DNA of 64,000 nt, taken from a virus. Positions within the stretch are counted from its first letter, which is position 1. Each line of letters begins with the position of its first letter. The position numbers were made by a program, and so were the translations under genes. The notes beneath the pieces are model-generated. The model saw nothing but the letters and a program-made list of their open reading frames with translations, had not been told where the DNA came from and did not search any database. This document shows positions 1 through 64,000 of the stretch, one piece after another. The stretch is taken from positions 1 to 64,000 of IMG/VR virus record IMGVR_UViG_3300032083_003484. One strand, 5' to 3'.

Positions 1-392
1 TGGTCATCAAAAACGCACATAGCGTGTAAAACAAACTTTTCTGAGAGGTTTACTTGCTCATAACCCTTGAAAAGATGTAGATCCGGGTGTTTTAGGTTCT
101 GAACGATGGGAGTTAGGGCATCTTGGCGTGCTGAGTTCTTTAGATTTCCATCGTGGTTGCCCAAAAGAACATAAGTTGGCGCAATATCAGCCAAACTTGA
201 TAGGAAGTCTGATGCTAGCTCAACAAATTCGGGTGAAATCTGGGTCTTTGTGTGTGCGATGTCCCCTGTGTGAATAATAAAGTCGACATTTTCTTCTTTT
301 AAAGTTTTATAAAGCTGTGAAAATACTTGTCGATACTCTTTTTGGTATTTGTAGTTTCGGATGTGTGTGTCTGAAATTTGTGCAAAACGCAT
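1..392 (-). CDS. SbcD/Mre11-like exonuclease subunit (partial, 3' end outside window)
   Basis: The minus-strand frame from an ATG at 390-392 stays open to the window edge and encodes the first 130 residues of a calcineurin-like phosphoesterase. The metal-binding motifs come in family order: SDTH near residue 7, GDIAH near residue 44 and GNHD near residue 80. This is the layout of SbcD/Mre11 and of T4 gp47, the nuclease subunit that works with an SbcC/Rad50 (gp46) ATPase in end processing and recombination-dependent replication. The partner gene would be expected just beyond the window. The start overlaps the primase stop by one base (TAATG), so the two are probably translationally coupled. 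The family assignment is strong; the precise role is inferred. Confidence 0.85.
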   Translation of the reverse strand, partial: MRFAQISDTHIRNYKYQKEYRQVFSQLYKTLKEENVDFIIHTGDIAHTKTQISPEFVELASDFLSSLADIAPTYVLLGNHDGNLKNSARQDALTPIVQNLKHPDLHLFKGYEQVNLSEKFVLHAMCVFDD

Positions 393-1348
393 TAAATCGC
401 CTCCAGTAAGTTTCTTGCTGTTAATTCGAATAAATCCTGTTGTAGGATAGGTGCTGCTTTTTTCTTTCGCAGTGAAAATTCGTTTTTGGGCATCTCTCCC
501 AAGTCATTAAAGCCGGATAAGTCAACCTTGAAGACTTCTACCTCAAAATCAAGTAGAAGTTTCATAATCTTTAGTTCTTTTTCGTATGCATCTGGATCTA
601 AGGCCAGATACACCGTGCTGTCGTTCTCAATAAGCTTGCGAAGCAGCAACGAATTCTCGGTCATTGTGGAACCAAGGAGTGGGACTGAGTTAGGTCCGGA
701 GACAATGGCGTCAAAAACACCTTCTGTAATCACAATGTCTTGGTCCCAATCGATAAAGAGTTCGTTAAATACAATGTTGCGGCTGGCTTTTGGGTTTTTA
801 TAGGCCGGCCATACGCTTTTATCGAAGGCCCTGGTAATAAAATAGTTTGGTGAGCCACTATCCCCAAAGGATGGAACAACCAAGCGGTCTTTATAGATGC
901 CCTTCTCACAAAAACCAACCTTCCAATAAGCAAGATCAAAATCAGTCAAGCCTCTGGAGCGTAGATAGTTGAGTGGTCGTCGCAAAGTTAGAGGTATTTC
1001 TCTTTTATGAAGCGCTTGGTACTCCTTTGGAAGCTGAACCACTTGCTGTTCTTCTTCATCTGAAATCTCAAATAAAAGCTTTTCGTCAAATTCAGAAAAG
1101 TCAATCTTTCTTGAGAACCGATCCCATTCTTTTAGAAGCGACCAGTTACCAAATTTCTTGACCAAACGACGAATGTTTCGCCCTGATGCGTCGCATACCC
1201 AACACTTATATACATTTTTTTCAACATTTAGTGAAAGCTTTGGTTTGCGGTGGTTACAAAAAGGGCAGTGAAATAAAAATTCACCGCCCGACCTGTAAGA
1301 ATGTCCTAACGCTTGTTTTATAATGTTTAGTTTTTCTCGTCCGTGCAT
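392..1348 (-). CDS. DnaG-type DNA primase (zinc ribbon + TOPRIM)
   Basis: A protein of 318 residues with the two hallmarks of a short phage primase. The N-terminal zinc ribbon has C28-x2-C31 (CPFC) and C49-x2-C52 (CWVC). The central TOPRIM core has the ITEGVFDAI glutamate motif near residue 208 and the LALDPDA aspartate motif near residue 248. Such enzymes make RNA primers for lagging-strand synthesis, like T4 gp61. No helicase domain is fused, so a separate DnaB/gp41-like helicase is expected elsewhere. It overlaps the RuvC-like gene upstream by 22 nt and the SbcD-like gene downstream by 1 nt, forming a replication and recombination cluster. Confidence 0.88.
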   Translation of the reverse strand: MHGREKLNIIKQALGHSYRSGGEFLFHCPFCNHRKPKLSLNVEKNVYKCWVCDASGRNIRRLVKKFGNWSLLKEWDRFSRKIDFSEFDEKLLFEISDEEEQQVVQLPKEYQALHKREIPLTLRRPLNYLRSRGLTDFDLAYWKVGFCEKGIYKDRLVVPSFGDSGSPNYFITRAFDKSVWPAYKNPKASRNIVFNELFIDWDQDIVITEGVFDAIVSGPNSVPLLGSTMTENSLLLRKLIENDSTVYLALDPDAYEKELKIMKLLLDFEVEVFKVDLSGFNDLGEMPKNEFSLRKKKAAPILQQDLFELTARNLLEAI

Positions 1349-1845
1349 AGTTGTAGTCCCGCCCTGGCAATGATAAGTGAATCAGCCCGATCGAAAGTGT
1401 CGGGCTTGGGATTGCCATGTCTTGTATACTCTACCACGAATAAGGGCTCCGTGTCAAGCAAATGTTGCAGGACTTGTTTTTTTGCCGGTGTCCCCTTGGT
1501 TATTTTGATGCCGGCAAGTTTTCGAGCCGAGGTTGCGGCAATGTATCCTGGCTCTAGGGACCATTCTTTATAAGCAAGCCAAGAGACAACGCCATTAAAA
1601 CGAGAGAGAGTAGAAAGAGTTGCAGCTGAGCTAAATCCCGACCGAAAAGATTGTAAAGATTGCTCAATAAAAATCTTATCTGGTTCTTGAGAAAGACTTT
1701 TAAAATACTCAGCAACTTTTTCACTCTTTAAAAAGAAGTTCTTATACTTACGAAGATCTATAGAATCATTTAAAATAATGTTATTATTATAATCTAATAA
1801 CGTTATACCTGTTATACTTGTACTTATATCTAAACCTAAAATCAT
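1327..1845 (-). CDS. RuvC-like Holliday junction resolvase
   Basis: A protein of 172 residues with an RNase H-fold resolvase pattern: GLDIS at the N-terminus (catalytic D6), a second acidic residue in FIEQ (E61) and a C-terminal DRADSLIIA segment supplying further acids. The length fits RuvC-type resolvases. The probable role is cleavage of branched recombination or replication intermediates before packaging, replacing T4 endonuclease VII. It is the first gene of the run RuvC-like, primase, SbcD-like. No Shine-Dalgarno is seen; instead a sigma-70-like -10 box lies exactly 6 nt before the ATG, consistent with a leaderless message. The family call is good; the substrate is inferred. Confidence 0.78.
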   Translation of the reverse strand: MILGLDISTSITGITLLDYNNNIILNDSIDLRKYKNFFLKSEKVAEYFKSLSQEPDKIFIEQSLQSFRSGFSSAATLSTLSRFNGVVSWLAYKEWSLEPGYIAATSARKLAGIKITKGTPAKKQVLQHLLDTEPLFVVEYTRHGNPKPDTFDRADSLIIARAGLQLCTDEKN

Positions 1846-1851
1846 ATAATG

Positions 1852-1880
1852 ATCTTATCATATATTTTATTAGATGTCAA
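1852..1880 (-). promoter_or_regulatory. Sigma-70-type promoter directly upstream of the RuvC-like gene
   Basis: On the minus strand a perfect TTGACA (1875-1880) is followed by a 17-nt spacer and TAAGAT (1852-1857). The ATG of the RuvC-like gene begins 6 nt after the -10 box, which is where transcription would be expected to start. The -35 box lies inside the last codons of the upstream structural gene, so this would separate replication genes from the structural block. Confidence 0.6.
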
Positions 1881-3027
1881 GCTTTAGTTTAAAAGTTATA
1901 TCTCTAGATTCAGTTTTCTTTACGGGTCTGGCCAAAGAAGCAATTGCAATAAGGTTTTTATCTTCATCGTATAAGCCTATTTTAGATATATAAGTTGTTT
2001 TCTCAAATGGGGCTGTTGGATCTTGATAAGATGCTGATGTTATATTTTTTATTATTCTTGCTGGCTCTCTAAAACTACCAACAGACCCAGTAAACTCTAT
2101 AGGCTTGTGACTATCTTTTGTATAGAATGTTGGGTTTTCAGATTGGTTTAGTTCTCCACGAGGAGCTGTGCAAAACATTAGCTTTGTATTGACTTCGCTG
2201 GTAGACTCAAAATGAAGATGGAAAGAAGAAGATGGCAGTGCGGCTGTGTATTCAATGTTTCCTTGAATTCCAGCTGTGTAATAATACCACTTAAATGGTT
2301 CTTCGGTGCCTCCAGACTGGTCATAATTATCAATGTTGTCGGTTGTGACATTCCAAGATCCAGTAAGCAAGATAGCGCCCATGTCTCTTAGTACCACACC
2401 AGCAACTGAACCGGTGTTTGTGTCTATTGGTAGAGTTTGGACTAACTCTCCCTTAGCGTTTGCTTCCAAGCGTCCTGTGAGCGTTCCAGTGACATAAAAG
2501 TCTAGTTTCAGAGTATCCGCCTTCATTCCTGAACCAAAGAAGATGGAAGGGACATCAATAAGCGCTATATCCTGTGTGCTCTTATCTCCAAGTGATGAAG
2601 AATACGCAAAGTGGTTAGAATAAAGCCTGCGTCTGTTTAGAGTGTTTTTTAAAGATACTATTTCTCTTCTTGTTGATCCCGTATAAAAGTTTCTTGTAAT
2701 GCTAGCAGAAAGAGGATAAGATCCTGAAATAACATCTCCATAGGAAAATGCATTATAAGAAGCTTCACTAACAGTGCTCATGTTGTTCAAAGAGGCGCCT
2801 TTAACAACAAAAGGGTAAATCAAGTTATCGCTAGCACGATCAACATTCATCTCGTAAAGGGAAATGAAGCCGGATGGAACACCATTTATTGTTGAGCCAA
2901 GCGAGGCAGCGCTGTTTGGCGCTCCGTTATAATAAACAGTTCTATCGTTAACAAAAAAGGAGCACGATGGGTTGACCACCCGAAGTTGGTCGACCACATC
3001 GTTTTGCTTGAACTGATAGAACTTCAT
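1870..3027 (-). CDS. Phage structural protein, paralogue of the next gene (function unknown)
   Basis: A protein of 385 residues, rich in Ser, Thr, Gly, Asn and Tyr, with no catalytic motif. Its C-terminus (ISKIGLYDEDKNLIAIASLA, then a VKK segment and a KLKLDI end) matches in layout the C-terminus of the adjacent 341-residue protein (TSIGLYSSDNVLLATAKLSE, then LKKDP and a VRLDY end). The two therefore probably share a C-terminal beta-rich domain and arose by tandem duplication. The position at the end of the tail/baseplate operon suggests a tail, fibre or decoration protein. I do not recognise a specific family. Confidence 0.6.
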   Translation of the reverse strand: MKFYQFKQNDVVDQLRVVNPSCSFFVNDRTVYYNGAPNSAASLGSTINGVPSGFISLYEMNVDRASDNLIYPFVVKGASLNNMSTVSEASYNAFSYGDVISGSYPLSASITRNFYTGSTRREIVSLKNTLNRRRLYSNHFAYSSSLGDKSTQDIALIDVPSIFFGSGMKADTLKLDFYVTGTLTGRLEANAKGELVQTLPIDTNTGSVAGVVLRDMGAILLTGSWNVTTDNIDNYDQSGGTEEPFKWYYYTAGIQGNIEYTAALPSSSFHLHFESTSEVNTKLMFCTAPRGELNQSENPTFYTKDSHKPIEFTGSVGSFREPARIIKNITSASYQDPTAPFEKTTYISKIGLYDEDKNLIAIASLARPVKKTESRDITFKLKLDI

Positions 3028-3028
3028 T

Positions 3029-4054
3029 TTAGTAGTCTAGTCTGACTCGTAATGTAAGCTCGTTTGTTGGATCTTTTTTGAGTGGCTCTGAAAGCTTTGC
3101 GGTAGCTAAAAGAACGTTGTCTGATGAATACAGGCCAATGGAAGTTACATAAGACGCAGGAGTGTCTGTTCTAGCATTCTTTATAACAACCTGTGAGCCC
3201 GATAGGTATGTTGAGTTTGATGAATAGTTAAACTCGTTGGAGCCGGCACGGCAGAAGTAAATACTTGAGTTGAGTTCCGTTGTGTTGTTAAACTGGACGT
3301 TGTCAAGCCTGTGCCTAAAGCCATCAGTTGAGCCGGTTATTGATGAGCCGGTTAAAACTGCATCAATGTCTTCATCGTCAACATTAAAGCCGGACGGCTG
3401 GGCAAAAAGGTTAAAGACACTGGCTGTTAAAACAGTAATTCCCGCTTGATAATAAACATGACCAACTGGAGTACCAGTACCGGCTGAGTTGGTGTATAAT
3501 AAGCCATATTCTCCTGCAGGCGAGTTAACTTTGTAATCAGTCTGAGCGCCAGCATCATAAACAGTATTAGATTCGGTCAAATTAGTGTAAGTACCACTCA
3601 AATAAGCAGTCATTTGGAATGAGCCTTTTTTAATTTCATCCTTGACGAGCAAGCGTGAGAAGGGGAAAAAGAAGCATTCTTTCATTTTCGTGCCGCCGCC
3701 TGATATATCACCGTCCTGATCAAAATCTTGAATTGAGCCAGTAACATCAGGCTGAACTAAAACTTTTGCAAACTGATTATAAATGTTTATCTTTTTAGCG
3801 TTCTGGATGCTAGCAGCGCCTGATAATGATGAATTTGCAGAGTAACCAACAGTTATATCAAATATGTGGTTTGCTGAAGAGCTTAGATAGGGATAGTCAT
3901 AAACAGACTGAAACATACCGTGAGCATAGTTTTTGATATTGTTGTCAGAATAAGTTCCTGATACAATTGTGCCAGTAATTGGAATAACCTCGTGAAGGTT
4001 TGTTGCCGTTACTGTTTGGTCGTCCGATCCGAATGTTTTAAATGTTGATGCCAT
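3029..4054 (-). CDS. Phage structural protein, paralogue of the previous gene (function unknown)
   Basis: A protein of 341 residues, low in charge and rich in Ser, Thr, Gly and Tyr, typical of beta-structured virion proteins. The C-terminal segment resembles that of the neighbouring 385-residue protein: an IGLYSSDN turn, a hydrophobic strand, a Lys-containing linker and a final alternating strand ending VRLDY. A GAGAG-type ribosome site precedes the ATG, and the next gene starts one base after its stop. A role in the tail or baseplate is inferred from the operon only. Confidence 0.6.
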   Translation of the reverse strand: MASTFKTFGSDDQTVTATNLHEVIPITGTIVSGTYSDNNIKNYAHGMFQSVYDYPYLSSSANHIFDITVGYSANSSLSGAASIQNAKKINIYNQFAKVLVQPDVTGSIQDFDQDGDISGGGTKMKECFFFPFSRLLVKDEIKKGSFQMTAYLSGTYTNLTESNTVYDAGAQTDYKVNSPAGEYGLLYTNSAGTGTPVGHVYYQAGITVLTASVFNLFAQPSGFNVDDEDIDAVLTGSSITGSTDGFRHRLDNVQFNNTTELNSSIYFCRAGSNEFNYSSNSTYLSGSQVVIKNARTDTPASYVTSIGLYSSDNVLLATAKLSEPLKKDPTNELTLRVRLDY

Positions 4055-4073
4055 TTTTTCTCTCTTTTATTTA

Positions 4074-5024
4074 TTATGAATTATTTTTTAAGAACCTGAT
4101 TGGTATCTGGACGGTGTAACCAGTTGACGCACCATAGATTGTAACAAATGAGTCAATATACTTAACATTGGCTGCAACGTCGGTATAATAGTCAATTGTA
4201 GCGCTAGTATCAACAGAACCGAATAAGTCAAAGTAGTAATCTGATTCTGCCAAGTCAATCTTCGGACGAATACGAAGCTGCAATATATTTCCTCTAGGGC
4301 CTGAAATAACCTGACCAGGTTGGCTACTGTTATTTCTATTTGCCCTTACGAAGGACGTGTCTGTTGTTGCACTAACCATGTAAGTTGCAATATCATCATC
4401 ATCAACGTTACTTGGGGTCTTTTCTGTAAGTTCTTCACTATTCAAGCCAGAAATTAGACCACCTAGTCGATTGTCCATCTCGATTATAAATGTATCTTCT
4501 CTAAGATCGGATGATAGGCCAGCGCCGGGGCTAATAGACGTAGTGTCTAAGCCTTGATCTACCCTAATGAATCGATTGCCGGTAGAGGATAGTTCATCGT
4601 CAGCAGGAGAGCGCAAGATGCCAATGTTATCCCCTGAGAATTTATCGTTTGTTGTTTTATCGACAGGGATTAGGAATGTATCTGCACCAAAATTTGCTGC
4701 TACTGGTCCTCGGCTGTCCGTATCGTTGAGTTTGATGACCGGTAGGTAAAGCAAGTTTGGATTGTTGATTGTTATGATCTTTGACTTCATTGACGACCCA
4801 TTGTTCGTGAATGCTTCAAAGATAGGAGTTTGGAGGATTTCTAGATCGAAGTAGGCAGAGCCACTTGGGTGGTTCTTGTCATAAAGGCCATAATCAATCT
4901 CATCGTCGCCTAAAGCAAACTTTGTGATTCTAAATGTTCCTTTTCCTTCTGCTAGGCGTCGTCGCCCTTCGTCTGTCAAGACTGCATCGAGTATGATGTC
5001 GCCTGAATTGTCTAAAAATGCCAT
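4074..5024 (-). CDS. Phage structural protein (tail-associated, unknown)
   Basis: A protein of 316 residues starting MAFLDNSGDIILDAVLTDEG. This opening, followed by an FALGDDEIDYGLY segment, is one I associate with conserved structural proteins of large marine myoviruses; I cannot name a family. The rest is beta-rich and low in charge. An AAGGAG ribosome site lies 5-10 nt before the ATG and the motif AACTATTTATA lies about 20 nt upstream of the start. It is transcribed in line with the baseplate block, so a tail or fibre-attachment role is likely but unproven. Confidence 0.6.
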   Translation of the reverse strand: MAFLDNSGDIILDAVLTDEGRRRLAEGKGTFRITKFALGDDEIDYGLYDKNHPSGSAYFDLEILQTPIFEAFTNNGSSMKSKIITINNPNLLYLPVIKLNDTDSRGPVAANFGADTFLIPVDKTTNDKFSGDNIGILRSPADDELSSTGNRFIRVDQGLDTTSISPGAGLSSDLREDTFIIEMDNRLGGLISGLNSEELTEKTPSNVDDDDIATYMVSATTDTSFVRANRNNSSQPGQVISGPRGNILQLRIRPKIDLAESDYYFDLFGSVDTSATIDYYTDVAANVKYIDSFVTIYGASTGYTVQIPIRFLKNNS

Positions 5025-5044
5025 GCATGAACTCCTTTTCTTAC

Positions 5045-5055
5045 TATAAATAGTT
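5045..5055 (-). promoter_or_regulatory. AACTATTTATA motif, putative phage promoter element
   Basis: The minus strand reads AACTATTTATA about 20 nt upstream of the 316-residue structural gene, in one of the few real intergenic gaps of the block. The same 11-mer or a one-base variant recurs upstream of other genes (21286, 33969, 60924, 63224). Read on the plus strand it equals TATAAATA, the T4 late-promoter core, but there it would point against the genes. Confidence 0.35.
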
Positions 5056-5074
5056 GTTAAATAATTTTATTCTA

Positions 5075-8000
5075 TTATGTATAATCAATACCACCACGGC
5101 TAATAGAGCCTAGGGTGTTTGCGGCGTCACCTTCTACTACCTCACGGGCCGTACCTGCTCTTTCACCGGCAGTCTCAAACTGTTCTTCACGAATGTTTTC
5201 TAGAGCCCGGTCCATAAGAGTGGCCCTAGGGCGCCCAGTTGGCACTGGGTCGCCTTCGTTTCTTCTTGCTATGGCATCTTGTATGTCTTTCTCTGTGACA
5301 GTATCTGGTACCATAGTTCTTCTTTCTTTTGTTGCAATGTTAAAATCGTTTAGAACATATTTAAACTCAACAAAGATTGACTTACCTGTTTTTTTAGATT
5401 TTAACTCAAGCATATACCTTTGATTGATAATGTTGTTTTGTGATTCTACCTTATCTGGATCTACACTTGATGGTAAAGCGCCTCTACCGAGAACTACTGA
5501 TGAAACATCCTCTGATTTCTTTCCATTAAATTGCCCACGAACAAAAGAGATCTCTTGAGCGTTAGGCCTGATCTTTATAAACCTTCTTACATTTTTGGAA
5601 TTAGTATCTTTTTTAATTTTTCTGAACTCTCCATCAGCCCCTAAAACACCAAACATTTCTTCAAGAGAAAATGTAGAAAGCAAAGGCTGGAGCGCTCCTT
5701 CGTTATCGACTAGCGTAAACTTAAATACTTCAGTTGGGTTGGAAATGTTTCCGTGAAAGTCCAAGGTTCTGAAAAGATAGTAATAGTCTACATTAGCAAC
5801 TATGTTATCCATAAAGGAAGTGCCGTCTGTGCTTTGATCTTTAGATGTTACACTTCTTATGATTCTTTTTCCTCTAACAAAATCTCGAATCGATTCTGGC
5901 TTTCGGTCTAACCTGAATACTTCGAAGGCTGCTGGAGTTTCATCTGAGTGGAATCTTATCTTTTCATCTTGTCTTACTTTTTGGGACTGTCTTATCTTTT
6001 GGAATAAAGCTCTATCTCCACTCTCAAGCACCACAGGCATTGCGTGTTCTGTTGCGTTCATTGATGAGAGTCTAATCTTGACTCGGTCACTAAAATCTTT
6101 TACCGGATAAAACTCAACGTTTGGTCTAACTGGGGGAGCGTCTGTTAGGACTGAATTCTCAAAAGCCAATGGAAGTTCTATTATCTTTGGCTGCTGACTG
6201 GTTCTTACCTTTGAACCTAAAACGTATCTGTCTTCTTCGGGGCGGGACCCAAGGTCAACACCCAATTCTATATTAGTGGCCACCTCATAGCGATAAGAAC
6301 TTTCTAAAACAAATGCTAATGCGGATAAAGAGTATTCGTATTCTTGATTTGGCTTGACTTGAGTATCAAAAAACTCTACAAGTTCTTCTGGTCTGTTGAA
6401 GATAAAGAACTGCTGACGGGCGCCTGTTAGGGTGTTTCTTTTACCAACCTTGTAAGCAAAAATCTCAAAATAGTTGTTTTTTCTTGACAAAAATAGGTCT
6501 TTTAGATTTGGAAGGTTGTCTGATGCGATATTTCCGATGGTTGTTTTAAGTTGATCAAGAAATTCAAAATTTGAAATAATTCCTTCATTTCTATAGTTGG
6601 TTAAGTTGAGATTATTCTTGTAGGGTGTTATAAAGCTTGAATTAAAACGCTCTACTTGCTCAAAAATGTCTGGCTTACCAATTATTTCAGTTTGTCCGGT
6701 TGACCTATTAATGGTGAATGGTTGTGTTGTATTGTTGAAGATTGTAGAAAAATCAAACTCTCTTGCCTCTCTAGTTGAAGTTGTTGTTGGTTGACCGGTA
6801 AAGTAATCAGTAATGGAAAGATTTTTTTGTCTTGATGTTATCTCACTTGCAGATGTTGCCGTGCCGTCCATCAAGTTGAGCATTATTTCTGCTTCTAGGT
6901 TATAGTTTGTTAGGATGTTCAACAAATTAAACTGGCTTGAAGGAAGATCCGAGATTTCTATCCTGTTGCCGAATGGGAAGAGTGATTGAAAATTAAAGTT
7001 TTGTGAGACTGTCGGATCAATCAAAATTAATCTTCTCTTTTGTTGGTCGGGCAGCTCTCCGTATGCCTCTTCAAACTCAACATTATTAAGGTTTTTGATT
7101 GAGATGCCAAACTTGTTGTATAAGTCTCTTGTTAGTTCACCAGATTGCTGACTAGTTTGCACTGGCTCTAAATCAAAAGGCCCAAAAAACAGCTTTTCTT
7201 TTAGTTCGTTGATATAGTTTGTTATTGTTGCAGTTGGCCGGTCTTCTTGGCGCATGTTATCTACCAAGGCTTCTAAGTACTTTATTATGCTAAAGAGATA
7301 GCCTGATGGCATCAAGCTTTCCTCAAAGCCTGTATAGAATCGGCTTGAGGGTGCTCTTTCTCCGAATTCGTACTCTCTAGATAAGAAATTGTAGTTCTCG
7401 TCGACAATAAATCTTAGATCAGATACTGCTTCTAAATTTGACTCTTTCTCCATCTTTACTAGCGTCTCGGGCACTTGCGCTAGAGTGTTAATGCTTAAAT
7501 CTAAGTATGAAGTGGCTATTTCTGATCTATCGACAAACGGCTTCATTCCTACCGGGCGAATAGTGAATTTTACAGAACTAAGGCCGGCTCTGGGTGCTAA
7601 GAGCGAAATTGTTTCTTCACACTTGTCCATCAGTGCGTGTGTGGCATAGTCATCGATAAGGTTGTATTTCCGACCTTCGAAATCGCCTCTCTGCAGGAAC
7701 TCGATGAAAACTTCCCGTGAATGAAAAACTTTTACCCATTCTAAGCTTCGAAAGTGAAACTTAATGTCTTGGAAAGATTCATAAAATAAAGATTGTTCGT
7801 CTTCGCCAACCTTTTGGACTGTTTTGTTTTTTATAAATCGAATCTTTGAGAAAGGTATACGGTATTCGAACTGAAAACTTTCCTGGAATCTTATAGTGTC
7901 ACCATCAAACGTTACTCGATCGTCAAATTTGGCAATGTTGCCTATCGTGACTTCTTCATCGGTTGTTGTTTTGTATCTGGCCAGTCCGGTTAGATAACGG

Positions 8001-8176
8001 AAAACATCGATGTTTGCCGGGATAACCTCTTCTATCGTTTCGCCGGTTTCTGTCGAGACGATAACTTCCCCACCAAACCTACTTTGAGGAAGGAAATCTG
8101 TCTGCTTTAAGTTTAGATCGAAAACAGTTTCATTATTGTAAAATTGTAAACTTCTATTTGATAAAATTGCTGACAT
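5075..8176 (-). CDS. Large tail/baseplate structural protein (1033 aa)
   Basis: A protein of 1033 residues with no enzyme motif. The region around residues 770-830 (YYYLFRTLDFHGNISNPTEV) has the look of a fibronectin-III-like beta-sandwich strand pattern. The last 90 residues are highly charged and helical (an Arg/Glu-rich run such as NIREEQFETAGERAG), unlike the rest. Similar charged tails end the 3066-residue protein nearby, so these may be docking or assembly segments. It lies 5 nt from the 948-residue-class protein in the baseplate operon. A structural role is inferred from size, composition and context. Confidence 0.6.
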   Translation of the reverse strand: MSAILSNRSLQFYNNETVFDLNLKQTDFLPQSRFGGEVIVSTETGETIEEVIPANIDVFRYLTGLARYKTTTDEEVTIGNIAKFDDRVTFDGDTIRFQESFQFEYRIPFSKIRFIKNKTVQKVGEDEQSLFYESFQDIKFHFRSLEWVKVFHSREVFIEFLQRGDFEGRKYNLIDDYATHALMDKCEETISLLAPRAGLSSVKFTIRPVGMKPFVDRSEIATSYLDLSINTLAQVPETLVKMEKESNLEAVSDLRFIVDENYNFLSREYEFGERAPSSRFYTGFEESLMPSGYLFSIIKYLEALVDNMRQEDRPTATITNYINELKEKLFFGPFDLEPVQTSQQSGELTRDLYNKFGISIKNLNNVEFEEAYGELPDQQKRRLILIDPTVSQNFNFQSLFPFGNRIEISDLPSSQFNLLNILTNYNLEAEIMLNLMDGTATSASEITSRQKNLSITDYFTGQPTTTSTREAREFDFSTIFNNTTQPFTINRSTGQTEIIGKPDIFEQVERFNSSFITPYKNNLNLTNYRNEGIISNFEFLDQLKTTIGNIASDNLPNLKDLFLSRKNNYFEIFAYKVGKRNTLTGARQQFFIFNRPEELVEFFDTQVKPNQEYEYSLSALAFVLESSYRYEVATNIELGVDLGSRPEEDRYVLGSKVRTSQQPKIIELPLAFENSVLTDAPPVRPNVEFYPVKDFSDRVKIRLSSMNATEHAMPVVLESGDRALFQKIRQSQKVRQDEKIRFHSDETPAAFEVFRLDRKPESIRDFVRGKRIIRSVTSKDQSTDGTSFMDNIVANVDYYYLFRTLDFHGNISNPTEVFKFTLVDNEGALQPLLSTFSLEEMFGVLGADGEFRKIKKDTNSKNVRRFIKIRPNAQEISFVRGQFNGKKSEDVSSVVLGRGALPSSVDPDKVESQNNIINQRYMLELKSKKTGKSIFVEFKYVLNDFNIATKERRTMVPDTVTEKDIQDAIARRNEGDPVPTGRPRATLMDRALENIREEQFETAGERAGTAREVVEGDAANTLGSISRGGIDYT

Positions 8177-8181
8177 TATAA

Positions 8182-11022
8182 TTATCCTTCAAAGTTCTCA
8201 ACCGCTTCTTCGAGCTGTTCCTGTGTTAGATTGCCGATTGTGGCTAGTTGTATTGAGTCTCCTACCTCAGTTAGGCGTGGCCCTGGCTCAACACTGTTTA
8301 TAAAGAAATGTTCCGCTTCTCCCTTGAGCCCCAAAAGGTTGTTGCTGTTTAAGTACCACATAGTGTTTTTATGTCCTATGTTATAATTAGACATCTTACA
8401 AAATAGTGCGCTGTTCGGCTCAAAACTTTCAGATGGCGGTATGGTCTCAAAAATAGGGCTGGAAAGATTAGGCTGGCCGTCCTCTAAGGTACTAAAGCCT
8501 GTTAGCGTTTGTATTTCTTTGATGTTTGCGAAGTTGAGTCTGATAAATGAGGAATTGAGGGCGCTTTGCAAGACTGTCTGGCCACCACCCCAGAAGAAAG
8601 TTATCCTTCCTTGATCTGGCGTCGTTTGGAATGTCTCATAAAGCGAGTATAGGGGGTATGGTAATCTAATCTCTGAAATAATGGAACCATCACCGCTAAC
8701 TGTCGGAGACCCCTTGATTGATCTTATGGATTCTAAAAATTGTGTTGAGTTTCTCAAGCCTGCATCTAGCAATAAAGAGTCATAATTGGTTGGGTGCTCT
8801 ATTAGGTTCTCAACATAATCTAAAAATAATGTTAGGACGCTCAGCCTATTCTCGATGGTGGCGTTTAGTTCGTCTAAATCCTCGAAATTCTCATCCAAGT
8901 TGTAGATTGCTTCTACGATTTCGTTATTTTCGTCTTCTGATGGTCGTAAAACTTCATTTGATACTGCGCTCTCTAGGATAGAATCAGTTGTTTCTCTTGT
9001 AAAGTCATCAGACTTGTCGACAACGAAAGGAAATGGAATAAAAGAGATAAGGTTGTATACTTCGTTTATCGCATTGTATAAGCTAGACTTAAGTGCTGGG
9101 CTTTCTGGTGATGTTTCTTCGAAACGCTCAATGTTGATGTTTGACAGTTTGTTTTTGATAATGTTTAATGCTGTCAAGTAGCTAGACTTTGCGCCTTGGA
9201 TTTCTGACACCTCTGAATAGAAACCCGGTCTAGTGTTGTCAAAAACAACTTCGTTTCGTTTCTTTACCGATCGGACAGTAAGATAGTCCATTGTTGGCAC
9301 TACACTATAACGATCAGGGTTCTCTATACCGGCTATAGCAGGAGATCTAGTGGGGGTATCTGTTGTGAAGTACTTGCGTACATTCTCGTTCATCAAAAGC
9401 CCATAAGCGCCTTGGGTTATCGCTGGGAAGTTAGTTGTTGGCCCACCGCCCATATATGAATACCTTAGAGAATAGTCTTCTGGCTTAAACTCATATCCAA
9501 AGGAGTGCTTGACTTTGATTAGAGTTTTCTCAGGGTTTGTTGAGCTTCCACTCTTTCCTTTCCCGCTAAAGGCGCCCGATAGTTGGAAACCAACTCCAAG
9601 GAAAACTTGCTGAAGTTCTTTCACTAGGCTATCAAAGAACCTAAAGAATAACTCAAAAGAGTATTCATTTGTATTCGCATTTTCATCCAAAGAGATTAGC
9701 TTTTTTAGTTCGACAATGGCGAAGCGCACAGATAATACCAGATCAATAGAATCAAACTTTGCAGTTGCTTGGATTATCTCTTCCATGACTTTGATAAAGT
9801 AGTCTATGCGATCCGGATAATCTTGAGCTTTGCTGCTGTCAAACTCATTCTGAAGGTCTTCTCGTAATGTTGGTAAACCATTTCGGTAAAAAGCTTGTGT
9901 TCCTCGTCTGTAAAAAACAGGCTTAGCAAAAGCGTCGTCCATAAAGGATCTAAAGCTTTCAATCTCTCTTGTATTATTTATTAGTTGTTCTATAACCGGA
10001 TAAATACCATTGAGGAAAATAATGTTTGTATTAAAGTTGTATTTTAGGTTCTTTGAGTATTCTCTTATCTCGTCGCCGCCGGTAAAAGCAATAACGTTCT
10101 CTGGGAGATTTAAGATCGTACGACCGGTTACTTGTGAAGTTTCTAAAGAGTTGTCCAAGAACTCTGGCGCTGTAGTTTCGATGTTGCTTTCTTTTTTAAA
10201 CAACTGATCTTTAATGATTGTTGATTCTAATGCTCTTTCTTGCTCTTTTTTAGATAGCAAAGAAAATAAGTTAGAGTTGTTTTCTAGGATCTTTCTTAGA
10301 TCTAGGAAGTATAAAAAGTTAAACCTATCATCTTTTATGCTTGGAAACAACTGAGAGAACGCTGCCGCCTTGAGTTCGGTAGTTGCGGGGTCAACCTCCT
10401 GTGCTCGGTTTAGTAAACTTGTCGGGCCACTCAGAGCGGTTTGTATTACTAGGATTTCGGGATTTTCCGGAATGTATATGGTGTCACTTTCTTTTATTGG
10501 AAAAAAAGTAGAACTTAAGAATCTTTCATTTCCAGAGAGAACCGATGGGGAATAGTCGACTACCCGAGTACAAAAAGCAAAAATGTTTCTTCTTTCAAAT
10601 GCTTCTTGTGTGTGTTGGACATCAAAAGTACCTATCCTGTATACGCTGTTACCATCTGGTGTTGTTCTTAGAAGTTTTGTACTTAAAATTAATTCTATGT
10701 CTTCTTCAGAGAGCTTATTCTTAAGAGAGATACCAGATGACAAAAAAGAAAAATCAATATCAACGTATTCTGTTGGAATATTTCTTTGCAGAACATCTCT
10801 TTTTAGCCGATCTTGGTCCCCTTTATAGGTATTATAAAACAAGTCGGTATCGATAGCAGCAGTTGCTAGCCGAAACTGCATCTGTATACCTCGGCCAACG
10901 AACTCAGCGGCCTCTCTTGTTGGTATTTCAAGACTTAGATCTACTTTTGTTCCCGCTTCAGAAACATACAACTTATCAAAAATAATTTTTTCGCCGGAAA
11001 TTCCGGTTGTGGTTATAACCAT
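8182..11022 (-). CDS. Large tail/baseplate structural protein (946 aa)
   Basis: The ATG at 11020-11022 overlaps the stop of the upstream gene as TAATG, so I prefer it to a TTG two codons earlier. The product has 946 residues, with many acidic and Asn-rich helical segments, no transmembrane helix and no catalytic motif. It ends with an acidic helix (EEAVENFEG). Its place between the 339-residue and 1033-residue proteins in the block containing gp6 and gp25 homologues suggests a baseplate or long-fibre component. I do not recognise a named family. Confidence 0.58.
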   Translation of the reverse strand: MVITTTGISGEKIIFDKLYVSEAGTKVDLSLEIPTREAAEFVGRGIQMQFRLATAAIDTDLFYNTYKGDQDRLKRDVLQRNIPTEYVDIDFSFLSSGISLKNKLSEEDIELILSTKLLRTTPDGNSVYRIGTFDVQHTQEAFERRNIFAFCTRVVDYSPSVLSGNERFLSSTFFPIKESDTIYIPENPEILVIQTALSGPTSLLNRAQEVDPATTELKAAAFSQLFPSIKDDRFNFLYFLDLRKILENNSNLFSLLSKKEQERALESTIIKDQLFKKESNIETTAPEFLDNSLETSQVTGRTILNLPENVIAFTGGDEIREYSKNLKYNFNTNIIFLNGIYPVIEQLINNTREIESFRSFMDDAFAKPVFYRRGTQAFYRNGLPTLREDLQNEFDSSKAQDYPDRIDYFIKVMEEIIQATAKFDSIDLVLSVRFAIVELKKLISLDENANTNEYSFELFFRFFDSLVKELQQVFLGVGFQLSGAFSGKGKSGSSTNPEKTLIKVKHSFGYEFKPEDYSLRYSYMGGGPTTNFPAITQGAYGLLMNENVRKYFTTDTPTRSPAIAGIENPDRYSVVPTMDYLTVRSVKKRNEVVFDNTRPGFYSEVSEIQGAKSSYLTALNIIKNKLSNINIERFEETSPESPALKSSLYNAINEVYNLISFIPFPFVVDKSDDFTRETTDSILESAVSNEVLRPSEDENNEIVEAIYNLDENFEDLDELNATIENRLSVLTLFLDYVENLIEHPTNYDSLLLDAGLRNSTQFLESIRSIKGSPTVSGDGSIISEIRLPYPLYSLYETFQTTPDQGRITFFWGGGQTVLQSALNSSFIRLNFANIKEIQTLTGFSTLEDGQPNLSSPIFETIPPSESFEPNSALFCKMSNYNIGHKNTMWYLNSNNLLGLKGEAEHFFINSVEPGPRLTEVGDSIQLATIGNLTQEQLEEAVENFEG

Positions 11023-12041
11023 TAGCAAGGATCTCCAGCGTCATCTCTTTCTCTGGAGAAGTCCGCATCTCGTCTTATGTCAAACGTATTCTGAATCAAA
11101 GGATCATCTAAAATCGGGTACCCAAGTGAATCTCTTGATACCTTACTAGTAAGTAGTGCCGGGTCTATTTCTTCGTCGATTTGTATGTCTAAATAAAACT
11201 CAACATCATCTGCTGTGATTGTAGAGTCTTGTGATGAGATTTCCACTTCATCTATCAAGAACCCTTCTTCATTGACTTGTTCTTGTTTGGTTTTAAAGTT
11301 TAGTTTTTTATACTCTTCTTCGTTGTTTTCGTTTGTTTCGATTTTGTAAACACTTATCTCAAAGTTGTCATAAGCCTCAACAGAGTTTAGTTCATCGACC
11401 GCCAAGAGTAGCTCGTCAACCTCAAGGAAAATGTACTTGTTGTCTTGGAGGACTGGAGAAACAACAGCTGGCTCTATTCTGGCTGGGTCAATCAGTTCTG
11501 GTGGGATTGTCATCGACGGGTCTGGCAAGCTTCTTATTTCGGGGGACAGATCCAAGTTTTGTGTAACAAGTTTTGTCTGAGGTTTGTCGTAAGCGGTTTT
11601 CGGGTTTAGATCGTTCCCAAAGACAAATGCGGAAGCAGTAGTATGGACACTTGTTAGTGTGCCATCTAAAAAACTAACACTGATTTGGGATCCGGTTACT
11701 TCGCCTATTTTTGACGTTCCTAGACCATATTTGAGTAAGTTGCTATTTTCATACAAGCGAATGTTGTCAAAAAGTTCTTGGTCGCCGTTGCCTTTATTTA
11801 GTTTGGTATCAGCGCCAACAATAGAATAAGTTGTTTTTAGATATGGTGTTTCTTTTCTTACACGATCGTCTGCTTCACCATTTGTGCTTTCTGTCAAGGC
11901 AGCATAAGCTCCATCATAAATAACGTCATCATCAAAGAAAGCATAGAAGGAAGGCCTAAACTTTCCTGATGCTAACTTCTTTTTTCCATATGAAGTTAGT
12001 TCTATGTTTATTACTTCTTGTTTTGAATCGAATAAGCTCAT
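11022..12041 (-). CDS. Tail/baseplate structural protein (339 aa)
   Basis: A protein of 339 residues starting MSLFDSKQEVINIELTSYGK, an opening I associate with conserved virion proteins of T4-like marine phages. It is strongly acidic, especially in the C-terminal half (VDELNSVEAYDNFEISVYK, then EEIDPALL). The start lies 3 nt after the stop of the 3066-residue gene and the stop overlaps the next ATG by one base, so these genes are translated together. The exact role is unknown. Confidence 0.6.
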   Translation of the reverse strand: MSLFDSKQEVINIELTSYGKKKLASGKFRPSFYAFFDDDVIYDGAYAALTESTNGEADDRVRKETPYLKTTYSIVGADTKLNKGNGDQELFDNIRLYENSNLLKYGLGTSKIGEVTGSQISVSFLDGTLTSVHTTASAFVFGNDLNPKTAYDKPQTKLVTQNLDLSPEIRSLPDPSMTIPPELIDPARIEPAVVSPVLQDNKYIFLEVDELLLAVDELNSVEAYDNFEISVYKIETNENNEEEYKKLNFKTKQEQVNEEGFLIDEVEISSQDSTITADDVEFYLDIQIDEEIDPALLTSKVSRDSLGYPILDDPLIQNTFDIRRDADFSRERDDAGDPC

Positions 12042-12044
12042 TTT

Positions 12045-15000
12045 TTATTCACCGGTAAAGAAACCGCCTCCTGTCGTCCTTGATGCAGCCACCCCATCGG
12101 AGGGCCTTCCTGATGTTGCATCGTCTTCGGCTGCAGATCTTGTTGTTCGTTCTCTTGCCTCTTCTCGTCCGCTTGCGGCGGCTTCGGCGGCTCTCTCCCT
12201 TGGCGTGGTTGCTTCTGCGATCTCTACAACATTATTATCGACTGCGGCGTCAACCTTGGCCAGCTCCACAAAAGAGAAGAAGTCATAAGGCCAGTTGTAG
12301 CTGTAAGTCGGGTCAACGAATGCGCCTTGTACGTTAACTCTTTCTCTGAGGCCTTTCGCCAATGAGGAGTCTCTTACTTGTTCGTAATAGTCATAAGCAG
12401 CTCTTTGCTTGACTTTGAACACCATCCAGCGTGTGTCGGCCGGGAGGCCTTCAGGGAACCAAGAACCTGCTTCGCCATAAGCTACATTTACAATGCTTTC
12501 TTCTTTGTCAAATCCAGAAGTTAGATCTTTTTTGCCGCTTGTTGATGTTGGTGGTAAGTTCTGCCAAATGTCCGCAAGATCTTGTCTGTTGAGTTTCATA
12601 TTGAAGTCAAAAACAAACATTGCGAATGGTGACACTCCTTCGGGCCGATCTGGTCGCTCCAGGTTATAGAAGAAGTCATACTTAGGCGGTAGAACATACT
12701 CCTGTCCCTTTCTTGCTAGGCTGATATACTCATCTCTCACTGACGGTCTTTCACCGCCATTTCTAACAAAGAATCTAGCCAACTGGAACTCTGCGTAGTT
12801 TATGGGGAATAATCTTTTTTCTCCTTCGACAATCGTATACGGAATGGCGACGATAGCTTCTTTTACGGTTCTTCGGTCAGCAATTTCACCTATTTTTACA
12901 GGCTCGTTCGTAAAGCCAAGCGCTTGTGCTAGTGAGCCGGTTGTGCTTGTTATTATCGGCTCGGTGATCTGCATTTTGATACCTTGAGATCCGGTTGGAA
13001 TCCGGCCGTGTTGATGCCACATTCCAACATAATAGTTGTCGGACACAGAGGAGTTATCATAAAAGCCGGAGCCAATGGTTTCGTTAAAGCTGGTGAATCC
13101 ATTACCAGTGTTACTGTATACAACATTCTCTAGCGCACCCGGCACTCGGGCTGACATGGTAAATGCATTGGAGTTAACCGAGCAGGTAAAATTGTTGTTC
13201 AGCGTGGTTGCCTTTGAGTAGATGTCGCCGGCGCTAGAAGTTATGCATGCATGAAGGTTTTGCAAAAATTCGTTGGCGGACGAACCGGTTGCAACCCAGC
13301 CATTTGCGAAAACGTTGCCAGGCGACGGCGACGTGACGACTGTAAACGTAACGCCAATGTTGCCATCTGGCAGAGTTACCGTGTCGCCTGGACTCAATTG
13401 GTTATAGTCAACTTCAAATGTCAGCTGTGCACTTGTATTAGTGACGTTCATAGAAGATGTTCTATGGCTGAAGTCCAATACTGGCGTTTCCCACTTTGGT
13501 TGTATTGAGATTGCGTATTCTGGCGCTGATGGCACCGCACGAGAAGAATCTCCAACCCTTACTTTTCTTTTGAGTTGTATGGAGTCTGTTATTTTGGTTC
13601 GGCCGTCAATTCCAAAAGAAGTACCTTCGGCAATACCAAGATCATCATAAATTGTAAATGATTCAGTAAGGTTGCTTAGTATGTAGTCAATTGAGTGAAT
13701 CTCGGCAGTTGGTTTGAAGACTAGTTCTACACCTTCTTCCTGGGTTGTGCTTCCAATGTCATAAGGAGGCAAGAAAGGAAGATGAGAAACCGGTGTCCCA
13801 TTTGTATTATTGGCATCATCAACAGCCGGACCGAAGGAGCGATCGCCGTTGTACATATCGACACCCTCCTCAAAGACTCTAACTTTCATCCTGTATTCAT
13901 TGCCAGGGATAAAAGGCCCGAAATCATTTTCTCCGGATGATACCAAAGAAGAAACAGAGCGGTTAGCCAAAAACAGATTCATTGTTTCTGCTAAGAAGTT
14001 GTTTACAGCGTATGAGTATAATGGAGAGCCAGCACGACTTGAGTCATACGAGGCAGTGCTGTATAATACTGCTGATTCATCAGGCTCGGAATCAATAATC
14101 GTAGTGATGAAACTTAGTGGATCTGTCACCGACTCAAATGGCATTCTATAATTGAACGAGGCAGAGATTCTAGCGGAGAACCCATCATAAACTGCAGTGG
14201 AGCCATTGCCTAAATAAGTTCCGGTACACTGTGTTAGAACGTCAAAACTTGATGTGAATATTGGATATCCGACTGAGATTCCTGATTTGATACTGTTACA
14301 AAGAATACCCGGACTAAAGAATGGCGCCATGGCAGTTCTAAACGAACCACCAGCATTGACTCCATTGGTTCTTAATGGATGCCCGGTGCCGTTAGTTGTT
14401 ATGACGTCACTAAAGGACTGGCTGAATAAAGTACCTAATTGCAGAACACGCTGCGCCGGATAGAACCCTTCATAAGGTAAGAACTTTTTAATTGCTTTGC
14501 AGGAAAGCTTGAGAACGCCCTTATTTTCGATTTCGGCCGAATCGTGTTTATCTTTTATAACGCTAAAGTATTTTAGGAAGTCTGAATTTGTGTAATCAGT
14601 ATAGAAAGCATTATTTGTGTCATCGACCAAGTACCCTCCGGTGATTGAAAGCATTGGAGACAAGATAGTTGACCGGCCCTCTTCTCCAGTTAGGATCTGA
14701 TCTATTGTTTCGCTTATTCTAAATTCCGGAATGACGGAATAATCTTTTCCGGCGGCTTTTGCTTCTTGTACATAAGCATCATAATCTTCATAGTAGAAAG
14801 GCTCTTTTCCTGCTTCCTCGGGAGCGGTCCATGGCGTGGCGCCTATTATTTGATGTGGAACGAATGCCTGAACATCCGGATATCCCGATCCAGTGTAGGA
14901 GTAGATTAGATTTTGAACGTTTATTGTAAACGGTCTAGAATAAAGTGTAGATGGCTTTACCTTGGATTCCATCAATACCTGATCAGCGGTGAGCTGTTCG

Positions 15001-18000
15001 AAGGGACTTGGTGGTATATCTGGAGACCGCAGGCTGGCGCTGGAAGCGAAAGCTAGCGCTGCATAGGAGAAACTGCAGTTGTTATTTAACTCGCCGGCGC
15101 CAAAGATGTACTTATTGCTGTATTGATCTGTACTACTGGAAACAAAAGTCGTAAATAAATTTTGGGGTTGGTCAGTTGGATTCAATACGCCGTCTAAAGC
15201 CCAAATAGACTGTGTTAGAACGTTATTCCCTAGGGAGTTATCAACATCATTTCTACTTCTTGTTGCTCTTCCAGAACTCCACCAATTGATTGCAAACTGT
15301 GTTCTTTGTCGGTTTTCTTTTATAAATGTTCTTTCAGCTTTTGGCCAAATGTTTTGCTTGTATACAATATTTCTTAGTTGTGTTGAGGATCCTATGGCAT
15401 AAGAATCAGAGATATAGTTGAAGCTTGTTTTTTTCTTTCTTCGGATCTCGCTTGTGCCGGCTATGGCATTGAGTTGTGGGTCTGATAGCGGAAGATACTC
15501 AAGCTCGTTTCCGAATGAATACTGGAAGTTCGATACTTTGGTGCCGATCAGCAACTGCTGTTTCACAGGATAGTGCTCTACTATCGGCGCCATTGAGATG
15601 TTTCTGACTAACTCTATCGGATTTGACTCGCCGGGGCCGGTTTGCCGAGAATCAAGATAACTAAATGATAAAGTGTTATTTTCTCTTAGTGATCTTGCTT
15701 GTCTTGTATCCCCGCCTCTTATTTGGCTAAATGAGTTGTTCCCAAAGATAGAGTTGTTTATTGCGTGTGTATAGACGTGGAAGTTGTCTATGCCAACATT
15801 TGGAGCAGTAAGTTCGTTTGTGATTTCTGTGGTTCCCTGGTCAACCATCGAGGCATAAAGAGAAGAGGTCAATACCGCACTAGTTGGTGTTGAGGAACCA
15901 CTAAATAAACCAGTGAATGCTCTAAAGTCTATTGTGGTTCTTTCTATGGAACTAATCAACTCTGCAAACGGAATCGCTTCTGAGCTTGAGCCGCTAGCAA
16001 CTGTTGCGTTTCTGGAGTACGAGAGTGATCCGCTGGATCCATTTAAAGCGTACGCAACCCAAGAGTAGTTAGCTGGAGTTCTTGGGATCTGGTGTGACAC
16101 AAAAAAGTTGTCATAGTAAATTTTTGCTGGATATGTGTCGATAAACTCACTGATGGCATCAACTCCTCCGGCAAAACCTTCGACGTCGATGTCAGCCGGC
16201 ACACTAGTTGAAATTGCATAATTATTTGCGCCAAGGTGCGCTGGTTTAAATTCAAGTGTTATTTCGGCGCCCGATCCGAGGGCTTCCACATAGCCGCTAA
16301 GCACCGGGTGGGCGTTGATTTTAGATCTCGTGTTTGTGGCAGTGTCCCCCTTGGCCCCGCCAATTCCTATTTGTACGTTTGTCGTTGCCGTCGGCTTATA
16401 AGTGAAAGTGATAGAATTAGTCGCAGTGTACGGTATCGTTATAGTGTCATTGCCGGCCGGATTGTTAATTAACAACACGCTGCCGGAAGATGCAATTGCT
16501 GCCACAGCCGCCCTTTGCACTTCTGTTACGGCTTCTCTATAGTCTAATAGGTTTTCATAGACCTTCTGATAAGAGCCAGTCGTATCATAATCCAATTCTC
16601 TTACGGCACCAAAAATTGAATCAACGCCGAACTTTCCTCTTTTTCTAGCCAGGAGTACTCTCAACCCGTCATTTTGTGTGTGAATATTTGTGTAGATATT
16701 AACTCTTGGATCGGAGGATCCAGCGAAATCATTATTTCCGGATCCGCTTGATCTTAAGACTCCGGTGTTTCGAAATGGGTAAGCGTTATAAGGCGATAGC
16801 TCTTCGCCAGTGGGTTCAAAATAACCACGAGACTGGATCTCAGGCCCTCCAGGTGCAGAGAACCGGTTGACTATAACAGACTTAACAACGTCTCTAGAGG
16901 GTAGTGTGGCATTCAAATAAGGCGAATCCGTTCCTCTGTTCAAGTTCCAGACTTCGGTCTCGGTTAAGATGTCTGCAAAGTTGTCGTGGAACCAAAGGTT
17001 ATTTTTGGTCCTTCCGTTGGTCATAACAACTTCGTAATTAGATCTAAAGTTTCCTAGGCGTGAAGAAGCGGTTGAGTATTGCCTGTTTGCTATGTTTATA
17101 GGCCTTTTTGCTAGTTCATCACGGAACAAAGAAGCACGAGGTGTATCAGAGTCGGCTGTTCCGTCGGTGGTATAAGATGTTTTCGTGACTCTGATCTGTT
17201 TGTTTGAGCTTCCAGTAAGAGTTAGGTAGAAGCCTTCCGGACGTGTTCCAAATGCGTCTGAGCCGTTGTTTAGAGCGTTGTGGCGGTATTGCCTACCACC
17301 TACCCACCCTTCAGTAAATGGAGACTGTAGAGGGGCATTACGGAACTTTGAGTATGTATCGTCGTGTTGGTTGTTGATACCAATGCTTGTTTTAAAGTTG
17401 CTTGATAAGTTGGCTTGGTATCCTGTATCAACAGAAGAACTCCACATTGTGTATGGTGGAAGTAAGTGGCCTTTACCGTAAGAATATGACTCATTGGATT
17501 CTCTGTTATTCTGAACTTTAAAGTCCATTCTAACTTTTTTATTTGGATCCACAACATCATTGCAATCCTCAAGAGAAGCAACATCATCGGCATAGGAAAC
17601 AAGATAATCTTCAGATTCGCTGCCTACGATTGCTCCAAGTTCTTTTATTGCTGAATCCCAATAAGTTGCTTTTCTTGTGTCCTTTCCGGTATAAAAGTCA
17701 TCAACCTTATAACTTTGTGGGGTTGTATAAGATCTATTTGCAGCTGAAAGTTTGACTAGCCTTATCTGTTCTCGGCCAGCATCAACGTTAGAGTCTCCGG
17801 ATGTGATAATGGGGTTTGAGCGCTCGACTCTAAGCTTCCACCACTCACAGTTTGTATCTTGAGCTTCTGGGATTGGAGCGTGGTTCAGTCTCCAATTAAC
17901 AAGAAGGGCATCAAGACTTTCCGCTGAGTCTACCGGGTCTGGCTGGCGAAGTTCCAAAGTCGGGAACTTGGTTTGGTATTTGTTTCTTTCAAGAGCGTGC

Positions 18001-21000
18001 GATTCTATAACGTTAAATACATCTTCATTAAAGTTTGCTGTAGCAGGTATGAACTGCCCGACAAGTGCCTGGACTGCGCTGTCAATCCATTTATAGAAGT
18101 GTAGGAAGTCCTCAACATCAACGTCGTTTGCAACGTTTTTAAAGAACCTCTCTCTTAGGAATCTTAGGTTTTTATATTCTTTTTTATAACGATCTGCCGG
18201 CTGAGCAAAGTTTGATGCTAGTTCCTTGACAGAACCAAACATTTTTAGCATTTCTTCATTGATGCCTGCTTGCGCACTTTTCTCTACTGTGCTTACATAT
18301 GAAACAAAGCGTGAGTTTAGGCCGTACTTTTCGTCTTCTGTTGTCTTGATCTGAATCAAATTGTCAGAGTTGTAGCCATCAAACTCTACAGGCGAGTAAG
18401 AGTCAATAAACAAGGTCTGAACAACATCTGTCGATGATACCGGGAACTCGTATGATGTGGCTGGATAGTGATACCCGGCTATTTCATTGACGAACGTTCC
18501 TCTTGATCTTCTCTCGGATGAACCAGAGGTTGAGTCTAATACCTCAATCAATCCGGACGCATCTGTTGTGGTGATTTTGTCAAACTGCCAGTTAAGAGCA
18601 AGATAGTCAGTTGGCGCTAGATCTCCTTGTCTTACGGAACTAGTCAAAGAATAGGCATTGTCTAGCCTTGTCGAAGAACCATAGTTTAGGAAGTCTTGGG
18701 CGTGATCTTTCTGTTCGTCGGCTGTCAGGTTTCTAAGCCAAAATCTCAAGCCGGCGTTTCTAACATCTGAACTGTATACCGTTCCGGCAGTAAAGTTTGT
18801 TCGCTCTGCGCCTATGTAAGCCTTTTGGTTGGTCTGTAGGAATGAAAGTGCTGTTGCTCGACTTACTGATGAAGAAACAGCAAATGACTCATTTAGATTA
18901 TTTCCTGAGTATGAGTATCCGCTAAAGACTAGGTCATAATCAGGGGCTGACGAGGAAGGGAATAGAATGTTTTGCGGCTCCAACTGGACCGAGAAGTACC
19001 AGTCGCTGTTGTTGTATACATTATAGAAATTAGAAGATGTTAGAGCGGTGACGCCCACTACAGAAGAGCTTAGCTCAAAGTATACTTTTTCGGCAAGATA
19101 GTTATCCTTGACCGCTCTTACGAAAGCACTAGCAGAAGCCTGGGTTTTCCAAGTGTTGTATGGCGCTGACGTTTCATCAATGTCGTGAAAGCCGAAAAGA
19201 GAAGAAACTAAAAAGTTTGGTATAAGATCAGCGTTTGTATTTTCATTTATTTTTGGGAATCGAACAAAAGATTCTACACATAATGCATTTTTATCCGATG
19301 AAGAACTTATGTACCCTAGTTCGTTTGAGGTTGAGCCAGTTTGGTAAACAACGGCATCTCTAAAGTTTTTCTTGGAAAAGTCAATAAACCTTATACTTTG
19401 ATTGTTGTAAGATTTTTCGTCTTCTAATACTAGCTTTTCGCTGTCTATGTAGGTCTTGGCAGAAACTAACTCTTCACCGACCCCCATAGTGTGGAGGATG
19501 TTTCGTATTGCTTCTCTTGTGCCTTTCTGCTTTACTAGATCCGCTAAGTTGTTATAAATGTTTTGATAAATAAGGTTCTTTAGATCGAACAGATCTGATT
19601 CTAAAGCATCTCCTGATGTCTTTTGAGAAAGATCTTCTAATACTGTTCTCTCGACAAAGAAGTCGGGTGCTATCATTCCTCTTTCGGTCAAGAGGCGTTC
19701 CGCAAAAGGATTTGGCTTATCGTCTAGTGCGTCAGTTTGTGAAGAGTATTCTATGTCCTTTAGTTCTCTAAGAGACTGAACTTGTAGTTGAGCCGTGTCA
19801 AAATAACTTGCAGCTGCTTGTGCTAGTTGGAGCAGTTTCTCTCCACTTTCTAAGTCTTCATCAATAATCCAATCAGGGAATGAATAGTAAATGTTTGATG
19901 AGTTATTTAGATCGTGGCGCTTTCCTTTCTCTAGGGAATCATTATAATAAGTGGTATAAAGAGCGTTTGTGGTTCTTAGGATTGGATCTTTAAACTCTTT
20001 CTCGGCGGCAGAGGCTGAAACAATCGCTGAACCTATGTTGCGTGAGTTGGAGGTGTAACCGGTCCAAGAGCCATTAGAAATACGCCCTGAATAGTCTAGG
20101 ACAGTTGCGTCTGTTGTGGTGTCCCCTGTTATTCCTTCGTTAAACTTAAAATAAACGCCCAGATCTGTGTTTGCATCGTCTGTGTTGGTGCCTCCATAGA
20201 CGTTTGTATACCAGTTTCTTTCTATGTCTCGCTCAGTTCTGGTAGTTTTCCAGTATCTAAACTCGTCAATTGAGCCTGATAGCTTGCCAGAGCCGGTTGT
20301 TGCGGTAGATCCAGAAGGGTTTGTTATAAGTGCGCCAACAAAAGCGTTTAGTGTACCAGAAACATTTCCAAAGTCTGTTCCATAGGCCGCAGAGGAGTCT
20401 AATTCACCGTTCTTATAGAGCTTTATGGTGCTTTTTGATGTTGCAAAAGCAAAGTGGGTCCATTCTTGAGAGATAAACGAGGCGGTTGTTGTATAATCCC
20501 CAAGTAGAACCTCTTGTCTATTGGATCCAGAGTGTATAATGGCCCTGAAGGCCTTAGATGAAGCAAAATTGCCGGCACTTGAGGTGTTTAGTTCGATTCT
20601 AAACCGACCATAATCACCAGAGCTGCTTAGTTCGTTGTTCCAAAGGTCAAACACAACCTCTCGGGCTGTTGACCCAGGAACAAACTCGTCTTTTTTGAGC
20701 CAGAACTCAACCGTGGCGCCTTTTGTGTCTAGGTTTAGCGCTAAGTTTGAGTTTCTTTGTTTAGACGGGTCATATATGTTGCCGCCGGCGTATGTGTTAC
20801 CGGGACCTGCGTTTGGGCCGCCCTTGATAGAAATGTATTCCAAGGTTGCCGGAAGGCCATATCCATCCACTGTTGATGTTTGTGTTCCCCAACCATTTGC
20901 TGCGAAGATACCATAGCCATTAGACCTGGGATATTCATTCTCAAAGACATATAAGTCAAAGTAAGTTGAGTCATTATACCATTCGGTCAACTCTTTTTTA

Positions 21001-21245
21001 GAGCCATCATAAGGATAGTTGTTGATAACTCTTGACGTAGCATCTTTATAATACTGTTCGGCAAGACCGTAAAAAGCAAAGTTTTCCGGCTTAGAAAAGT
21101 CAACGTTGGGGATAAACCTTGTTCTTTGCTTTTCTAACTCATCAAGATACTCAAACGACTCAAAGTCTATTCCTTCCTTGTTTTCTAGGTCGGTTAATGA
21201 GTTATTCGAAAAAGAATTGTTTTCAAAATACTTTTTTATTGTCAT
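12045..21245 (-). CDS. Giant structural protein with LamG-like domain (3066 aa)
   Basis: At 9.2 kb this is the largest gene of the window. An N-terminal linker is followed by a concanavalin-A/LamG-like domain at about residues 165-370, recognised by NLDTKGATVEFWLKKDEF, an IKLYKNGELD strand and the closing SGSIDEFRYW signature. Such domains bind glycans. The long remainder is beta-rich, Ser/Thr/Gly/Asn-rich and without catalytic motifs. The last 70 residues are abruptly Ala/Arg/Glu-rich (REEARERTTRSAAEDD). A fibre, adhesin or baseplate-periphery role that contacts the host surface is likely. It starts in a TAATG overlap with the 473-residue gene and has an AACTATTTATA motif 40 nt upstream. Confidence 0.68.
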   Translation of the reverse strand: MTIKKYFENNSFSNNSLTDLENKEGIDFESFEYLDELEKQRTRFIPNVDFSKPENFAFYGLAEQYYKDATSRVINNYPYDGSKKELTEWYNDSTYFDLYVFENEYPRSNGYGIFAANGWGTQTSTVDGYGLPATLEYISIKGGPNAGPGNTYAGGNIYDPSKQRNSNLALNLDTKGATVEFWLKKDEFVPGSTAREVVFDLWNNELSSSGDYGRFRIELNTSSAGNFASSKAFRAIIHSGSNRQEVLLGDYTTTASFISQEWTHFAFATSKSTIKLYKNGELDSSAAYGTDFGNVSGTLNAFVGALITNPSGSTATTGSGKLSGSIDEFRYWKTTRTERDIERNWYTNVYGGTNTDDANTDLGVYFKFNEGITGDTTTDATVLDYSGRISNGSWTGYTSNSRNIGSAIVSASAAEKEFKDPILRTTNALYTTYYNDSLEKGKRHDLNNSSNIYYSFPDWIIDEDLESGEKLLQLAQAAASYFDTAQLQVQSLRELKDIEYSSQTDALDDKPNPFAERLLTERGMIAPDFFVERTVLEDLSQKTSGDALESDLFDLKNLIYQNIYNNLADLVKQKGTREAIRNILHTMGVGEELVSAKTYIDSEKLVLEDEKSYNNQSIRFIDFSKKNFRDAVVYQTGSTSNELGYISSSSDKNALCVESFVRFPKINENTNADLIPNFLVSSLFGFHDIDETSAPYNTWKTQASASAFVRAVKDNYLAEKVYFELSSSVVGVTALTSSNFYNVYNNSDWYFSVQLEPQNILFPSSSAPDYDLVFSGYSYSGNNLNESFAVSSSVSRATALSFLQTNQKAYIGAERTNFTAGTVYSSDVRNAGLRFWLRNLTADEQKDHAQDFLNYGSSTRLDNAYSLTSSVRQGDLAPTDYLALNWQFDKITTTDASGLIEVLDSTSGSSERRSRGTFVNEIAGYHYPATSYEFPVSSTDVVQTLFIDSYSPVEFDGYNSDNLIQIKTTEDEKYGLNSRFVSYVSTVEKSAQAGINEEMLKMFGSVKELASNFAQPADRYKKEYKNLRFLRERFFKNVANDVDVEDFLHFYKWIDSAVQALVGQFIPATANFNEDVFNVIESHALERNKYQTKFPTLELRQPDPVDSAESLDALLVNWRLNHAPIPEAQDTNCEWWKLRVERSNPIITSGDSNVDAGREQIRLVKLSAANRSYTTPQSYKVDDFYTGKDTRKATYWDSAIKELGAIVGSESEDYLVSYADDVASLEDCNDVVDPNKKVRMDFKVQNNRESNESYSYGKGHLLPPYTMWSSSVDTGYQANLSSNFKTSIGINNQHDDTYSKFRNAPLQSPFTEGWVGGRQYRHNALNNGSDAFGTRPEGFYLTLTGSSNKQIRVTKTSYTTDGTADSDTPRASLFRDELAKRPINIANRQYSTASSRLGNFRSNYEVVMTNGRTKNNLWFHDNFADILTETEVWNLNRGTDSPYLNATLPSRDVVKSVIVNRFSAPGGPEIQSRGYFEPTGEELSPYNAYPFRNTGVLRSSGSGNNDFAGSSDPRVNIYTNIHTQNDGLRVLLARKRGKFGVDSIFGAVRELDYDTTGSYQKVYENLLDYREAVTEVQRAAVAAIASSGSVLLINNPAGNDTITIPYTATNSITFTYKPTATTNVQIGIGGAKGDTATNTRSKINAHPVLSGYVEALGSGAEITLEFKPAHLGANNYAISTSVPADIDVEGFAGGVDAISEFIDTYPAKIYYDNFFVSHQIPRTPANYSWVAYALNGSSGSLSYSRNATVASGSSSEAIPFAELISSIERTTIDFRAFTGLFSGSSTPTSAVLTSSLYASMVDQGTTEITNELTAPNVGIDNFHVYTHAINNSIFGNNSFSQIRGGDTRQARSLRENNTLSFSYLDSRQTGPGESNPIELVRNISMAPIVEHYPVKQQLLIGTKVSNFQYSFGNELEYLPLSDPQLNAIAGTSEIRRKKKTSFNYISDSYAIGSSTQLRNIVYKQNIWPKAERTFIKENRQRTQFAINWWSSGRATRSRNDVDNSLGNNVLTQSIWALDGVLNPTDQPQNLFTTFVSSSTDQYSNKYIFGAGELNNNCSFSYAALAFASSASLRSPDIPPSPFEQLTADQVLMESKVKPSTLYSRPFTINVQNLIYSYTGSGYPDVQAFVPHQIIGATPWTAPEEAGKEPFYYEDYDAYVQEAKAAGKDYSVIPEFRISETIDQILTGEEGRSTILSPMLSITGGYLVDDTNNAFYTDYTNSDFLKYFSVIKDKHDSAEIENKGVLKLSCKAIKKFLPYEGFYPAQRVLQLGTLFSQSFSDVITTNGTGHPLRTNGVNAGGSFRTAMAPFFSPGILCNSIKSGISVGYPIFTSSFDVLTQCTGTYLGNGSTAVYDGFSARISASFNYRMPFESVTDPLSFITTIIDSEPDESAVLYSTASYDSSRAGSPLYSYAVNNFLAETMNLFLANRSVSSLVSSGENDFGPFIPGNEYRMKVRVFEEGVDMYNGDRSFGPAVDDANNTNGTPVSHLPFLPPYDIGSTTQEEGVELVFKPTAEIHSIDYILSNLTESFTIYDDLGIAEGTSFGIDGRTKITDSIQLKRKVRVGDSSRAVPSAPEYAISIQPKWETPVLDFSHRTSSMNVTNTSAQLTFEVDYNQLSPGDTVTLPDGNIGVTFTVVTSPSPGNVFANGWVATGSSANEFLQNLHACITSSAGDIYSKATTLNNNFTCSVNSNAFTMSARVPGALENVVYSNTGNGFTSFNETIGSGFYDNSSVSDNYYVGMWHQHGRIPTGSQGIKMQITEPIITSTTGSLAQALGFTNEPVKIGEIADRRTVKEAIVAIPYTIVEGEKRLFPINYAEFQLARFFVRNGGERPSVRDEYISLARKGQEYVLPPKYDFFYNLERPDRPEGVSPFAMFVFDFNMKLNRQDLADIWQNLPPTSTSGKKDLTSGFDKEESIVNVAYGEAGSWFPEGLPADTRWMVFKVKQRAAYDYYEQVRDSSLAKGLRERVNVQGAFVDPTYSYNWPYDFFSFVELAKVDAAVDNNVVEIAEATTPRERAAEAAASGREEARERTTRSAAEDDATSGRPSDGVAASRTTGGGFFTGE

Positions 21246-22666
21246 TATTCGTCTACTCTAAACTTAAAGCCAGTTGGGTATTCATTATAAATAGTTCCTT
21301 CTTTAATAATGAACTTGAATTCATACAGGTACCCCGCTTCTAAGCTAGAGAAGTCAAAATCGAAATAAGAGCCTTGCTTATCGTAAGACAAAAGAGTGTG
21401 TTCTACTGAGCCTGTGCCATACTGAACAACATCAGTATTATCAACCTTTCTTACTACTTTATAGTAGATGTTGTCGACAAAATAGTTTTCTATTGCTGTG
21501 CTCGCCACCGTATAAACAGTTGGGGACCAGTTGCGTTTTCTAGTAAAGAGCCTTACCCTTGTGTCTATTCCTGTTCGACTATAAATGTCTTGTAAATTTG
21601 TAATAGAAAGAATTAAAGGTTCTATTTTATTATCTTCTTGCGCATTATAAGTTTTTAGATCTATTGTGCCTGTGTGGAAACAAGTTGAGTAATCTGCGTT
21701 AAACCATCGATCATACACTGTTGATGAAGTTGTGTTCAGATCAAATGAGCAAGAGTAAAGACCGGTATCAGCATAGCCGCCAGTCACTGGGTAGCTAACA
21801 GATACTGCTGAGTTTAGTTCTGTGCCACCTGACTCAGCATCAAAAATCTTTACATAAATCGGGCCGGTTCCTATTGCTGGAATGTTTTTTGCGATACCAC
21901 GAAAGTTATTATAAAGATAAACAGTATGAAGATTTTCTGTTGATAGCATTGAGGATGAAACATAAAAGTCTCCTCTTTGGTCCTTCACAGAAGAGTCCCA
22001 GCGAGCTTCTATTGTTGGGCGTTTAAAGAAAAACTCCGATGATCTTGCAAAGAACTTTTTCGTGTAATAAGAGTCAGAGTCTGTTTCCAAAGAGCCTGAG
22101 AGTCTTACAATAACTCCATAATTTGCTACGGTACTATCAATCCAATCCTCTACAAGGTCTGAAATATCAACTGATAAATCCTCGGTTCCTTCTGTTAGGC
22201 GATAAGTTTTGTTGTAGATAGCTGAATCAAGAAAATCGCCACCTGCTGTTGTCCAGCCGGTAGTGGTGGAAGCAGAGACCCAGTTTGATACGCCTAGATC
22301 TTTGTATTCGTCCATATCCATTCCACGGCCTTCGTCCCACGATCTAGAAACTGCTTGGACTATTAGATCGACGTTTCTTGGTGTCGTGAATGGGGTTTTA
22401 GCATTGAATAAGTTGAGGTAAAATGAAACGGAACCAGAGGCAGGAATCTGACCGCTGGTCCTTGCTGTGTTTATTTCTGCGGTGTCAAACTCAAATAAGG
22501 CACGGCTTTGTTCTACTGACGAGGTTGTTATGTTGCCATAGAGCTTAAAGATCTCAACAGAATCTGCTAAGCCCATGTTAGAACCGGTTGCCCTTGTTGT
22601 GCCACCAAACTTTGAGGCGTTTGTTATTGTATTATCTTTATTTGCAAAAAACTTTTTATAAGCCAT
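21245..22666 (-). CDS. Tail structural protein with DNRLRE-like beta-sandwich (473 aa)
   Basis: A protein of 473 residues. The N-terminal half follows the pattern of DNRLRE-type domains: ALFEFDTAEI, a run of SVSFYLNLF strands, AVSRSWDEG, and DLSVDISDLVEDWID followed by NYGVIVRL. These are non-catalytic beta-sandwich modules of secreted and surface proteins. The C-terminal half is beta-rich and anonymous. The ATG overlaps the gp6 stop (TAATG). The order gp25, gp6, this protein suggests that it attaches to or extends the baseplate wedge. The domain call is from motif resemblance only. Confidence 0.6.
   Translation of the reverse strand: MAYKKFFANKDNTITNASKFGGTTRATGSNMGLADSVEIFKLYGNITTSSVEQSRALFEFDTAEINTARTSGQIPASGSVSFYLNLFNAKTPFTTPRNVDLIVQAVSRSWDEGRGMDMDEYKDLGVSNWVSASTTTGWTTAGGDFLDSAIYNKTYRLTEGTEDLSVDISDLVEDWIDSTVANYGVIVRLSGSLETDSDSYYTKKFFARSSEFFFKRPTIEARWDSSVKDQRGDFYVSSSMLSTENLHTVYLYNNFRGIAKNIPAIGTGPIYVKIFDAESGGTELNSAVSVSYPVTGGYADTGLYSCSFDLNTTSSTVYDRWFNADYSTCFHTGTIDLKTYNAQEDNKIEPLILSITNLQDIYSRTGIDTRVRLFTRKRNWSPTVYTVASTAIENYFVDNIYYKVVRKVDNTDVVQYGTGSVEHTLLSYDKQGSYFDFDFSSLEAGYLYEFKFIIKEGTIYNEYPTGFKFRVDE
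21286..21296 (-). promoter_or_regulatory. AACTATTTATA motif upstream of the giant structural gene
   Basis: The sense-strand 11-mer AACTATTTATA lies about 40 nt before the ATG of the 3066-residue gene, inside the last codons of the preceding gene. It is identical to the copies at 5045 and 63224. A dedicated promoter for the largest gene would make sense, but the only evidence is motif recurrence. Confidence 0.33.
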
Positions 22667-24480
22667 TATCTTACCTCTCCGTTGATATCTTGATTTGGAA
22701 ACTTAACTTCCCAAATAACATTTTTTGGTATAAAGATCTTCCTACCATCAGATGAATAGTTTGCGTTTAGATTGTATACAGTTGAGGAATAATCTGCTCC
22801 TGTTTTTCTCTCCAGGAAGACACGTATAACATCAGCAACGCCTTCTGTTTCGTTAATGATATTTGTAAGTTTTGTTACGTGAATTGAGTCACCTATTTCA
22901 TTTGGATTTTGTCTTAGGTATTTTGCGAGATCTCTTTTGATTCTTGCTAGAACTGAGGCCCTGTCATAGCCATCCTCGGACACAGCAACAAAATCTATTT
23001 TAACATTTACAATTTTTGCAGAAAAGATGTCAACTGAGTCGTTTATTAGTTTGTATCTAGCCAACCACGCTTTAGTGTTATTGAACATTGAGTCGGTAGG
23101 TGTAGATAGCTTTCCGGAATTATCCTCTGACAAAATAAATAAGTTTATATTATTTTTCAAACTTGCAGAATCTTTATAAGCCGCAACTCGTTTGACCCCT
23201 CCGAGACCGGAAGGCATTGCTGATAGCAGGGCTTTATAATCGGCCGTTGTTACCGCTCTGTTCTGTGCGAATAAGGAGTTAGAAGCAAGAACTTTTATGT
23301 CACTAGTTGTCAGCGGAGATAGGTCACCGGTGATAGGCTCCTCGTTGGTGACTTCTAGACTGTTTATTACTTGTGATTTTAAACTATCGCTAGTCGCAGC
23401 GTCAGTAAACTTAAAATAAGGTCTTGCGATTGCGTTTAGAGTGCCGGCGGCAATGTTGACATTCGCATTGGTATTCTCTCTATACGTTACGTTTAGGACC
23501 GTGTTTGCTGGAGATACTCCAAACTTACCACTCTTTAGAAGAACGTTTGGATCGAAAGAGGTGTCTGAGATATATTCTTTGCCGAATAAATCTAATGTTT
23601 TCTTGCTTGGTATGATTGTTTTTTCTTGACTCTCGATCTCTTCTTCTGATCCATATCCAAATCTAAGAAATGTTGCTCCCTGCTCTCTAAGGACTTCGAA
23701 CCTTCTTGGGGTTGCTTTTGGTTGTAGGAGATATTTTACATACGCCTTGTCTGGACCGTTATTAGGCATCTGTCTATAAACCGTGTCCTGGGCTAGGTTT
23801 GGTACTTGGAAGTATTCGTTGTTGTTTGAGTCAGAGACAGAAAGTATCTCAATAATGTTGTTATTGTTTAGTCTAACTTTCTGAAATGGTCTAAACTCTC
23901 CGATCGTTCTTTGTAGGACTGACGTCTTTCCGGAAATAACACGGCCAAAGCCTTTTATTGCGAATCGGGACGGGCGACCTGTTTCATCATCTCTTTCGGC
24001 TACAACGACCTCATTGTTGCGGTCAGAAAAGTCAATGTCTGCTGCTAACGTGAACGCTATCCCTGAAGAGGTTTTGAGTGAAGTGCCTCTTGATAAGGTG
24101 GGAGCATAGTTATAGTTTGGTGCTGCGCCGCCTTCTAGGTCACTGGAAGTTGTTGCCGGCACTAAAATATAAAACGAGCAAATACCAGTTGATGTTTTGT
24201 TTGGCTGATATCGATAACCCATTTGCCTGGCGATCTTTATTATGTTCTCAAACTCGCCGGCGGTGTCTAAAAAGGACTCGTTAACAGAATAGTCTAAGTA
24301 GAAAGAAAGAATGTCACCAACATAAGCAGTGGTGTCAAGAACCATTGAGCCAAATCCGGCTTCTTGGAAGTCTTGGAAAGTATCCGGATAATATCTTTTA
24401 ATGAAAGATACTAAATCCTGTTTGATTGTCTCAAACTCTCTTGATGTGTAACGTATCGCTGGTCTTGTAACCTTTGACAT
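22666..24480 (-). CDS. 6: Baseplate wedge protein, T4 gp6 / Baseplate J-like
   Basis: A protein of 604 residues, close to T4 gp6 (660). The N-terminus shows the conserved wedge signature: YTSREFETIKQDLVSFIK, a GSMVLDTTAYVGDILSFYLD block and FLDTAGEFENIIKIARQMGY. In T4, gp6 dimers join neighbouring wedges into the inner ring of the hexagonal baseplate and trigger sheath contraction. The gp25 homologue lies 19 nt upstream in transcription order, as often seen in T4-like phages. An AGGAGA ribosome site precedes the ATG. The identification is strong and anchors the whole 1.9-34 kb block as tail/baseplate. Confidence 0.9.
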   Translation of the reverse strand: MSKVTRPAIRYTSREFETIKQDLVSFIKRYYPDTFQDFQEAGFGSMVLDTTAYVGDILSFYLDYSVNESFLDTAGEFENIIKIARQMGYRYQPNKTSTGICSFYILVPATTSSDLEGGAAPNYNYAPTLSRGTSLKTSSGIAFTLAADIDFSDRNNEVVVAERDDETGRPSRFAIKGFGRVISGKTSVLQRTIGEFRPFQKVRLNNNNIIEILSVSDSNNNEYFQVPNLAQDTVYRQMPNNGPDKAYVKYLLQPKATPRRFEVLREQGATFLRFGYGSEEEIESQEKTIIPSKKTLDLFGKEYISDTSFDPNVLLKSGKFGVSPANTVLNVTYRENTNANVNIAAGTLNAIARPYFKFTDAATSDSLKSQVINSLEVTNEEPITGDLSPLTTSDIKVLASNSLFAQNRAVTTADYKALLSAMPSGLGGVKRVAAYKDSASLKNNINLFILSEDNSGKLSTPTDSMFNNTKAWLARYKLINDSVDIFSAKIVNVKIDFVAVSEDGYDRASVLARIKRDLAKYLRQNPNEIGDSIHVTKLTNIINETEGVADVIRVFLERKTGADYSSTVYNLNANYSSDGRKIFIPKNVIWEVKFPNQDINGEVR

Positions 24481-24499
24481 TTGATTTCTCCTCTAGGGC

Positions 24500-25033
24500 C
24501 TATAAGCTTTGCTGGGTATTTGTAGAATAGTTAAAGAACTCGTTAATATTTAGCGGGTTGATAAAATAAGATACACTCACACCCAAGCGGTTATCGTTTT
24601 GTTGTTCACTAAAACTTACTTGTCTGATCGTTATATAGGAAAGGTATTTCTTAGTTTGTGAATAAATGCGGCCTTCCAGCTGGGATTCTATTCCTCGCTG
24701 TCTCAACTCAAACAAATACTTCTTTACGCCAACTCCAAATAAAGGATCCATAATCTTTTCGCCTGGTGATGTTAGCATTAGATTTTTGAAGTTCTGTTTA
24801 ACTAGATTTCTATAACCACGAATCATTTGATAGCCGTCCGAAGATGCGTTCGTTGAGTTTTTGTCTATTGGCAAACTAACAGATAGAAAGGGCGCTGCTG
24901 TTAGTATTTGATCGTCCGATGGAATTACAAGCGAGTTGTCTACTAATCGGTCAGCATCAGTGGCTGTATCGAAAACCTGATCGTTTTCAAAGATATCAAA
25001 ATCAATATTTGTTGTTTGTTTTATATTAGACAT
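24500..25033 (-). CDS. 25: Baseplate wedge protein, T4 gp25-like (GPW_gp25 family)
   Basis: A protein of 177 residues with the GPW/gp25 domain at about residues 65-165: RGYRNLVKQNFKNLMLTSPG, then an EKIMDPLFGVGVKKYLFE segment containing the family's G-x-R/G-x-P-L-F-G pattern, and a C-terminal VSVSYFINPLN strand. gp25 is the most conserved baseplate protein of contractile systems. It links wedge proteins to the first sheath ring and primes sheath polymerisation. The ATG overlaps the preceding 1791-residue gene by 8 nt. There is an N-terminal extension of about 60 residues relative to T4 gp25 (132 aa). Confidence 0.9.
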   Translation of the reverse strand: MSNIKQTTNIDFDIFENDQVFDTATDADRLVDNSLVIPSDDQILTAAPFLSVSLPIDKNSTNASSDGYQMIRGYRNLVKQNFKNLMLTSPGEKIMDPLFGVGVKKYLFELRQRGIESQLEGRIYSQTKKYLSYITIRQVSFSEQQNDNRLGVSVSYFINPLNINEFFNYSTNTQQSL

Positions 25034-28000
25034 TTTTTAAGAAGTCCTTGCTTACTTTTGTGCAGATCTTATTTTGTATTTTTACAGGCTTGAAGACTAT
25101 ATCTCTAACTTCCACTTCCCCAACCAGGCCTAGCGGCCCGGCTTCGTCTTCTTCTGAAGCTATTTCTTTTTGGACTTCCTCTACAGAATAACTAGTTGCT
25201 TCATTTATAATGTTTGGAATTGGCAGCATACAAGATAAGAAAATGTTAATAGAGGCGTTGGCTTTAAAGTCGCTAGCTAGTTGCGAGGTGTTGTTAGATA
25301 GCATTAGGTTTGAGATCAGTTGGTTATCTTGAGTCTCTTGCGGGGTGTTTATTTCTCTTTCGAATGAACAAAGCTCAGTCATTATGAAACCCGCACCGTT
25401 GATCCCAAAGATTGGAGCTTCAGCAGCTGCCAAGATTGTGCTTATTTTCTGATCTCTATATAGGCCTAGTGTTTTTGTCTCTGAGCTGATCATATTGAGT
25501 TGGTCAATTGCTTGCTCGGGGGGCCTCGGGAATTCGCTAGAAAGGAATTTGGTCAGATAGGAACTAAGTACTCTATATTTCATAGAGACATTAAAGTTAT
25601 TGAAAACAAAGTCTTCTAAGCTATCCTCAGACTCAGTAAGGGTTTGGATACTGGCCATAAGATTTTCGGTTTCAAACAGGTCGTCATGACCCAGGAGAAC
25701 CGGATTGCCATTTTTAATGTTTAAGAAAACTAATCGCTGGAGTTCCATCTTTGAACCAACAGCCCTCTCGGCAGCTGTTGTTTCATCGGAAGAAGGGAGG
25801 AGATCGTTCTGGTCAACGTCTTCCAGCGATGTTGCTAGGGTGCTTTCTGATTTGAGTGTAACTTTATAAGATAAGTTAGAGACTAAAAACGATGTCTTCC
25901 CCCTCGGGCCGTCAGCATCAGCGCCTCTGGTTAAAAATGGGCCAAAGTCTTCTTCGGCCAGTACAGCATCTTCAAGTAACGGCGTTTTAAAGTTGTATAT
26001 AATCGAAGCCGGCTCGGTGCCTTCGATGGCTGAATAAAGAAGTTGGTTCTCTGAAGACATGCCTGTAGCAAATGAGCCAGACACAGAAGAGGCGGCTTCA
26101 TCTATCAGTAAGAACATTAGATCTTGAGGTGTAGCACGTCGACCTAGTGAGCGACTTAGAGAGGATAGTTGACCGGTTATTTTTGCTATCTCGTATACAT
26201 AATAAGAGATGGCATTCCAGCCATAGATTTTATTATTGAGATAATTAACCTCAAAATCAGAAAATAGTGTATTGATTTTTACTTTTACCTTTTGTGCTGC
26301 GCTCGAACGATTATAAATAGATGTTGAGAAGTCGTTGATCGACAGGATATATCCTGCTGTATTTAGAACCGCAAATCTTAAATGGGCGTCCTCAAGAAGG
26401 ATACATGTAAAGATTGTTTTTATGTTTTCTTTTATAGATGCAATTTCATCATCTGTTTTTGTCAATAAAAGCTGAGAATATTCTGGAAGTTCCTTGATAA
26501 ATCTTTTATAAGTCATTTCTTGCTTTAAAGTTCCGTTCAGATAATCTTCCATTACGACTTCTAACTGCGAAGATGGTAGAAGGCTTGAGGAGCTTCCTTT
26601 GGGTACCTCTTCATTCCCGCCTAAAAGTTCAGCAATCCCACCTTCGTCCAAGCTAATACCGGAATTTTCCAACTTGATTCTTAGAGAAGCAGCAGCTATA
26701 CTTTTACCCGTCGTTTCCATTTGTCTAGCAAACGTATCGAAGTCGACCTCTTCATTGAAAGAAATCTTATCCAAAGCTTGTTTGACCAACTGACCTTCTT
26801 TTATTCTCTCGATACTTAACGCACCGGAGGCACGATTGGTCTCATCTCCATTTACCAAGCCTCTAAGAGGCGACTCGGGGTCTGTTTCAGAGTTGGCAAT
26901 AGCTATCCCTAGAGGTTCTGAGACTTCTTCCTCATAAAAACTCACCCCTATATCAAAGCTTTTCTTGTCACTATTGTTGATCTCTGGATTTCGATCTATG
27001 ATTTGGTATGCTAGTTCTCTTGGCTCTACCGGCATCTCATCTAAATAAAATAAATTATTCCGGAATGCTAGATCGATTGCGTCACTAATAGGGATTTCCG
27101 GAATAATCTCGGATATCGTTTTTGGTTCGGCTAGAAGCCTCAAGGGAGAGCCTAGTCTAGTGATCTTATCCTCATATCTTCTTGACCTTTCTATAAGGGA
27201 CGTACCATACGCTGCAACGCATGCGTCTAGACTTCCTAGTGTTGCCTTTATATTATCTTCGTGAAGTTCTCCTAGGGTCTCCTGGTCTCTGTTTAGGGCG
27301 AATTTTGGTGTGTTCTTAATTACCGGTAGTTCATTGGTTTGTCCGGCAGCTGCCAACTGTGGGATTAGCAGTGAAGGGTGGGCTTGGTTTGGAAGTTGGT
27401 CTTCTATCTCTCTTGTAAGGCTTTCTGGATCTGTAAGGTATTTAAAGATCTTTGCGGCATCGTCTTTATCTGCTTCTCTCTGTTGCTGCAAGATTCTTTC
27501 TAGCTCCTCTCTTAGTGCTGGGTTTGGCTCTGTGCACAGCTGATCAATCAAATCAGAAATATTAGGATCTGAACATAAGTCTAGGTTGTTAACAAAGCCG
27601 TTTGCGCTCAGGCCCGGTAGTTGGGGTGAGAAGCCATCTAGTGTGTCAAGCAAGTCGCCTATTCCAATGATACTACCCATTGCTGAGCCGGCATCTGAAA
27701 GGATACTTGGGTTTAGCCTTATTTCTGATGCCAAATCGGAATTGATTGCTCTGAAATAGACGTCTGCTCTTTGGAGGGTGTCCTCACTGACATCGCCATC
27801 AAGTAAGCGTGCTAGATCGGGTCCAGGTAAAATGCCTTTTCCGCAAGCATCTTTAAAAAAGTTGAGCAAGTCACGATTGTTTCTTTGGTTGCCTATTCTC
27901 GGTGTTAAGACACTACAGGCAGCGACAGAAGGCAGGTCGACACCATCTAGACCAGCACAAATAGCACCGGCAAGAGTTTGGCCAAAATCACGCAGGGCGT

Positions 28001-30401
28001 TTGCAAACTCGCAGGGCTCAAAATCAAAAATAAAGTCAGGTATCAGCGATAACAAGAACTGAACCAGTGCTTTAATCAACCTTAGCAAAAGAGCATATAG
28101 GATTGATAAAACTGAGCCTAAAATGAAACCAAATATGTCAGGCATTGATATATCTGGTAGTCTAATGTTTAGGGGGAATAACTTAAAGTCTGGTAAGTTT
28201 AGATCTGGTAGGTTGCAAAAGTCTAAATTTTTCACGTCCCAAGCATTTAACCATTCAGACCACTCATCAAAGTATTCTAAGATTGGTGCACCTAGTTCAT
28301 CGACCAAGAACATTATAAACTCTGTATAAACCTCAGCGTTATTTTGACGGTCGCAGTTTGACAAACCAATAATCAAATCGATTAGTTCGTTTTTTGTTTC
28401 GGCTGTAAACTCACCAGACACTCCGCCCGTTGCTATGTTGACTAGTCTTTTCCTTTGTTCTTTTTTAGCAGAACTCGGAGAGCTGACGTCTCGAAGATCA
28501 ACGTCAATGTCTCTAGCGCTATCCGGATCATCTAAATCAACACCATAAAACTGCTTTGCGAGGAAAGACCCTTCTGACTCTGGCATTTCAACGGTTGATA
28601 GATCTCCGATGTCTTCAAATGTTCCTAATATACTATTTAACTCGTTGATATATACGTCATCTTTATTTTCTTCCTCTCGTTCGGCTTCGATATCGGCTGA
28701 TAGGCCGGCTAGACCAGTTGGCCCATTTAACCTTTCTTTTGCTATCTCGATCCTAGCTTCTAACTCATCTCGACGGTTACGGATTTCTGCTATTTCTTCT
28801 GCTGTTCCTTCTTGTATTATTTGTCGCTCTTCTTCCACTAGGCCTGCACGCTCATCAAGCAAGGTGTTCAGTCTTCGTAGTCTTCTTTCCTCTATGGAGA
28901 ATCCACCACCTACCGAGTTGGCCAAGTCGATACTCGCAAAAAATAAAGCAGCTCTTTGCAGGGCAGCGGGTGGAAGTCCTGACATTAAAGTGTTTATTGT
29001 TCTTGGATCTTTGAAAAAATTAGAAATACGTTCAGCCATTATCTTCTTGACAAAACTATCATCTAAGATCTCGTCGATACCATATCTTGAGGCTGTGCTC
29101 GCTAACGCAATTGCCAAAATCTGCTGCCATTCTATAGAGTTTGCAAACTGGCCAAATTTTGAGAGCGCTTGTGAGTCTTGATCACTACTAATAAAACTGC
29201 CGGCATTCTGAAGTTGCTCGAAGAAGTCTGACACCTCGTCTTTTATCGAACTCCCCCCAACAAGAAACTCTTTTCTCAGAGTTTCTTTCATGGCGGCTCT
29301 AACATCGCTGCTTTCTAAGAATCCGCTTTCGTCTATAAGGTCCTCGGCGGTTTTGAAGGGGTTGTCCTTCAGTAGAGATCTGGCTTCTTTCGTGGGCACG
29401 TCTGATAAACTTTGTCTAATCCTTGCTGTAATGTCAGCAGAGGATACGTTTTGGCGAAAGTTAGCTGCAGCCAAACAATCATTTTGTACGATTTCTACAT
29501 TGGGCGCTATAAAGTTTCTTCTTACCAGGTTGTCAAACTTTATGTTCAACCCTCTGAATGTTGTCGCAAACAGGTCTGGATATATTGATTCAAAGTTATA
29601 AAGATAAAAGTTTGCTCGGGCGTCATTGAGGGCTTTGTATTTTCTAGTCTCAAACTCTTCGGCTGATTGACGAAAAACTAGTTGCATTTCGTTACTTACT
29701 TTTTCGTTTACATACTCGATCTTGGATATGGTCTGAAAGTTGTCTGCAAAGTGTATGATTATACTTTCACCATCTTTGTTTGGCTTGTTTGGGATAACAG
29801 TGTCTAGGAAGTTTGTAAGCTTGGTTAGCTGCTTCTTTTTAGTTGAGAACTTTCTAAAGTTGATTCCTTTTACTATGCTACGGCTTGTTGGTCTTTGTAA
29901 CGCTAAGAAGTTGATCTTCATAAACGTCTGTATGAACCTAATTTTCTTTTTAAAGTCTCTATAGTTGCAGATCTTTATTCTTGCAACTGTCGGTAAATCT
30001 CGGCTAGGACTCATAAAGTCTTCACCCATAGGGAGGCTCAATAAGTCTAATGATATAAAGAAAACCTTTTTAAATATAACATCTTCACACTCTTCTTCAC
30101 CTAGGTTTATAAATTCAACCCTTTCTAATGTGATCCTATCCCCCTCTGAAGTTATTGCAGTTCCGTCAACTGTATTGTTTGTAAAGAAGACTGACCCCTT
30201 TCCAAGATTTGCATAATGTAAGGAGAAAAGACTAGAAGCTTCTGTTTTTAGGCTAGCCCTTAAAGTAGGTAGGTCGATTCCGCCTGAGTTCTTCATGCTG
30301 AATCTAGTCTCTACATAGATTGCTGCAACTGAGGATAAGCCTCCAGGGTTGGACGTCTCTATTTCGCTAACTTTATTTAGTATTAGTTCTTCAAAAATCA
30401 T
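25026..30401 (-). CDS. Very large tail/baseplate protein with coiled coil and hydrophobic segment (1791 aa)
   Basis: A protein of 1791 residues starting in a TAATG overlap. Residues about 505-570 form a predicted coiled coil (RLRRLNTLLDERAGLVEEER). Residues about 755-800 are strongly hydrophobic (FILGSVLSILYALLLRLIKA and the following Leu/Ile/Phe run), which could be membrane-spanning or buried. The rest is a mosaic of charged helices. Position immediately before gp25 and gp6, and the hydrophobic helices, suggest a baseplate hub, tape-measure-like or membrane-interacting injection protein. None of these can be chosen from sequence alone, and I recognise no named family. Confidence 0.6.
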   Translation of the reverse strand: MIFEELILNKVSEIETSNPGGLSSVAAIYVETRFSMKNSGGIDLPTLRASLKTEASSLFSLHYANLGKGSVFFTNNTVDGTAITSEGDRITLERVEFINLGEEECEDVIFKKVFFISLDLLSLPMGEDFMSPSRDLPTVARIKICNYRDFKKKIRFIQTFMKINFLALQRPTSRSIVKGINFRKFSTKKKQLTKLTNFLDTVIPNKPNKDGESIIIHFADNFQTISKIEYVNEKVSNEMQLVFRQSAEEFETRKYKALNDARANFYLYNFESIYPDLFATTFRGLNIKFDNLVRRNFIAPNVEIVQNDCLAAANFRQNVSSADITARIRQSLSDVPTKEARSLLKDNPFKTAEDLIDESGFLESSDVRAAMKETLRKEFLVGGSSIKDEVSDFFEQLQNAGSFISSDQDSQALSKFGQFANSIEWQQILAIALASTASRYGIDEILDDSFVKKIMAERISNFFKDPRTINTLMSGLPPAALQRAALFFASIDLANSVGGGFSIEERRLRRLNTLLDERAGLVEEERQIIQEGTAEEIAEIRNRRDELEARIEIAKERLNGPTGLAGLSADIEAEREEENKDDVYINELNSILGTFEDIGDLSTVEMPESEGSFLAKQFYGVDLDDPDSARDIDVDLRDVSSPSSAKKEQRKRLVNIATGGVSGEFTAETKNELIDLIIGLSNCDRQNNAEVYTEFIMFLVDELGAPILEYFDEWSEWLNAWDVKNLDFCNLPDLNLPDFKLFPLNIRLPDISMPDIFGFILGSVLSILYALLLRLIKALVQFLLSLIPDFIFDFEPCEFANALRDFGQTLAGAICAGLDGVDLPSVAACSVLTPRIGNQRNNRDLLNFFKDACGKGILPGPDLARLLDGDVSEDTLQRADVYFRAINSDLASEIRLNPSILSDAGSAMGSIIGIGDLLDTLDGFSPQLPGLSANGFVNNLDLCSDPNISDLIDQLCTEPNPALREELERILQQQREADKDDAAKIFKYLTDPESLTREIEDQLPNQAHPSLLIPQLAAAGQTNELPVIKNTPKFALNRDQETLGELHEDNIKATLGSLDACVAAYGTSLIERSRRYEDKITRLGSPLRLLAEPKTISEIIPEIPISDAIDLAFRNNLFYLDEMPVEPRELAYQIIDRNPEINNSDKKSFDIGVSFYEEEVSEPLGIAIANSETDPESPLRGLVNGDETNRASGALSIERIKEGQLVKQALDKISFNEEVDFDTFARQMETTGKSIAAASLRIKLENSGISLDEGGIAELLGGNEEVPKGSSSSLLPSSQLEVVMEDYLNGTLKQEMTYKRFIKELPEYSQLLLTKTDDEIASIKENIKTIFTCILLEDAHLRFAVLNTAGYILSINDFSTSIYNRSSAAQKVKVKINTLFSDFEVNYLNNKIYGWNAISYYVYEIAKITGQLSSLSRSLGRRATPQDLMFLLIDEAASSVSGSFATGMSSENQLLYSAIEGTEPASIIYNFKTPLLEDAVLAEEDFGPFLTRGADADGPRGKTSFLVSNLSYKVTLKSESTLATSLEDVDQNDLLPSSDETTAAERAVGSKMELQRLVFLNIKNGNPVLLGHDDLFETENLMASIQTLTESEDSLEDFVFNNFNVSMKYRVLSSYLTKFLSSEFPRPPEQAIDQLNMISSETKTLGLYRDQKISTILAAAEAPIFGINGAGFIMTELCSFEREINTPQETQDNQLISNLMLSNNTSQLASDFKANASINIFLSCMLPIPNIINEATSYSVEEVQKEIASEEDEAGPLGLVGEVEVRDIVFKPVKIQNKICTKVSKDFLKNV

Positions 30402-31303
30402 TAGTTTACTCTATGATAACTAGAAAGTATATCTTTATAGCCAATGCTAGTTAAATAGTTTACTGTGTCTGATGTCAAACTTATCTTTTGTGAGATACCT
30501 TTTAAGATAATCTTTGTGTCCTCTAGGGACTTGAGCACAGTGGGGACGGTTGCGACGGTGCCATTTCCTGGCCATGGCACTCCTAGGGCCGCTAAGATGC
30601 CGGCTTCGTAAATAAGCATCGCCTTGGACATTTCCATTACAAGACCGTTTGTATCGCTGATCTGCTTTATAAGTTTGTTTAGGAACTCAACTAAGTTCTC
30701 TCCTTTTACCATAGGCTGTAGATCCGAGTCATCATTCCCACCTATCAGGTCCACTCCAAGAGACCGGTTGATTAGTTTTCCATTGGAGTTTCTGTTATTG
30801 ACCTTTGTTACAAGTTTTATTCCAGCGTCGTCTGCTATTATTCTTATAGCGTCTGCTTTTAGAGCGACGGCAGAGCGAGCAATGGCGTTTGGAGAGTTCT
30901 TGCTGGTGATTTTAAAGTTTTGATCTACGTCTGTCTTCTCGGCAATGTAAACTCTGGCAGCGTCCGTTATAAAGTTAGGATCGACAAAAACCTTTTCGTC
31001 TTTTGGCGCACCCGGTGCTCTGCGGCCGACAACTAAGTCAATAGAATGGGCGCCCGGTGCTCCAATGCCGCCGTAGCCGGTTAGGCGGTCCTTTGGGCGG
31101 TCCCTTCCTAGAACAATAAAAGAGTTTGCGTTTGAGAGTACTTTTTCACACTTTGCAGAAATAAACTCTGGTAAGGGCTCAAACTTTTCTGCGCATCCAA
31201 TACCTGAGCCTGTACTGTTCTTTTCGAAAGTTTTTTCTTCTATCTGCTTGTTGGCTTCTTTGGATACAACATTGTTTTCATTTAGTTTTTCTATTCTTGG
31301 CAT
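30401..31303 (-). CDS. Baseplate-associated structural protein (300 aa, unknown)
   Basis: A protein of 300 residues with a Lys/Glu-rich N-terminus, a Gly-rich middle (GYGGIGAPGAHSIDLVVGRR) and a helical C-terminus (SLEDTKIILKGISQKISLTS). The middle resembles the loop-rich, beta-helical segments of tail-spike or hub proteins, without a diagnostic motif. It is joined by one-base stop/start overlaps on both sides (96-residue gene upstream, 1791-residue gene downstream), so it is part of the hub/wedge group. The function is inferred from context only. Confidence 0.55.
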   Translation of the reverse strand: MPRIEKLNENNVVSKEANKQIEEKTFEKNSTGSGIGCAEKFEPLPEFISAKCEKVLSNANSFIVLGRDRPKDRLTGYGGIGAPGAHSIDLVVGRRAPGAPKDEKVFVDPNFITDAARVYIAEKTDVDQNFKITSKNSPNAIARSAVALKADAIRIIADDAGIKLVTKVNNRNSNGKLINRSLGVDLIGGNDDSDLQPMVKGENLVEFLNKLIKQISDTNGLVMEMSKAMLIYEAGILAALGVPWPGNGTVATVPTVLKSLEDTKIILKGISQKISLTSDTVNYLTSIGYKDILSSYHRVN

Positions 31304-31593
31304 TATTCTTCTTCTTTATCGTTTATGATGTCGTATAACTGATCTTTGTCTGATGATGAGAACTCAAAAGATGAAGTTTTTTGTTTTTGCATCAAAGCAG
31401 CAACTTTTACTAACTGTTCATTGGATCGTTGCAAGGTCTCAACATATTTAGCAGCAACAGGTCCAACTTCCCTGTGGCGTTCTTCGGCTGCGCCTAGGTA
31501 TTTCATTAGGTCTTGGAGAAGTTCTTTTGTTGTTGCCCTGTCTTCCTCAATGTTGTCGAGGGCGTTTGATAATGTTTCGTCTAGGTTTTTCAT
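31303..31593 (-). CDS. Small helical protein of the tail block (96 aa)
   Basis: A 96-residue acidic protein that is probably entirely helical (LSNALDNIEEDRATTKELLQ; VKVAALMQKQ). No motif. It sits between the 780-residue hydrolase and the 300-residue protein, with a one-base overlap to the latter. It could be a chaperone or small connector for tail assembly; I do not recognise it. Confidence 0.5.
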   Translation of the reverse strand: MKNLDETLSNALDNIEEDRATTKELLQDLMKYLGAAEERHREVGPVAAKYVETLQRSNEQLVKVAALMQKQKTSSFEFSSSDKDQLYDIINDKEEE

Positions 31594-31609
31594 AAATTTG
31601 TGTTATAAA

Positions 31610-33952
31610 CTAGGGAGGAGCGTTCCCGGCAGCAGTCCATGCTCCCTTTACGAACTCAAGGGCTGAGGCTGTGGTGTAGTTGTCATTACCATCATCACCC
31701 CAGTAAGGCCTTCGGGAGCGGCCGTCATCTCGTGGGTTGCCTATATTGGCTATATCAACATGCAGATCTCCACTTTGATAGTCGTGGTCGGCGCCCATAC
31801 CGGTTATACCTGCTTGGAAAAACGCTAAGGCTATTTGATAAATTCTCTTTCCATAAATTTCATAAACTCTGTAATCTTCTGGATTTGTCATGGCGGCTAA
31901 AGTTCTGTCAACCCTGATTTTTGAGCCAGTTTTAGATGGTTGGCCGGTGGCCGGATCAGTAGTCGCATTATATATGTGTATATCTGCTGCCCAACCAAAG
32001 TCATGTCGGCCGCTCCCCGTGCGGTCTCCGCCTCCTTCAGGTGGTTGACCGCCGCTCCAAATCACAATGTACAAGTTTTCCTGACTAGCGACAGACTGCA
32101 AGACTTGAAGTAGTTGAGGCTGCACAGCATTCCGTCGTCTACCACTTAAATCATATTCTAAACGATCGTATCCAGGTATTGGCCCGCTTGTGGGCCTAGT
32201 GAGCAGCGCCTGAGCCCCTGGGCCATCAATACCTTCCGGGACAAACGAACCGTCACCCTCTCTTACCTGTCTATAAGCGTTAGTAACACCATAAACTGCG
32301 TTTTTGTTCTCTTGATTTTGAAGACGGCCGACGCTCCAAAAATAAATGCGATCCGCAGACGAGTTTTCGATCGTACTCAATACACACCTTAGCACGTTCT
32401 CGTAAGGAGATAGCGTTCCATTATCAAAGCCGGACAGTCTATATGCAGCGAGGCCCATACCAAGCTTGGGGTTGAGCGGTGAACTAGAACTAAATTGATC
32501 ATTAAACTTCTCAGCGGCTCGGGCCTGGAATGTGCCGGGCTGCCTCACTGCTTGTTCGGATGGCACAAACTTCGAATAGGCTTGTATATTCCACTGGCTA
32601 ATTTTGGCAATTGAGGTGGACGCTTCCTCTTCGGCTTGCTGGGCTGCTAGAACGAAATCTCCAACTGTCCCCATGCGCCCCTGGTGGGTGGTGGCTTCCA
32701 GATTAATCGATCCATTATTGATTGATGGTATTTCATTCATCTTGGTCAGTAGGTATTTTGCTGCTTCCACCTTGTCAGCAAAGGCTTCTGAGGGATCTAA
32801 CGCCCTGAAGTTTCGGTCTCCGTACCAAGCAGATGTATTCCAGCTTGCGCCTTCCACATCAAACTCAATAGCTTTTATTTTTTCTGGGCCTGCGGCGCCG
32901 ATAAATCCTCTAATCTTTGCAGCATAATCATCTATCAGGGCTCTGCTGGGATATGGCCAAACAGTGATTGTATATTCTATTCCTGCTGTAGCTAGCTTGT
33001 CTGCAATTTGGGCTATCTGAGCCGGAGTGAAACCATCGGCTGCTTCGTCAAAATTTAGTGGCCATCGCTTGTCTCCGCTAGAAAGCGTCGGAATTTGACT
33101 AGAATCTAAATTTGGATTTCTATTATCAACAGCCTGACTGGTGATCATGTGATTGACCATAGCTATGTTGTTATTTTTCCACATTGAGATAAAGTCATCC
33201 AAGTCCTGCATCGTCTCGGAGACTCCTCTATCGAGCCATACTCCAAATTTCATTGGCCTGTTGTTTTTGAACGTATCGACTACTTCAGCCGAGGTGACAC
33301 CCGGAAGAGTCGGGCCTAAGCCACCATACACGTTTCGGCCGTGGCCCGAACGAAACGGCTGGCCTCCGGAGCTATTAAAATAAAATGAAGCGCCGTCGCC
33401 AGTAACAACATCTGCAGAAAAGTTGTTTCTTACCACAACTTTTCTAACTACGGCGCCGTTCCATGAGTTTTGTTCTGGTTTATATACCTCAACAATGTCA
33501 CCGATACCAAAAGATTCTATTGTTTCACTAACGGGCTTTTCTGATATTGCTCGGCCTTGCAACCCAATCGTGTCGACATAACTTTGCACTGTTGTTGCAT
33601 AACTTGAGGGATCTGGGGCAAACTGGTCTGATTCATCCCTTAGAACAAATATAAAATATTCAGGGATCTCTCCTGTCGTTGTTGAGTTGGCGTATAAATC
33701 CGGATAAAGATGTGCCGCCGGCCTTCCCGCTGTAACTCCCAGTATTCTAGCTTTGAATGTGTTGCCAAATGTAGATAAAGAATCGACAGCGTAAGAGTTT
33801 TGTAAGGCACTCTGAGCTATTTGAGTATACGGATCCAATACTCCGTTTCTTACGTCTAAAATCTTCTCAGAGTTTGAGTAAGGGTTTGATCTTAAATTGT
33901 TATAAGATCCAAACCTTTCTATTAATCTTGGACGTGGTATACGAACTGCCAT
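31610..33952 (-). CDS. Multi-domain tail hub/lysin: OB-fold-like, GH-like and M15 peptidase domains (780 aa)
   Basis: Three parts can be seen. Residues 60-180 look like an OB-fold hub domain (TFGNTFKARILGV; IGDIVEVYKP; GAVVRKVVV), as in gp5-type spike proteins. Residues 233-562 resemble a glycoside-hydrolase TIM barrel: KFGVWLDRG, then AIEFDVEGAS with candidate acids D365 and E367, ISQWNIQAYS and RIYFWSVGRL. Residues 600-745 carry an M15-type peptidase pattern, with H650 and D657 in GRHDFGWAADI and H731 and D733 in DLHVDIA as metal ligands. A baseplate-tip enzyme that opens the cell wall during injection, by cutting both glycan and peptide, is the natural reading. The GH family is not resolved. 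Confidence 0.72.
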   Translation of the reverse strand: MAVRIPRPRLIERFGSYNNLRSNPYSNSEKILDVRNGVLDPYTQIAQSALQNSYAVDSLSTFGNTFKARILGVTAGRPAAHLYPDLYANSTTTGEIPEYFIFVLRDESDQFAPDPSSYATTVQSYVDTIGLQGRAISEKPVSETIESFGIGDIVEVYKPEQNSWNGAVVRKVVVRNNFSADVVTGDGASFYFNSSGGQPFRSGHGRNVYGGLGPTLPGVTSAEVVDTFKNNRPMKFGVWLDRGVSETMQDLDDFISMWKNNNIAMVNHMITSQAVDNRNPNLDSSQIPTLSSGDKRWPLNFDEAADGFTPAQIAQIADKLATAGIEYTITVWPYPSRALIDDYAAKIRGFIGAAGPEKIKAIEFDVEGASWNTSAWYGDRNFRALDPSEAFADKVEAAKYLLTKMNEIPSINNGSINLEATTHQGRMGTVGDFVLAAQQAEEEASTSIAKISQWNIQAYSKFVPSEQAVRQPGTFQARAAEKFNDQFSSSSPLNPKLGMGLAAYRLSGFDNGTLSPYENVLRCVLSTIENSSADRIYFWSVGRLQNQENKNAVYGVTNAYRQVREGDGSFVPEGIDGPGAQALLTRPTSGPIPGYDRLEYDLSGRRRNAVQPQLLQVLQSVASQENLYIVIWSGGQPPEGGGDRTGSGRHDFGWAADIHIYNATTDPATGQPSKTGSKIRVDRTLAAMTNPEDYRVYEIYGKRIYQIALAFFQAGITGMGADHDYQSGDLHVDIANIGNPRDDGRSRRPYWGDDGNDNYTTASALEFVKGAWTAAGNAPP

Positions 33953-33968
33953 ACAAAACTACCTCTAA

Positions 33969-33979
33969 GATAAATAGTT
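33969..33979 (-). promoter_or_regulatory. AACTATTTATC motif upstream of the tail lysin gene
   Basis: The minus strand reads AACTATTTATC about 17 nt before the ATG of the 780-residue gene, in the 32-nt gap after the gp55-like gene. It differs by one base from the copies at 5045, 21286 and 63224. An AGAGGT ribosome site follows it. Confidence 0.33.
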
Positions 33980-33984
33980 CCGCC

Positions 33985-34689
33985 TTAGATTTCTCCGTTG
34001 TCCCACTCGGCTCTTAGATTTCGATATTTTTTTCTTACTTTTGTTAGAGAAGAAGTTATTTGTTTTGTGCTAAAGCCGGTAATCTCCCGCAGATAAACAT
34101 ATACAGCTTTTTTGTTAAATATATCAATCTGTTCTACTGACTCAAATAAAACTTCGACTGCTTCTAAGATTTTTCTATCTTGAGCGCTGGATGTTTCTTC
34201 CTTCCACCATACTATTTCTTCGTGGAGCACCTCAATAAACTCTGCTTTTGTGCGATCTTGGATGTAAGTGTTTCGAACGATAAGCTTTTCATCTAATACT
34301 GTATCAGAAACATCCAAGGCAACTTCTTTTTGAAGCTTCTTTTTTCTTTTCTTGGTCTCGGCAATAAACCAGTTCTTTGTGATCACTGAAAAGTAAGTAA
34401 AGGCCTTATAGCCCTTTTCAACATCAAACTTTTCTAAGATTGTAACCAAAAAGACTTTGCAATCTTCTTTTAGAATATCGCAATTTGGAAGTGAGTTAAA
34501 CTTATACGTATAAACAATCTTATCAACCAACTCGTCAAAAGCAGGTTGGATTAGTGTTACGTATAACTCTTCTCTTCTAGCTTTTGATTTTGATTTACAG
34601 TACTCAAGAATTGCGTCTTCGTGTACCTGCGTAAAATACATGTTTTTTTTCTTTGGATACTTGCTCTTCCTTCTCTTCTTCGTTGTCAT
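33985..34689 (-). CDS. 55: Late-transcription sigma factor, T4 gp55-like
   Basis: A protein of 234 residues. After a basic N-terminus (KKRRKSKYPKKK) comes a sigma-2-like region: DILKEDCKVFLVTILEKFDV, then GYKAFTYFSVITKNWFIAET, the T4 gp55 signature where an AF-YF-x-I-x-N/W pattern lies in the promoter-melting helix. The C-terminal part ends in a helical segment (KQITSSLTKVRKKYRNLRAE). gp55 redirects host RNA polymerase to late promoters with the sliding clamp. I chose the ATG at 34689 because GAGGAG precedes it, although it overlaps the upstream gene by 86 nt. The gene lies directly before the structural operon that it would be expected to activate. Confidence 0.82.
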   Translation of the reverse strand: MTTKKRRKSKYPKKKNMYFTQVHEDAILEYCKSKSKARREELYVTLIQPAFDELVDKIVYTYKFNSLPNCDILKEDCKVFLVTILEKFDVEKGYKAFTYFSVITKNWFIAETKKRKKKLQKEVALDVSDTVLDEKLIVRNTYIQDRTKAEFIEVLHEEIVWWKEETSSAQDRKILEAVEVLFESVEQIDIFNKKAVYVYLREITGFSTKQITSSLTKVRKKYRNLRAEWDNGEI

Positions 34690-34993
34690 CTATTTGCTCC
34701 TCTAGGGCACCTGTAAGCTCTTCTTCCTCTAACCTGCTAAACAGGGTCGTAAAGTCTCCAACTCTCTCTGAGACGGCCTTTGAGTGCTCTAACAAGGCAC
34801 GTAAGGTTTCATCTCCATAAAAGGATTCAAGCTGGTATACTTGTTCGACGTGGCGATGATAAATGTTGAGGTCTGTAATCACTTCCTCAACTTCTAATGA
34901 AAGGTCTGAAAGGTCGGTTACAAGGCGGCGGCCATACCAAGTTAGAATTACATTAAGTAATACCGAAACTGTTATAATACCATAAATCATCAA
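34604..34993 (-). CDS. Small membrane-anchored acidic protein (129 aa)
   Basis: A protein of 129 residues with one N-terminal transmembrane helix (MIYGIITVSVLLNVILTWYG), a helical body (LSLEVEEVITDLNIYHRHVE) and a very acidic C-terminal stretch. It probably sits in the inner membrane with a cytoplasmic or periplasmic coil. The last 86 nt overlap the gp55-like gene in another frame, an unusually long overlap for this genome. The function is unknown. Confidence 0.6.
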   Translation of the reverse strand: MMIYGIITVSVLLNVILTWYGRRLVTDLSDLSLEVEEVITDLNIYHRHVEQVYQLESFYGDETLRALLEHSKAVSERVGDFTTLFSRLEEEELTGALEEQIDDNEEEKEEQVSKEKKHVFYAGTRRRNS

Positions 34994-35256
34994 TCCAACA
35001 TCCTATTTGCTAAATTATCTTTTTCGTCTTGAAGAATCTTTCTGTTTTCTTCAATATAATCTTTTGTTAGTTCGCCGGTCTTTTTTGAAGTTTCTTCGGC
35101 GGTTCTTCGGATACTAACAGTAGATAATTGTTTTGTTATTTCGCCTTTATCGGCGCAATCATACACTTCTGAACAAGTGGTTGGGTCTTCATCTGCCCCA
35201 ACCATTGCCTTTAAAGTTGACCCACATTTTTTACATTCGTAAGCGTAAATGGGCAT
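34990..35256 (-). CDS. FmdB-type zinc ribbon protein (88 aa)
   Basis: A protein of 88 residues starting MPIYAYECKKCGS, the standard opening of FmdB-family regulatory zinc ribbons. C8 and C11 pair with later cysteines in the TTCSEVYDC segment. The C-terminal half is a charged helix (KDYIEENRKILQDEKDNLAN). These proteins are small nucleic-acid- or protein-binding modules that are common in phages; the target is unknown. Four-base overlap with the next gene and one-base overlap with the cytidylyltransferase-like gene. Confidence 0.72.
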   Translation of the reverse strand: MPIYAYECKKCGSTLKAMVGADEDPTTCSEVYDCADKGEITKQLSTVSIRRTAEETSKKTGELTKDYIEENRKILQDEKDNLANRMLD

Positions 35257-35672
35257 TATTCTTCTTTATTATAGTAATCAGAAGATGAACGGATCTTCAT
35301 TCCAAGTCCATCAACTATTTCTGCTCCAATCTCTTTACAAGTTGTAGCTTCTGGAATCTCATCTATAAAGCGATCTCCGCCTTTTGCGAAGATGTCGGGG
35401 TTTACGGCTTGTAAAGATCTACATACCGTAGGATCCTCATCGATAGAAAGGAATACCTCGTCGACACACTTGAGAGAGGAGACGATCTTAAGTCTATCTC
35501 CCTCGGTCATAAACGGGGTGCCCTTCTTGAGTACTGCCTGATTATCATTATTAACAATAACAATCAACTTATCTCCAAGTTTGGCGGCCATCTCTAAATA
35601 CTCAATGTGACCAACGTGAATCGGATCAAAATAACCGCTGGCCACGACTGTTCTACTCTCTTTCATAATCAT
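35256..35672 (-). CDS. Cytidylyltransferase-like nucleotidyltransferase (138 aa)
   Basis: A protein of 138 residues of the HIGH-type nucleotidyltransferase superfamily. The signature GYFDPIHVGHIEYLEMA gives the ATP/CTP-binding H-x-G-H, and KGGDRFIDEIPEATTC is the second conserved segment. The size and pattern fit TagD/RfaE-C-type enzymes that activate glycerol-3-phosphate or heptose phosphate. With the adjacent sugar genes, it probably makes an activated precursor for a surface or DNA-linked glycan. The canonical ISST motif is replaced by IRSSSD near the C-terminus. The substrate is not determinable here. Confidence 0.78.
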   Translation of the reverse strand: MIMKESRTVVASGYFDPIHVGHIEYLEMAAKLGDKLIVIVNNDNQAVLKKGTPFMTEGDRLKIVSSLKCVDEVFLSIDEDPTVCRSLQAVNPDIFAKGGDRFIDEIPEATTCKEIGAEIVDGLGMKIRSSSDYYNKEE

Positions 35673-35988
35673 CCTCTAGTCTCACAACATCATCGAGGTG
35701 AGGTGTCGACACTTCCATTAAAACAACGTCTGCGCCCTGCATTGCCCCAAAGCGATGAACACGGCCCGGTTCGTTGTGCCAGGTGTTGCCTTGCTGGATG
35801 GCGACGGCTTCACTTGTATCAGTCCACACAATGAGAGTTCCCTCTAAGACGTATACAGTCTCTTCTTTGAGGTCGTGGTATTGGAGCGATAGGCGGTGAC
35901 CTCCATTGATGTGTAGAATCTTCCCAACATAGTTATCAGTCTCCGCCCAAATCACTTCGTGGCCCCAAGGTTTATCAACCTTCCGCAT
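35653..35988 (-). CDS. Mannose-6-phosphate isomerase type II-like cupin (111 aa)
   Basis: A single-domain cupin of 111 residues. The opening KPWGHEVIWAET and the SLQYHDLKEETVYVLEGTL block are those of the C-terminal isomerase domain of bifunctional ManC/AlgA proteins. H38 and the glutamates after it, and the later HNEPGRVHRF segment, give the metal site. It would convert fructose-6-phosphate to mannose-6-phosphate, feeding the phosphomannomutase at 49.7 kb and the GDP-mannose dehydratase at 36.2 kb. It overlaps the cytidylyltransferase-like gene by 20 nt. No guanylyltransferase domain is attached. Confidence 0.72.
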   Translation of the reverse strand: MRKVDKPWGHEVIWAETDNYVGKILHINGGHRLSLQYHDLKEETVYVLEGTLIVWTDTSEAVAIQQGNTWHNEPGRVHRFGAMQGADVVLMEVSTPHLDDVVRLEDDYERE

Positions 35989-36169
35989 TGACGGCCTCTT
36001 CTAGCTCTGAAAGGTCTCCGGATACGACAGGTGGATTGGTTACCACAAGCCCATCATCGGACATCTCAAAAACCATATCGTTAAGAAGCGGCATGATATC
36101 TGCTTGCTCCCAAAGACATTTTTGTAGAACCATTAACAGGGCTCCGGCTGCTTGATTTGATAGTTTCAT
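35975..36169 (-). CDS. Small hypothetical protein (64 aa)
   Basis: A 64-residue acidic protein (LSNQAAGALLMVLQKCLWEQ, then an acidic beta-strand-like segment with MSDDGLVV). A strong AAAGGAGAAAAATA ribosome site precedes the ATG, and it overlaps the cupin gene by 14 nt. No motif; it may be a regulator of translation level for the following cupin. Confidence 0.5.
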   Translation of the reverse strand: MKLSNQAAGALLMVLQKCLWEQADIMPLLNDMVFEMSDDGLVVTNPPVVSGDLSELEEAVNAEG

Positions 36170-36184
36170 TATTTTTCTCCTTTA

Positions 36185-37150
36185 TTATAATTCCTTTTCC
36201 CAGCGATCGATCATATCATCTAATAGCGTTTCAAATGTGTACTCTGGCTTCCAGCCCAGCACGTTTTTTACTTTTGAAGGATCCCCCTTAAGGTATTTTA
36301 GCTCTTCAGGACGCATGTAAATCGGGTTCTGAACAATATGATCTTCGTAATTTAATCCAAGTTTTGAAAATACAACTTCACACAAATCTCTTACAGAGTG
36401 TGTTTCGCCGGTCGCAACAATAAACTCATCAGGAGTATCATGGTTAAGGATCATGTGCATAGCTCTCACATAATCTTTTGAGTGCCCCCAGTCTCTATAA
36501 GAATCCATGTTTCCTAGCTCTAGTTTATCTTGTAACCCTTTCTTAATTGCAACAGCGCCCTTAACAACTTTGTTGGTTACAAAATTTGAACCCCTTCTTG
36601 GGGATTCGTGATTGAAAAGAACTCCGTTGCAAGCGTGAAGTCCATATGCGTGCCTATAATGCCTAACAAGATTATAGCCCATTACCTTTGCACACCCATA
36701 TGGACTAACCGGGTTCATTGGTGTTGTGAGTCTTTGTGTCCCGTCTTCATCAACAGAGTTGCCAAACATCTCTGAAGAAGATGCCTGATAGAATTTTGCT
36801 TCTGGGCATGTTGTTCTATATACTTCCAACATGTTCAAGACGCCTAGAGCGTTTGTTTGTATTGTAAATGATGGCATATCAAAACTGATTCTAACATGAC
36901 TCATTGCGCCAAGGTTATATATTTCATCCGGCTGGACTTCATTAACTATTCTTACCAAAGAAGGGTAGTCTAACAAGTCACCATAGTACGTATTGATGTT
37001 TTTTGTTATATGATTTATTCTGGAATCTTGGTTTTCGGCTACCGAATGCCTTCTTATCATCCCATAGACCTCATAATCATTATCCAATAAATATTCCGCC
37101 AGGTAGCTGCCATCCTGGCCTCCTACGCCGGTTATTAATGCCTTTTTCAT
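36185..37150 (-). CDS. gmd: GDP-mannose 4,6-dehydratase
   Basis: A protein of 321 residues of the short-chain dehydratase family. The Rossmann motif TGVGGQDGSYLAEYLL at the N-terminus, the RRHS segment and the FYQASSSEMFG and SPYGCAKVMGYNL blocks (catalytic S/T, E, Y-x3-K) are those of Gmd. It converts GDP-mannose to GDP-4-keto-6-deoxymannose, the precursor of GDP-fucose, GDP-rhamnose and perosamine. The fucosyltransferase-like gene at 41.2 kb is a plausible downstream user. The length is a little shorter than bacterial Gmd (about 345-370). Strong SD AAAGGAGA upstream. Confidence 0.9.
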   Translation of the reverse strand: MKKALITGVGGQDGSYLAEYLLDNDYEVYGMIRRHSVAENQDSRINHITKNINTYYGDLLDYPSLVRIVNEVQPDEIYNLGAMSHVRISFDMPSFTIQTNALGVLNMLEVYRTTCPEAKFYQASSSEMFGNSVDEDGTQRLTTPMNPVSPYGCAKVMGYNLVRHYRHAYGLHACNGVLFNHESPRRGSNFVTNKVVKGAVAIKKGLQDKLELGNMDSYRDWGHSKDYVRAMHMILNHDTPDEFIVATGETHSVRDLCEVVFSKLGLNYEDHIVQNPIYMRPEELKYLKGDPSKVKNVLGWKPEYTFETLLDDMIDRWEKEL

Positions 37151-37576
37151 TTAAACATTCTCCTTTGTTTTTATGTATGTTTTATCTTTAATTTGGCCAA
37201 AATATGGCCCATTTTTAAATTCGTATAAAATAGTTCCCTCTTCTAAGACTTTAAAACCATGACCTCCAGAAAACACGATTGCGCAATCGCCCTTTTCTAG
37301 GATCTCTTCATGAACCAAGGTATTATCTAGATCCCAAAACCTTGCTTCAATCGAGCCTGAAAGAATGACCCATGCTTCATTGGTTCCAAAGGTTTCTCGC
37401 CTAATATTATTGTGCTTATGAGGCTCAAAAAGATCATTTTTTGATAAAACCTTCGAAGAAACTTGTAAAAGAGCATCATCAGGAGACAGATCGTTTCTAT
37501 CCGCAACTATATCATCTTTTTTATTAATAATTAATAACAGTTTTTCATTAACTTTTGAATAAATAAACCTAGGCAT
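37151..37576 (-). CDS. WbuC-like cupin protein
   Basis: A protein of 141 residues with the cupin pattern PHKHNNIRRE (metal histidines), ETFGTNEAWVILSGSIEARF and GDCAIVFSGGHGFKVL. This resembles WbuC-type cupins found in O-antigen and fucosamine clusters, whose reaction is not settled. It begins the AT-rich part of the glycan island, starts in an 8-nt overlap with the methyltransferase gene and ends one base before gmd. A role in sugar modification is inferred. Confidence 0.7.
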   Translation of the reverse strand: MPRFIYSKVNEKLLLIINKKDDIVADRNDLSPDDALLQVSSKVLSKNDLFEPHKHNNIRRETFGTNEAWVILSGSIEARFWDLDNTLVHEEILEKGDCAIVFSGGHGFKVLEEGTILYEFKNGPYFGQIKDKTYIKTKENV

Positions 37577-38498
37577 TTACTTTCTCCCAAGCTATAATCG
37601 AATACCCATTTATATACATGCTCCCAATAAAGCTTTCTTTTTCAAAAATAATATTAATTTTTTTCTCTTTTTCTAGCTTGTGCATATAGTTTTTAAAGTT
37701 TTTAAGATAATTTCTTTTTTCAAAATATTTTTTACTTAAAAAATCATATAAGTTTGTATCATCTAAGTATTCACTAATTGGTTCTATGTGAAAACATATT
37801 TTAGGATTATTTTCTAGTAAAAAATTAATAAAATCTTCATATTTATCGCCAATTTGCTCTAAAGCTGCAAAGGTATATACCCCTGAGTCTTTTTCTAGAG
37901 AAAGACCATAATTCGGATTAAAAAAATCAAACTTATTACACTTAAAATCAGTGTTGAAGACTTTGTTAATATTTTCAATCGATTGCTGTGAACTTGTGGC
38001 CCAATCAAGCCCAAAAACATTTGCTTCTGGATTGACTTCGTTAACTCTTAAAAGGTTATGTCCAGTCCCGCAGCCAAATTCATATATATTTGCACAGTTC
38101 TTAATAAATTTTTCGAATATCCAATATTGTAATAAGCTAACTAGATTATATTCCATATCTTTATTGCATGGTTTAATTATTTTTTTATTCCATCTAATAT
38201 ATGGATATTTTCCGAAGTATTTTGGGATTAAAAAATTATGTTTTCTGTGTTTTAGAAACCCTTCAGAATTTTCACTCCAGCCTTTTTCCCAATCTCCTAT
38301 TCGATGCTGTCCGGCACGAGTTACTTCCCCTGTATTTTTGTACAGATATTTTAATATTTCTAATATGACATCATTATTTTCTTCTTTATCTAATTCCATA
38401 TAAGATAAATCAAAATCTTTAATTTTCTCTTTTAGAAAAACAGACAGTTCTTCACCAAGAGAATTTTCAAGATCTTTTTCACAAATTTTATTAATCAT
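37569..38498 (-). CDS. SAM-dependent methyltransferase (class I, 309 aa)
   Basis: A protein of 309 residues. The SAM-binding loop NIYEFGCGTGHNLLRVNEVN near residue 140 and the following VFGLDWATSS strand identify a class I methyltransferase. A long N-terminal region (about 130 residues) with HRKHNFLIPKYFGKYPYIRW precedes it. Sugar methylation is likely from the context. The start codon lies in an 8-nt overlap with the upstream epimerase gene. The base composition is very AT-rich compared with the structural genes. Confidence 0.75.
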   Translation of the reverse strand: MINKICEKDLENSLGEELSVFLKEKIKDFDLSYMELDKEENNDVILEILKYLYKNTGEVTRAGQHRIGDWEKGWSENSEGFLKHRKHNFLIPKYFGKYPYIRWNKKIIKPCNKDMEYNLVSLLQYWIFEKFIKNCANIYEFGCGTGHNLLRVNEVNPEANVFGLDWATSSQQSIENINKVFNTDFKCNKFDFFNPNYGLSLEKDSGVYTFAALEQIGDKYEDFINFLLENNPKICFHIEPISEYLDDTNLYDFLSKKYFEKRNYLKNFKNYMHKLEKEKKINIIFEKESFIGSMYINGYSIIAWEKVNA

Positions 38499-39552
38499 CG
38501 GTTCCTCCTAAGTTAAACCATTTAATTGTCCTTTTAATCCCTTCATCTAAAGATATTATTTCTTTTTCATACTCAGGAAATTCATTTCGAAACCTGTCCA
38601 TGGCCAAACTAACAATTTTTGGCGCCTCTTTTGTGGCTTCTGAAGGAAGCTTATTTTTCTTTATGGCTTCTATATTAAAAAAGCTAGCTACTTTATTGGC
38701 TAATTCATAAATTGTTATTTCCTCAACATCTCCACCTACATTATATACTAATTCTTTTCCATCTGTCAATATATATATTAAAATATAAACACAATTAGTA
38801 ATATAAAGGTAGTTTCTTCTTGAGGCGCCTTCATCTAGTAGATTAATATTTCCATTTTGCGCTTTAAAAAGAAAATCCTGCAGCACCCTTTCATCAGAGA
38901 ATAACGCTCCGGGACCATATGTTAAAGCGACTCTAGCTATTTTTGTTTCAACGTTATTGTTTTCTGCATATTGTTTGCAAAGTATCTCGCCTAGGCGTTT
39001 TGATACGATATAACACGATCGATTGTTCTGTAAGTCGAAAACACCATTATAGCTCTCCGGAGTGGGGACAAAGTCTGTAGGAGGAGTGCCATAGACCTCA
39101 CTAGTACTTAAAAATAAAAATTTTCCACCTTTTTTATCCATGTGCTCTAATATTGATTCAACACCCACTACATTTATCAAGCATGTTGCTATACTATTTT
39201 TTAAAAATTTGGCTGGTTGTCCATAACCAGAACAAAAAAAACAAAAATCAATTTTTTCTGGTATTTTAGAGTGTTCAATTCTTGTTGTACAATCCCATGA
39301 AAAATATTTTGCCGTATTATCTTCTACTATATGTTTAATTCTTTTCAGATTATCTTTTTTACTTTTAGACGTCAAAAAAAGATTAATATTTAAAGAAAAA
39401 CATTTATTAATATAAACAAAAAAATCAGCTAAAAAACCACCAATTAATCCATTTGCCCCAGTGATTAATATATTCGAATTTTTAAATTTTTCAATATTAA
39501 TTTTTTTACTTAAAAAGCTACATTCCTCATATATAACATCATAATTATACAT
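38491..39552 (-). CDS. NAD-dependent epimerase/dehydratase (nucleotide-sugar)
   Basis: A protein of 353 residues of the extended short-chain dehydrogenase family: SNILITGANGLIGGFLADFF (NAD-binding GxxGxxG), FLFLSTSEVYG and RSCYIVSKRLGE (Y-x3-K), and LVYNVGGDVEEITIYELA. It resembles UDP-glucuronate decarboxylase and dTDP-glucose dehydratase subfamilies, but the substrate cannot be read from sequence. It is coupled by 8-nt overlaps to the transketolase gene upstream and the methyltransferase gene downstream. Confidence 0.8.
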   Translation of the reverse strand: MYNYDVIYEECSFLSKKINIEKFKNSNILITGANGLIGGFLADFFVYINKCFSLNINLFLTSKSKKDNLKRIKHIVEDNTAKYFSWDCTTRIEHSKIPEKIDFCFFCSGYGQPAKFLKNSIATCLINVVGVESILEHMDKKGGKFLFLSTSEVYGTPPTDFVPTPESYNGVFDLQNNRSCYIVSKRLGEILCKQYAENNNVETKIARVALTYGPGALFSDERVLQDFLFKAQNGNINLLDEGASRRNYLYITNCVYILIYILTDGKELVYNVGGDVEEITIYELANKVASFFNIEAIKKNKLPSEATKEAPKIVSLAMDRFRNEFPEYEKEIISLDEGIKRTIKWFNLGGTDD

Positions 39553-40417
39553 ACCTTAATTTCTCCTTTGTTAACCCTAAAATTTCTCTGTGTTCGTCAG
39601 CAGTTCCATAGTCTGTACAAAACTTTCTTGGTATACCTGTTTTTTTTAAATTTATTAGCATGTTGTTCCTGGAAGCAATATCGAATATTTTATCTCCCAG
39701 GGCGCCTATTGAAGAATTTTCTTCAACTGATATACAATTATTTTGTTTTTTTAATAAATTAACTATTTTTAGTTCGGTTTCTAATGAAAGCGGTTCTATT
39801 GTTGGTAAATATATAATTATGTTTTGCTTTTCCTTTACTATTTCTAGTGTATGCCCACACGTAAAAATAAGAGGCTTTGTTATATCTCCTTCTATTATAT
39901 GACAGTCATATGGATTAATATCAAAATCTTCTTCATGCATGCTTTTGAATAGTTTAAAGTATTTTGTCTTACCGTTAGACCATGTTTTATTAAAAAGATT
40001 TTTGAATTCTTTTTTATTTCCCGGACAAAATATATCGATATTTGGAAGTGGTCTTAAAATTGATATATCTGAATAACAATGGTGTGTGCATCCCAAGTGA
40101 GCGTAGTCAAACGAGCCACCAACTGTGACTATCGTCACATCCAGCTCTTGATAACATAAATCAATCTTAATTTGCTCATACGCCCTTTCAACACAGAATG
40201 GAGCTATCGTATGTACAACTGGCTTAAAGCCATTGAGAGCCAGGCCGGCGGCGATCCCGATCATGGACTGTTCACAGATCCCAATGTTATAAAATCTATC
40301 TGGGAACCTGCTTTCGAATTCTTTTAATAGAAAATGACTAATATCGCCAATCAAAACTACTAGTTTTTCATCTTCTTCAGCTTTTCTTATTAATATATCT
40401 GCAAATGTTTTACGCAT
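39545..40417 (-). CDS. Transketolase-like C-terminal subunit (pyrimidine-binding and C-terminal domains)
   Basis: A protein of 290 residues corresponding to the second half of transketolase/DXS: FYNIGICEQSMIGIAAGLAL with the catalytic glutamate, then VVHTIAPFCVERAYEQIKID, and a C-terminal domain (NCISVEENSSIGALGDKI). With the adjacent 254-residue subunit it forms a split transketolase, which transfers a two-carbon unit between sugars. Such pairs occur in O-antigen clusters that build branched or unusual sugars. 8-nt overlaps on both sides imply stoichiometric synthesis. The acceptor sugar is unknown. Confidence 0.82.
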   Translation of the reverse strand: MRKTFADILIRKAEEDEKLVVLIGDISHFLLKEFESRFPDRFYNIGICEQSMIGIAAGLALNGFKPVVHTIAPFCVERAYEQIKIDLCYQELDVTIVTVGGSFDYAHLGCTHHCYSDISILRPLPNIDIFCPGNKKEFKNLFNKTWSNGKTKYFKLFKSMHEEDFDINPYDCHIIEGDITKPLIFTCGHTLEIVKEKQNIIIYLPTIEPLSLETELKIVNLLKKQNNCISVEENSSIGALGDKIFDIASRNNMLINLKKTGIPRKFCTDYGTADEHREILGLTKEKLRYV

Positions 40418-41174
40418 CTAACTCCTCAATGAATTTTTCATATTGTTCTTTGTTTGGCGGGCCATGGTGCCAGGAGTGCATGTTGGTTTCCATCTCCTTT
40501 ACCCCTTTTCCCTTTACAGTCTTGCACACCACACAAATAGGTAGGTCTTGCTCTTCCTTGGCGGCGCTTATCGCTTTATTGATATCGGCTATGTTGTGAC
40601 CGTCTAAAACAACTACTACTTTCCACCCAAAAGCTTCGAATTTTTTTTCGATTCTTTTAGTCGGTAAAGATCTGATTTGAGAATTATTTTCATCAATTAT
40701 GCATATTAAGTTGTTTAATTTTAAATTTGCGGCGACCATTGCGGATTCCCAAGTTGTGCCTTCGTTACACTCCCCATCACCAATTAAACAAAAGGTTCTT
40801 TCATCCCTTTGTGATATTTTATTTGCGATCGCAATCCCAACACATATTGGCAGACCATGACCAAGAGAACCGGTTGATGCGTGAATTTTTTTGTGCTTTC
40901 CCCTATGCGGGTGACCACCTAGTATACTATCGAAAGAACCGAATGAAAAAAACTCCTCTTCACTAATTATCCCCATCTCTAAAAACACAGCATAAAGAGC
41001 CAAGCAGCCGTGTCCTTTGCTTAAGATAAATTTTTCTTCATCTTTTATATGATCTTTATAAAGGCAATATATGATCTCTAAAATAGAAAAAGCACTTGGA
41101 ATGTGACCTAGTTGAGTTTCATATGAAACTTTTAAAATTTGTTTTTTTAATTTTTTTATTATCTTATGATCCAT
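40410..41174 (-). CDS. Transketolase-like N-terminal subunit (TPP-binding domain)
   Basis: A protein of 254 residues with the thiamine-diphosphate binding signature GDGECNEGTTWESAMVAANL ending in the NN pair of IIDENNSQ, and the conserved GSLGHGLPICVGIA and FILSKGHGCLALY motifs of transketolase. It supplies the cofactor half of the split enzyme whose other half is encoded immediately downstream. It overlaps the fucosyltransferase-like gene upstream by 11 nt. Confidence 0.85.
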   Translation of the reverse strand: MDHKIIKKLKKQILKVSYETQLGHIPSAFSILEIIYCLYKDHIKDEEKFILSKGHGCLALYAVFLEMGIISEEEFFSFGSFDSILGGHPHRGKHKKIHASTGSLGHGLPICVGIAIANKISQRDERTFCLIGDGECNEGTTWESAMVAANLKLNNLICIIDENNSQIRSLPTKRIEKKFEAFGWKVVVVLDGHNIADINKAISAAKEEQDLPICVVCKTVKGKGVKEMETNMHSWHHGPPNKEQYEKFIEELDA

Positions 41175-42186
41175 ATATCCTGTTTAAGTATGTTATTGCA
41201 CTGTGTGGATTAAAATATGCAGCTGCAGCTGCAACGTTTGAATCTGTACATATTAGACGGTCGCATCTTGACATCAAGACACAATCAATTAAACACTCCT
41301 CTCCGTGTTCCGGGCCAGTTGCAGACGTCAAACATATGGGATCGCTGGAGTTATACTTGCTCATCCTTACGGCGGGACGTGCAATTGTTCTCTTGCGGCC
41401 AAATGCTTTAAATATTTCCGCAATCGCCTCGTTGTTGTCAGATGCAACAAATATTTGACTATCTTTTTCTGTTAATTTTTCTTCGATCATATCTAAGTAT
41501 GCATGCAACGGTAAGGATTTGTGGGGGAATTCCATTTTTTTGTCTGTCCCCCTTACGTGCACAGCTAGAACGTCTTCTTTAAAGAATTTATTATAAAATT
41601 TATTTATTTTGTTTGTTATTTCTTTTTTTATTTTTATATTATTTAATATTATTCTGTTAGCACTTTCCCTGTGTTCTCTCTCTAGTGGCGTTCCTAGTAA
41701 GTCCCATAGAAGGAGCGGTTCATACAAATGAATATTTTTAATTAAAAATTTATTTTGCATGTTATAATCTAGCTCTCCTGCCATGAATATGTCAGATACA
41801 TCATGATTAGCGGCGAGCGCATCTTTAACACTATAACTATTTAATGGCTCAAAATAATATTCCCATGGGTTTAAAGAGTTATTCCAACCATCTTTTGACC
41901 AGTAAAGACACTGACAGTGTTTCATCCCAGGAGTGTTGTTGTAGGATGCGGGCGCTGAATCTGTTAGAAAATTGTTTTTGTCTAAAACGCTTGGGTCTTT
42001 AGTGTTCCTATACTCTATGGTACCTGAGCGGCCGTGATTAGAGTCTCTTCGACCCGGCCCCCAACGGACAACAGGAATATAGTTATTATCTTCTGCCCAC
42101 TTAATATTATCAATTGTATGTAAAAATATAGAAAAAAGACCATATGGTCTTGAATCAATAATCAAGAATTTTTTATTCATTTTCAT
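41164..42186 (-). CDS. Fucosyltransferase-like glycosyltransferase (340 aa)
   Basis: A protein of 340 residues. The motif VLAVHVRGTDKKMEFPHKSL near residue 210 and the later DCVLMSRCDRLICTDSNVAA follow the alpha-1,6-fucosyltransferase/NodZ/O-fucosyltransferase pattern, in which an HxRxTD loop contacts GDP-fucose. With gmd in the same operon, GDP-6-deoxyhexose is a plausible donor. It overlaps both neighbours. The donor and acceptor are inferred, not shown. Confidence 0.68.
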   Translation of the reverse strand: MKMNKKFLIIDSRPYGLFSIFLHTIDNIKWAEDNNYIPVVRWGPGRRDSNHGRSGTIEYRNTKDPSVLDKNNFLTDSAPASYNNTPGMKHCQCLYWSKDGWNNSLNPWEYYFEPLNSYSVKDALAANHDVSDIFMAGELDYNMQNKFLIKNIHLYEPLLLWDLLGTPLEREHRESANRIILNNIKIKKEITNKINKFYNKFFKEDVLAVHVRGTDKKMEFPHKSLPLHAYLDMIEEKLTEKDSQIFVASDNNEAIAEIFKAFGRKRTIARPAVRMSKYNSSDPICLTSATGPEHGEECLIDCVLMSRCDRLICTDSNVAAAAAYFNPHSAITYLNRIYGS

Positions 42187-43819
42187 TAATGTTAAAGTGT
42201 TTCTTGTACGTATTGTAATTTTTTAAACCAAAAACGTTTTTATATTTATTAAATATCTTTGATTCTTCTTTTAATTTTTCATGAAAATTTTCTTTTGCTG
42301 TAGATAAACCATTTACGTTGTAGTAGTACAAGCCAAGTACCTGTTGTATTTTCTTAAACTTCGATCCGCTTTGTGTGCAGCGCAGCCACATTTCCCAATC
42401 TCCCGCAAAGTTTAATTTTGTATCAAATAACCCATTTTTTTCACTCATTGTTTTTCTCCACATCGGGAGCGGTCCCGGAAGACACTTAATCATGTTTTCT
42501 TTCGAATATTCTAACACCGAGTGCTCATAGAGTTTGTTGAACGAGCTGTTATTTAAATATGTTTCATTTTTTATATTTGTTTGATAAGAATCAGCATAAA
42601 CTAAATCAATTGTGTCGTCAACACTTAAATTTTTTGCCATTATCTCTAAAGAGTTATAAGCTCTGGTGTCGTCGACGTTCCACAAGGTAAGATAATCACC
42701 TGTCGATTTTTTAATCCCCAAGTTCATTGTTTCGTGCACATTTAAAGTTTTATTTAGTTTTTTATAAAATATATTATCATGCTTTTTAATGTATTTTTCT
42801 ATTATTTCAAATTCTTTATCCGGCGAATTAGCATCAAATATTAATAACTCACATTTATCAAATATGGTCTGTTTGACCACTTCTGACATAAAATGCTCTA
42901 TGTACTCTCCCCCTTTGTATAGGGAAGTTATTATTGAAATCTTAGGAATATATATCGATTTTATAAATTGAACTTTTTTATCTTGAATAACGTTTATAAA
43001 TTTTGAAATTGTTTCATTTTTCTTATTTTCAATAAAATTTATTAAATCTAATCCTTTCAGATCACCAAACCAGGGTTCACTAGTGGCTCCTACTAATTTA
43101 TTGGTGACAATTGTGCACCCCAGTATACGTGCCTCTATTGCAACCCGGCTAAAACTTTCAAGCCACTCGGGGAAAAAATATAACTTTTCGGCGGTGGCTA
43201 GCTCTTTTATAAAAGTCTCATATTTGGACGGCTGTATAAATTCAAATTCAATATTATTTTTCTTACAATATTGAACTGTTCTATCCATTCCTTTATTTTT
43301 GTTTTTTGTATACAATATTACATTTTTTTTTGTTTTTTTAATATTAATAGATTTTTTTAATAGTTCTATATTATCATTTGACCATAAATTGCACCCTAAA
43401 TTTACAACATGGTTTATTAAAAGATTTTTTTGTAAGACTTCTGCATGGATCTTACTTTGACAAAAAACTGCTTTTGCATTTTCAAAAAAATCTTTGTTTA
43501 TAATAAATCTCGAAGGCGCTAGCATGTTTAAAAACTTAGAAGGATCATTTGTTGAAACATACTTATGATCGTGCTCTAAGATAATATATTTTGTATTTTT
43601 AAGTAAATTTAAATTATTTTTACTTAAATTCATAAAATTTGAAATTATATAAAATTTATCATCTCTAATGTGAGCCGGCGTCAATAAATGACAATTAATT
43701 TTTTCAAGCTTGCATCCTTCTGATACTAGGCATTTAATGAGTTCATCATTAAATGCCTCTGCGCCCCCCGAGATCCCTTGTTCGGCAAAGAAATCAGATA
43801 CAAAAACAACATCATGCAT
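42173..43819 (-). CDS. Bifunctional glycosyltransferase (GT4-like + GT2)
   Basis: A protein of 548 residues made of two halves. Residues 1-290 form a GT-B-like transferase (GGAEAFNDEL near the N-terminus; FPEWLESFSRVAIEARILGC, the nucleotide-sugar glutamate block). Residues about 295-540 form a GT-A/GT2 transferase (KISIITSLYKGGEYIEHFM; LTLWNVDDTRA with a DD metal motif; FAGDWEMWLRC). The fusion could add two consecutive sugars. The coding sequence is among the most AT-rich of the window. Overlaps of 8-14 nt with both neighbours. Confidence 0.78.
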   Translation of the reverse strand: MHDVVFVSDFFAEQGISGGAEAFNDELIKCLVSEGCKLEKINCHLLTPAHIRDDKFYIISNFMNLSKNNLNLLKNTKYIILEHDHKYVSTNDPSKFLNMLAPSRFIINKDFFENAKAVFCQSKIHAEVLQKNLLINHVVNLGCNLWSNDNIELLKKSINIKKTKKNVILYTKNKNKGMDRTVQYCKKNNIEFEFIQPSKYETFIKELATAEKLYFFPEWLESFSRVAIEARILGCTIVTNKLVGATSEPWFGDLKGLDLINFIENKKNETISKFINVIQDKKVQFIKSIYIPKISIITSLYKGGEYIEHFMSEVVKQTIFDKCELLIFDANSPDKEFEIIEKYIKKHDNIFYKKLNKTLNVHETMNLGIKKSTGDYLTLWNVDDTRAYNSLEIMAKNLSVDDTIDLVYADSYQTNIKNETYLNNSSFNKLYEHSVLEYSKENMIKCLPGPLPMWRKTMSEKNGLFDTKLNFAGDWEMWLRCTQSGSKFKKIQQVLGLYYYNVNGLSTAKENFHEKLKEESKIFNKYKNVFGLKNYNTYKKHFNINENE

Positions 43820-45101
43820 ATTCTTTTATTTCTTGTATGTTGTCAGACCATGTCTCCCAGTTAATTAATTCTGTCTTATCAACAACATTATCGATTATTT
43901 TCTCAAATACTTCTTCTTCGTTTGGCCATTCTTTCTCAAGCCATTCTGCTAACTGGGTTGCTTTCTTTTGCATTGCGCCGTGATTCTCCATCATCGAGCG
44001 CATCTTCATCTTAAATGAGCCTTCCTTTGGAAAACACCACATAGAATCAGGAATGATAACTTTATCCCATACAACTTCTTTCTGGACGTGGCGAAGTTCA
44101 TAATCTACCTTAAGTGGAATGAACTTGTTTTTTCCCTTTACAGGCATCGTCAAGAAGTCGGTGTGCCCTGACCAAGCCGGTGCGATGATAGGAAGGCCTG
44201 CTTGTGCTGCCTCGAATAGCGGAAGCCCATAACCTTCACCATGAGTTGTTGTGATAAAGGCGTGAATGTCCTTGTGTCGATAAAGGAGCGCCATCTCCTC
44301 TTCTGTCATATAGCCATGAAGAAGATATACCTTACATTTCTTTTCTTTGTAATCTTCGTGATCTAGAAGAACCTTGATTCTCTCAATACAATGAACCCGA
44401 TCGATCTCGCAGTTCTTTGCTAGGTTGGTCTTTAGAACTAAGCCAACATTTTCACGATCGAAGTTTTCTTCGATAAACCATTTGACTAGGTTCTCTAGAT
44501 TCTTTCGTGGTCCCCATTGGGCAACTGAAAGAAAGTTAAAGTCTGTTTCAAAAGAGATTTGGTTTTCAATTGACTCTGGGCTGTCTTTAAATTCCCAATC
44601 TTTTCTTGGATAAGGAATAACTTCAATGGGTGTTTCGTTTTTGTAGCCCTTGACGATTTCTCCAGTTTGTTGGTTTTGTGCGTCATAAGAGGTTTCGTCA
44701 AAAGCATAACGAGCAAACTGAGAAGGAACAATGATTTTATCCATCATATTTGCCTTCTCAATCCATTCTCCCGCAATCTTTGTGGTTTCAATACCTGCGG
44801 TGACGCCAATGTTGATCGGGGCCATACGCTCCCATTCAAGAGGTATTGTGACCTGTATTGAGACGTCTGGCTGAGGCATTTGCTTTTGTTGCATTAGCAT
44901 AGCTGTCTTTTGAACGAGCGAGTCAAGCCATGCTCGCTCCTCATCGTCTTCAAAGATCCAGTTTGTCGCACCCCAACTGGTTGAAAGAAGGTAAAGATCT
45001 AGATCTTCCTCTCTTGAACGAAGTGAACGAAGAACCAAGCGTGTGTGTTCTCCATAGCCTGATTGTGATAGCGCTGGGCCTCTAACTAATACCTTTTTCA
45101 T
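43812..45101 (-). CDS. Glycosyltransferase, GT4-like (429 aa)
   Basis: A protein of 429 residues with the GT-B glycosyltransferase pattern: GPALSQSGYGEHTRLVLRSL at the N-terminus, a FLSVAQWGPRKNLENLVKWF linker region and the C-terminal HGEGYGLPLFEAAQAGLPII donor-binding block. Likely a retaining transferase for the phage-encoded glycan. The composition returns here to that of the structural genes, so this gene and the next may belong to an older layer than the AT-rich cassette downstream. It ends in an 8-nt overlap with the bifunctional enzyme. Confidence 0.82.
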   Translation of the reverse strand: MKKVLVRGPALSQSGYGEHTRLVLRSLRSREEDLDLYLLSTSWGATNWIFEDDEERAWLDSLVQKTAMLMQQKQMPQPDVSIQVTIPLEWERMAPINIGVTAGIETTKIAGEWIEKANMMDKIIVPSQFARYAFDETSYDAQNQQTGEIVKGYKNETPIEVIPYPRKDWEFKDSPESIENQISFETDFNFLSVAQWGPRKNLENLVKWFIEENFDRENVGLVLKTNLAKNCEIDRVHCIERIKVLLDHEDYKEKKCKVYLLHGYMTEEEMALLYRHKDIHAFITTTHGEGYGLPLFEAAQAGLPIIAPAWSGHTDFLTMPVKGKNKFIPLKVDYELRHVQKEVVWDKVIIPDSMWCFPKEGSFKMKMRSMMENHGAMQKKATQLAEWLEKEWPNEEEVFEKIIDNVVDKTELINWETWSDNIQEIKEYA

Positions 45102-46360
45102 ACTACCTCCTCAAATGTCCAAGTTGAATGATTTTTTCTGCTTTCCCAAGATCCATAACGATTATGAATGTCTTCTAGGAGTGTTGGCCATTTATCACAA
45201 AAGTCTTTAAAGTTATAGTTCTTTTGCACGTGCTCTCGACCAGCTTCGCCAAGTGCGTTTCGCTCTTCTTCGGGCATTTCCATAATCTTCGTGAGAGCCT
45301 CTATAAAGTCTTCCTTGTTGAGACGGTCCTCATAGATGTAAGGAATGTCTTGAGAGCCTATGATGGCCTTTGAGGACGGTTCTAGGCCTATTCCAAACCA
45401 GTTCTCACCATCAGTTACTTGTTCTTGGAGCCCACCGGTCATATTTACAATGATTGGGGTTCCACAAGAAAGAGACTCAAGGGTTGCTAGACCAAAACCT
45501 TCAGCATCTGAAATGTTGAGGGTGCAATCAACCATATTGTAAATGTTCGCAAGAATCTGCGGTGGATACTTTTGCTTTGAAAAGAATACTTGGCCATCTT
45601 CGTGCATATCAAGTTTCTTTGCAATTGCTTCTAGGTCTTGACCGTTTGGATCTTTTGGTTCTGTATGCATAATAAGAGTTGCCTTGTCCTTTCCAACTCT
45701 TTCCAAAAACTCTTTAAACCAAAATAGCAGGGTTCCTGACTGCTTTCGTCGTGCGTTTCGGTTGTTCCAAAAGAATACAAACTTTTCGTGGGACTCTCCT
45801 AGTTGTTCTTTCCTAAGATCTGATGTAGCTTCTGTTGGCATTGGCTTGAAGATGTCGCCATCAACTGCGTGTGGAACATAGTGAGATTCAACATCCGGCG
45901 CAACTTCTCGAACAATAGCATCTGTAACCTTTGAGATTGAACAAATAACATCATTTGAGTTATAAAACTTTTCATTGTAATAGGGAGCTGGGAAGTTGTC
46001 CCATACGTGATAATAAACCATCGGCATTTGAGAACGGATCTCGTCTTCCATTTCCCAAAGCCACCCAAAGAAACGTGGATCTGTCATAAACCACAAAAGG
46101 TCCGGTCGATGATTTCTCATAATCGACCGGACCACATCAGGCGTTCCAAACCCGTCAATCGGGTAAATGACCCAATCATCGCCCCATTCCTCTGTCTTGA
46201 TGGGGTCGTATTTTGGATGTTTTATAGCACCACCAAGCGAAATAACTTGGTACTTTCCTGTTTTCAGAAGGGATTCTATTACATACTTTGTTTGAGTGCC
46301 AACACCAGACGGGGAAAGAGGCATGTCTGATATTGTTAGAATCTTAATCTTGTCTGTCAT
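45098..46360 (-). CDS. Glycosyltransferase family 4-like (420 aa)
   Basis: I place the start at the ATG at 46358-46360, because GAGGTAAA precedes it and the nuclease stop ends one base before; an in-frame start 12 codons earlier would lie inside the nuclease gene. The product shows MPLSPSGVGTQTKYVIESLL at the N-terminus, FFWNNRNARRKQSGTLLFWF in the middle and ISDAEGFGLATLESLSCGTP as the GT4 donor site. It overlaps the next transferase by 4 nt (ATGA). The substrate is unknown. Confidence 0.82.
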   Translation of the reverse strand: MTDKIKILTISDMPLSPSGVGTQTKYVIESLLKTGKYQVISLGGAIKHPKYDPIKTEEWGDDWVIYPIDGFGTPDVVRSIMRNHRPDLLWFMTDPRFFGWLWEMEDEIRSQMPMVYYHVWDNFPAPYYNEKFYNSNDVICSISKVTDAIVREVAPDVESHYVPHAVDGDIFKPMPTEATSDLRKEQLGESHEKFVFFWNNRNARRKQSGTLLFWFKEFLERVGKDKATLIMHTEPKDPNGQDLEAIAKKLDMHEDGQVFFSKQKYPPQILANIYNMVDCTLNISDAEGFGLATLESLSCGTPIIVNMTGGLQEQVTDGENWFGIGLEPSSKAIIGSQDIPYIYEDRLNKEDFIEALTKIMEMPEEERNALGEAGREHVQKNYNFKDFCDKWPTLLEDIHNRYGSWESRKNHSTWTFEEVV

Positions 46361-46361
46361 T

Positions 46362-47165
46362 TTACCTCGGGCAATGTTTTGTATGTTTGAATTCACAATA
46401 AGTGCAATTCATTCTATTCTTAAAGTATAACTGTTTGTGAATATTATAAACTGCTTTTTTTGTAAAGTCAAGAGCATTTTCAACTTTTTTTTGCCCTGAA
46501 GTGATTTTAAATATTTCTACCCTATTTTTCTTTGCTGTTCTTTTAAGAAGCGCAAAGTGACATTCAACGTCTTTTAGTGGAATGCCGTATTTCTTAGCAT
46601 AAAAATACTTGTAAAGAACTAACTGGTAGTTCGTCATCTTGCTACTTTTCTTTTCTGCTTTCCATCCCCAAGAACAAGTTTTGTAATCTAGAATGTGAAT
46701 CTTGCCATCTGAAGTCTTGATAATAAGATCGATAAAACCTTTGAAAGAAAAGTTATAATCAATTCCTAGATCTTCTTTACAGTCTTCATAAAGAGAGTAC
46801 TCTACAGCAACTAACTCAAACTTGCCGAATTCGATGCGAAGAGCGGGTAAAATAAGCTCAACAAGGTCTTCACCCTGTGCTTTCATCTGTTCTACGAGCA
46901 TTTCATCGTATTCTACACCATCTTTTTGGAGTTGGTTGATTTGTTTTGTAAAATCTTTTTGGAAATAAGAAATAGGGTCTTCTATATTCTCCAAAAGCAA
47001 CTGTTCCGCTGTGTTGTGAACAGCGGAACCAAAAGCGGTATGGGCAGAGCCCTTGAAACCAGCAATGTCGTCGACGTATACTAACTTGTGATACCAAGGG
47101 CATTTATGCCAATTGGAAAGTTCGGAAAAAGAAATATGTGGTTTATGTAGCTTCGGCTCGGTCAT
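46362..47165 (-). CDS. PD-(D/E)XK nuclease (RecB/Cas4-like, 267 aa)
   Basis: A protein of 267 residues. The N-terminal HISFSELSNWHKCPWYHKLV, the GSAVHNTAEQLL helix and IHILDYKTCSWG near residue 157 give the PDDEXK_1 core (catalytic D and K). The C-terminus has CTYC and a later HC pair, like the cysteines that bind an iron-sulphur cluster in AddB and Cas4. A single N-terminal cysteine in the HKCPWY segment could be the fourth ligand. Its role could be DNA end processing or recombination. It is coupled to the downstream glycosyltransferase and overlaps the metallopeptidase-like gene by 23 nt. Confidence 0.8.
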   Translation of the reverse strand: MTEPKLHKPHISFSELSNWHKCPWYHKLVYVDDIAGFKGSAHTAFGSAVHNTAEQLLLENIEDPISYFQKDFTKQINQLQKDGVEYDEMLVEQMKAQGEDLVELILPALRIEFGKFELVAVEYSLYEDCKEDLGIDYNFSFKGFIDLIIKTSDGKIHILDYKTCSWGWKAEKKSSKMTNYQLVLYKYFYAKKYGIPLKDVECHFALLKRTAKKNRVEIFKITSGQKKVENALDFTKKAVYNIHKQLYFKNRMNCTYCEFKHTKHCPR

Positions 47166-47793
47166 TTAGCTCCTTTATCTTGTTAAACGCCTCTGGTGAG
47201 ATCTTAGCAGATGCGGAGGCGCTTGTCAAGTAAAAGTGCTCAAAAGCGTTGGCCCAGTATTCCCTGAGAGACGTCGCCCCATACGGAGAGGCGAAGAGGC
47301 CTGGAGTTAGGATGTGTAAGATGTCGTAGCCAACAGTTTGATAAAGAAACTCATCCCATTCTGGGTCATACTCAAACGGAACAGTTATAAGGAACTTTTC
47401 TGGAATTGCTATTTGAGCTTGCTTTCCCATTAGGCCGATTAGCTTTAAGTATTTTTCTTTATACTCTTGTTGGATCTTGCCGTCGCCATAGATAAAGTCG
47501 GTGAAGCGCTCCTCAAGAGAGTGCGCAACCTCGTGCACGATGTCGTCTAGAAAGTCCTGTTCGGAAGACTGTTCAGGCAAGACATAGATAGCGCCGTCAG
47601 CATAGGCAGCATTTAGCTCTCTTTCTCTAAGATCCTCAAACTCACCAACATAAATAACATCGATGCCTTGCATTAGAAAATAACCCGGTAAGGCTTTTTC
47701 TAATTTTTCCAAGGCTTGTTTAAAATCAAACCTAGTCTTTCCTTGTATAAAAACCTCAATTTGTCCGGCGTATAAAGTAAAAAAATTATTCAT
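47143..47793 (-). CDS. Zincin-like protein with HEVAH motif (216 aa)
   Basis: A protein of 216 residues with DDIVHEVAHSLEERF near residue 85, which matches the HExxH zinc motif of metallopeptidases. No signal peptide or membrane helix is visible, so it would act in the cytoplasm or be packaged. A third ligand is not obvious; the E of SLEERF or the C-terminal YWANAFEHF segment are candidates. Possible roles are processing of virion proteins or of host factors. 8-nt overlap with the preceding gene. Confidence 0.6.
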   Translation of the reverse strand: MNNFFTLYAGQIEVFIQGKTRFDFKQALEKLEKALPGYFLMQGIDVIYVGEFEDLRERELNAAYADGAIYVLPEQSSEQDFLDDIVHEVAHSLEERFTDFIYGDGKIQQEYKEKYLKLIGLMGKQAQIAIPEKFLITVPFEYDPEWDEFLYQTVGYDILHILTPGLFASPYGATSLREYWANAFEHFYLTSASASAKISPEAFNKIKELNDRAEAT

Positions 47794-48055
47794 CGTCTTC
47801 AGCTTGCGGACCTAGATCGTCCATTGCTTGCTCGTAGCCACGAATAAAGTTTTCCTCAGCAAGAGCAAAAACAAGCTCTGGGAAGTGTGAAGCCAGTACA
47901 TCAATAACCATCTCAACCGTAACATTGCCGGTTTCCGGCTTAAGCTCTTTTCCAACATAATCAACAACAAAAGTCTTAAGTTCGTTGTCGACCTGTACAA
48001 CCTCATCAAGATCAGGATTACGCATTGCTTCTTCCATGGTTTTTATCTTTTCCAT
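47786..48055 (-). CDS. Small acidic protein (89 aa)
   Basis: An 89-residue acidic protein (MEEAMRNPDLDEVVQVDNEL; MDDLGPQAEDDE at the C-terminus) with helices and no motif. A TAAGAGGTAAAAA ribosome site is present. It lies between the PhoH gene and the zincin-like gene and overlaps the latter by 8 nt. Function unknown. Confidence 0.5.
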   Translation of the reverse strand: MEKIKTMEEAMRNPDLDEVVQVDNELKTFVVDYVGKELKPETGNVTVEMVIDVLASHFPELVFALAEENFIRGYEQAMDDLGPQAEDDE

Positions 48056-48065
48056 TTTTTACCTC

Positions 48066-49376
48066 TTATAAGATCTTGGATGCTAGAGTAGCAATCTTGG
48101 ATCGCTCACCTCTAACAAGTGTGACGTGGCCGGAGATTTCGTACTCCTTGAACTTCTCAACTGCGTAAGCAAGTCCGTTTGACGTCTCGTCAGTATAGTC
48201 ATTATCGATTTGCTCAATGTCTCCGGTGAGAACAATCTTTGTATTATTTCCAACACGTGTAATAATAGTTTTTATTTCATGCATTGTCAAGTTTTGTGCT
48301 TCATCAATAATAATGTAAGCGTTGTTTATTGAACGACCACGAATGTAAGTAAGTGCTTCAATCTCAATAATTCCTCGCTCTTGGAACATCTTAAAATTTT
48401 CCTTGCCTGAGAGCAGGGTTTCTAAGTTGTCCTGAACGGGGGCTAGCCAGGGAAGCATCTTTTCTTCTAGCGTACCTGGAAGGAAGCCAATGTCCTTACC
48501 CATAGGAGTTACGGGACGTGATACAATAAGTTTGTCGTATTCTTCCTTCTCTAAGACTAGCTCCAACCCAGCAGCAATTGCGGTCAAGGTTTTGCCAGTT
48601 CCTGCTTTTCCGATAAGGCTTACCAAACTAATGCTGTCATCTAAAAGTAAGTTTATAGCAAATGCTTGCTCTTTGTTTCTTGGAGACAGAGTGTTAAATA
48701 CCTTTACACGCTCGCCTGAACGAACTTTTCGCAAAGGGGATGACGGTCTAATATATCTTGCTAGCGCAGTCTTTTTATCGTTAGCATTGGAAACCAACAT
48801 CAAGAACTGACTTGGGTAATAAGCTTCATCTACAAAGATTTCTTCACCGGCATAAAACCGATCAACAACTTCATCATCAACCAAAACTGATGAGAAGCCT
48901 GTGTAAAGTTCGCTTGTGTCTTTTACGACCTTTGAGCGAATATAGTCTTCACACAGGAGACCAAGAGAGTCGCACTTGACTCGCATGTTGATGTCCCTGG
49001 AGACCATGACATGCTTTCTCCGTGGGTTGGCGGCTCGCTCTTGGAAAGCGCAGCAAATGATCTCATTGTCTGGATCTTTTAATTGAATGTCCGGACAGTC
49101 TGCTAGATTTTCAGGATCTAACTGAACTGCTTTTAAAATTCCTAAACCTTTTCCTAAACGAACTCCTTTATAAAGAGATCCTTTTTCTCGCAAACTGTCT
49201 AAAATGCGGATTGTTTCTCTGGCATTTCTGCCAACACCATCTTGCCTTTTCTTGTGTTTATCTAACTCTTCTAGGACCTTAAAGGGTAATAAAATATCGT
49301 TATTCTCAAACGCATAAAGCGAATCCGGATGTGTCAAAGGTACATTCGTATCTAGAACATAAGTTTTTTTTGCCAT
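48066..49376 (-). CDS. phoH: PIN-PhoH ATPase (PhoH2-like, 436 aa)
   Basis: A protein of 436 residues. An N-terminal PIN ribonuclease domain (YVLDTNVPLTHPDSL; ELDKHKK; KDPDNEIICC; VSRDINMRVKC, with acidic residues at the expected places) is fused to a PhoH ATPase: Walker A GKAGTGKT near residue 257, SRPVTPMGKDIGFLPG, Walker B AYIIIDEAQN near residue 353 and VLTGDIEQID. PhoH2 proteins are RNA helicase/RNases. phoH genes are frequent in marine phages and may affect RNA turnover. A strong AAAGGAGA ribosome site precedes the ATG. Confidence 0.9.
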   Translation of the reverse strand: MAKKTYVLDTNVPLTHPDSLYAFENNDILLPFKVLEELDKHKKRQDGVGRNARETIRILDSLREKGSLYKGVRLGKGLGILKAVQLDPENLADCPDIQLKDPDNEIICCAFQERAANPRRKHVMVSRDINMRVKCDSLGLLCEDYIRSKVVKDTSELYTGFSSVLVDDEVVDRFYAGEEIFVDEAYYPSQFLMLVSNANDKKTALARYIRPSSPLRKVRSGERVKVFNTLSPRNKEQAFAINLLLDDSISLVSLIGKAGTGKTLTAIAAGLELVLEKEEYDKLIVSRPVTPMGKDIGFLPGTLEEKMLPWLAPVQDNLETLLSGKENFKMFQERGIIEIEALTYIRGRSINNAYIIIDEAQNLTMHEIKTIITRVGNNTKIVLTGDIEQIDNDYTDETSNGLAYAVEKFKEYEISGHVTLVRGERSKIATLASKIL

Positions 49377-49405
49377 GTGGTTTATCTCCTTTCTTTAAAT
49401 AGTGT

Positions 49406-49600
49406 TTAGATCGATTCCATGGCCTTTCTATAACATTTTGGGAGAACCGAGAAACTAGTAAAAACAACCTTTCTTTTTGTTGTTCCAAAGTTAGTTTTCG
49501 TTGTGAGAATAAAGTTTAAGCATCTTTCTGAGGAATTCGCCTTGTCAAACTCAATATTGATATTTCTAGCAAAGCTAGGGTCTAATTTTTCATCATACAT
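49406..49600 (-). CDS. Small hypothetical protein (64 aa)
   Basis: I start this at the ATG at 49598-49600, because AAAAGGAA lies 7-14 nt upstream; the longer open frame would run into tRNA-Asn. The 64-residue product (MYDEKLDPSFARNINIEFDK; TKTNFGTTKRKVVFTSFS) is basic in its C-terminal half and has no motif. It sits between tRNA-Asn and phoH. Function unknown. Confidence 0.45.
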   Translation of the reverse strand: MYDEKLDPSFARNINIEFDKANSSERCLNFILTTKTNFGTTKRKVVFTSFSVLPKCYRKAMESI

Positions 49601-49630
49601 AATTTTTTTCCTTTTGTGTTTCGCTACCAG

Positions 49631-49705
49631 CTCTGACACTTGGACTCGAACCAAGGACAAGCGGATTAACAGTCCGCCGCTCTAAACCAACTGAGCTATG
49701 CCAGA
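49631..49705 (-). tRNA. trnN-GTT: tRNA-Asn (anticodon GTT)
   Basis: The minus strand folds as a full cloverleaf: acceptor TCTGGCA/TGTCAGA (with one G-T pair), D-arm GCTC...GAGC, anticodon arm GCGGACTGTTAATCCGC with GTT at positions 34-36, T-arm CTTGG TTCGAGT CCAAG, and discriminator G. The CCA end is not encoded. The first ten bases also serve as the last codons and TAG stop of the phosphomannomutase gene. Confidence 0.93.
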
Positions 49706-50415
49706 ATATTTAATATATTTATTGTCTCTTCCCATCCTTCTGTCTGAACGGAAACTCCTAATCTATTATCAACAATCTTTTTAGAAAGAGCATAATCATT
49801 TCCACCAGGGCGAGTTCTGTCTCCAACAAAAGCCAACCTTGCATTCGGGTGAAGCTCTAAGACTTCTTCAGCAACCTGGGACTTGTCTTGACCTGGATTG
49901 TTTAGGTCTAATGAGATCTCTCCACCGGCAACAGCAGATACTCCTGGGAATGTTTGTTCTATCTTCTTTACCAAGCCTAATCTTTCACCGGACATTTTAT
50001 CCCAAGTATGGTATTCTTTTCGTTCCTGTAGTGTCGCATTTCGGCCAACAATAGAAAAGTTCCACATTCCAATTCTTTTTTCTATGTGGTTTCCAGTCTT
50101 AAAAGGATAGTCAGAAGATCTAAGCTGGAATTTAAGAAACCTTTCAAAGCCAAGTGGTGGTCTAAAGTCTCTTTGATAAACTTTTTTATCGTTCTTGTAA
50201 AAGGCATTTCCCATACAAGCAAAAATACCCCCGGACAAGTTGAGAGTGTCCGGGGGTAACTGCTCTTCTATTTTTTCTAGATCTGAACCTGAGCATAAAT
50301 AAAATGTATGCTCTTTTGCCCAGTCCTCAAAGAAAGTTAGGAACTCTTTTGTTGCGGGCTGTCTTGCCGGGGTTAAAGTTCCATCAACATCAAATATATA
50401 TACTTTTTCAGTCAT
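49696..50415 (-). CDS. pmm: Eukaryotic-type phosphomannomutase (HAD superfamily)
   Basis: A protein of 239 residues that follows the PMM family in order: FDVDGTLTPARQP (nucleophile D9, D11), LNLSGGIFACMGN, RIGMWNFSIVGRNATLQERK (the substrate-binding Arg cluster), VAGGEISLDLNNPGQDKSQV and FVGDRTRPGGNDYAL. PMM interconverts mannose-6-phosphate and mannose-1-phosphate; with the isomerase-like cupin and gmd it would complete most of a GDP-mannose route, lacking only a visible guanylyltransferase. The usual length is about 245. A 12-bp inverted repeat lies inside the gene. The stop codon sits inside tRNA-Asn. Confidence 0.88.
   Translation of the reverse strand: MTEKVYIFDVDGTLTPARQPATKEFLTFFEDWAKEHTFYLCSGSDLEKIEEQLPPDTLNLSGGIFACMGNAFYKNDKKVYQRDFRPPLGFERFLKFQLRSSDYPFKTGNHIEKRIGMWNFSIVGRNATLQERKEYHTWDKMSGERLGLVKKIEQTFPGVSAVAGGEISLDLNNPGQDKSQVAEEVLELHPNARLAFVGDRTRPGGNDYALSKKIVDNRLGVSVQTEGWEETINILNILA
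50226..50258 (-). repeat. Perfect 12-bp inverted repeat with T-run (terminator-like) inside the phosphomannomutase gene
   Basis: The minus strand has TACCCCCGGACA, a 9-nt loop and TGTCCGGGGGTA, immediately followed by TTTTT. The stem is GC-rich and perfect, as in intrinsic terminators, yet it lies in the middle of an intact reading frame (residues about 53-63). It could attenuate transcription or be a chance product of Pro, Gly and Ser codons. Confidence 0.55.
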
Positions 50416-51109
50416 TTGAGCATTCTAGTGAGAACTCTTGTTTCTCTCCGGAGTTTAGTTTGATTGTAACATCACGCTTTTCAAACCAAGTTCTTCCGAT
50501 GCGGCTGTCGGCGGCATCCTCTAATGTTGCTCTGAGTTCTCCAACGGTTGTAGTAATAACGGTGGAAATAGAAACTTCGGCGCTCTCACGATCAGTCATC
50601 TCGGTTGTTTTCTCAAACGCATCGTAGATAGCACTTGGCTTAGCATCAATTAGCGTATCAAAGTAATCAACAATGGCATTAGACATTGTGCGGCCTCTAT
50701 CTTCCCTTAGAGCGGCATTAACATTTTCTCCGTTCATCTCCTTTCCATCTAGAAGCTTCTCAAGGGGCGCAGTAATCACGCTGGTTGAAAGCTCTTCTTC
50801 TAAGTTTAGGAGGGTCTTGAAAACATCCCAATCAAAATAGAAGCCGCCAATCAAAGCCACCCCATCACCATAAAGGTCTAGATAGGTTTCTCCCTCAAAG
50901 CAAAGGTTATTGTTTCTAATAACTTCCCGATCTGTGAGAAGTTGATATACATCGTCCAAAAGGCCGGTCTCTTCAATTGCCAGATCTACAAAGTCATCAT
51001 CAACGTGGATGCCATAGTAAGTTCCTTCAATAGTGATAGAGACTTGGTTTTCATCGTCGGCATCTAAGTTATCAAAAAAGCTTGTCCAGTTTTTTGTTGT
51101 TGTATTCAT
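50408..51109 (-). CDS. Hypothetical protein (233 aa)
   Basis: A strongly acidic 233-residue protein (DDENQVSITIEGTYYGIHVD; YLDLYGDGVALIGGFYFDWD) with alternating beta strands in the N-terminal half and helices in the C-terminal half. No transmembrane helix, signal or catalytic motif. An AAGGAGAAAA ribosome site lies before the ATG, 16 nt from the tRNA remnant. It overlaps the phosphomannomutase gene by 8 nt. I do not recognise it. Confidence 0.55.
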   Translation of the reverse strand: MNTTTKNWTSFFDNLDADDENQVSITIEGTYYGIHVDDDFVDLAIEETGLLDDVYQLLTDREVIRNNNLCFEGETYLDLYGDGVALIGGFYFDWDVFKTLLNLEEELSTSVITAPLEKLLDGKEMNGENVNAALREDRGRTMSNAIVDYFDTLIDAKPSAIYDAFEKTTEMTDRESAEVSISTVITTTVGELRATLEDAADSRIGRTWFEKRDVTIKLNSGEKQEFSLECSND

Positions 51110-51125
51110 TTTTCTCCTTATTTAG

Positions 51126-51180
51126 TAGACCCACCAGGACTTGAACCTGGAACCAATCGTTTATGAGACGTATGATTTAA
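51126..51180 (-). pseudogene. Truncated tRNA with CAT anticodon (3' half)
   Basis: The minus strand has a CTCATAA anticodon loop (anticodon at 51163-51165), a perfect T-arm CCAGG TTCAAGT CCTGG, then TGGGTCT and A as acceptor 3' strand and discriminator. The 5' acceptor strand and the D-arm are missing: the sequence upstream is an AT-rich stretch that runs straight into the intact tRNA at 51187. Only three pairs of the anticodon stem remain. It resembles the 3' half of the neighbouring tRNA(CAT), so it is probably a degraded duplicate. Confidence 0.7.
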
Positions 51181-51186
51181 TATTAA

Positions 51187-51260
51187 TGGGCGCAGAGGGA
51201 CTTGAACCCCCATTGGATCGTTTATGAGACGACGGCATTAACCAATTATGCTATACGCCC
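51187..51260 (-). tRNA. trnI-CAT: tRNA with CAT anticodon, probably tRNA-Ile2 (lysidine-modified)
   Basis: A complete cloverleaf on the minus strand: acceptor GGGCGTA/TGCGCCC, D-arm GCAT...ATGC, anticodon arm GTCGT CTCATAA ACGAT, T-arm GGGGG TTCAAGT CCCTC, discriminator A. The CAT anticodon fits tRNA-Met or tRNA-Ile2. The T-loop TTCAAGT is that of bacterial tRNA-Ile2, and the next gene upstream is a TilS-like lysidine synthase, which acts only on tRNA-Ile2. So Ile2 is favoured, elongator Met is not excluded. CCA is not encoded. Confidence 0.88.
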
Positions 51261-51323
51261 TTATACGGTTTTTACAGACTGATCAGGAGGGACGGTGACA
51301 GTGTCTGAAGGGAACCGTAAACC

Positions 51324-51935
51324 TTATAACTCATTGTATAAGCTTTTTACTTTTTTTGCAACAACTTTTTGTATGCCTGGGTTGATTTTCTTAATTTCTG
51401 GAATAATAACGTTTCGGATTCTGTTTCTTGCGAAAGCATTATCATTATTAGATCTATCCTCAATCCAAGGCATTTCTTTTTTATCACACCATTTGATCAA
51501 CTTTTCTTTTTTTGTCAAAAGGAAAGGACGTATAACATTACCCCTCCTGTATGGTGTGATTTTTGCTTTTCCGTGTAGTGAAGAAAAAACATAAAATTCA
51601 ACAACATCATCCAAGTGGTGACCTGTGATGATTGGCTTGTCGCTAAATTCATCAAAGAATTTATATCTTTGATCTCGCCAGAACTCCTCTTGAGAGGCTC
51701 CAGGAGGCTTCACAGCGCCAAGGAAGCCGGTGTGAAGGGTAAGGGTGCGGTTTTCACAGAAACGTCTTAGAAAGGCTTCTGCTTCGTTTGACGTTGGGGT
51801 GTTGTGATTAAAGAAAAGCACCTCAACGTCATTTGATGGGTTGTTTGAGATAAAACTCAAGGCCGCCATAGAGTCAACGCCGCCAGAACAGGCAACATAA
51901 GATACTCTTGGGATGTTTCCAAGTAGTTGAATCAT
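51324..51935 (-). CDS. tilS: TilS-like tRNA(Ile)-lysidine synthase (catalytic domain only)
   Basis: A protein of 203 residues of the PP-loop ATPase family: CSGGVDSMAALSF (SGGVDS at 17-22), EVLFFNHNTP, EEFWRDQRYKFF and GHHLDDVVE, followed by RPFLLTKKEKLIKWC and WIEDRSNND. This is the order of TilS, which converts C34 of tRNA-Ile2 to lysidine so that it reads AUA and is charged with Ile. Bacterial TilS is often longer (E. coli 432 aa); here the C-terminal tRNA-binding domains are absent. A sigma-70-like promoter lies directly upstream with its -10 box 6 nt from the ATG, and no ribosome site is seen. The tRNA(CAT) gene follows 63 nt downstream. Confidence 0.82.
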   Translation of the reverse strand: MIQLLGNIPRVSYVACSGGVDSMAALSFISNNPSNDVEVLFFNHNTPTSNEAEAFLRRFCENRTLTLHTGFLGAVKPPGASQEEFWRDQRYKFFDEFSDKPIITGHHLDDVVEFYVFSSLHGKAKITPYRRGNVIRPFLLTKKEKLIKWCDKKEMPWIEDRSNNDNAFARNRIRNVIIPEIKKINPGIQKVVAKKVKSLYNEL

Positions 51936-51941
51936 ACAAGC

Positions 51942-51970
51942 ATTATAAATTACTTGTATGAAAAAGTCAA
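51942..51970 (-). promoter_or_regulatory. Near-consensus sigma-70 promoter of tilS (leaderless)
   Basis: On the minus strand TTGACT (51965-51970), a 17-nt spacer and a perfect TATAAT (51942-51947). The ATG of tilS starts after GCTTGT, exactly 6 nt after the -10 box, so transcription would begin at or beside the start codon. It could also drive the downstream tRNAs. It would be active with host RNA polymerase at the onset of infection. Confidence 0.7.
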
Positions 51971-52011
51971 TAAATTATTTTTTCAAGCTAGCGCAGACAA
52001 CGAAAGAAGAA

Positions 52012-52040
52012 AAGAGCCAATAATAAAACTTACTGCTCTT
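52012..52040 (-). terminator. Weak hairpin followed by a pyrimidine run after the 109-aa membrane gene
   Basis: AAGAGC and GCTCTT pair across a 17-nt loop on the minus strand, followed by TTTTCTTC. The stem is short and the loop large. The position, at the stop codon of the membrane gene and before the tilS promoter, fits an inefficient terminator that separates the two units. Confidence 0.3.
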
Positions 52041-52368
52041 ATATAACTCCAGCTGCGTGTAGACTTACCGTTACTATGTTCCATGTTACTGTTGCTACGT
52101 AGGCCGTGATCAAGAAATACCATACCCATTTTTTTGAAAGTTTATCTTTTTTAACCCAGCGATCGTACTCAACCAACAAGGCGTGTTGCATAACAAAGAT
52201 TTTAAACATAGCAAAGGAGATTACTGAATTCTCTAAAAAGTATCCCATTACTGGATTAACTTCTTCGGCAAAGCCTCCTTCTACAGCAAAAATTGTTATG
52301 CATAGATCTAAAAGGTTTAAAATAACTAGTGCTTTTAGAAATTTATCATGTGGGTGTTTTTCAATCAT
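52039..52368 (-). CDS. Membrane protein, DUF5658-like (109 aa)
   Basis: A protein of 109 residues with three predicted transmembrane helices (KALVILNLLDLCITIFAVEG; VISFAMFKIFVMQHALLV; WVWYFLITAYVATVTWNIVT). The LLDLCITIFAVEGG and EVNPVMGYFLE segments match the pattern of DUF5658 membrane proteins. The ATG begins 4 nt after the mature 3' end of tmRNA, with no room for a ribosome site outside the tmRNA itself, so its translation must depend on unprocessed transcript or a leaderless end. Function unknown. Confidence 0.65.
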   Translation of the reverse strand: MIEKHPHDKFLKALVILNLLDLCITIFAVEGGFAEEVNPVMGYFLENSVISFAMFKIFVMQHALLVEYDRWVKKDKLSKKWVWYFLITAYVATVTWNIVTVSLHAAGVI

Positions 52369-52371
52369 TAG

Positions 52372-52679
52372 TGGAGATGTGGGGAGTCGAACCCCAGTCC
52401 TTAAAACTTAAAATCAATCGTCATTCACAAAATTAGTTAGTCAACCACCCGACTAACAAGCCACCTCGTACAACGAGGGTATCTACATTAAATAGAAACA
52501 AATTAACAAAAAAGCAACTTTGGATAACAAGGCAGTTGCCGCCCCCTGATTATGCTGCTAACGCAACAGAGTCAAATTCAACGTTATTGTTGGCAATTAT
52601 TTTTTTTCTGGTTTTCGTATGTCCAGCCAAGCTTTTGCACGATTTATTTTTTATTCCAAGTCGAAGCCAGTGCATCCCC
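52372..52679 (-). ncRNA. ssrA: tmRNA (ssrA), complete
   Basis: A 308-nt minus-strand RNA. The ends form the tRNA-like domain: 5' GGGGATG pairs with 3' CATCTCC followed by discriminator A, the 5' part has the TGGCTTCGAC element, and the 3' part has the T-arm CTGGG GTTCGAC TCCCC-type sequence with TTCGACT. CCA is only partly encoded (one C). In between come the tag reading frame ending in GCGTTAGCAGCATAA and several GC-rich inverted segments (such as GTTAGTC...GACTAAC) that fit pseudoknots. tmRNA with SmpB frees stalled ribosomes and tags the product for ClpXP-type proteases. It lies flush between two genes. Confidence 0.93.
52550..52594 (-). other. tmRNA tag reading frame: ANNNVEFDSVALAA-stop
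   Basis: From a GCC resume codon (52592-52594) 14 codons read ANNNVEFDSVALAA and end with TAA. The AN start and the ALAA end are the standard features of bacterial SsrA tags; the C-terminal LAA is what ClpX and ClpA recognise. The resume codon is inferred from this pattern and not from structure. Confidence 0.85.
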
Positions 52680-53006
52680 TTATTTTCTAAGGCTATTTTC
52701 TAGCCGGTTTAGGTGTATAGTGTCTATCCCTAAAAACAAAGCTGTTTCTTGTTGGGATGAACAAACAGATTTGGCATACTTTACTAATGCCTCTATAGTT
52801 ATTTTTTTTATTGATCTTGCTAAACTTAGGCCGTACATCTTGCCATTTATCTTGTGGCTCAAAGACTCAAGCTTGATTGCTATAATGTCTTCTAGTGGCA
52901 GGTTTGATATACGAACTAAGAATCTATCGTCAATCAAATTTTCTTCTTTAAGATTTTTTATGATTGAGTATTTAGATTTTTTTATTTTACTTTTTGTTTT
53001 TCTCAA
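52680..53006 (-). CDS. Small basic protein with Fis-type helix-turn-helix-like C-terminus (108 aa)
   Basis: A basic 108-residue protein (KTKSKIKKSKYSIIKNLKEE at the N-terminus). The C-terminal QQETALFLGIDTIHLNRLEN segment has the spacing of a Fis/NtrC-type helix-turn-helix (A-x3-LGI-x6-L-x2-L). It may be a DNA- or RNA-binding regulator. The stop codon ends at the base before the 5' end of tmRNA, so both share a transcript. The HTH call is from pattern only. Confidence 0.55.
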   Translation of the reverse strand: MRKTKSKIKKSKYSIIKNLKEENLIDDRFLVRISNLPLEDIIAIKLESLSHKINGKMYGLSLARSIKKITIEALVKYAKSVCSSQQETALFLGIDTIHLNRLENSLRK

Positions 53007-55757
53007 TTAAAGTAAGCTAGCTAGTTTGTGAAGAAGGTCCTCTGATAAGTCAAGCTGGTCTTCGACCTCGGCTTCAGGTTCAGGCTCTTCGACCTCAACA
53101 GAACCGGTAGGGTCTTCTACTTCCACTTCCGGAGCAGGTGTTATTTCTGCTTCCTGGTCCTCTAAATGAGCTTCGATGTTCGGAAGAATATAATCTTTAA
53201 AAGCTTTCTCGTCTTCAGGGTTAGATAAGGTCTCATAAGTATTGAGAATCTGTGTCTGGATCTTCTTGAGTGTTACAGCTGCTTCTCTCATCCCTGTTAA
53301 CTGGTCAGGGTCGGTTGGTATATCATCGCCAGATACTAGCTTCTCTTCTTCGGTCCTAGAATCTCCTTCTTCAGGATCGATTACCGGTTCTTCTTCCCTA
53401 CCAAGACCTAAGTCCATTCTATTTGGGTCACTCGGAGCGACACCAATCTCGATATCTTCTTCTAACTCTAAGTTGGCGGCCGGGTCAGTCTCTGAACTCT
53501 TTGAGATGTCTGCGATACCTAAGAGGTTTTTGATGCCAATCATTAAGTGGTTGGAATACGCCTGTCTTTGTTCTGACGAGGTTGTAAGATCTTTATAGTC
53601 ATCCTGAATTGATGGGATAATATTTTTTAAGAGATCACGAAGTTTATTGACGCCGGTGTTTTGATAAACAACTTCATCGGACTGTTTTGCTTCTGTGAGG
53701 ATCCCACGAATAGCTTTACGTAGGCGTTGCTCTTCGTTTAGTTGTTTTCTTTTATTCTCGGTGATAATCTTTCGTATTGCTTTTCGAAGTTTGAGTTCTT
53801 CCATTAAATCTTCTCTTTTTATGAAATAGTTTTCTTGCATCTCTCTATAAATAGTGCGCTTTTTAGGTTCATCGCCTACAGGGGCAGCAAACCCACCAAC
53901 TGCTCCTCCCCCCATCGCAGACATTTCATCCAGCGAAGATTCCGAAGAAGGGGGTTGGTCTTTTCCCAGAATAACTAAAACCTCATCAGGGTCAACGCCC
54001 TGCGGTATGAATGGAGTTATATCCTCTCCTTTCGAAAAGGCTTCTCTAAAGTCTGTAGCACTCAATTCCGGAGGTTGTGGAGTGAATGCGTGTTCCATTG
54101 GATCTAAGACCTTTACTCCCTCTGCCGCATAGTTTTGTACACTTTTTGCAAAACGACTTTGATCGCCGCCTTTTGTGCTAGTACCTAATAGGACTTTCTC
54201 ACCGGGCTTTGCCACTTCTTCTACATGCTTGTAGGCTGCGGTTACTGGTGATGCTGATGGGGACTCTTCGACTCTTACGTTTCTAAGGCCAAGTGCTTTT
54301 GCGTATACGTCAAATATTTGTTTTGCCTGCTCTGACGTTACCTGAACTCCGTTTGCTTCTCTGGTCTTCGGAGAGACGTATACGATAACCTCGTCTGCGA
54401 TGCCGGCATAGTGTGCTACCATATCCATATGGCCACGATGAGGCGGTTTGAAGCTTCCTGGTATTACTGCGACTATCTTTTCTTGACCTTCTTGTTCTGT
54501 TAGAGTGCTAAGGGCCGGTATCTTTCCTCGGCCATATTTAAACATACCCAAGATCTGGTTGATGGGAGCAAAATTACCGGTAAATTTATAGGTGCTTCCA
54601 TTCCAGTCAAAGACAAAACCTTCGGCGGCAGTAGTAACACGATCGGCATCTTTTAATTTTTCTAGTTGAGACTTGAGAATTTCTATAGCCTCTTCATGAC
54701 CGGAGGCCTCTATAACTTTTATTGCGTTGGCTACTTCATCTTTCAGTCTTGCTACTTCTGTTGAGTTGTCAAGAATAAAAAGTGATTGGAGGCCTTCTAA
54801 AACATCAACAGTAAAGTCGTGGACAACACTCTCTACGGGAGCAATCGCTGCTTTCAAAAACTTTGCATCTGCTTCTTTAACCATACGACTAAAAGCTGCC
54901 CGCTGTTCGGAAGGGATAATGCTTTTAAGTTTTGTTACTGAGTATGGGCCGCTACGTTGACCGGAGGCGAATCGATTTACCAAGAGAGCTTTTGCTTCGT
55001 CTGGTAGGAAGCCAAAACTGTCTTCTACCATTGGGGTTATTCTAGCAACAAGATAATCTAATACAGTATCATTATCTGAAACTCCAACCCTGGATATTGT
55101 TTGTTCTAAAGCAGCAAGATTCCTATTCAGTGTCTCGTCACTTAGTTTGTCTAGCTTTCGAATCGGGTTAACCATAAACCCAAACTCTTCATTGGCGACG
55201 GCCTCTTGCATCTTTACAAGGGCGTTCCGAAGAGTGTTAAAGCTCTCAGAGACATCAACATCCTCAACTTGGCCCGACTCTTTATTAAAATAGGCATGAC
55301 CAACGTGGTGGATGGTTAGATTCTTGGTATCATAGTTAATGACGTTTGCGTTTCTAGGATCTTGTATCTCGGCGTTATAATAGATGTTTGCATCTGGTCC
55401 GAAGATCTTTTCCTGTGTCTCTGCTGGAAGTGACTGAACTGCTTTCTCGAAAACAGAAAAAGCATCGTTGAACGCTTGCTCAACAGAACCTCGCCCAGCA
55501 AACTTCGCAGCAAGGCCGGCGGCGTCTAGGCCGCCTTTCTTGATGTTCCCCTTGTTCCTGGCTGCTTTGGCCTTACCATCCTTTACAGAATAAGAAATGT
55601 AAAGGTTCTGACCATCAGTCTTCTCTGTTCCCTCAAGTTCGCCCTGGGAAGCTGCGATGAATATTTCTTTCATCTGCTTAAAAGTTAACGCCGGGTTATC
55701 ATAAAGGTGAGACATGTGACCGGCGACGCCTCCTTCGTTAACGAACATTGAAGTCAT
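53007..55757 (-). CDS. Ligase-like / HxGH nucleotidyltransferase fusion (916 aa)
   Basis: Residues 1-400 contain the covalent nucleotidyltransferase motifs of DNA/RNA ligases and capping enzymes: motif I EKTDG (K46), an RNKG segment, motif IV AEGFVF (379-383) and motif V YKFTG (K391). Residues 425-600 form a second, unrelated domain of the HIGH family: VIPGSFKPPHRGHMDMV (434-443), with LSATDFREAF near 565, as in NMN adenylyl- or cytidylyltransferases. Residues 640-916 are helical and acidic with two copies of RKAIR(K/G)I(I/L)TE. An RNA repair or nucleotide-metabolism enzyme is likely. A second start may exist at M640 or M652, because a CTATTTATA motif lies just upstream of M640. Confidence 0.75.
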   Translation of the reverse strand: MTSMFVNEGGVAGHMSHLYDNPALTFKQMKEIFIAASQGELEGTEKTDGQNLYISYSVKDGKAKAARNKGNIKKGGLDAAGLAAKFAGRGSVEQAFNDAFSVFEKAVQSLPAETQEKIFGPDANIYYNAEIQDPRNANVINYDTKNLTIHHVGHAYFNKESGQVEDVDVSESFNTLRNALVKMQEAVANEEFGFMVNPIRKLDKLSDETLNRNLAALEQTISRVGVSDNDTVLDYLVARITPMVEDSFGFLPDEAKALLVNRFASGQRSGPYSVTKLKSIIPSEQRAAFSRMVKEADAKFLKAAIAPVESVVHDFTVDVLEGLQSLFILDNSTEVARLKDEVANAIKVIEASGHEEAIEILKSQLEKLKDADRVTTAAEGFVFDWNGSTYKFTGNFAPINQILGMFKYGRGKIPALSTLTEQEGQEKIVAVIPGSFKPPHRGHMDMVAHYAGIADEVIVYVSPKTREANGVQVTSEQAKQIFDVYAKALGLRNVRVEESPSASPVTAAYKHVEEVAKPGEKVLLGTSTKGGDQSRFAKSVQNYAAEGVKVLDPMEHAFTPQPPELSATDFREAFSKGEDITPFIPQGVDPDEVLVILGKDQPPSSESSLDEMSAMGGGAVGGFAAPVGDEPKKRTIYREMQENYFIKREDLMEELKLRKAIRKIITENKRKQLNEEQRLRKAIRGILTEAKQSDEVVYQNTGVNKLRDLLKNIIPSIQDDYKDLTTSSEQRQAYSNHLMIGIKNLLGIADISKSSETDPAANLELEEDIEIGVAPSDPNRMDLGLGREEEPVIDPEEGDSRTEEEKLVSGDDIPTDPDQLTGMREAAVTLKKIQTQILNTYETLSNPEDEKAFKDYILPNIEAHLEDQEAEITPAPEVEVEDPTGSVEVEEPEPEAEVEDQLDLSEDLLHKLASLL

Positions 55758-55758
55758 C

Positions 55759-56013
55759 TTATTTTCCTTCTTCTAGAACTTTTATTTGTTCTTGTAGAGT
55801 CTTTAACCGCTCATCCATCCTTCGGGATTCTAAGCATGCTTGTTTAAGTTCGTGAAGAGCCATAACAAGCGCCCGCCGAGAACTAACAGTACGAGGTTTA
55901 AGTGACTCTAGATTCCTTATAGCAGACTCTAAGATGGCACTTAAGCCAGGTTTGTTTTTGGATTCGTTAAGGTATAAAAAATCATTAAACTTTTTTTCTA
56001 TACTCTTTAACAC
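55759..56013 (-). CDS. Small helical protein (84 aa)
   Basis: An 84-residue charged helical protein (LESAIRNLESLKPRTVSSRR; MDERLKTLQEQIKVLEEGK, a likely coiled coil). One base separates it from the fusion enzyme downstream and from the Ala/Pro/Lys protein upstream. No recognised family; it could be a partner or oligomerisation factor. Confidence 0.5.
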   Translation of the reverse strand: MLKSIEKKFNDFLYLNESKNKPGLSAILESAIRNLESLKPRTVSSRRALVMALHELKQACLESRRMDERLKTLQEQIKVLEEGK

Positions 56014-56014
56014 T

Positions 56015-56260
56015 TTATCCCTCTGCTAGATCAGCCGGAGCCGCCTTCTTCGCTTTTCGTCTAGGAGCCGGCTTGGCTTCTTTCTTCGCAACTGGCTCGG
56101 GCTTAGGCTCGGGCTTAGGTGCTGGCTTGGGTGCTGGCTTGGGTGCTGGCTTGGGTGCTGGTACTGGTTTTGCTGCCGGCTCTACTGCAGCTGCTTTTCG
56201 GGCCTCGGCAGCTCTTATTGCTCGGAGCTTTCGAATCCTTCTTGTTCTTGGTGATGCCAT
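56015..56260 (-). CDS. Histone H1-like Ala/Pro/Lys-rich protein (81 aa)
   Basis: An 81-residue protein of low complexity: basic N-terminus (PRTRRIRKLRAIRAAEARK), a central run of APKP and EPKP repeats and a basic end (KPAPRRKAKKAAPADLAEG). This composition is that of H1-like or nucleoid-binding tails of bacteria and phages, so DNA or RNA binding is likely. The repeats derive from a 12-bp tandem repeat. Strong ribosome site AAAGGAGAATAAAA. Confidence 0.55.
   Translation of the reverse strand: MASPRTRRIRKLRAIRAAEARKAAAVEPAAKPVPAPKPAPKPAPKPAPKPEPKPEPVAKKEAKPAPRRKAKKAAPADLAEG
56093..56165. repeat. 12-bp tandem repeat in the H1-like gene
   Basis: On the plus strand the unit GGCTTGGGTGCT and close variants (GGCTCGGGCTTA) repeat about five to six times. 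On the coding strand this gives PAPKPAPK-type repeats. Copy number changes by slippage are likely between related phages. Confidence 0.75.
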
Positions 56261-56262
56261 TT

Positions 56263-56763
56263 TTATTCTCCTTTTTTGATTCCAAACTTTCGGAGCAGCA
56301 TGTTATGAAGCATACTGTTCTTTTTGTCATGGTAATCTTTTGATTCAGTTTGTGTTTCTTTATTTTTTGATGTTTCTTGCTTTCCTTCACTCATTGGGTA
56401 TCCTCCGATTTGATTTTGATATCTTTTCATCAACCGACCTGAACCTATGTGGAAAGCTTCATCTTCCATTGCTTTTAGATTTGGGTCAGCGTCAATGTCG
56501 TGTGTCTTGACCATTAGATCTTCGCCACGACAGTTTTGTGAATGATGCACTAACTCATGAGAAAGAGACCTTAGAATGTCTTTTGGGTGTCTTCCGGTAG
56601 TATAAATAGTCACCACCATAGAAGAAGGATCATAATGAGCAGTATACCCCATTGGATTCTGCGCATTTTCTTGATCATCTACAAAGTTTATTGTTGGATC
56701 TTGATCGAATCCAAGTTGCTTTTTAGCAAACGGATAAAACTCATTTACCAAATCTTCATACAT
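56263..56763 (-). CDS. Zincin-like protein with HELVHH motif (166 aa)
   Basis: A protein of 166 residues with SLSHELVHHSQNCRGEDL near residue 68: the HExxH motif followed by H72 and a downstream E/D, as in small metallopeptidases. AMEDEAFHIGSGRLMKRY may hold the third ligand. The C-terminal 50 residues are Lys/Glu-rich and disordered. No export signal, so the target is intracellular or within the virion. It is the second HExxH protein in the window, and not obviously related to the one at 47.1 kb. Confidence 0.6.
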   Translation of the reverse strand: MYEDLVNEFYPFAKKQLGFDQDPTINFVDDQENAQNPMGYTAHYDPSSMVVTIYTTGRHPKDILRSLSHELVHHSQNCRGEDLMVKTHDIDADPNLKAMEDEAFHIGSGRLMKRYQNQIGGYPMSEGKQETSKNKETQTESKDYHDKKNSMLHNMLLRKFGIKKGE

Positions 56764-56785
56764 TATAAGGTACCTTTACTTATAA

Positions 56786-56995
56786 TTAGTGTGTAAACTC
56801 AGAATTAACCGTTTTACATTCTACACAACGAAAAATTGGAATCGGTGCATACGATGTTTGACCTGATGGTGACTGTAGTGCGGAAAGTCTCTTGATCTGA
56901 ACGACTTGCTCAAAAAAGATACTGTCGCACTCATCGCACTTAACGTCAGTGCAGTCTTCTGGTCGGATGTTGATGTTTAGATTGTCTTGTTGCAT
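56786..56995 (-). CDS. Small zinc-ribbon protein (69 aa)
   Basis: A 69-residue protein with KCDECDSIFF and RCVECKTVN, two CxxC pairs about 32 residues apart that form a likely zinc ribbon. AGGAGAATACAATA ribosome site. It resembles small phage zinc ribbons of unknown target. Confidence 0.6.
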   Translation of the reverse strand: MQQDNLNINIRPEDCTDVKCDECDSIFFEQVVQIKRLSALQSPSGQTSYAPIPIFRCVECKTVNSEFTH

Positions 56996-57007
56996 TATTG
57001 TATTCTC

Positions 57008-57259
57008 CTATATGTTTATTGCTCTTCGGAATAAGCTTAAATCTTTTTGCTTAAACCATTCTGGATCTAACCCTTCTATTGGCGCCAACTCAGCAGTTAA
57101 CGCCCATTCAATTTTATAACAATGAAATCCCATTAACTTTCGGTGATCAATAACAACACCAATTAAAAGATCATTAATATAATTAACTGATACTCCTAAT
57201 ACTAAGTCACTAACATTATATTGCTTAGTTGTATCATTAATATTAACTTTATTAGTCAT
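57008..57259 (-). CDS. Small hypothetical protein (83 aa)
   Basis: An 83-residue protein (NVSDLVLGVSVNYINDLLIG; WFKQKDLSLFRRAINI) of alternating beta strands that might form a small barrel. No motif. It starts in a 4-nt overlap with the 60-residue gene. Function unknown. Confidence 0.45.
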   Translation of the reverse strand: MTNKVNINDTTKQYNVSDLVLGVSVNYINDLLIGVVIDHRKLMGFHCYKIEWALTAELAPIEGLDPEWFKQKDLSLFRRAINI

Positions 57260-57438
57260 TGTTTATTAATATAAAGTACCGGAACTTCTATGTGTTCAAT
57301 AATAGTATTCATGCTTTCTAGCTTAGTAAACCATATTCTATCATACTTTACGTAAATGTCAACAACTAAATACAGTTCTTTTTTATACAGTATTAAATCA
57401 CCAAGTTCCAAGTTCTTTACAAACGACTCTCCAATCAC
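57256..57438 (-). CDS. Small hypothetical protein (60 aa)
   Basis: A 60-residue protein (LGDLILYKKELYLVVDIYVK) with beta strands, probably a small SH3-like or Sm-like barrel similar in style to the neighbouring 83-residue protein. It overlaps the transglycosylase by one base. Unrecognised. Confidence 0.42.
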   Translation of the reverse strand: MIGESFVKNLELGDLILYKKELYLVVDIYVKYDRIWFTKLESMNTIIEHIEVPVLYINKQ

Positions 57439-57968
57439 TAGATACAGATCTGTTCGCTAATTCTATCACTATTGCGAGTTACTGCTTCCGATAGTAGATC
57501 AGCACGTCTAATGATCCGACGAGCATAAGCTCTAGATCTAGGTGTGCACTGATTTCCAGCATTATAATGACAGAGAGGATCAGCCCACTCTTGTTGGTGA
57601 TCTACAGAGAAAAGCTGGAACGGCTCTGTTGAGATCGATCTAGAAAACCTATAATGAAAATCTTTTACCGCATTGACTCCATCCTTAATTAAATCACAAT
57701 TCTCCAATCTTCCTTCTTCACAAAAGTATCTAGGATTGATCTGCAATGGTCCGTGGCAACAACCTGTGTAAGAAACAACTCCTTTTTGAAGTCTAGATTC
57801 TTCCCAGGCTACCGATACAGCAATTAGGGGTGAAACATTTCTAGCAATTGCTTCACTAGCAATCACCTCACAAGTATTAAACCTTTCAGGGTTCAGGACA
57901 TGATCTGGAGTGTTTAGTACTCCAGCAGTAAAAAGGATATAGCAAATCCCATAGCTTAACTTAACCAT
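57438..57968 (-). CDS. Lytic transglycosylase-like protein (SLT domain, 176 aa)
   Basis: A protein of 176 residues with a hydrophobic N-terminus (LSYGICYILFTAGVLNTP) that may be a signal peptide. VSPLIAVSVAWEESRLQKGV gives the catalytic glutamate and CCHGPLQINPRYF the downstream G-x2-Q-I-x-P pattern of goose-type/SLT lytic transglycosylases. It would cleave peptidoglycan, either as an endolysin or as a periplasmic enzyme for entry. Eight cysteines are present, suggesting disulphides outside the cytoplasm. 8-nt overlap with uvsE. Confidence 0.75.
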   Translation of the reverse strand: MVKLSYGICYILFTAGVLNTPDHVLNPERFNTCEVIASEAIARNVSPLIAVSVAWEESRLQKGVVSYTGCCHGPLQINPRYFCEEGRLENCDLIKDGVNAVKDFHYRFSRSISTEPFQLFSVDHQQEWADPLCHYNAGNQCTPRSRAYARRIIRRADLLSEAVTRNSDRISEQICI

Positions 57969-58890
57969 TGATAATCTCCGTTTTGTATTTAATAACTGCT
58001 AGTTCTTTAGCCTTAGCTTCTACCATAATATGCATATTGTTATTATAGTTATTAATAGTATTATATATATAGTTAGAATGTTTCTCTTCTCTAATCTTAA
58101 TATTGTTCTGTTCTTCTCTAGCTGACTCTGAGTAATGTACCACAGGGGTGATATCCCCCCAGGTCGACAAAGCTAGTTCTAGCGCATCTTGTTCAGACTG
58201 ACCTCCTGTACAAAGCTTGTGATGGTGGTAATCAAAAACAATAGGGATCCCAGTTTGTTCATGAACCCCTTCGTAAAGATCTTTTGTTGAGTAGAGAGAA
58301 ACCTTATCATCATTTTCCACCGTTAGTCTTGATCTAACTGCTGGAGAAAGTTTGTTTACATTCTCACAAAACGTTTTCAGAGCACTTGGCTTGTCTCCAT
58401 AAGCAGCACCAACGTGAATGTTGATTTTAGCCCAGTGATCTCTTGGGAGACCCATCAAATCCATAACCTTGCCGTGAATCTCCAAATCAGTAATGGTGTT
58501 TTGGACTACACGCTCTTTAGGTGAGGCCAACTTGTTGAAAGGCCCAGGGTGGTATGTAAGTCTATGGTTGTGCTTTTTAGCAAAGTCACCAACTTCTTTT
58601 AGCTTCTTAGAGATCTCCTTGATGTCCGGCATATCATCAATGTTGTAATGAGATGCCCAAGGAAACATGTTAGAACTCATTCGAAAAAACTTTACATTGT
58701 TTTGCTCATTCCACTTGACAATCTCAAGCAGGTCTGTTATATTTAGTAGAGTTAGTTGAGAGGCATAATGGATACCCTTCGCATCAAAAGTTTTTTTAAT
58801 CATTGTTCTGTTAGTAGTGATGCGTTGACTCTTAGGTCGTTCACTGAAACCCATGTTAATGCAAGCGTAGCCGATATAGTCGCTATTCAT
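57961..58890 (-). CDS. uvsE: UV damage endonuclease (UvdE/UvsE family)
   Basis: A protein of 309 residues of the UVDE family, TIM-barrel fold: IGYACINMGF at the N-terminus, KFFRMSSNMFPWASHYNID, RLTYHPGPFNKLASP, INIHVGAAYGDK, RLTVENDDK and PIVFDYHHHKLC, with the His, Glu and Asp metal ligands at the expected positions. The enzyme nicks DNA 5' to UV photoproducts and abasic sites, giving the phage its own repair. A perfect AGGAGG ribosome site precedes the ATG; the GC-rich plus-strand patch begins directly upstream of it. Confidence 0.88.
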   Translation of the reverse strand: MNSDYIGYACINMGFSERPKSQRITTNRTMIKKTFDAKGIHYASQLTLLNITDLLEIVKWNEQNNVKFFRMSSNMFPWASHYNIDDMPDIKEISKKLKEVGDFAKKHNHRLTYHPGPFNKLASPKERVVQNTITDLEIHGKVMDLMGLPRDHWAKINIHVGAAYGDKPSALKTFCENVNKLSPAVRSRLTVENDDKVSLYSTKDLYEGVHEQTGIPIVFDYHHHKLCTGGQSEQDALELALSTWGDITPVVHYSESAREEQNNIKIREEKHSNYIYNTINNYNNNMHIMVEAKAKELAVIKYKTEIING

Positions 58891-58899
58891 AATCCTCCT

Positions 58900-59049
58900 G
58901 TGAGTTGGCCCGGAAAGCCCGGTGTGTATATTAGACGAACGAGCGACGGATCTTATCCACTTTTCGAACGCTTTTTTCCGATAAGTTTACCGGTCCTGGC
59001 GGCGCAAGCGACCGACGACCAGTACGAGGCGTTCGGGGAGATGTCGTGA
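58900..59049 (+). CDS. Possible small ORF on the GC-rich patch (49 aa, uncertain start)
   Basis: The frame VSWPGKPGVYIRRTSDG to the TGA at 59047-59049 is open and protein-like and shares a GTGA stop/start overlap with the next plus-strand ORF. The start at GTG 58900 has no ribosome site. The ORF could be the end of a longer gene cut by insertion. The codon use is GC-rich, unlike the neighbours. Unrecognised. Confidence 0.3.
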   Translation: MSWPGKPGVYIRRTSDGSYPLFERFFPISLPVLAAQATDDQYEAFGEMS

Positions 59050-59255
59050 GGATACCGAAGTTACCTGACGGCTGGATCTGGCGTTTCGACGACGATGAGG
59101 AGATGCCCTCCTTCGACCTCTTCCATAACACCCTAGGATACCAGGGCTCGGCCTTCCGAGACTCTTGCGAGCCCGAAGGCTATGCCGGAGGACCGGTAGA
59201 CTCTTGGCAAAGCGCCCTTGACCTGCTGGTGGAGATTAAAGTTCCGCTACACTAA
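59046..59255 (+). CDS. Small plus-strand ORF in the GC-rich patch (69 aa)
   Basis: A 69-residue acidic protein (IPKLPDGWIWRFDDDEEMPS; GGPVDSWQSALDLLVEIKVP) with a GTG start in a 4-nt overlap with the preceding ORF. The region has roughly 55-62 percent GC by my own count of the lines 59041-59220, against about 40 percent just after it. It is the only gene pair in this orientation nearby. No family is recognised. The sequence looks like a recently acquired gene. Confidence 0.5.
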   Translation: MRIPKLPDGWIWRFDDDEEMPSFDLFHNTLGYQGSAFRDSCEPEGYAGGPVDSWQSALDLLVEIKVPLH

Positions 59256-59268
59256 GGCCCCGACCCAC

Positions 59269-59307
59269 CTACTCGGGACGTCGGAGTAGACGTCCTTCCT
59301 GCAGGAA
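59269..59307 (+). repeat. Mutually exclusive hairpins plus palindrome downstream of the plus-strand ORF
   Basis: CTACTC (59269-59274) pairs with GAGTAG (59284-59289), while GGACGTC (59276-59282) pairs with GACGTCC (59289-59295). The two stems share bases and cannot form together. A perfect 12-bp palindrome TTCCTGCAGGAA follows at 59296-59307. This could be an attenuator-like or otherwise structured RNA, or a protein-binding site. Confidence 0.55.
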
Positions 59308-59337
59308 CCTGTCCAGGACGATCCTCGCAGTCCCTTC

Positions 59338-59916
59338 TTACCAAATCTTTTTATCAACTTCGCCAAAAACGGGTGTATCACCTGGCTTGATTGATACTAC
59401 TTCTATCATTGCCGCAGTTAGCACCTCGGCATTATACCTTTCCGCACTTTGTTCTGCCCAGTCCCAACGAGAGTCAATATCGGAAGGCATACGATAATCG
59501 CACCACTTCATTTTATTTTCCTTGTCGATAAAAACACAAACAACGTGCCCGCTTAGCTTTCTAGTATCTCTTGATCGCATTTGGAAGAAAGAAAACCAAA
59601 CTTTTAAAACTAGGTCAGATTTTAGTAGACAAGTAGCCCAGTAAATGCTATGATCATCACAGTCACCAATTAGTTCACCATTAACGATTCTTTTTTGAAT
59701 TTCAGTTGGGTGAGAGAGATTATCGAGCTTTCCTTCCCATTTATCTTTTCGGTACCGCTTGCCCCACTCTAGTCTTTCACCAACTTCACTATACGTAGAA
59801 ACTTTCTCAACAGGAAACTCGTTATTTTTTGTAACCTTCATTGTGAGCCCATACCACCACTTGCCAAAGTTCGGTATAAAGTTCCAAAAAAAGTAAAGTA
59901 ATTTAATTAAAAACAT
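59338..59916 (-). CDS. Transglutaminase/NlpC-like cysteine hydrolase (192 aa)
   Basis: A protein of 192 residues with an N-terminal hydrophobic stretch (FLIKLLYFFWNFIPNFGKWW). GDCDDHSIYWATCLL (candidate Cys), SGHVVCVFIDKENKMKWCDY (candidate His) and a following Asp give the C-H-D order of bacterial transglutaminase-like cysteine proteinases. It may cleave or crosslink a cell-wall or virion protein. The stop codon abuts the GC-rich patch. Moderate confidence. Confidence 0.55.
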   Translation of the reverse strand: MFLIKLLYFFWNFIPNFGKWWYGLTMKVTKNNEFPVEKVSTYSEVGERLEWGKRYRKDKWEGKLDNLSHPTEIQKRIVNGELIGDCDDHSIYWATCLLKSDLVLKVWFSFFQMRSRDTRKLSGHVVCVFIDKENKMKWCDYRMPSDIDSRWDWAEQSAERYNAEVLTAAMIEVVSIKPGDTPVFGEVDKKIW

Positions 59917-59937
59917 TATTTTATTCTCCTTTATTAA

Positions 59938-60051
59938 TTATTTATTCTTGCTAGCTATAAGGATTATGGTAAATACCACAAGCCACAAAAAAGCAATTGC
60001 AAACAAAGTGCTTTGAACAACTAAATTGTTCTTTATTTTTTCTTTAATCAT
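59938..60051 (-). CDS. Single-span membrane protein (37 aa)
   Basis: I take the ATG at 60049-60051; a longer frame would overlap the plus-strand peptidase gene. The 37-residue product has one helix (TLFAIAFLWLVVFTIILIAS) flanked by lysines. It is divergent from the M15-like gene, whose ATG is only 29 nt away, so the two share a control region. It may be a holin-type or accessory protein; unproven. Confidence 0.45.
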   Translation of the reverse strand: MIKEKIKNNLVVQSTLFAIAFLWLVVFTIILIASKNK

Positions 60052-60079
60052 TCTATTTACCACAATACATTCCAATAAT

Positions 60080-60721
60080 ATGAAAACCCTATATAACATT
60101 CTAAGAACTGCTTTAAATAGTTTGCGCAACCCAAATGCGCCAGCAGAAGAGGAGACCGATGAAATGCCCAAGACTGATAGATTTAAAGAAATGAACCCTT
60201 TTGAAAGAATTGTAGATCGATTCAACAAGGCAGTTGTCGATCCACAGGACTATGAACTAACTATGGCTGGGTATCAATCTTATCTAGACGCCACAGGTAT
60301 TGTTTTTGTTTCCGCCAAGGAGATGTGCACACCTCACCACCTTGATACTGCCTCTGAGTTGGGCTATGAAGCGTTTGTTCCGAAACACGAATGGTGGGAC
60401 AGGGGTGCTGCGCTAGCGTCCTTCTTCGACTATCTCAGGAAAGATTTAGGAAATCCGATTGTTGTAAGAAACTGGTGGCGCCCAGAAGATTATAATGAAA
60501 AAGTTGGCGGAGCAAAAGCCTCCGATCATATTGGCGCTTATGCTTTTGACATGGATTTCAAGACACAAGATGATCGCCGGCACGTTGAGGCGTTGTTGGA
60601 AGGTTTTTATAACGATCTAGAACTAGGAATGTCTTTAGGTTTAGGCGGTTATACTATCCATCTTGGCCTTCTTTCCGAACGTGGGAACAGACGCTGGTAT
60701 TATAATAGCTACGAAAAGTAA
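60080..60721 (+). CDS. M15-like peptidase / DUF882-type protein (213 aa)
   Basis: A plus-strand gene. The ATG at 60080 is chosen because the longer frame lies over the minus-strand membrane gene. The product has about 213 residues. VVRNWWRPEDYNEKV and GGAKASDHIGAYAFDMDF hold the S-x-H-x6-D motif of M15 metallopeptidases, and YTIHLGLLSERGNRRWYY carries the second His. It probably cuts the peptide bridge of peptidoglycan. No clear ribosome site, hence the uncertain start. It faces the 37-residue gene across a hairpin. Confidence 0.7.
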   Translation: MKTLYNILRTALNSLRNPNAPAEEETDEMPKTDRFKEMNPFERIVDRFNKAVVDPQDYELTMAGYQSYLDATGIVFVSAKEMCTPHHLDTASELGYEAFVPKHEWWDRGAALASFFDYLRKDLGNPIVVRNWWRPEDYNEKVGGAKASDHIGAYAFDMDFKTQDDRRHVEALLEGFYNDLELGMSLGLGGYTIHLGLLSERGNRRWYYNSYEK

Positions 60722-60742
60722 ACTTTAGAAAGCTTAATGATG

Positions 60743-60762
60743 TGCCCCCTTGAGCGGGGGCA
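60743..60762 (+). terminator. GC-rich hairpin between convergent genes
   Basis: TGCCCCC (60743-60749) pairs perfectly with GGGGGCA (60756-60762) across a 6-nt loop, just after the M15-like gene and before the end of the 37-residue minus-strand gene. The stem is strong, but neither side has a convincing T-run, so it may work as a bidirectional pause or RNA-stabilising element. Confidence 0.55.
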
Positions 60763-60768
60763 GTAAAT

Positions 60769-60882
60769 TTACTCTGCTTTCTTAAGAACGCTGAGGTATT
60801 TACGATAACACCACTTCAAGCCTTCCCAAACGAAAGGTGAAGCAACGGCGCCACAAACGACGCCCCACATAAATGCTGACAT
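60769..60882 (-). CDS. Small protein (37 aa) with strong ribosome site
   Basis: An ATG at 60880-60882 is preceded by AAAGGAG at proper distance. The product (MSAFMWGVVCGAVASPFVWE and then a basic tail KWCYRKYLSVLKKAE) has one short hydrophobic segment and a basic end, like small membrane-associated phage peptides. The AACTATTTATT motif lies about 43 nt upstream of the ATG. Function unknown. Confidence 0.6.
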   Translation of the reverse strand: MSAFMWGVVCGAVASPFVWEGLKWCYRKYLSVLKKAE

Positions 60883-60923
60883 AATGATACTCCTTTGCAA
60901 GCTGTGGTAAAAATCACCACTAC

Positions 60924-60934
60924 AATAAATAGTT
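60924..60934 (-). promoter_or_regulatory. AACTATTTATT motif upstream of the 37-aa gene
   Basis: The minus strand reads AACTATTTATT, one base off the copies at 5045 and 63224, in a 76-nt intergenic gap. The downstream gene has its own ribosome site at the right distance, so a promoter here would make sense. Confidence 0.33.
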
Positions 60935-60958
60935 AAGTAAAGGTTTTAAAGTATTTTG

Positions 60959-61747
60959 TTATAAATAAGGCTTGACAATGTTATTTGCCCTTAGAAAATT
61001 ATTTATAATAGACGGACGAGCTGAAATTCCAAAACTATCAACAGAAGAATTTGAAGCAACTTGCAATCCAAACAGTTTTTCACCTAAATAAATTGCAGAT
61101 CCGGATTGACCAGAAGATGTGGGAATAGAATGCATGAAAAAGTTGTTTCCATCTAAGTTATTTGGAAGCTGACAAAAGTCGTCACACCAACCTCCCCAGT
61201 ATCCTTCAAACAAAAGCAGCCCAAAAGAAGGAAACGTGCGGAAAAACCCTCTTGGTGCGCCCCAATTGCGAAGTTCAGCAAAGATTTTTATGTTTTCTTC
61301 ATCAGCAATAGCATAAATTTCATGATCAAAGTCGCCTTGAAGCCAAATCAAGCATAAATCAACATCCGGATTTTGCGCAACCACCCAGCCATCACCGGTT
61401 TCGCCCGCCAAGTTCTCACCAGAAAAAGAATATTTAAAATTAACGCTATAATCAATGTGCTCTGGCTCCGGCCCAAACAAATCTTCGGGGTCAGAATGGC
61501 AAAAATGATCAACAGTTAAGATAAAACAGCCGTCTTCATCGCTTTTGATACAAACACCGCCGGCAGACCACCAGCCATAAGGTATTTCATTGCCCTCAAA
61601 ACGCATTGTAAGCGCTTTGGAGAGTTGAACATAGGCAAGGGCCGGGACAAAACCTTCGGAGGCAGCAGAAGACGTTTGAGGAAGATTGTTTCCTTTACAA
61701 TCAAACAAAGAAAAACAAAAAATCGCAATAAAAATCATTCGCCGCAT
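60959..61747 (-). CDS. Chymotrypsin-fold serine protease, secreted (262 aa)
   Basis: The ATG at 61745-61747 is preferred; a TTG 12 codons earlier is the only longer alternative. The N-terminus is a likely signal peptide (MRRMIFIAIFCFSLFDC). The catalytic triad appears in order: FILTVDHFCHSD (His), NPDVDLCLIWL (Asp) and PTSSGQSGSAIY (Ser, GQSGSA). A trypsin-like fold with several cysteines suggests activity in the periplasm or outside the cell. Such proteases are unusual for phages; a role in host-surface modification or in removal of immunity factors is speculative. Confidence 0.68.
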   Translation of the reverse strand: MRRMIFIAIFCFSLFDCKGNNLPQTSSAASEGFVPALAYVQLSKALTMRFEGNEIPYGWWSAGGVCIKSDEDGCFILTVDHFCHSDPEDLFGPEPEHIDYSVNFKYSFSGENLAGETGDGWVVAQNPDVDLCLIWLQGDFDHEIYAIADEENIKIFAELRNWGAPRGFFRTFPSFGLLLFEGYWGGWCDDFCQLPNNLDGNNFFMHSIPTSSGQSGSAIYLGEKLFGLQVASNSSVDSFGISARPSIINNFLRANNIVKPYL

Positions 61748-61789
61748 AAAATAAATAGAAACCGCAAGTAAAAATAACCACAAAATTTT

Positions 61790-61975
61790 TTATTTATTTA
61801 AGCTTTCCCAAACTGTTTCAAATAAATAATGTAAAAACATCATCAAGAAAGTTAAAAAAATTGTAAGCGTTAAAGATTTTTTAAGTTCGCCAATCCAAAT
61901 CCAAGAAACGGTACCGGCCACTGTGGTAGAAAAAATTCGCCAAACAATAACTTTGTAAATTAAAGGTTTTTTCAT
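61790..61975 (-). CDS. DUF2061-like membrane protein (61 aa)
   Basis: A 61-residue protein with two hydrophobic helices (YKVIVWRIFSTTVAGTVSWI and LTLTIFLTFLMMFLHYLF) and the VWRIFST/ETVWESL signature that matches DUF2061 proteins. It follows a terminator hairpin and has no clear ribosome site. Inner-membrane location is likely; function unknown. Confidence 0.6.
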   Translation of the reverse strand: MKKPLIYKVIVWRIFSTTVAGTVSWIWIGELKKSLTLTIFLTFLMMFLHYLFETVWESLNK

Positions 61976-61990
61976 AATTTAGATAAAAGA

Positions 61991-62015
61991 AAAGGGCGGG
62001 AAGAACCCGCCCTTT
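61991..62015 (-). terminator. Intrinsic terminator after the ECF-like sigma gene
   Basis: On the minus strand AAAGGGCGGG, a 5-nt loop and CCCGCCCTTT form a perfect stem followed by TCTTTTATC. It lies 25 nt after the sigma gene stop and before the DUF2061-like gene. Confidence 0.8.
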
Positions 62016-62040
62016 CATTATAACATAACTTTAAAGTTGT

Positions 62041-63192
62041 TTATAGACCCAAAGTCTCTTTTACGACTGCAGCAATTGTTTCTTCTAAAGAAAGTTCTTC
62101 GTTTTTGCGATATCTTTCATCTGGTCGCCTAGGAAACATAGATCCTCGCCTAGTGGCTGTCGCCGGCGTTGGGTTTGGTGATGAGCCGGCCATTGATCCT
62201 CGCTTTGGAAGTTCATAGTCCAAGTCGATTCCGGGCTCCATAAGGTCGGCATCCGGATCTTCTGGCATACCCTGGTATTCGGCGTCCTCATAGTTCATAA
62301 GATCATCTATAGCGCCCTCAGCTTCTTTCTCGCTCCGAAATCGGAACCCAGGCCGAACGTTGTGTATTTCTTTAAACATATCTGAAAAAAGATCGTTTAG
62401 ATAATCCAAGCCCATTTCCGGCTTGGCTGTTTCGCCTTCTCGGATATCGCCGGGCTTCACACCACCAGCAAATGCGATTCGAAGAGTTTTCTTGACGCCT
62501 TCATCACCTGGAGAGTGCAGCCATCGATCAATTCTTTCACGTGACCGAGAAATTTCACGACCAACTTCTCCGACAGTGTTATAACCAAGCTCGACACGCA
62601 GTTCCTCGACTGACTTTGGATCGGCCGCAAACTGATTTAGGGTAACAATTTTTTGCCGATCGTTGAGGTTGACTTTGTCATCCTTGATTGCTTGGACCAT
62701 AGCATCGAAAGCTTCATTGCGCTCTTTGTCAAGAAGAATCTGCTCGGGGTTCTTAATTTTTGGAACCAACGGATAGATTTCGCTCTTGTCGGACATACTT
62801 GTGATATCCGGCTCGCCTTCAGCTGCGCCGCCACCGGCAAAAGGAAGCTCTTTGCGTCCTGCTCGGAAACTGTCAATTAATGCATTTTTCACAATAGCGC
62901 CGGCCCAAGTGGAGAATGCAGAATCTCCTCGGAACCCACCAATTTGAGTCATGATTTTGATAAGGGCGCTTTGCATTGCGTCCTCGGCGTCAGCTTCGTT
63001 TCCGCCGGCTAGCTTAAGCGCAAGAAAACGATGCTTTTTTGAAAGTCTGGTTAGAAGTTCTTCCATTGCCGGACTATTTGGGTTTTCTTTGGCTTTGGCA
63101 GCAAGCGCTTCCATGCTGTCCCCTTTCTCTTCATCAATGCGTGCAATCTCCTCTTGGATGATTTGCAGCAGCCTAGTTTTCTTGATTTTCAC
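62041..63192 (-). CDS. ECF-like RNA polymerase sigma factor with N-terminal KxxLxxIIxEE helix (383 aa)
   Basis: The GTG at 63190-63192 is preceded by AAGGAG. Residues about 47-112 form sigma region 2 (KLAGGNEADAEDAMQSALIK; FSTWAGAIVKNALIDSFR), residues about 150-225 a region-4-like helical segment (VEELRVELGYNTVGEVGREI). The first 15 residues (MKIKKTRLLQIIQEE) form an amphipathic helix shared with the 86-residue gene next door. The C-terminal 150 residues are disordered and Pro/Arg-rich. It is a second sigma-type factor besides the gp55-like one. It may redirect host polymerase; packaging in the virion is a possibility because of the N-terminal helix. Confidence 0.7.
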   Translation of the reverse strand: MKIKKTRLLQIIQEEIARIDEEKGDSMEALAAKAKENPNSPAMEELLTRLSKKHRFLALKLAGGNEADAEDAMQSALIKIMTQIGGFRGDSAFSTWAGAIVKNALIDSFRAGRKELPFAGGGAAEGEPDITSMSDKSEIYPLVPKIKNPEQILLDKERNEAFDAMVQAIKDDKVNLNDRQKIVTLNQFAADPKSVEELRVELGYNTVGEVGREISRSRERIDRWLHSPGDEGVKKTLRIAFAGGVKPGDIREGETAKPEMGLDYLNDLFSDMFKEIHNVRPGFRFRSEKEAEGAIDDLMNYEDAEYQGMPEDPDADLMEPGIDLDYELPKRGSMAGSSPNPTPATATRRGSMFPRRPDERYRKNEELSLEETIAAVVKETLGL

Positions 63193-63223
63193 TTTAAAAA
63201 ACTCCTTATAAGTTATGTTTTGT

Positions 63224-63234
63224 TATAAATAGTT
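63224..63234 (-). promoter_or_regulatory. AACTATTTATA motif upstream of the ECF-like sigma gene
   Basis: The exact 11-mer lies about 31 nt before the GTG start and 15 nt after a terminator, in a true intergenic region. This is the best placed copy of the motif for a promoter: terminator, motif, ribosome site, start. Confidence 0.42.
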
Positions 63235-63249
63235 AGTCAAAACAAAAAA

Positions 63250-63273
63250 AGCCCCGCCGAAAAAGGCGGGGCT
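63250..63273 (-). terminator. Intrinsic terminator after the 86-aa gene
   Basis: On the minus strand AGCCCCGCC, a 6-nt loop and GGCGGGGCT form a perfect GC-rich stem, followed by TTTTTTGTTTTG. It lies 22 nt after the stop codon of the 86-residue gene. Confidence 0.9.
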
Positions 63274-63295
63274 TGGATTCGCAAGATTTTTTTTC

Positions 63296-63556
63296 TTAGA
63301 AGTCTATGCCGTCATCGTTTGCCGGGAGGGCTTCGGAAGTTTCCGCATTTCTTAGCGCATCAACTTCTGCATTTGCGTGAGCGGATGCCTCATCGACATC
63401 AGCACCGGCAGCTTCGGCTTCTTCGAAAGCGCTTTTCCAAAATTCCCACTCTGCGTCGGTAAGACCTTCAATTGGCATGGGGCTTTTGGATTCGGCAAGA
63501 GCAGCCTCAAGCTCTTCTTTGATAATCTTGACAAGTTTTTGTTTTGTGATTTTCAT
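63296..63556 (-). CDS. Small acidic protein with KxxLxxIIxEE N-terminal helix (86 aa)
   Basis: An 86-residue acidic, Ala/Glu-rich helical protein. Its N-terminus MKITKQKLVKIIKEELEAAL aligns with the first residues of the sigma factor next door, then comes an acidic body (FEEAEAAGADVDEASAHANA). AAAGGAGATTATA ribosome site. The pattern is reminiscent of capsid-targeting peptides of T4 internal proteins, which end in a cleavage site of the type L/I-x-E. Unproven; function unknown. Confidence 0.6.
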   Translation of the reverse strand: MKITKQKLVKIIKEELEAALAESKSPMPIEGLTDAEWEFWKSAFEEAEAAGADVDEASAHANAEVDALRNAETSEALPANDDGIDF

Positions 63557-63577
63557 TATAATCTCCTTTAGTTTATT

Positions 63578-64000
63578 TTAATCCAAGCGAGCAAGTCGTG
63601 GGTTTGGGGCAATTGAAAGCTCGGCATCACCAATAAGCAGCACTTCACCTTCGGTCCAAGCAACAAGCGGGATTGGGTTTCCGTTAACAGCGTCGTGCCC
63701 GCCGGAACCAATTGTTGGGACAGCAGAAACACCAAAGTTGGCCAAGGGTGAAAGCTCATTGGCGGCGCAAAGCCCATCTTGATTAAAATCTTGCCAAACA
63801 ACCAACCCAGAAAAAATTTTATCATTTTTTGTTATAAGGTTGTCCATGTCTAAATCAAAAGAAGCAAGGTGGTCAAATCCGTCGGTCCAATCGCCTTGAA
63901 CGTTTCCAAAAAGTTCTGCGCCGGAAGTTATAACGCCATCACCATTCCAATCATAAGCCAAAAAGCCGTCGCCACCATTAGGCCATGCAATTGCTTGTTC
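63578..64000 (-). CDS. Calcium-binding repeat protein (partial, 5' end outside window)
   Basis: The frame is open to the window edge; the ATG inside is not needed, since the residues upstream (AWPNGGDGFLAYDWNGDG) continue the same pattern. Three EF-hand/dockerin-like loops are visible: DWNGDGVITSGAELFG, DLDMDNLITKNDK and DFNQDGLCAANE. The GDGFLAYDWNGDG-ELFG opening is known from large secreted hemolysin-type and repeat proteins. So this is the C-terminal part of a probably large extracellular or virion-surface protein. Confidence 0.65.
   Translation of the reverse strand, partial: EQAIAWPNGGDGFLAYDWNGDGVITSGAELFGNVQGDWTDGFDHLASFDLDMDNLITKNDKIFSGLVVWQDFNQDGLCAANELSPLANFGVSAVPTIGSGGHDAVNGNPIPLVAWTEGEVLLIGDAELSIAPNPRLARLD

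Follow-up and report, generated by a model that had tools for sequence, protein, structure and literature searches.

A phage tmRNA gene at a locus that alternates between full tmRNA and RNAs of the tRNA-like domain only

Introduction

Transfer-messenger RNA (tmRNA), the product of ssrA, is already known from phages. By 2021 it had been found in 402 of 18,146 phage genomes (PMC9004378), and a list of phage tmRNAs is given in PMC4131195. RNAs that consist of the tRNA-like domain (TLD) only have been reported from phage DS6A and from Mallomonadaceae plastids (PMC4131195, PMC11915505). In these two papers the DS6A RNA is described, citing Mao 2009, as an inhibitor of E. coli tmRNA. Our literature search, which covered few subscription papers, found nothing on a wider phage TLD-only class beyond DS6A and some plastids. 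The ssrA gene also commonly serves as an attachment site (PMC3146451, PMC9004378). Since the first examples came to light, it has been asked why phages should carry a tmRNA.

Here we describe a tmRNA gene in an uncultured phage. The sequence analysed, referred to below as the window, comprises positions 1 to 64,000 of IMG/VR record IMGVR_UViG_3300032083_003484, and the contig is 76.7 kb long. On its own this gene would be an ordinary further example of a phage tmRNA. What is new is that its locus alternates between full and TLD-only forms, and that TLD-only RNAs occur so widely in phages.

Results

A complete one-piece tmRNA in the window

ARAGORN called a tmRNA at 52371-52679 on the minus strand with the tag ANNNVEFDSVALAA*, and Rfam cmscan matched the same gene to RF00023 over model positions 1-374 with 105.1 bits (E 5e-40), well above the gathering score of 47. 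A first-pass annotation, made from the sequence alone, had placed a complete ssrA gene at 52372-52679 on the basis of TTCGAC elements, paired ends and a tag frame ending in ALAA, and had proposed a covariance-model search as the check. These elements are all present, the search returned a significant match, and the left edge of that annotation, 52372, is the discriminator base. The features of the RNA are as follows.

52369..52679, minus strand: tmRNA gene (ssrA), one-piece, 311 nt including the encoded A73-CUA (ARAGORN, Rfam, sequence)
52673..52679, minus strand: acceptor stem, 5' strand GGGGAUG, with G3 at 52677 (Rfam, sequence)
52660..52665, minus strand: UUCGAC of the tRNA-like domain (Rfam, sequence)
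52608..52626, minus strand: PK1 position, a CUGG/CCAG hairpin of 4 bp only (Rfam, PK1 scan, fold)
52550..52594, minus strand: tag frame ANNNVEFDSVALAA plus TAA, coding part 86-130 of the gene (ARAGORN)
52464..52478, minus strand: helix CCUCG UUGUA CGAGG in the 3' pseudoknot region, with a compensatory change in L002/L005 (contig comparison)
52436..52457, minus strand: hairpin GUUAGUC..GACUAAC (sequence, fold)
52380..52396, minus strand: T-arm UGGGG UUCGACU CCCCA, intact (Rfam, sequence)
52373..52379, minus strand: acceptor stem, 3' strand CAUCUCC, with U70 at 52375 (Rfam, sequence)

The acceptor stem has seven base pairs and contains G3.U70, the alanine identity element. The discriminator A73 at 52372 is followed by CUA at 52369-52371, not CCA. 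An encoded CCA is missing from the window group and from L006, L169, L158 and L184, and is retained in most relatives; none of the 3' ends that we read among the window phage's tRNAs encodes one either. Addition of CCA after transcription is ordinary where tRNA genes are without an encoded CCA. Since the CCA is not encoded, function of the window tmRNA would need the host CCA-adding enzyme. The tag frame is intact, follows the resume codon and ends in a ClpX-type degron. The folding check named with the first-pass annotation gave an intact tRNA-like domain and, as a caveat, a PK1 reduced to the 4-bp hairpin. No H-type PK1 could be built in the window tmRNA, and the same scan gave one in most one-piece relatives. 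Hairpins can replace PK1 in E. coli tmRNA. The minimum free energy of the RNA is -82.5 kcal/mol (z -1.87).

Two near-identical contigs, of 169 kb and 155 kb, bear the same RNA and locus. Four differences from the window fall inside the tmRNA, and two of them form one compensatory pair in a single helix (CCUCG..CGAGG to CCUCA..UGAGG), which argues that the RNA is maintained. Diverged relatives were gathered through the neighbouring PhoH2 gene or through tmRNA patterns. The tags of their one-piece tmRNAs include ANNNVEFEYALAA, ANDNVEFDYALAA, ANDNVEFVPAAIAA, ANDADYDLALAA, ANDDFNMEMAA and ANNTAHFESYALAA, among others, and diverged relatives with the same locus preserve the AN...ALAA form (ANNNVEFEYALAA, ANDNVEFDYALAA, ANNTAHFESYALAA and others).

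The phage, its neighbouring genes and the source of the tag

The first-pass annotation had called the phage T4-like. A search of the near-identical 169-kb contig supports this assignment, with a Gp23 major capsid protein at E 6.7e-60. The nearest cultured capsids, at 36-41% identity, belong to Microcystis phage Mel-JY01, Flavobacterium phage immuto and Rhodothermus phage RM378, and comparing the tag with that of enterobacteria, as had been done, was not apt. Three neighbours on the same strand are relevant to the RNA.

52680..53006, minus strand: small ORF with a Fis-like helix-turn-helix (HTH) look by eye; its stop codon abuts G1 of the tmRNA
52039..52368, minus strand: DUF5658 ORF, its ATG (52368) directly after the tmRNA 3' end
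48066..49376, minus strand: PIN-PhoH (PhoH2-like) gene, about 3 kb downstream of the tmRNA and linked to the RNA in relatives

The HTH-like ORF gave no family match, and its homologues precede full tmRNA as well as TLD-only RNA in relatives. Both junctions between the tmRNA and its flanking ORFs are 0 nt, with the upstream TAA ending at 52680. In four relatives (L006, L169, L015 and L184) the HTH ORF enters the tmRNA 5' end by 33-56 nt, so that the opening bases of the tmRNA also serve as codons. Junctions of zero length, or an overlap as in these four, indicate that the RNA is processed from mRNA, and the window tmRNA is probably excised from the transcript of an operon. Once its 3' end was matured, the DUF5658 message would have almost no leader. 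No Shine-Dalgarno sequence was found before the DUF5658 ORF, and given this its start could be misplaced.

No smpB was found in the 76.7-kb contig, which extends to the whole contig what had been noted for the window, or in 25 related records, all metagenomic contigs in which absence is not proof; on this evidence host SmpB must be used. To look for a source of the tag, we searched the genomes of 84,980 bacterial and archaeal species for the tag type AN[DN][DN]VEF[DE]. The pattern matched at 28 sites and ARAGORN called a tmRNA at 0 of the 28 loci, a count to be read knowing that ARAGORN missed the L001 and L004 tmRNAs that Rfam found and that a degenerate bacterial tmRNA could escape too. No bacterial source was found by tag in these genomes, and no host was assigned. 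When the DNA of the window tmRNA was compared with cultured phages, the only similarity was a 35-nt match over the T-arm and acceptor, shared with S-CRM01, where it falls in a permuted tmRNA, and with a fecal contig.

Linkage between tmRNA and phoH is recurrent. In the one-piece lineage the tmRNA lies upstream of PhoH2. Among permuted tmRNAs of viral contigs (L066-L185), phoH precedes the RNA on the same strand by no more than about 4 kb at 16 of 30 testable loci, and follows it within that distance at 0 of 30. The linkage is therefore not specific to the RNA type of the window, as it also holds for permuted tmRNAs with the order reversed; the samples are not independent.

Several other features of these genomes were recorded. 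A protein with a TilS N-terminal domain is encoded at 51324-51935 (minus strand; TIGR02432, 118 bits) and adjoins a tRNA at 51187-51260 (minus strand) with anticodon CAU, probably tRNA-Ile2; AUA makes up 34% of the isoleucine codons in window genes. Pseudomonas jumbo phages, MIJ3 among them, are already known to encode TilS. After the intact tRNA-CAU there is a 3' half-tRNA with a CUCAUAA anticodon loop at 51123-51180 (minus strand), and in L007 a 5' half of tRNA-Lys at 9137-9180 (minus strand) lies ahead of an intact tRNA-Lys. The window also carries a block of sugar-nucleotide and glycosyltransferase genes at 36185-46396 (minus strand), including GDP-mannose dehydratase, an epimerase and a weak fucosyltransferase match, where GC is lower (about 33% over 36-44 kb), and a homologue of the UV-endonuclease UvdE at 57961-58890 (minus strand; 227 bits).

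TLD-only RNAs at the same locus in relatives

Two of the relatives (L023 and L024) gave RF00023 matches that span only 83 nt and comprise a full TLD and a short H2 hairpin, with no mRNA-like domain. The RNA lies about 35-55 nt after a homologue of the HTH ORF and upstream of PhoH2, a position which identifies it as the tmRNA's own locus. The L023 contig also contains Gp23. Five more relatives (L213, L283, L298, L304 and L307) carry a TLD-only RNA after the HTH ORF, making seven in all. The locus thus alternates, within this phage family, between a full tmRNA and a TLD-only RNA of about 82 nt.

In a tree of the HTH protein, at least two changes between full and TLD-only labels are needed. L283, which is TLD-only, and L111, which has a full tmRNA with the tag ANDANYGLALAA, are sisters with 100/99 support, and their DNA is about 74% identical up to the RNA. 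We considered whether the TLD-only form arose by simple deletion within a neighbouring full gene, but the TLDs of L111 and L283 differ too much to favour this, and replacement is equally likely. That relatives have TLD-only versions here shows that supplying rescue is not the sole role of the locus in this phage family.

TLD-only RNAs are widespread in viral contigs

We scanned viral contigs with the pattern TTCGAC-(20-48)-GGAC-NNN-GGTTCGA-N-TCC, for which we estimate a chance expectation of about one match, and obtained at least 120 loci with TLD-only RNAs. The pattern requires no acceptor pairing, though among the matches listed 120 of 122 have at least six of seven acceptor pairs; within those 120, G3.U70 occurs in 119 and A73 in all. 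The listed matches contain 91 unique TLD-only RNAs, every one with G3.U70 (91/91) and A73. Acceptor pairs 4-6 are paired in 91/91 of these, compared with 0.44-0.64 after shuffling, T-stem pairs 1-3 are all paired and H2 pairs 1-2 are paired in 90/90; for acceptor, T-stem and H2 pairs combined, shuffling the partners gives 0.39-0.64. Taken singly, the TLD-only RNAs have weak fold z-scores, and it is covariation, not folding energy, that argues for their reality. With G3.U70 invariant and the other acceptor pairs free to vary, alanine charging appears to be under selection.

When 20 TLD-only records were searched with RF00023, each gave one match above the cut-off, located at the TLD-only RNA (20/20), and no full tmRNA was found in these records; GiJojo, examined separately, agreed. 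The 20 include the complete genomes of the cultured Streptomyces phages LuckySocke, pSt2308 and BRock, in which the TLD-only RNA is unannotated, lies inside a tRNA array and gives no TLD-only call with ARAGORN. Neighbours of several TLD-only RNAs are phage genes, for example large terminase and primase. In 398 genomes of Pseudomonadota and 8 other bacterial genomes (one genome being in both sets) the pattern did not occur.

A weak match to the TLD-only query in Ruegeria phage RpAliso proved to be an ordinary permuted tmRNA. In LR756508.1, a 484-kb uncultured phage, we observed a 112-nt TLD-only-like match at 414804-414915 and a 447-nt tmRNA match at 92434-92880 (L203, L204), and it is possible that this genome carries both RNA forms. 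A 112-kb TLD-only contig (L250) encodes a protein that by eye resembles Ro60/TROVE, which is connected with RNA binding and RNA quality control.

Discussion

The reading we favour, with a probability of roughly three in four, is that the full phage tmRNA rescues ribosomes and tags their products through host factors, and that in relatives the locus has switched to a TLD-only RNA that modulates the same pathway. The sequences show the RNA with its domains and tag frame, its locus, the lack of a detected smpB and the TLD-only alternates; expression, processing, charging, tagging and benefit to the phage are what we infer. The tmRNA would be cotranscribed and then excised from a polycistronic message of HTH ORF, tmRNA and DUF5658. 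Host enzymes would trim it and add CCA, and host AlaRS would charge it with alanine. EF-Tu and host SmpB would bring the charged RNA to ribosomes stalled on truncated mRNA, where the tag ANNNVEFDSVALAA would be added, its ALAA end being expected to send the products to ClpXP-type proteolysis. Ribosome recycling could in this way be sustained for the phage while mRNA is destroyed during infection, the cutting perhaps being done by the linked PIN-PhoH protein or by host toxins. The first-pass annotation had likewise proposed that the phage brings its own rescue and tagging, which the retained identity elements and tag make the best reading; there is no evidence for its further suggestion of a lost or unsuited host tmRNA.

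The TLD-only RNA of the relatives has alanine-charging identity and no tag frame, and so would have to block or bypass the same pathway. We give somewhat better than an even chance to the wider proposal that phages hold two opposed RNA forms, full tmRNA and TLD-only RNA, which replace each other at one locus, the latter being charged with alanine, entering stalled ribosomes with SmpB and blocking or bypassing host trans-translation, and that TLD-only RNAs form a widespread, overlooked class. As to how the TLD-only RNA might act, we lean slightly towards its entering stalled ribosomes and taking over the peptide without a tag frame, rather than serving as a passive SmpB sponge; a G3.U70 that stays fixed while the rest of the acceptor stem varies freely speaks against the sponge.

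It is also conceivable, if unlikely, that the phage tmRNA mainly competes with host tmRNA for SmpB, AlaRS and stalled ribosomes, changing or blunting tagging as TLD-only RNAs may do, so that the different tag is the point. The TLD-only forms at the same locus in relatives and the weak PK1 of the window RNA fit such a competitor, as does the inhibition of E. coli tmRNA by the DS6A RNA described in PMC4131195 and PMC11915505. However, diverged lineages keep a tag frame with a good ClpX-type degron, for which a pure competitor would have no need. Loss of PK1 and of the encoded CCA could instead be taken as signs of a host ssrA that is decaying, or was captured only recently, and does nothing for the phage. 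We consider this highly improbable: the identity elements and tag are intact, a compensatory change has occurred, many diverged phages conserve the locus, the search of species genomes found no bacterial tmRNA with the window's tag type, and the loss of CCA is in keeping with those of the phage's own tRNAs whose 3' ends were read. Hardly credible is an attachment-site remnant, in which a temperate element integrating at ssrA would have carried part of the gene with it. The use of ssrA as a common attachment site (PMC3146451, PMC9004378) lends the idea some appeal, but such remnants hold the 3' piece only, and here the whole gene is present, within an operon of a T4-like genome.

The existence of two forms suggests that phages have two distinct ways of steering this host pathway, and the alternating locus makes it testable whether a phage gains from more or from less trans-translation. 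Being small RNAs, the TLD-only stubs lend themselves to cloning and assay in laboratory strains.

In having a complete phage tmRNA with its own tag, the window resembles the mycobacteriophage Bxz1 group, Bacillus phage G and the Streptomyces BE phages. Unlike these known cases, its phage is an uncultured T4-like one, its tag type was not found in the bacterial species genomes searched, its CCA is not encoded, there is no spacer to the flanking ORFs and PK1 is weak. Methylophilales phage Melnitz and other marine myophages carry permuted two-piece tmRNAs, which share with it a T4-like myophage background and, often, a nearby phoH on the same strand; the window RNA differs in being one-piece and in lying upstream, not downstream, of phoH. 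The TLD-only, or 'CDS-less', tmRNAs of DS6A and plastids have the same architecture as the TLD-only RNAs of the relatives and of many viral contigs, whereas the window itself has a full tmRNA. In contrast to the DS6A and plastid cases, the TLD-only RNAs described here are far more widespread than those found in the literature, and they alternate with full tmRNA at one locus.
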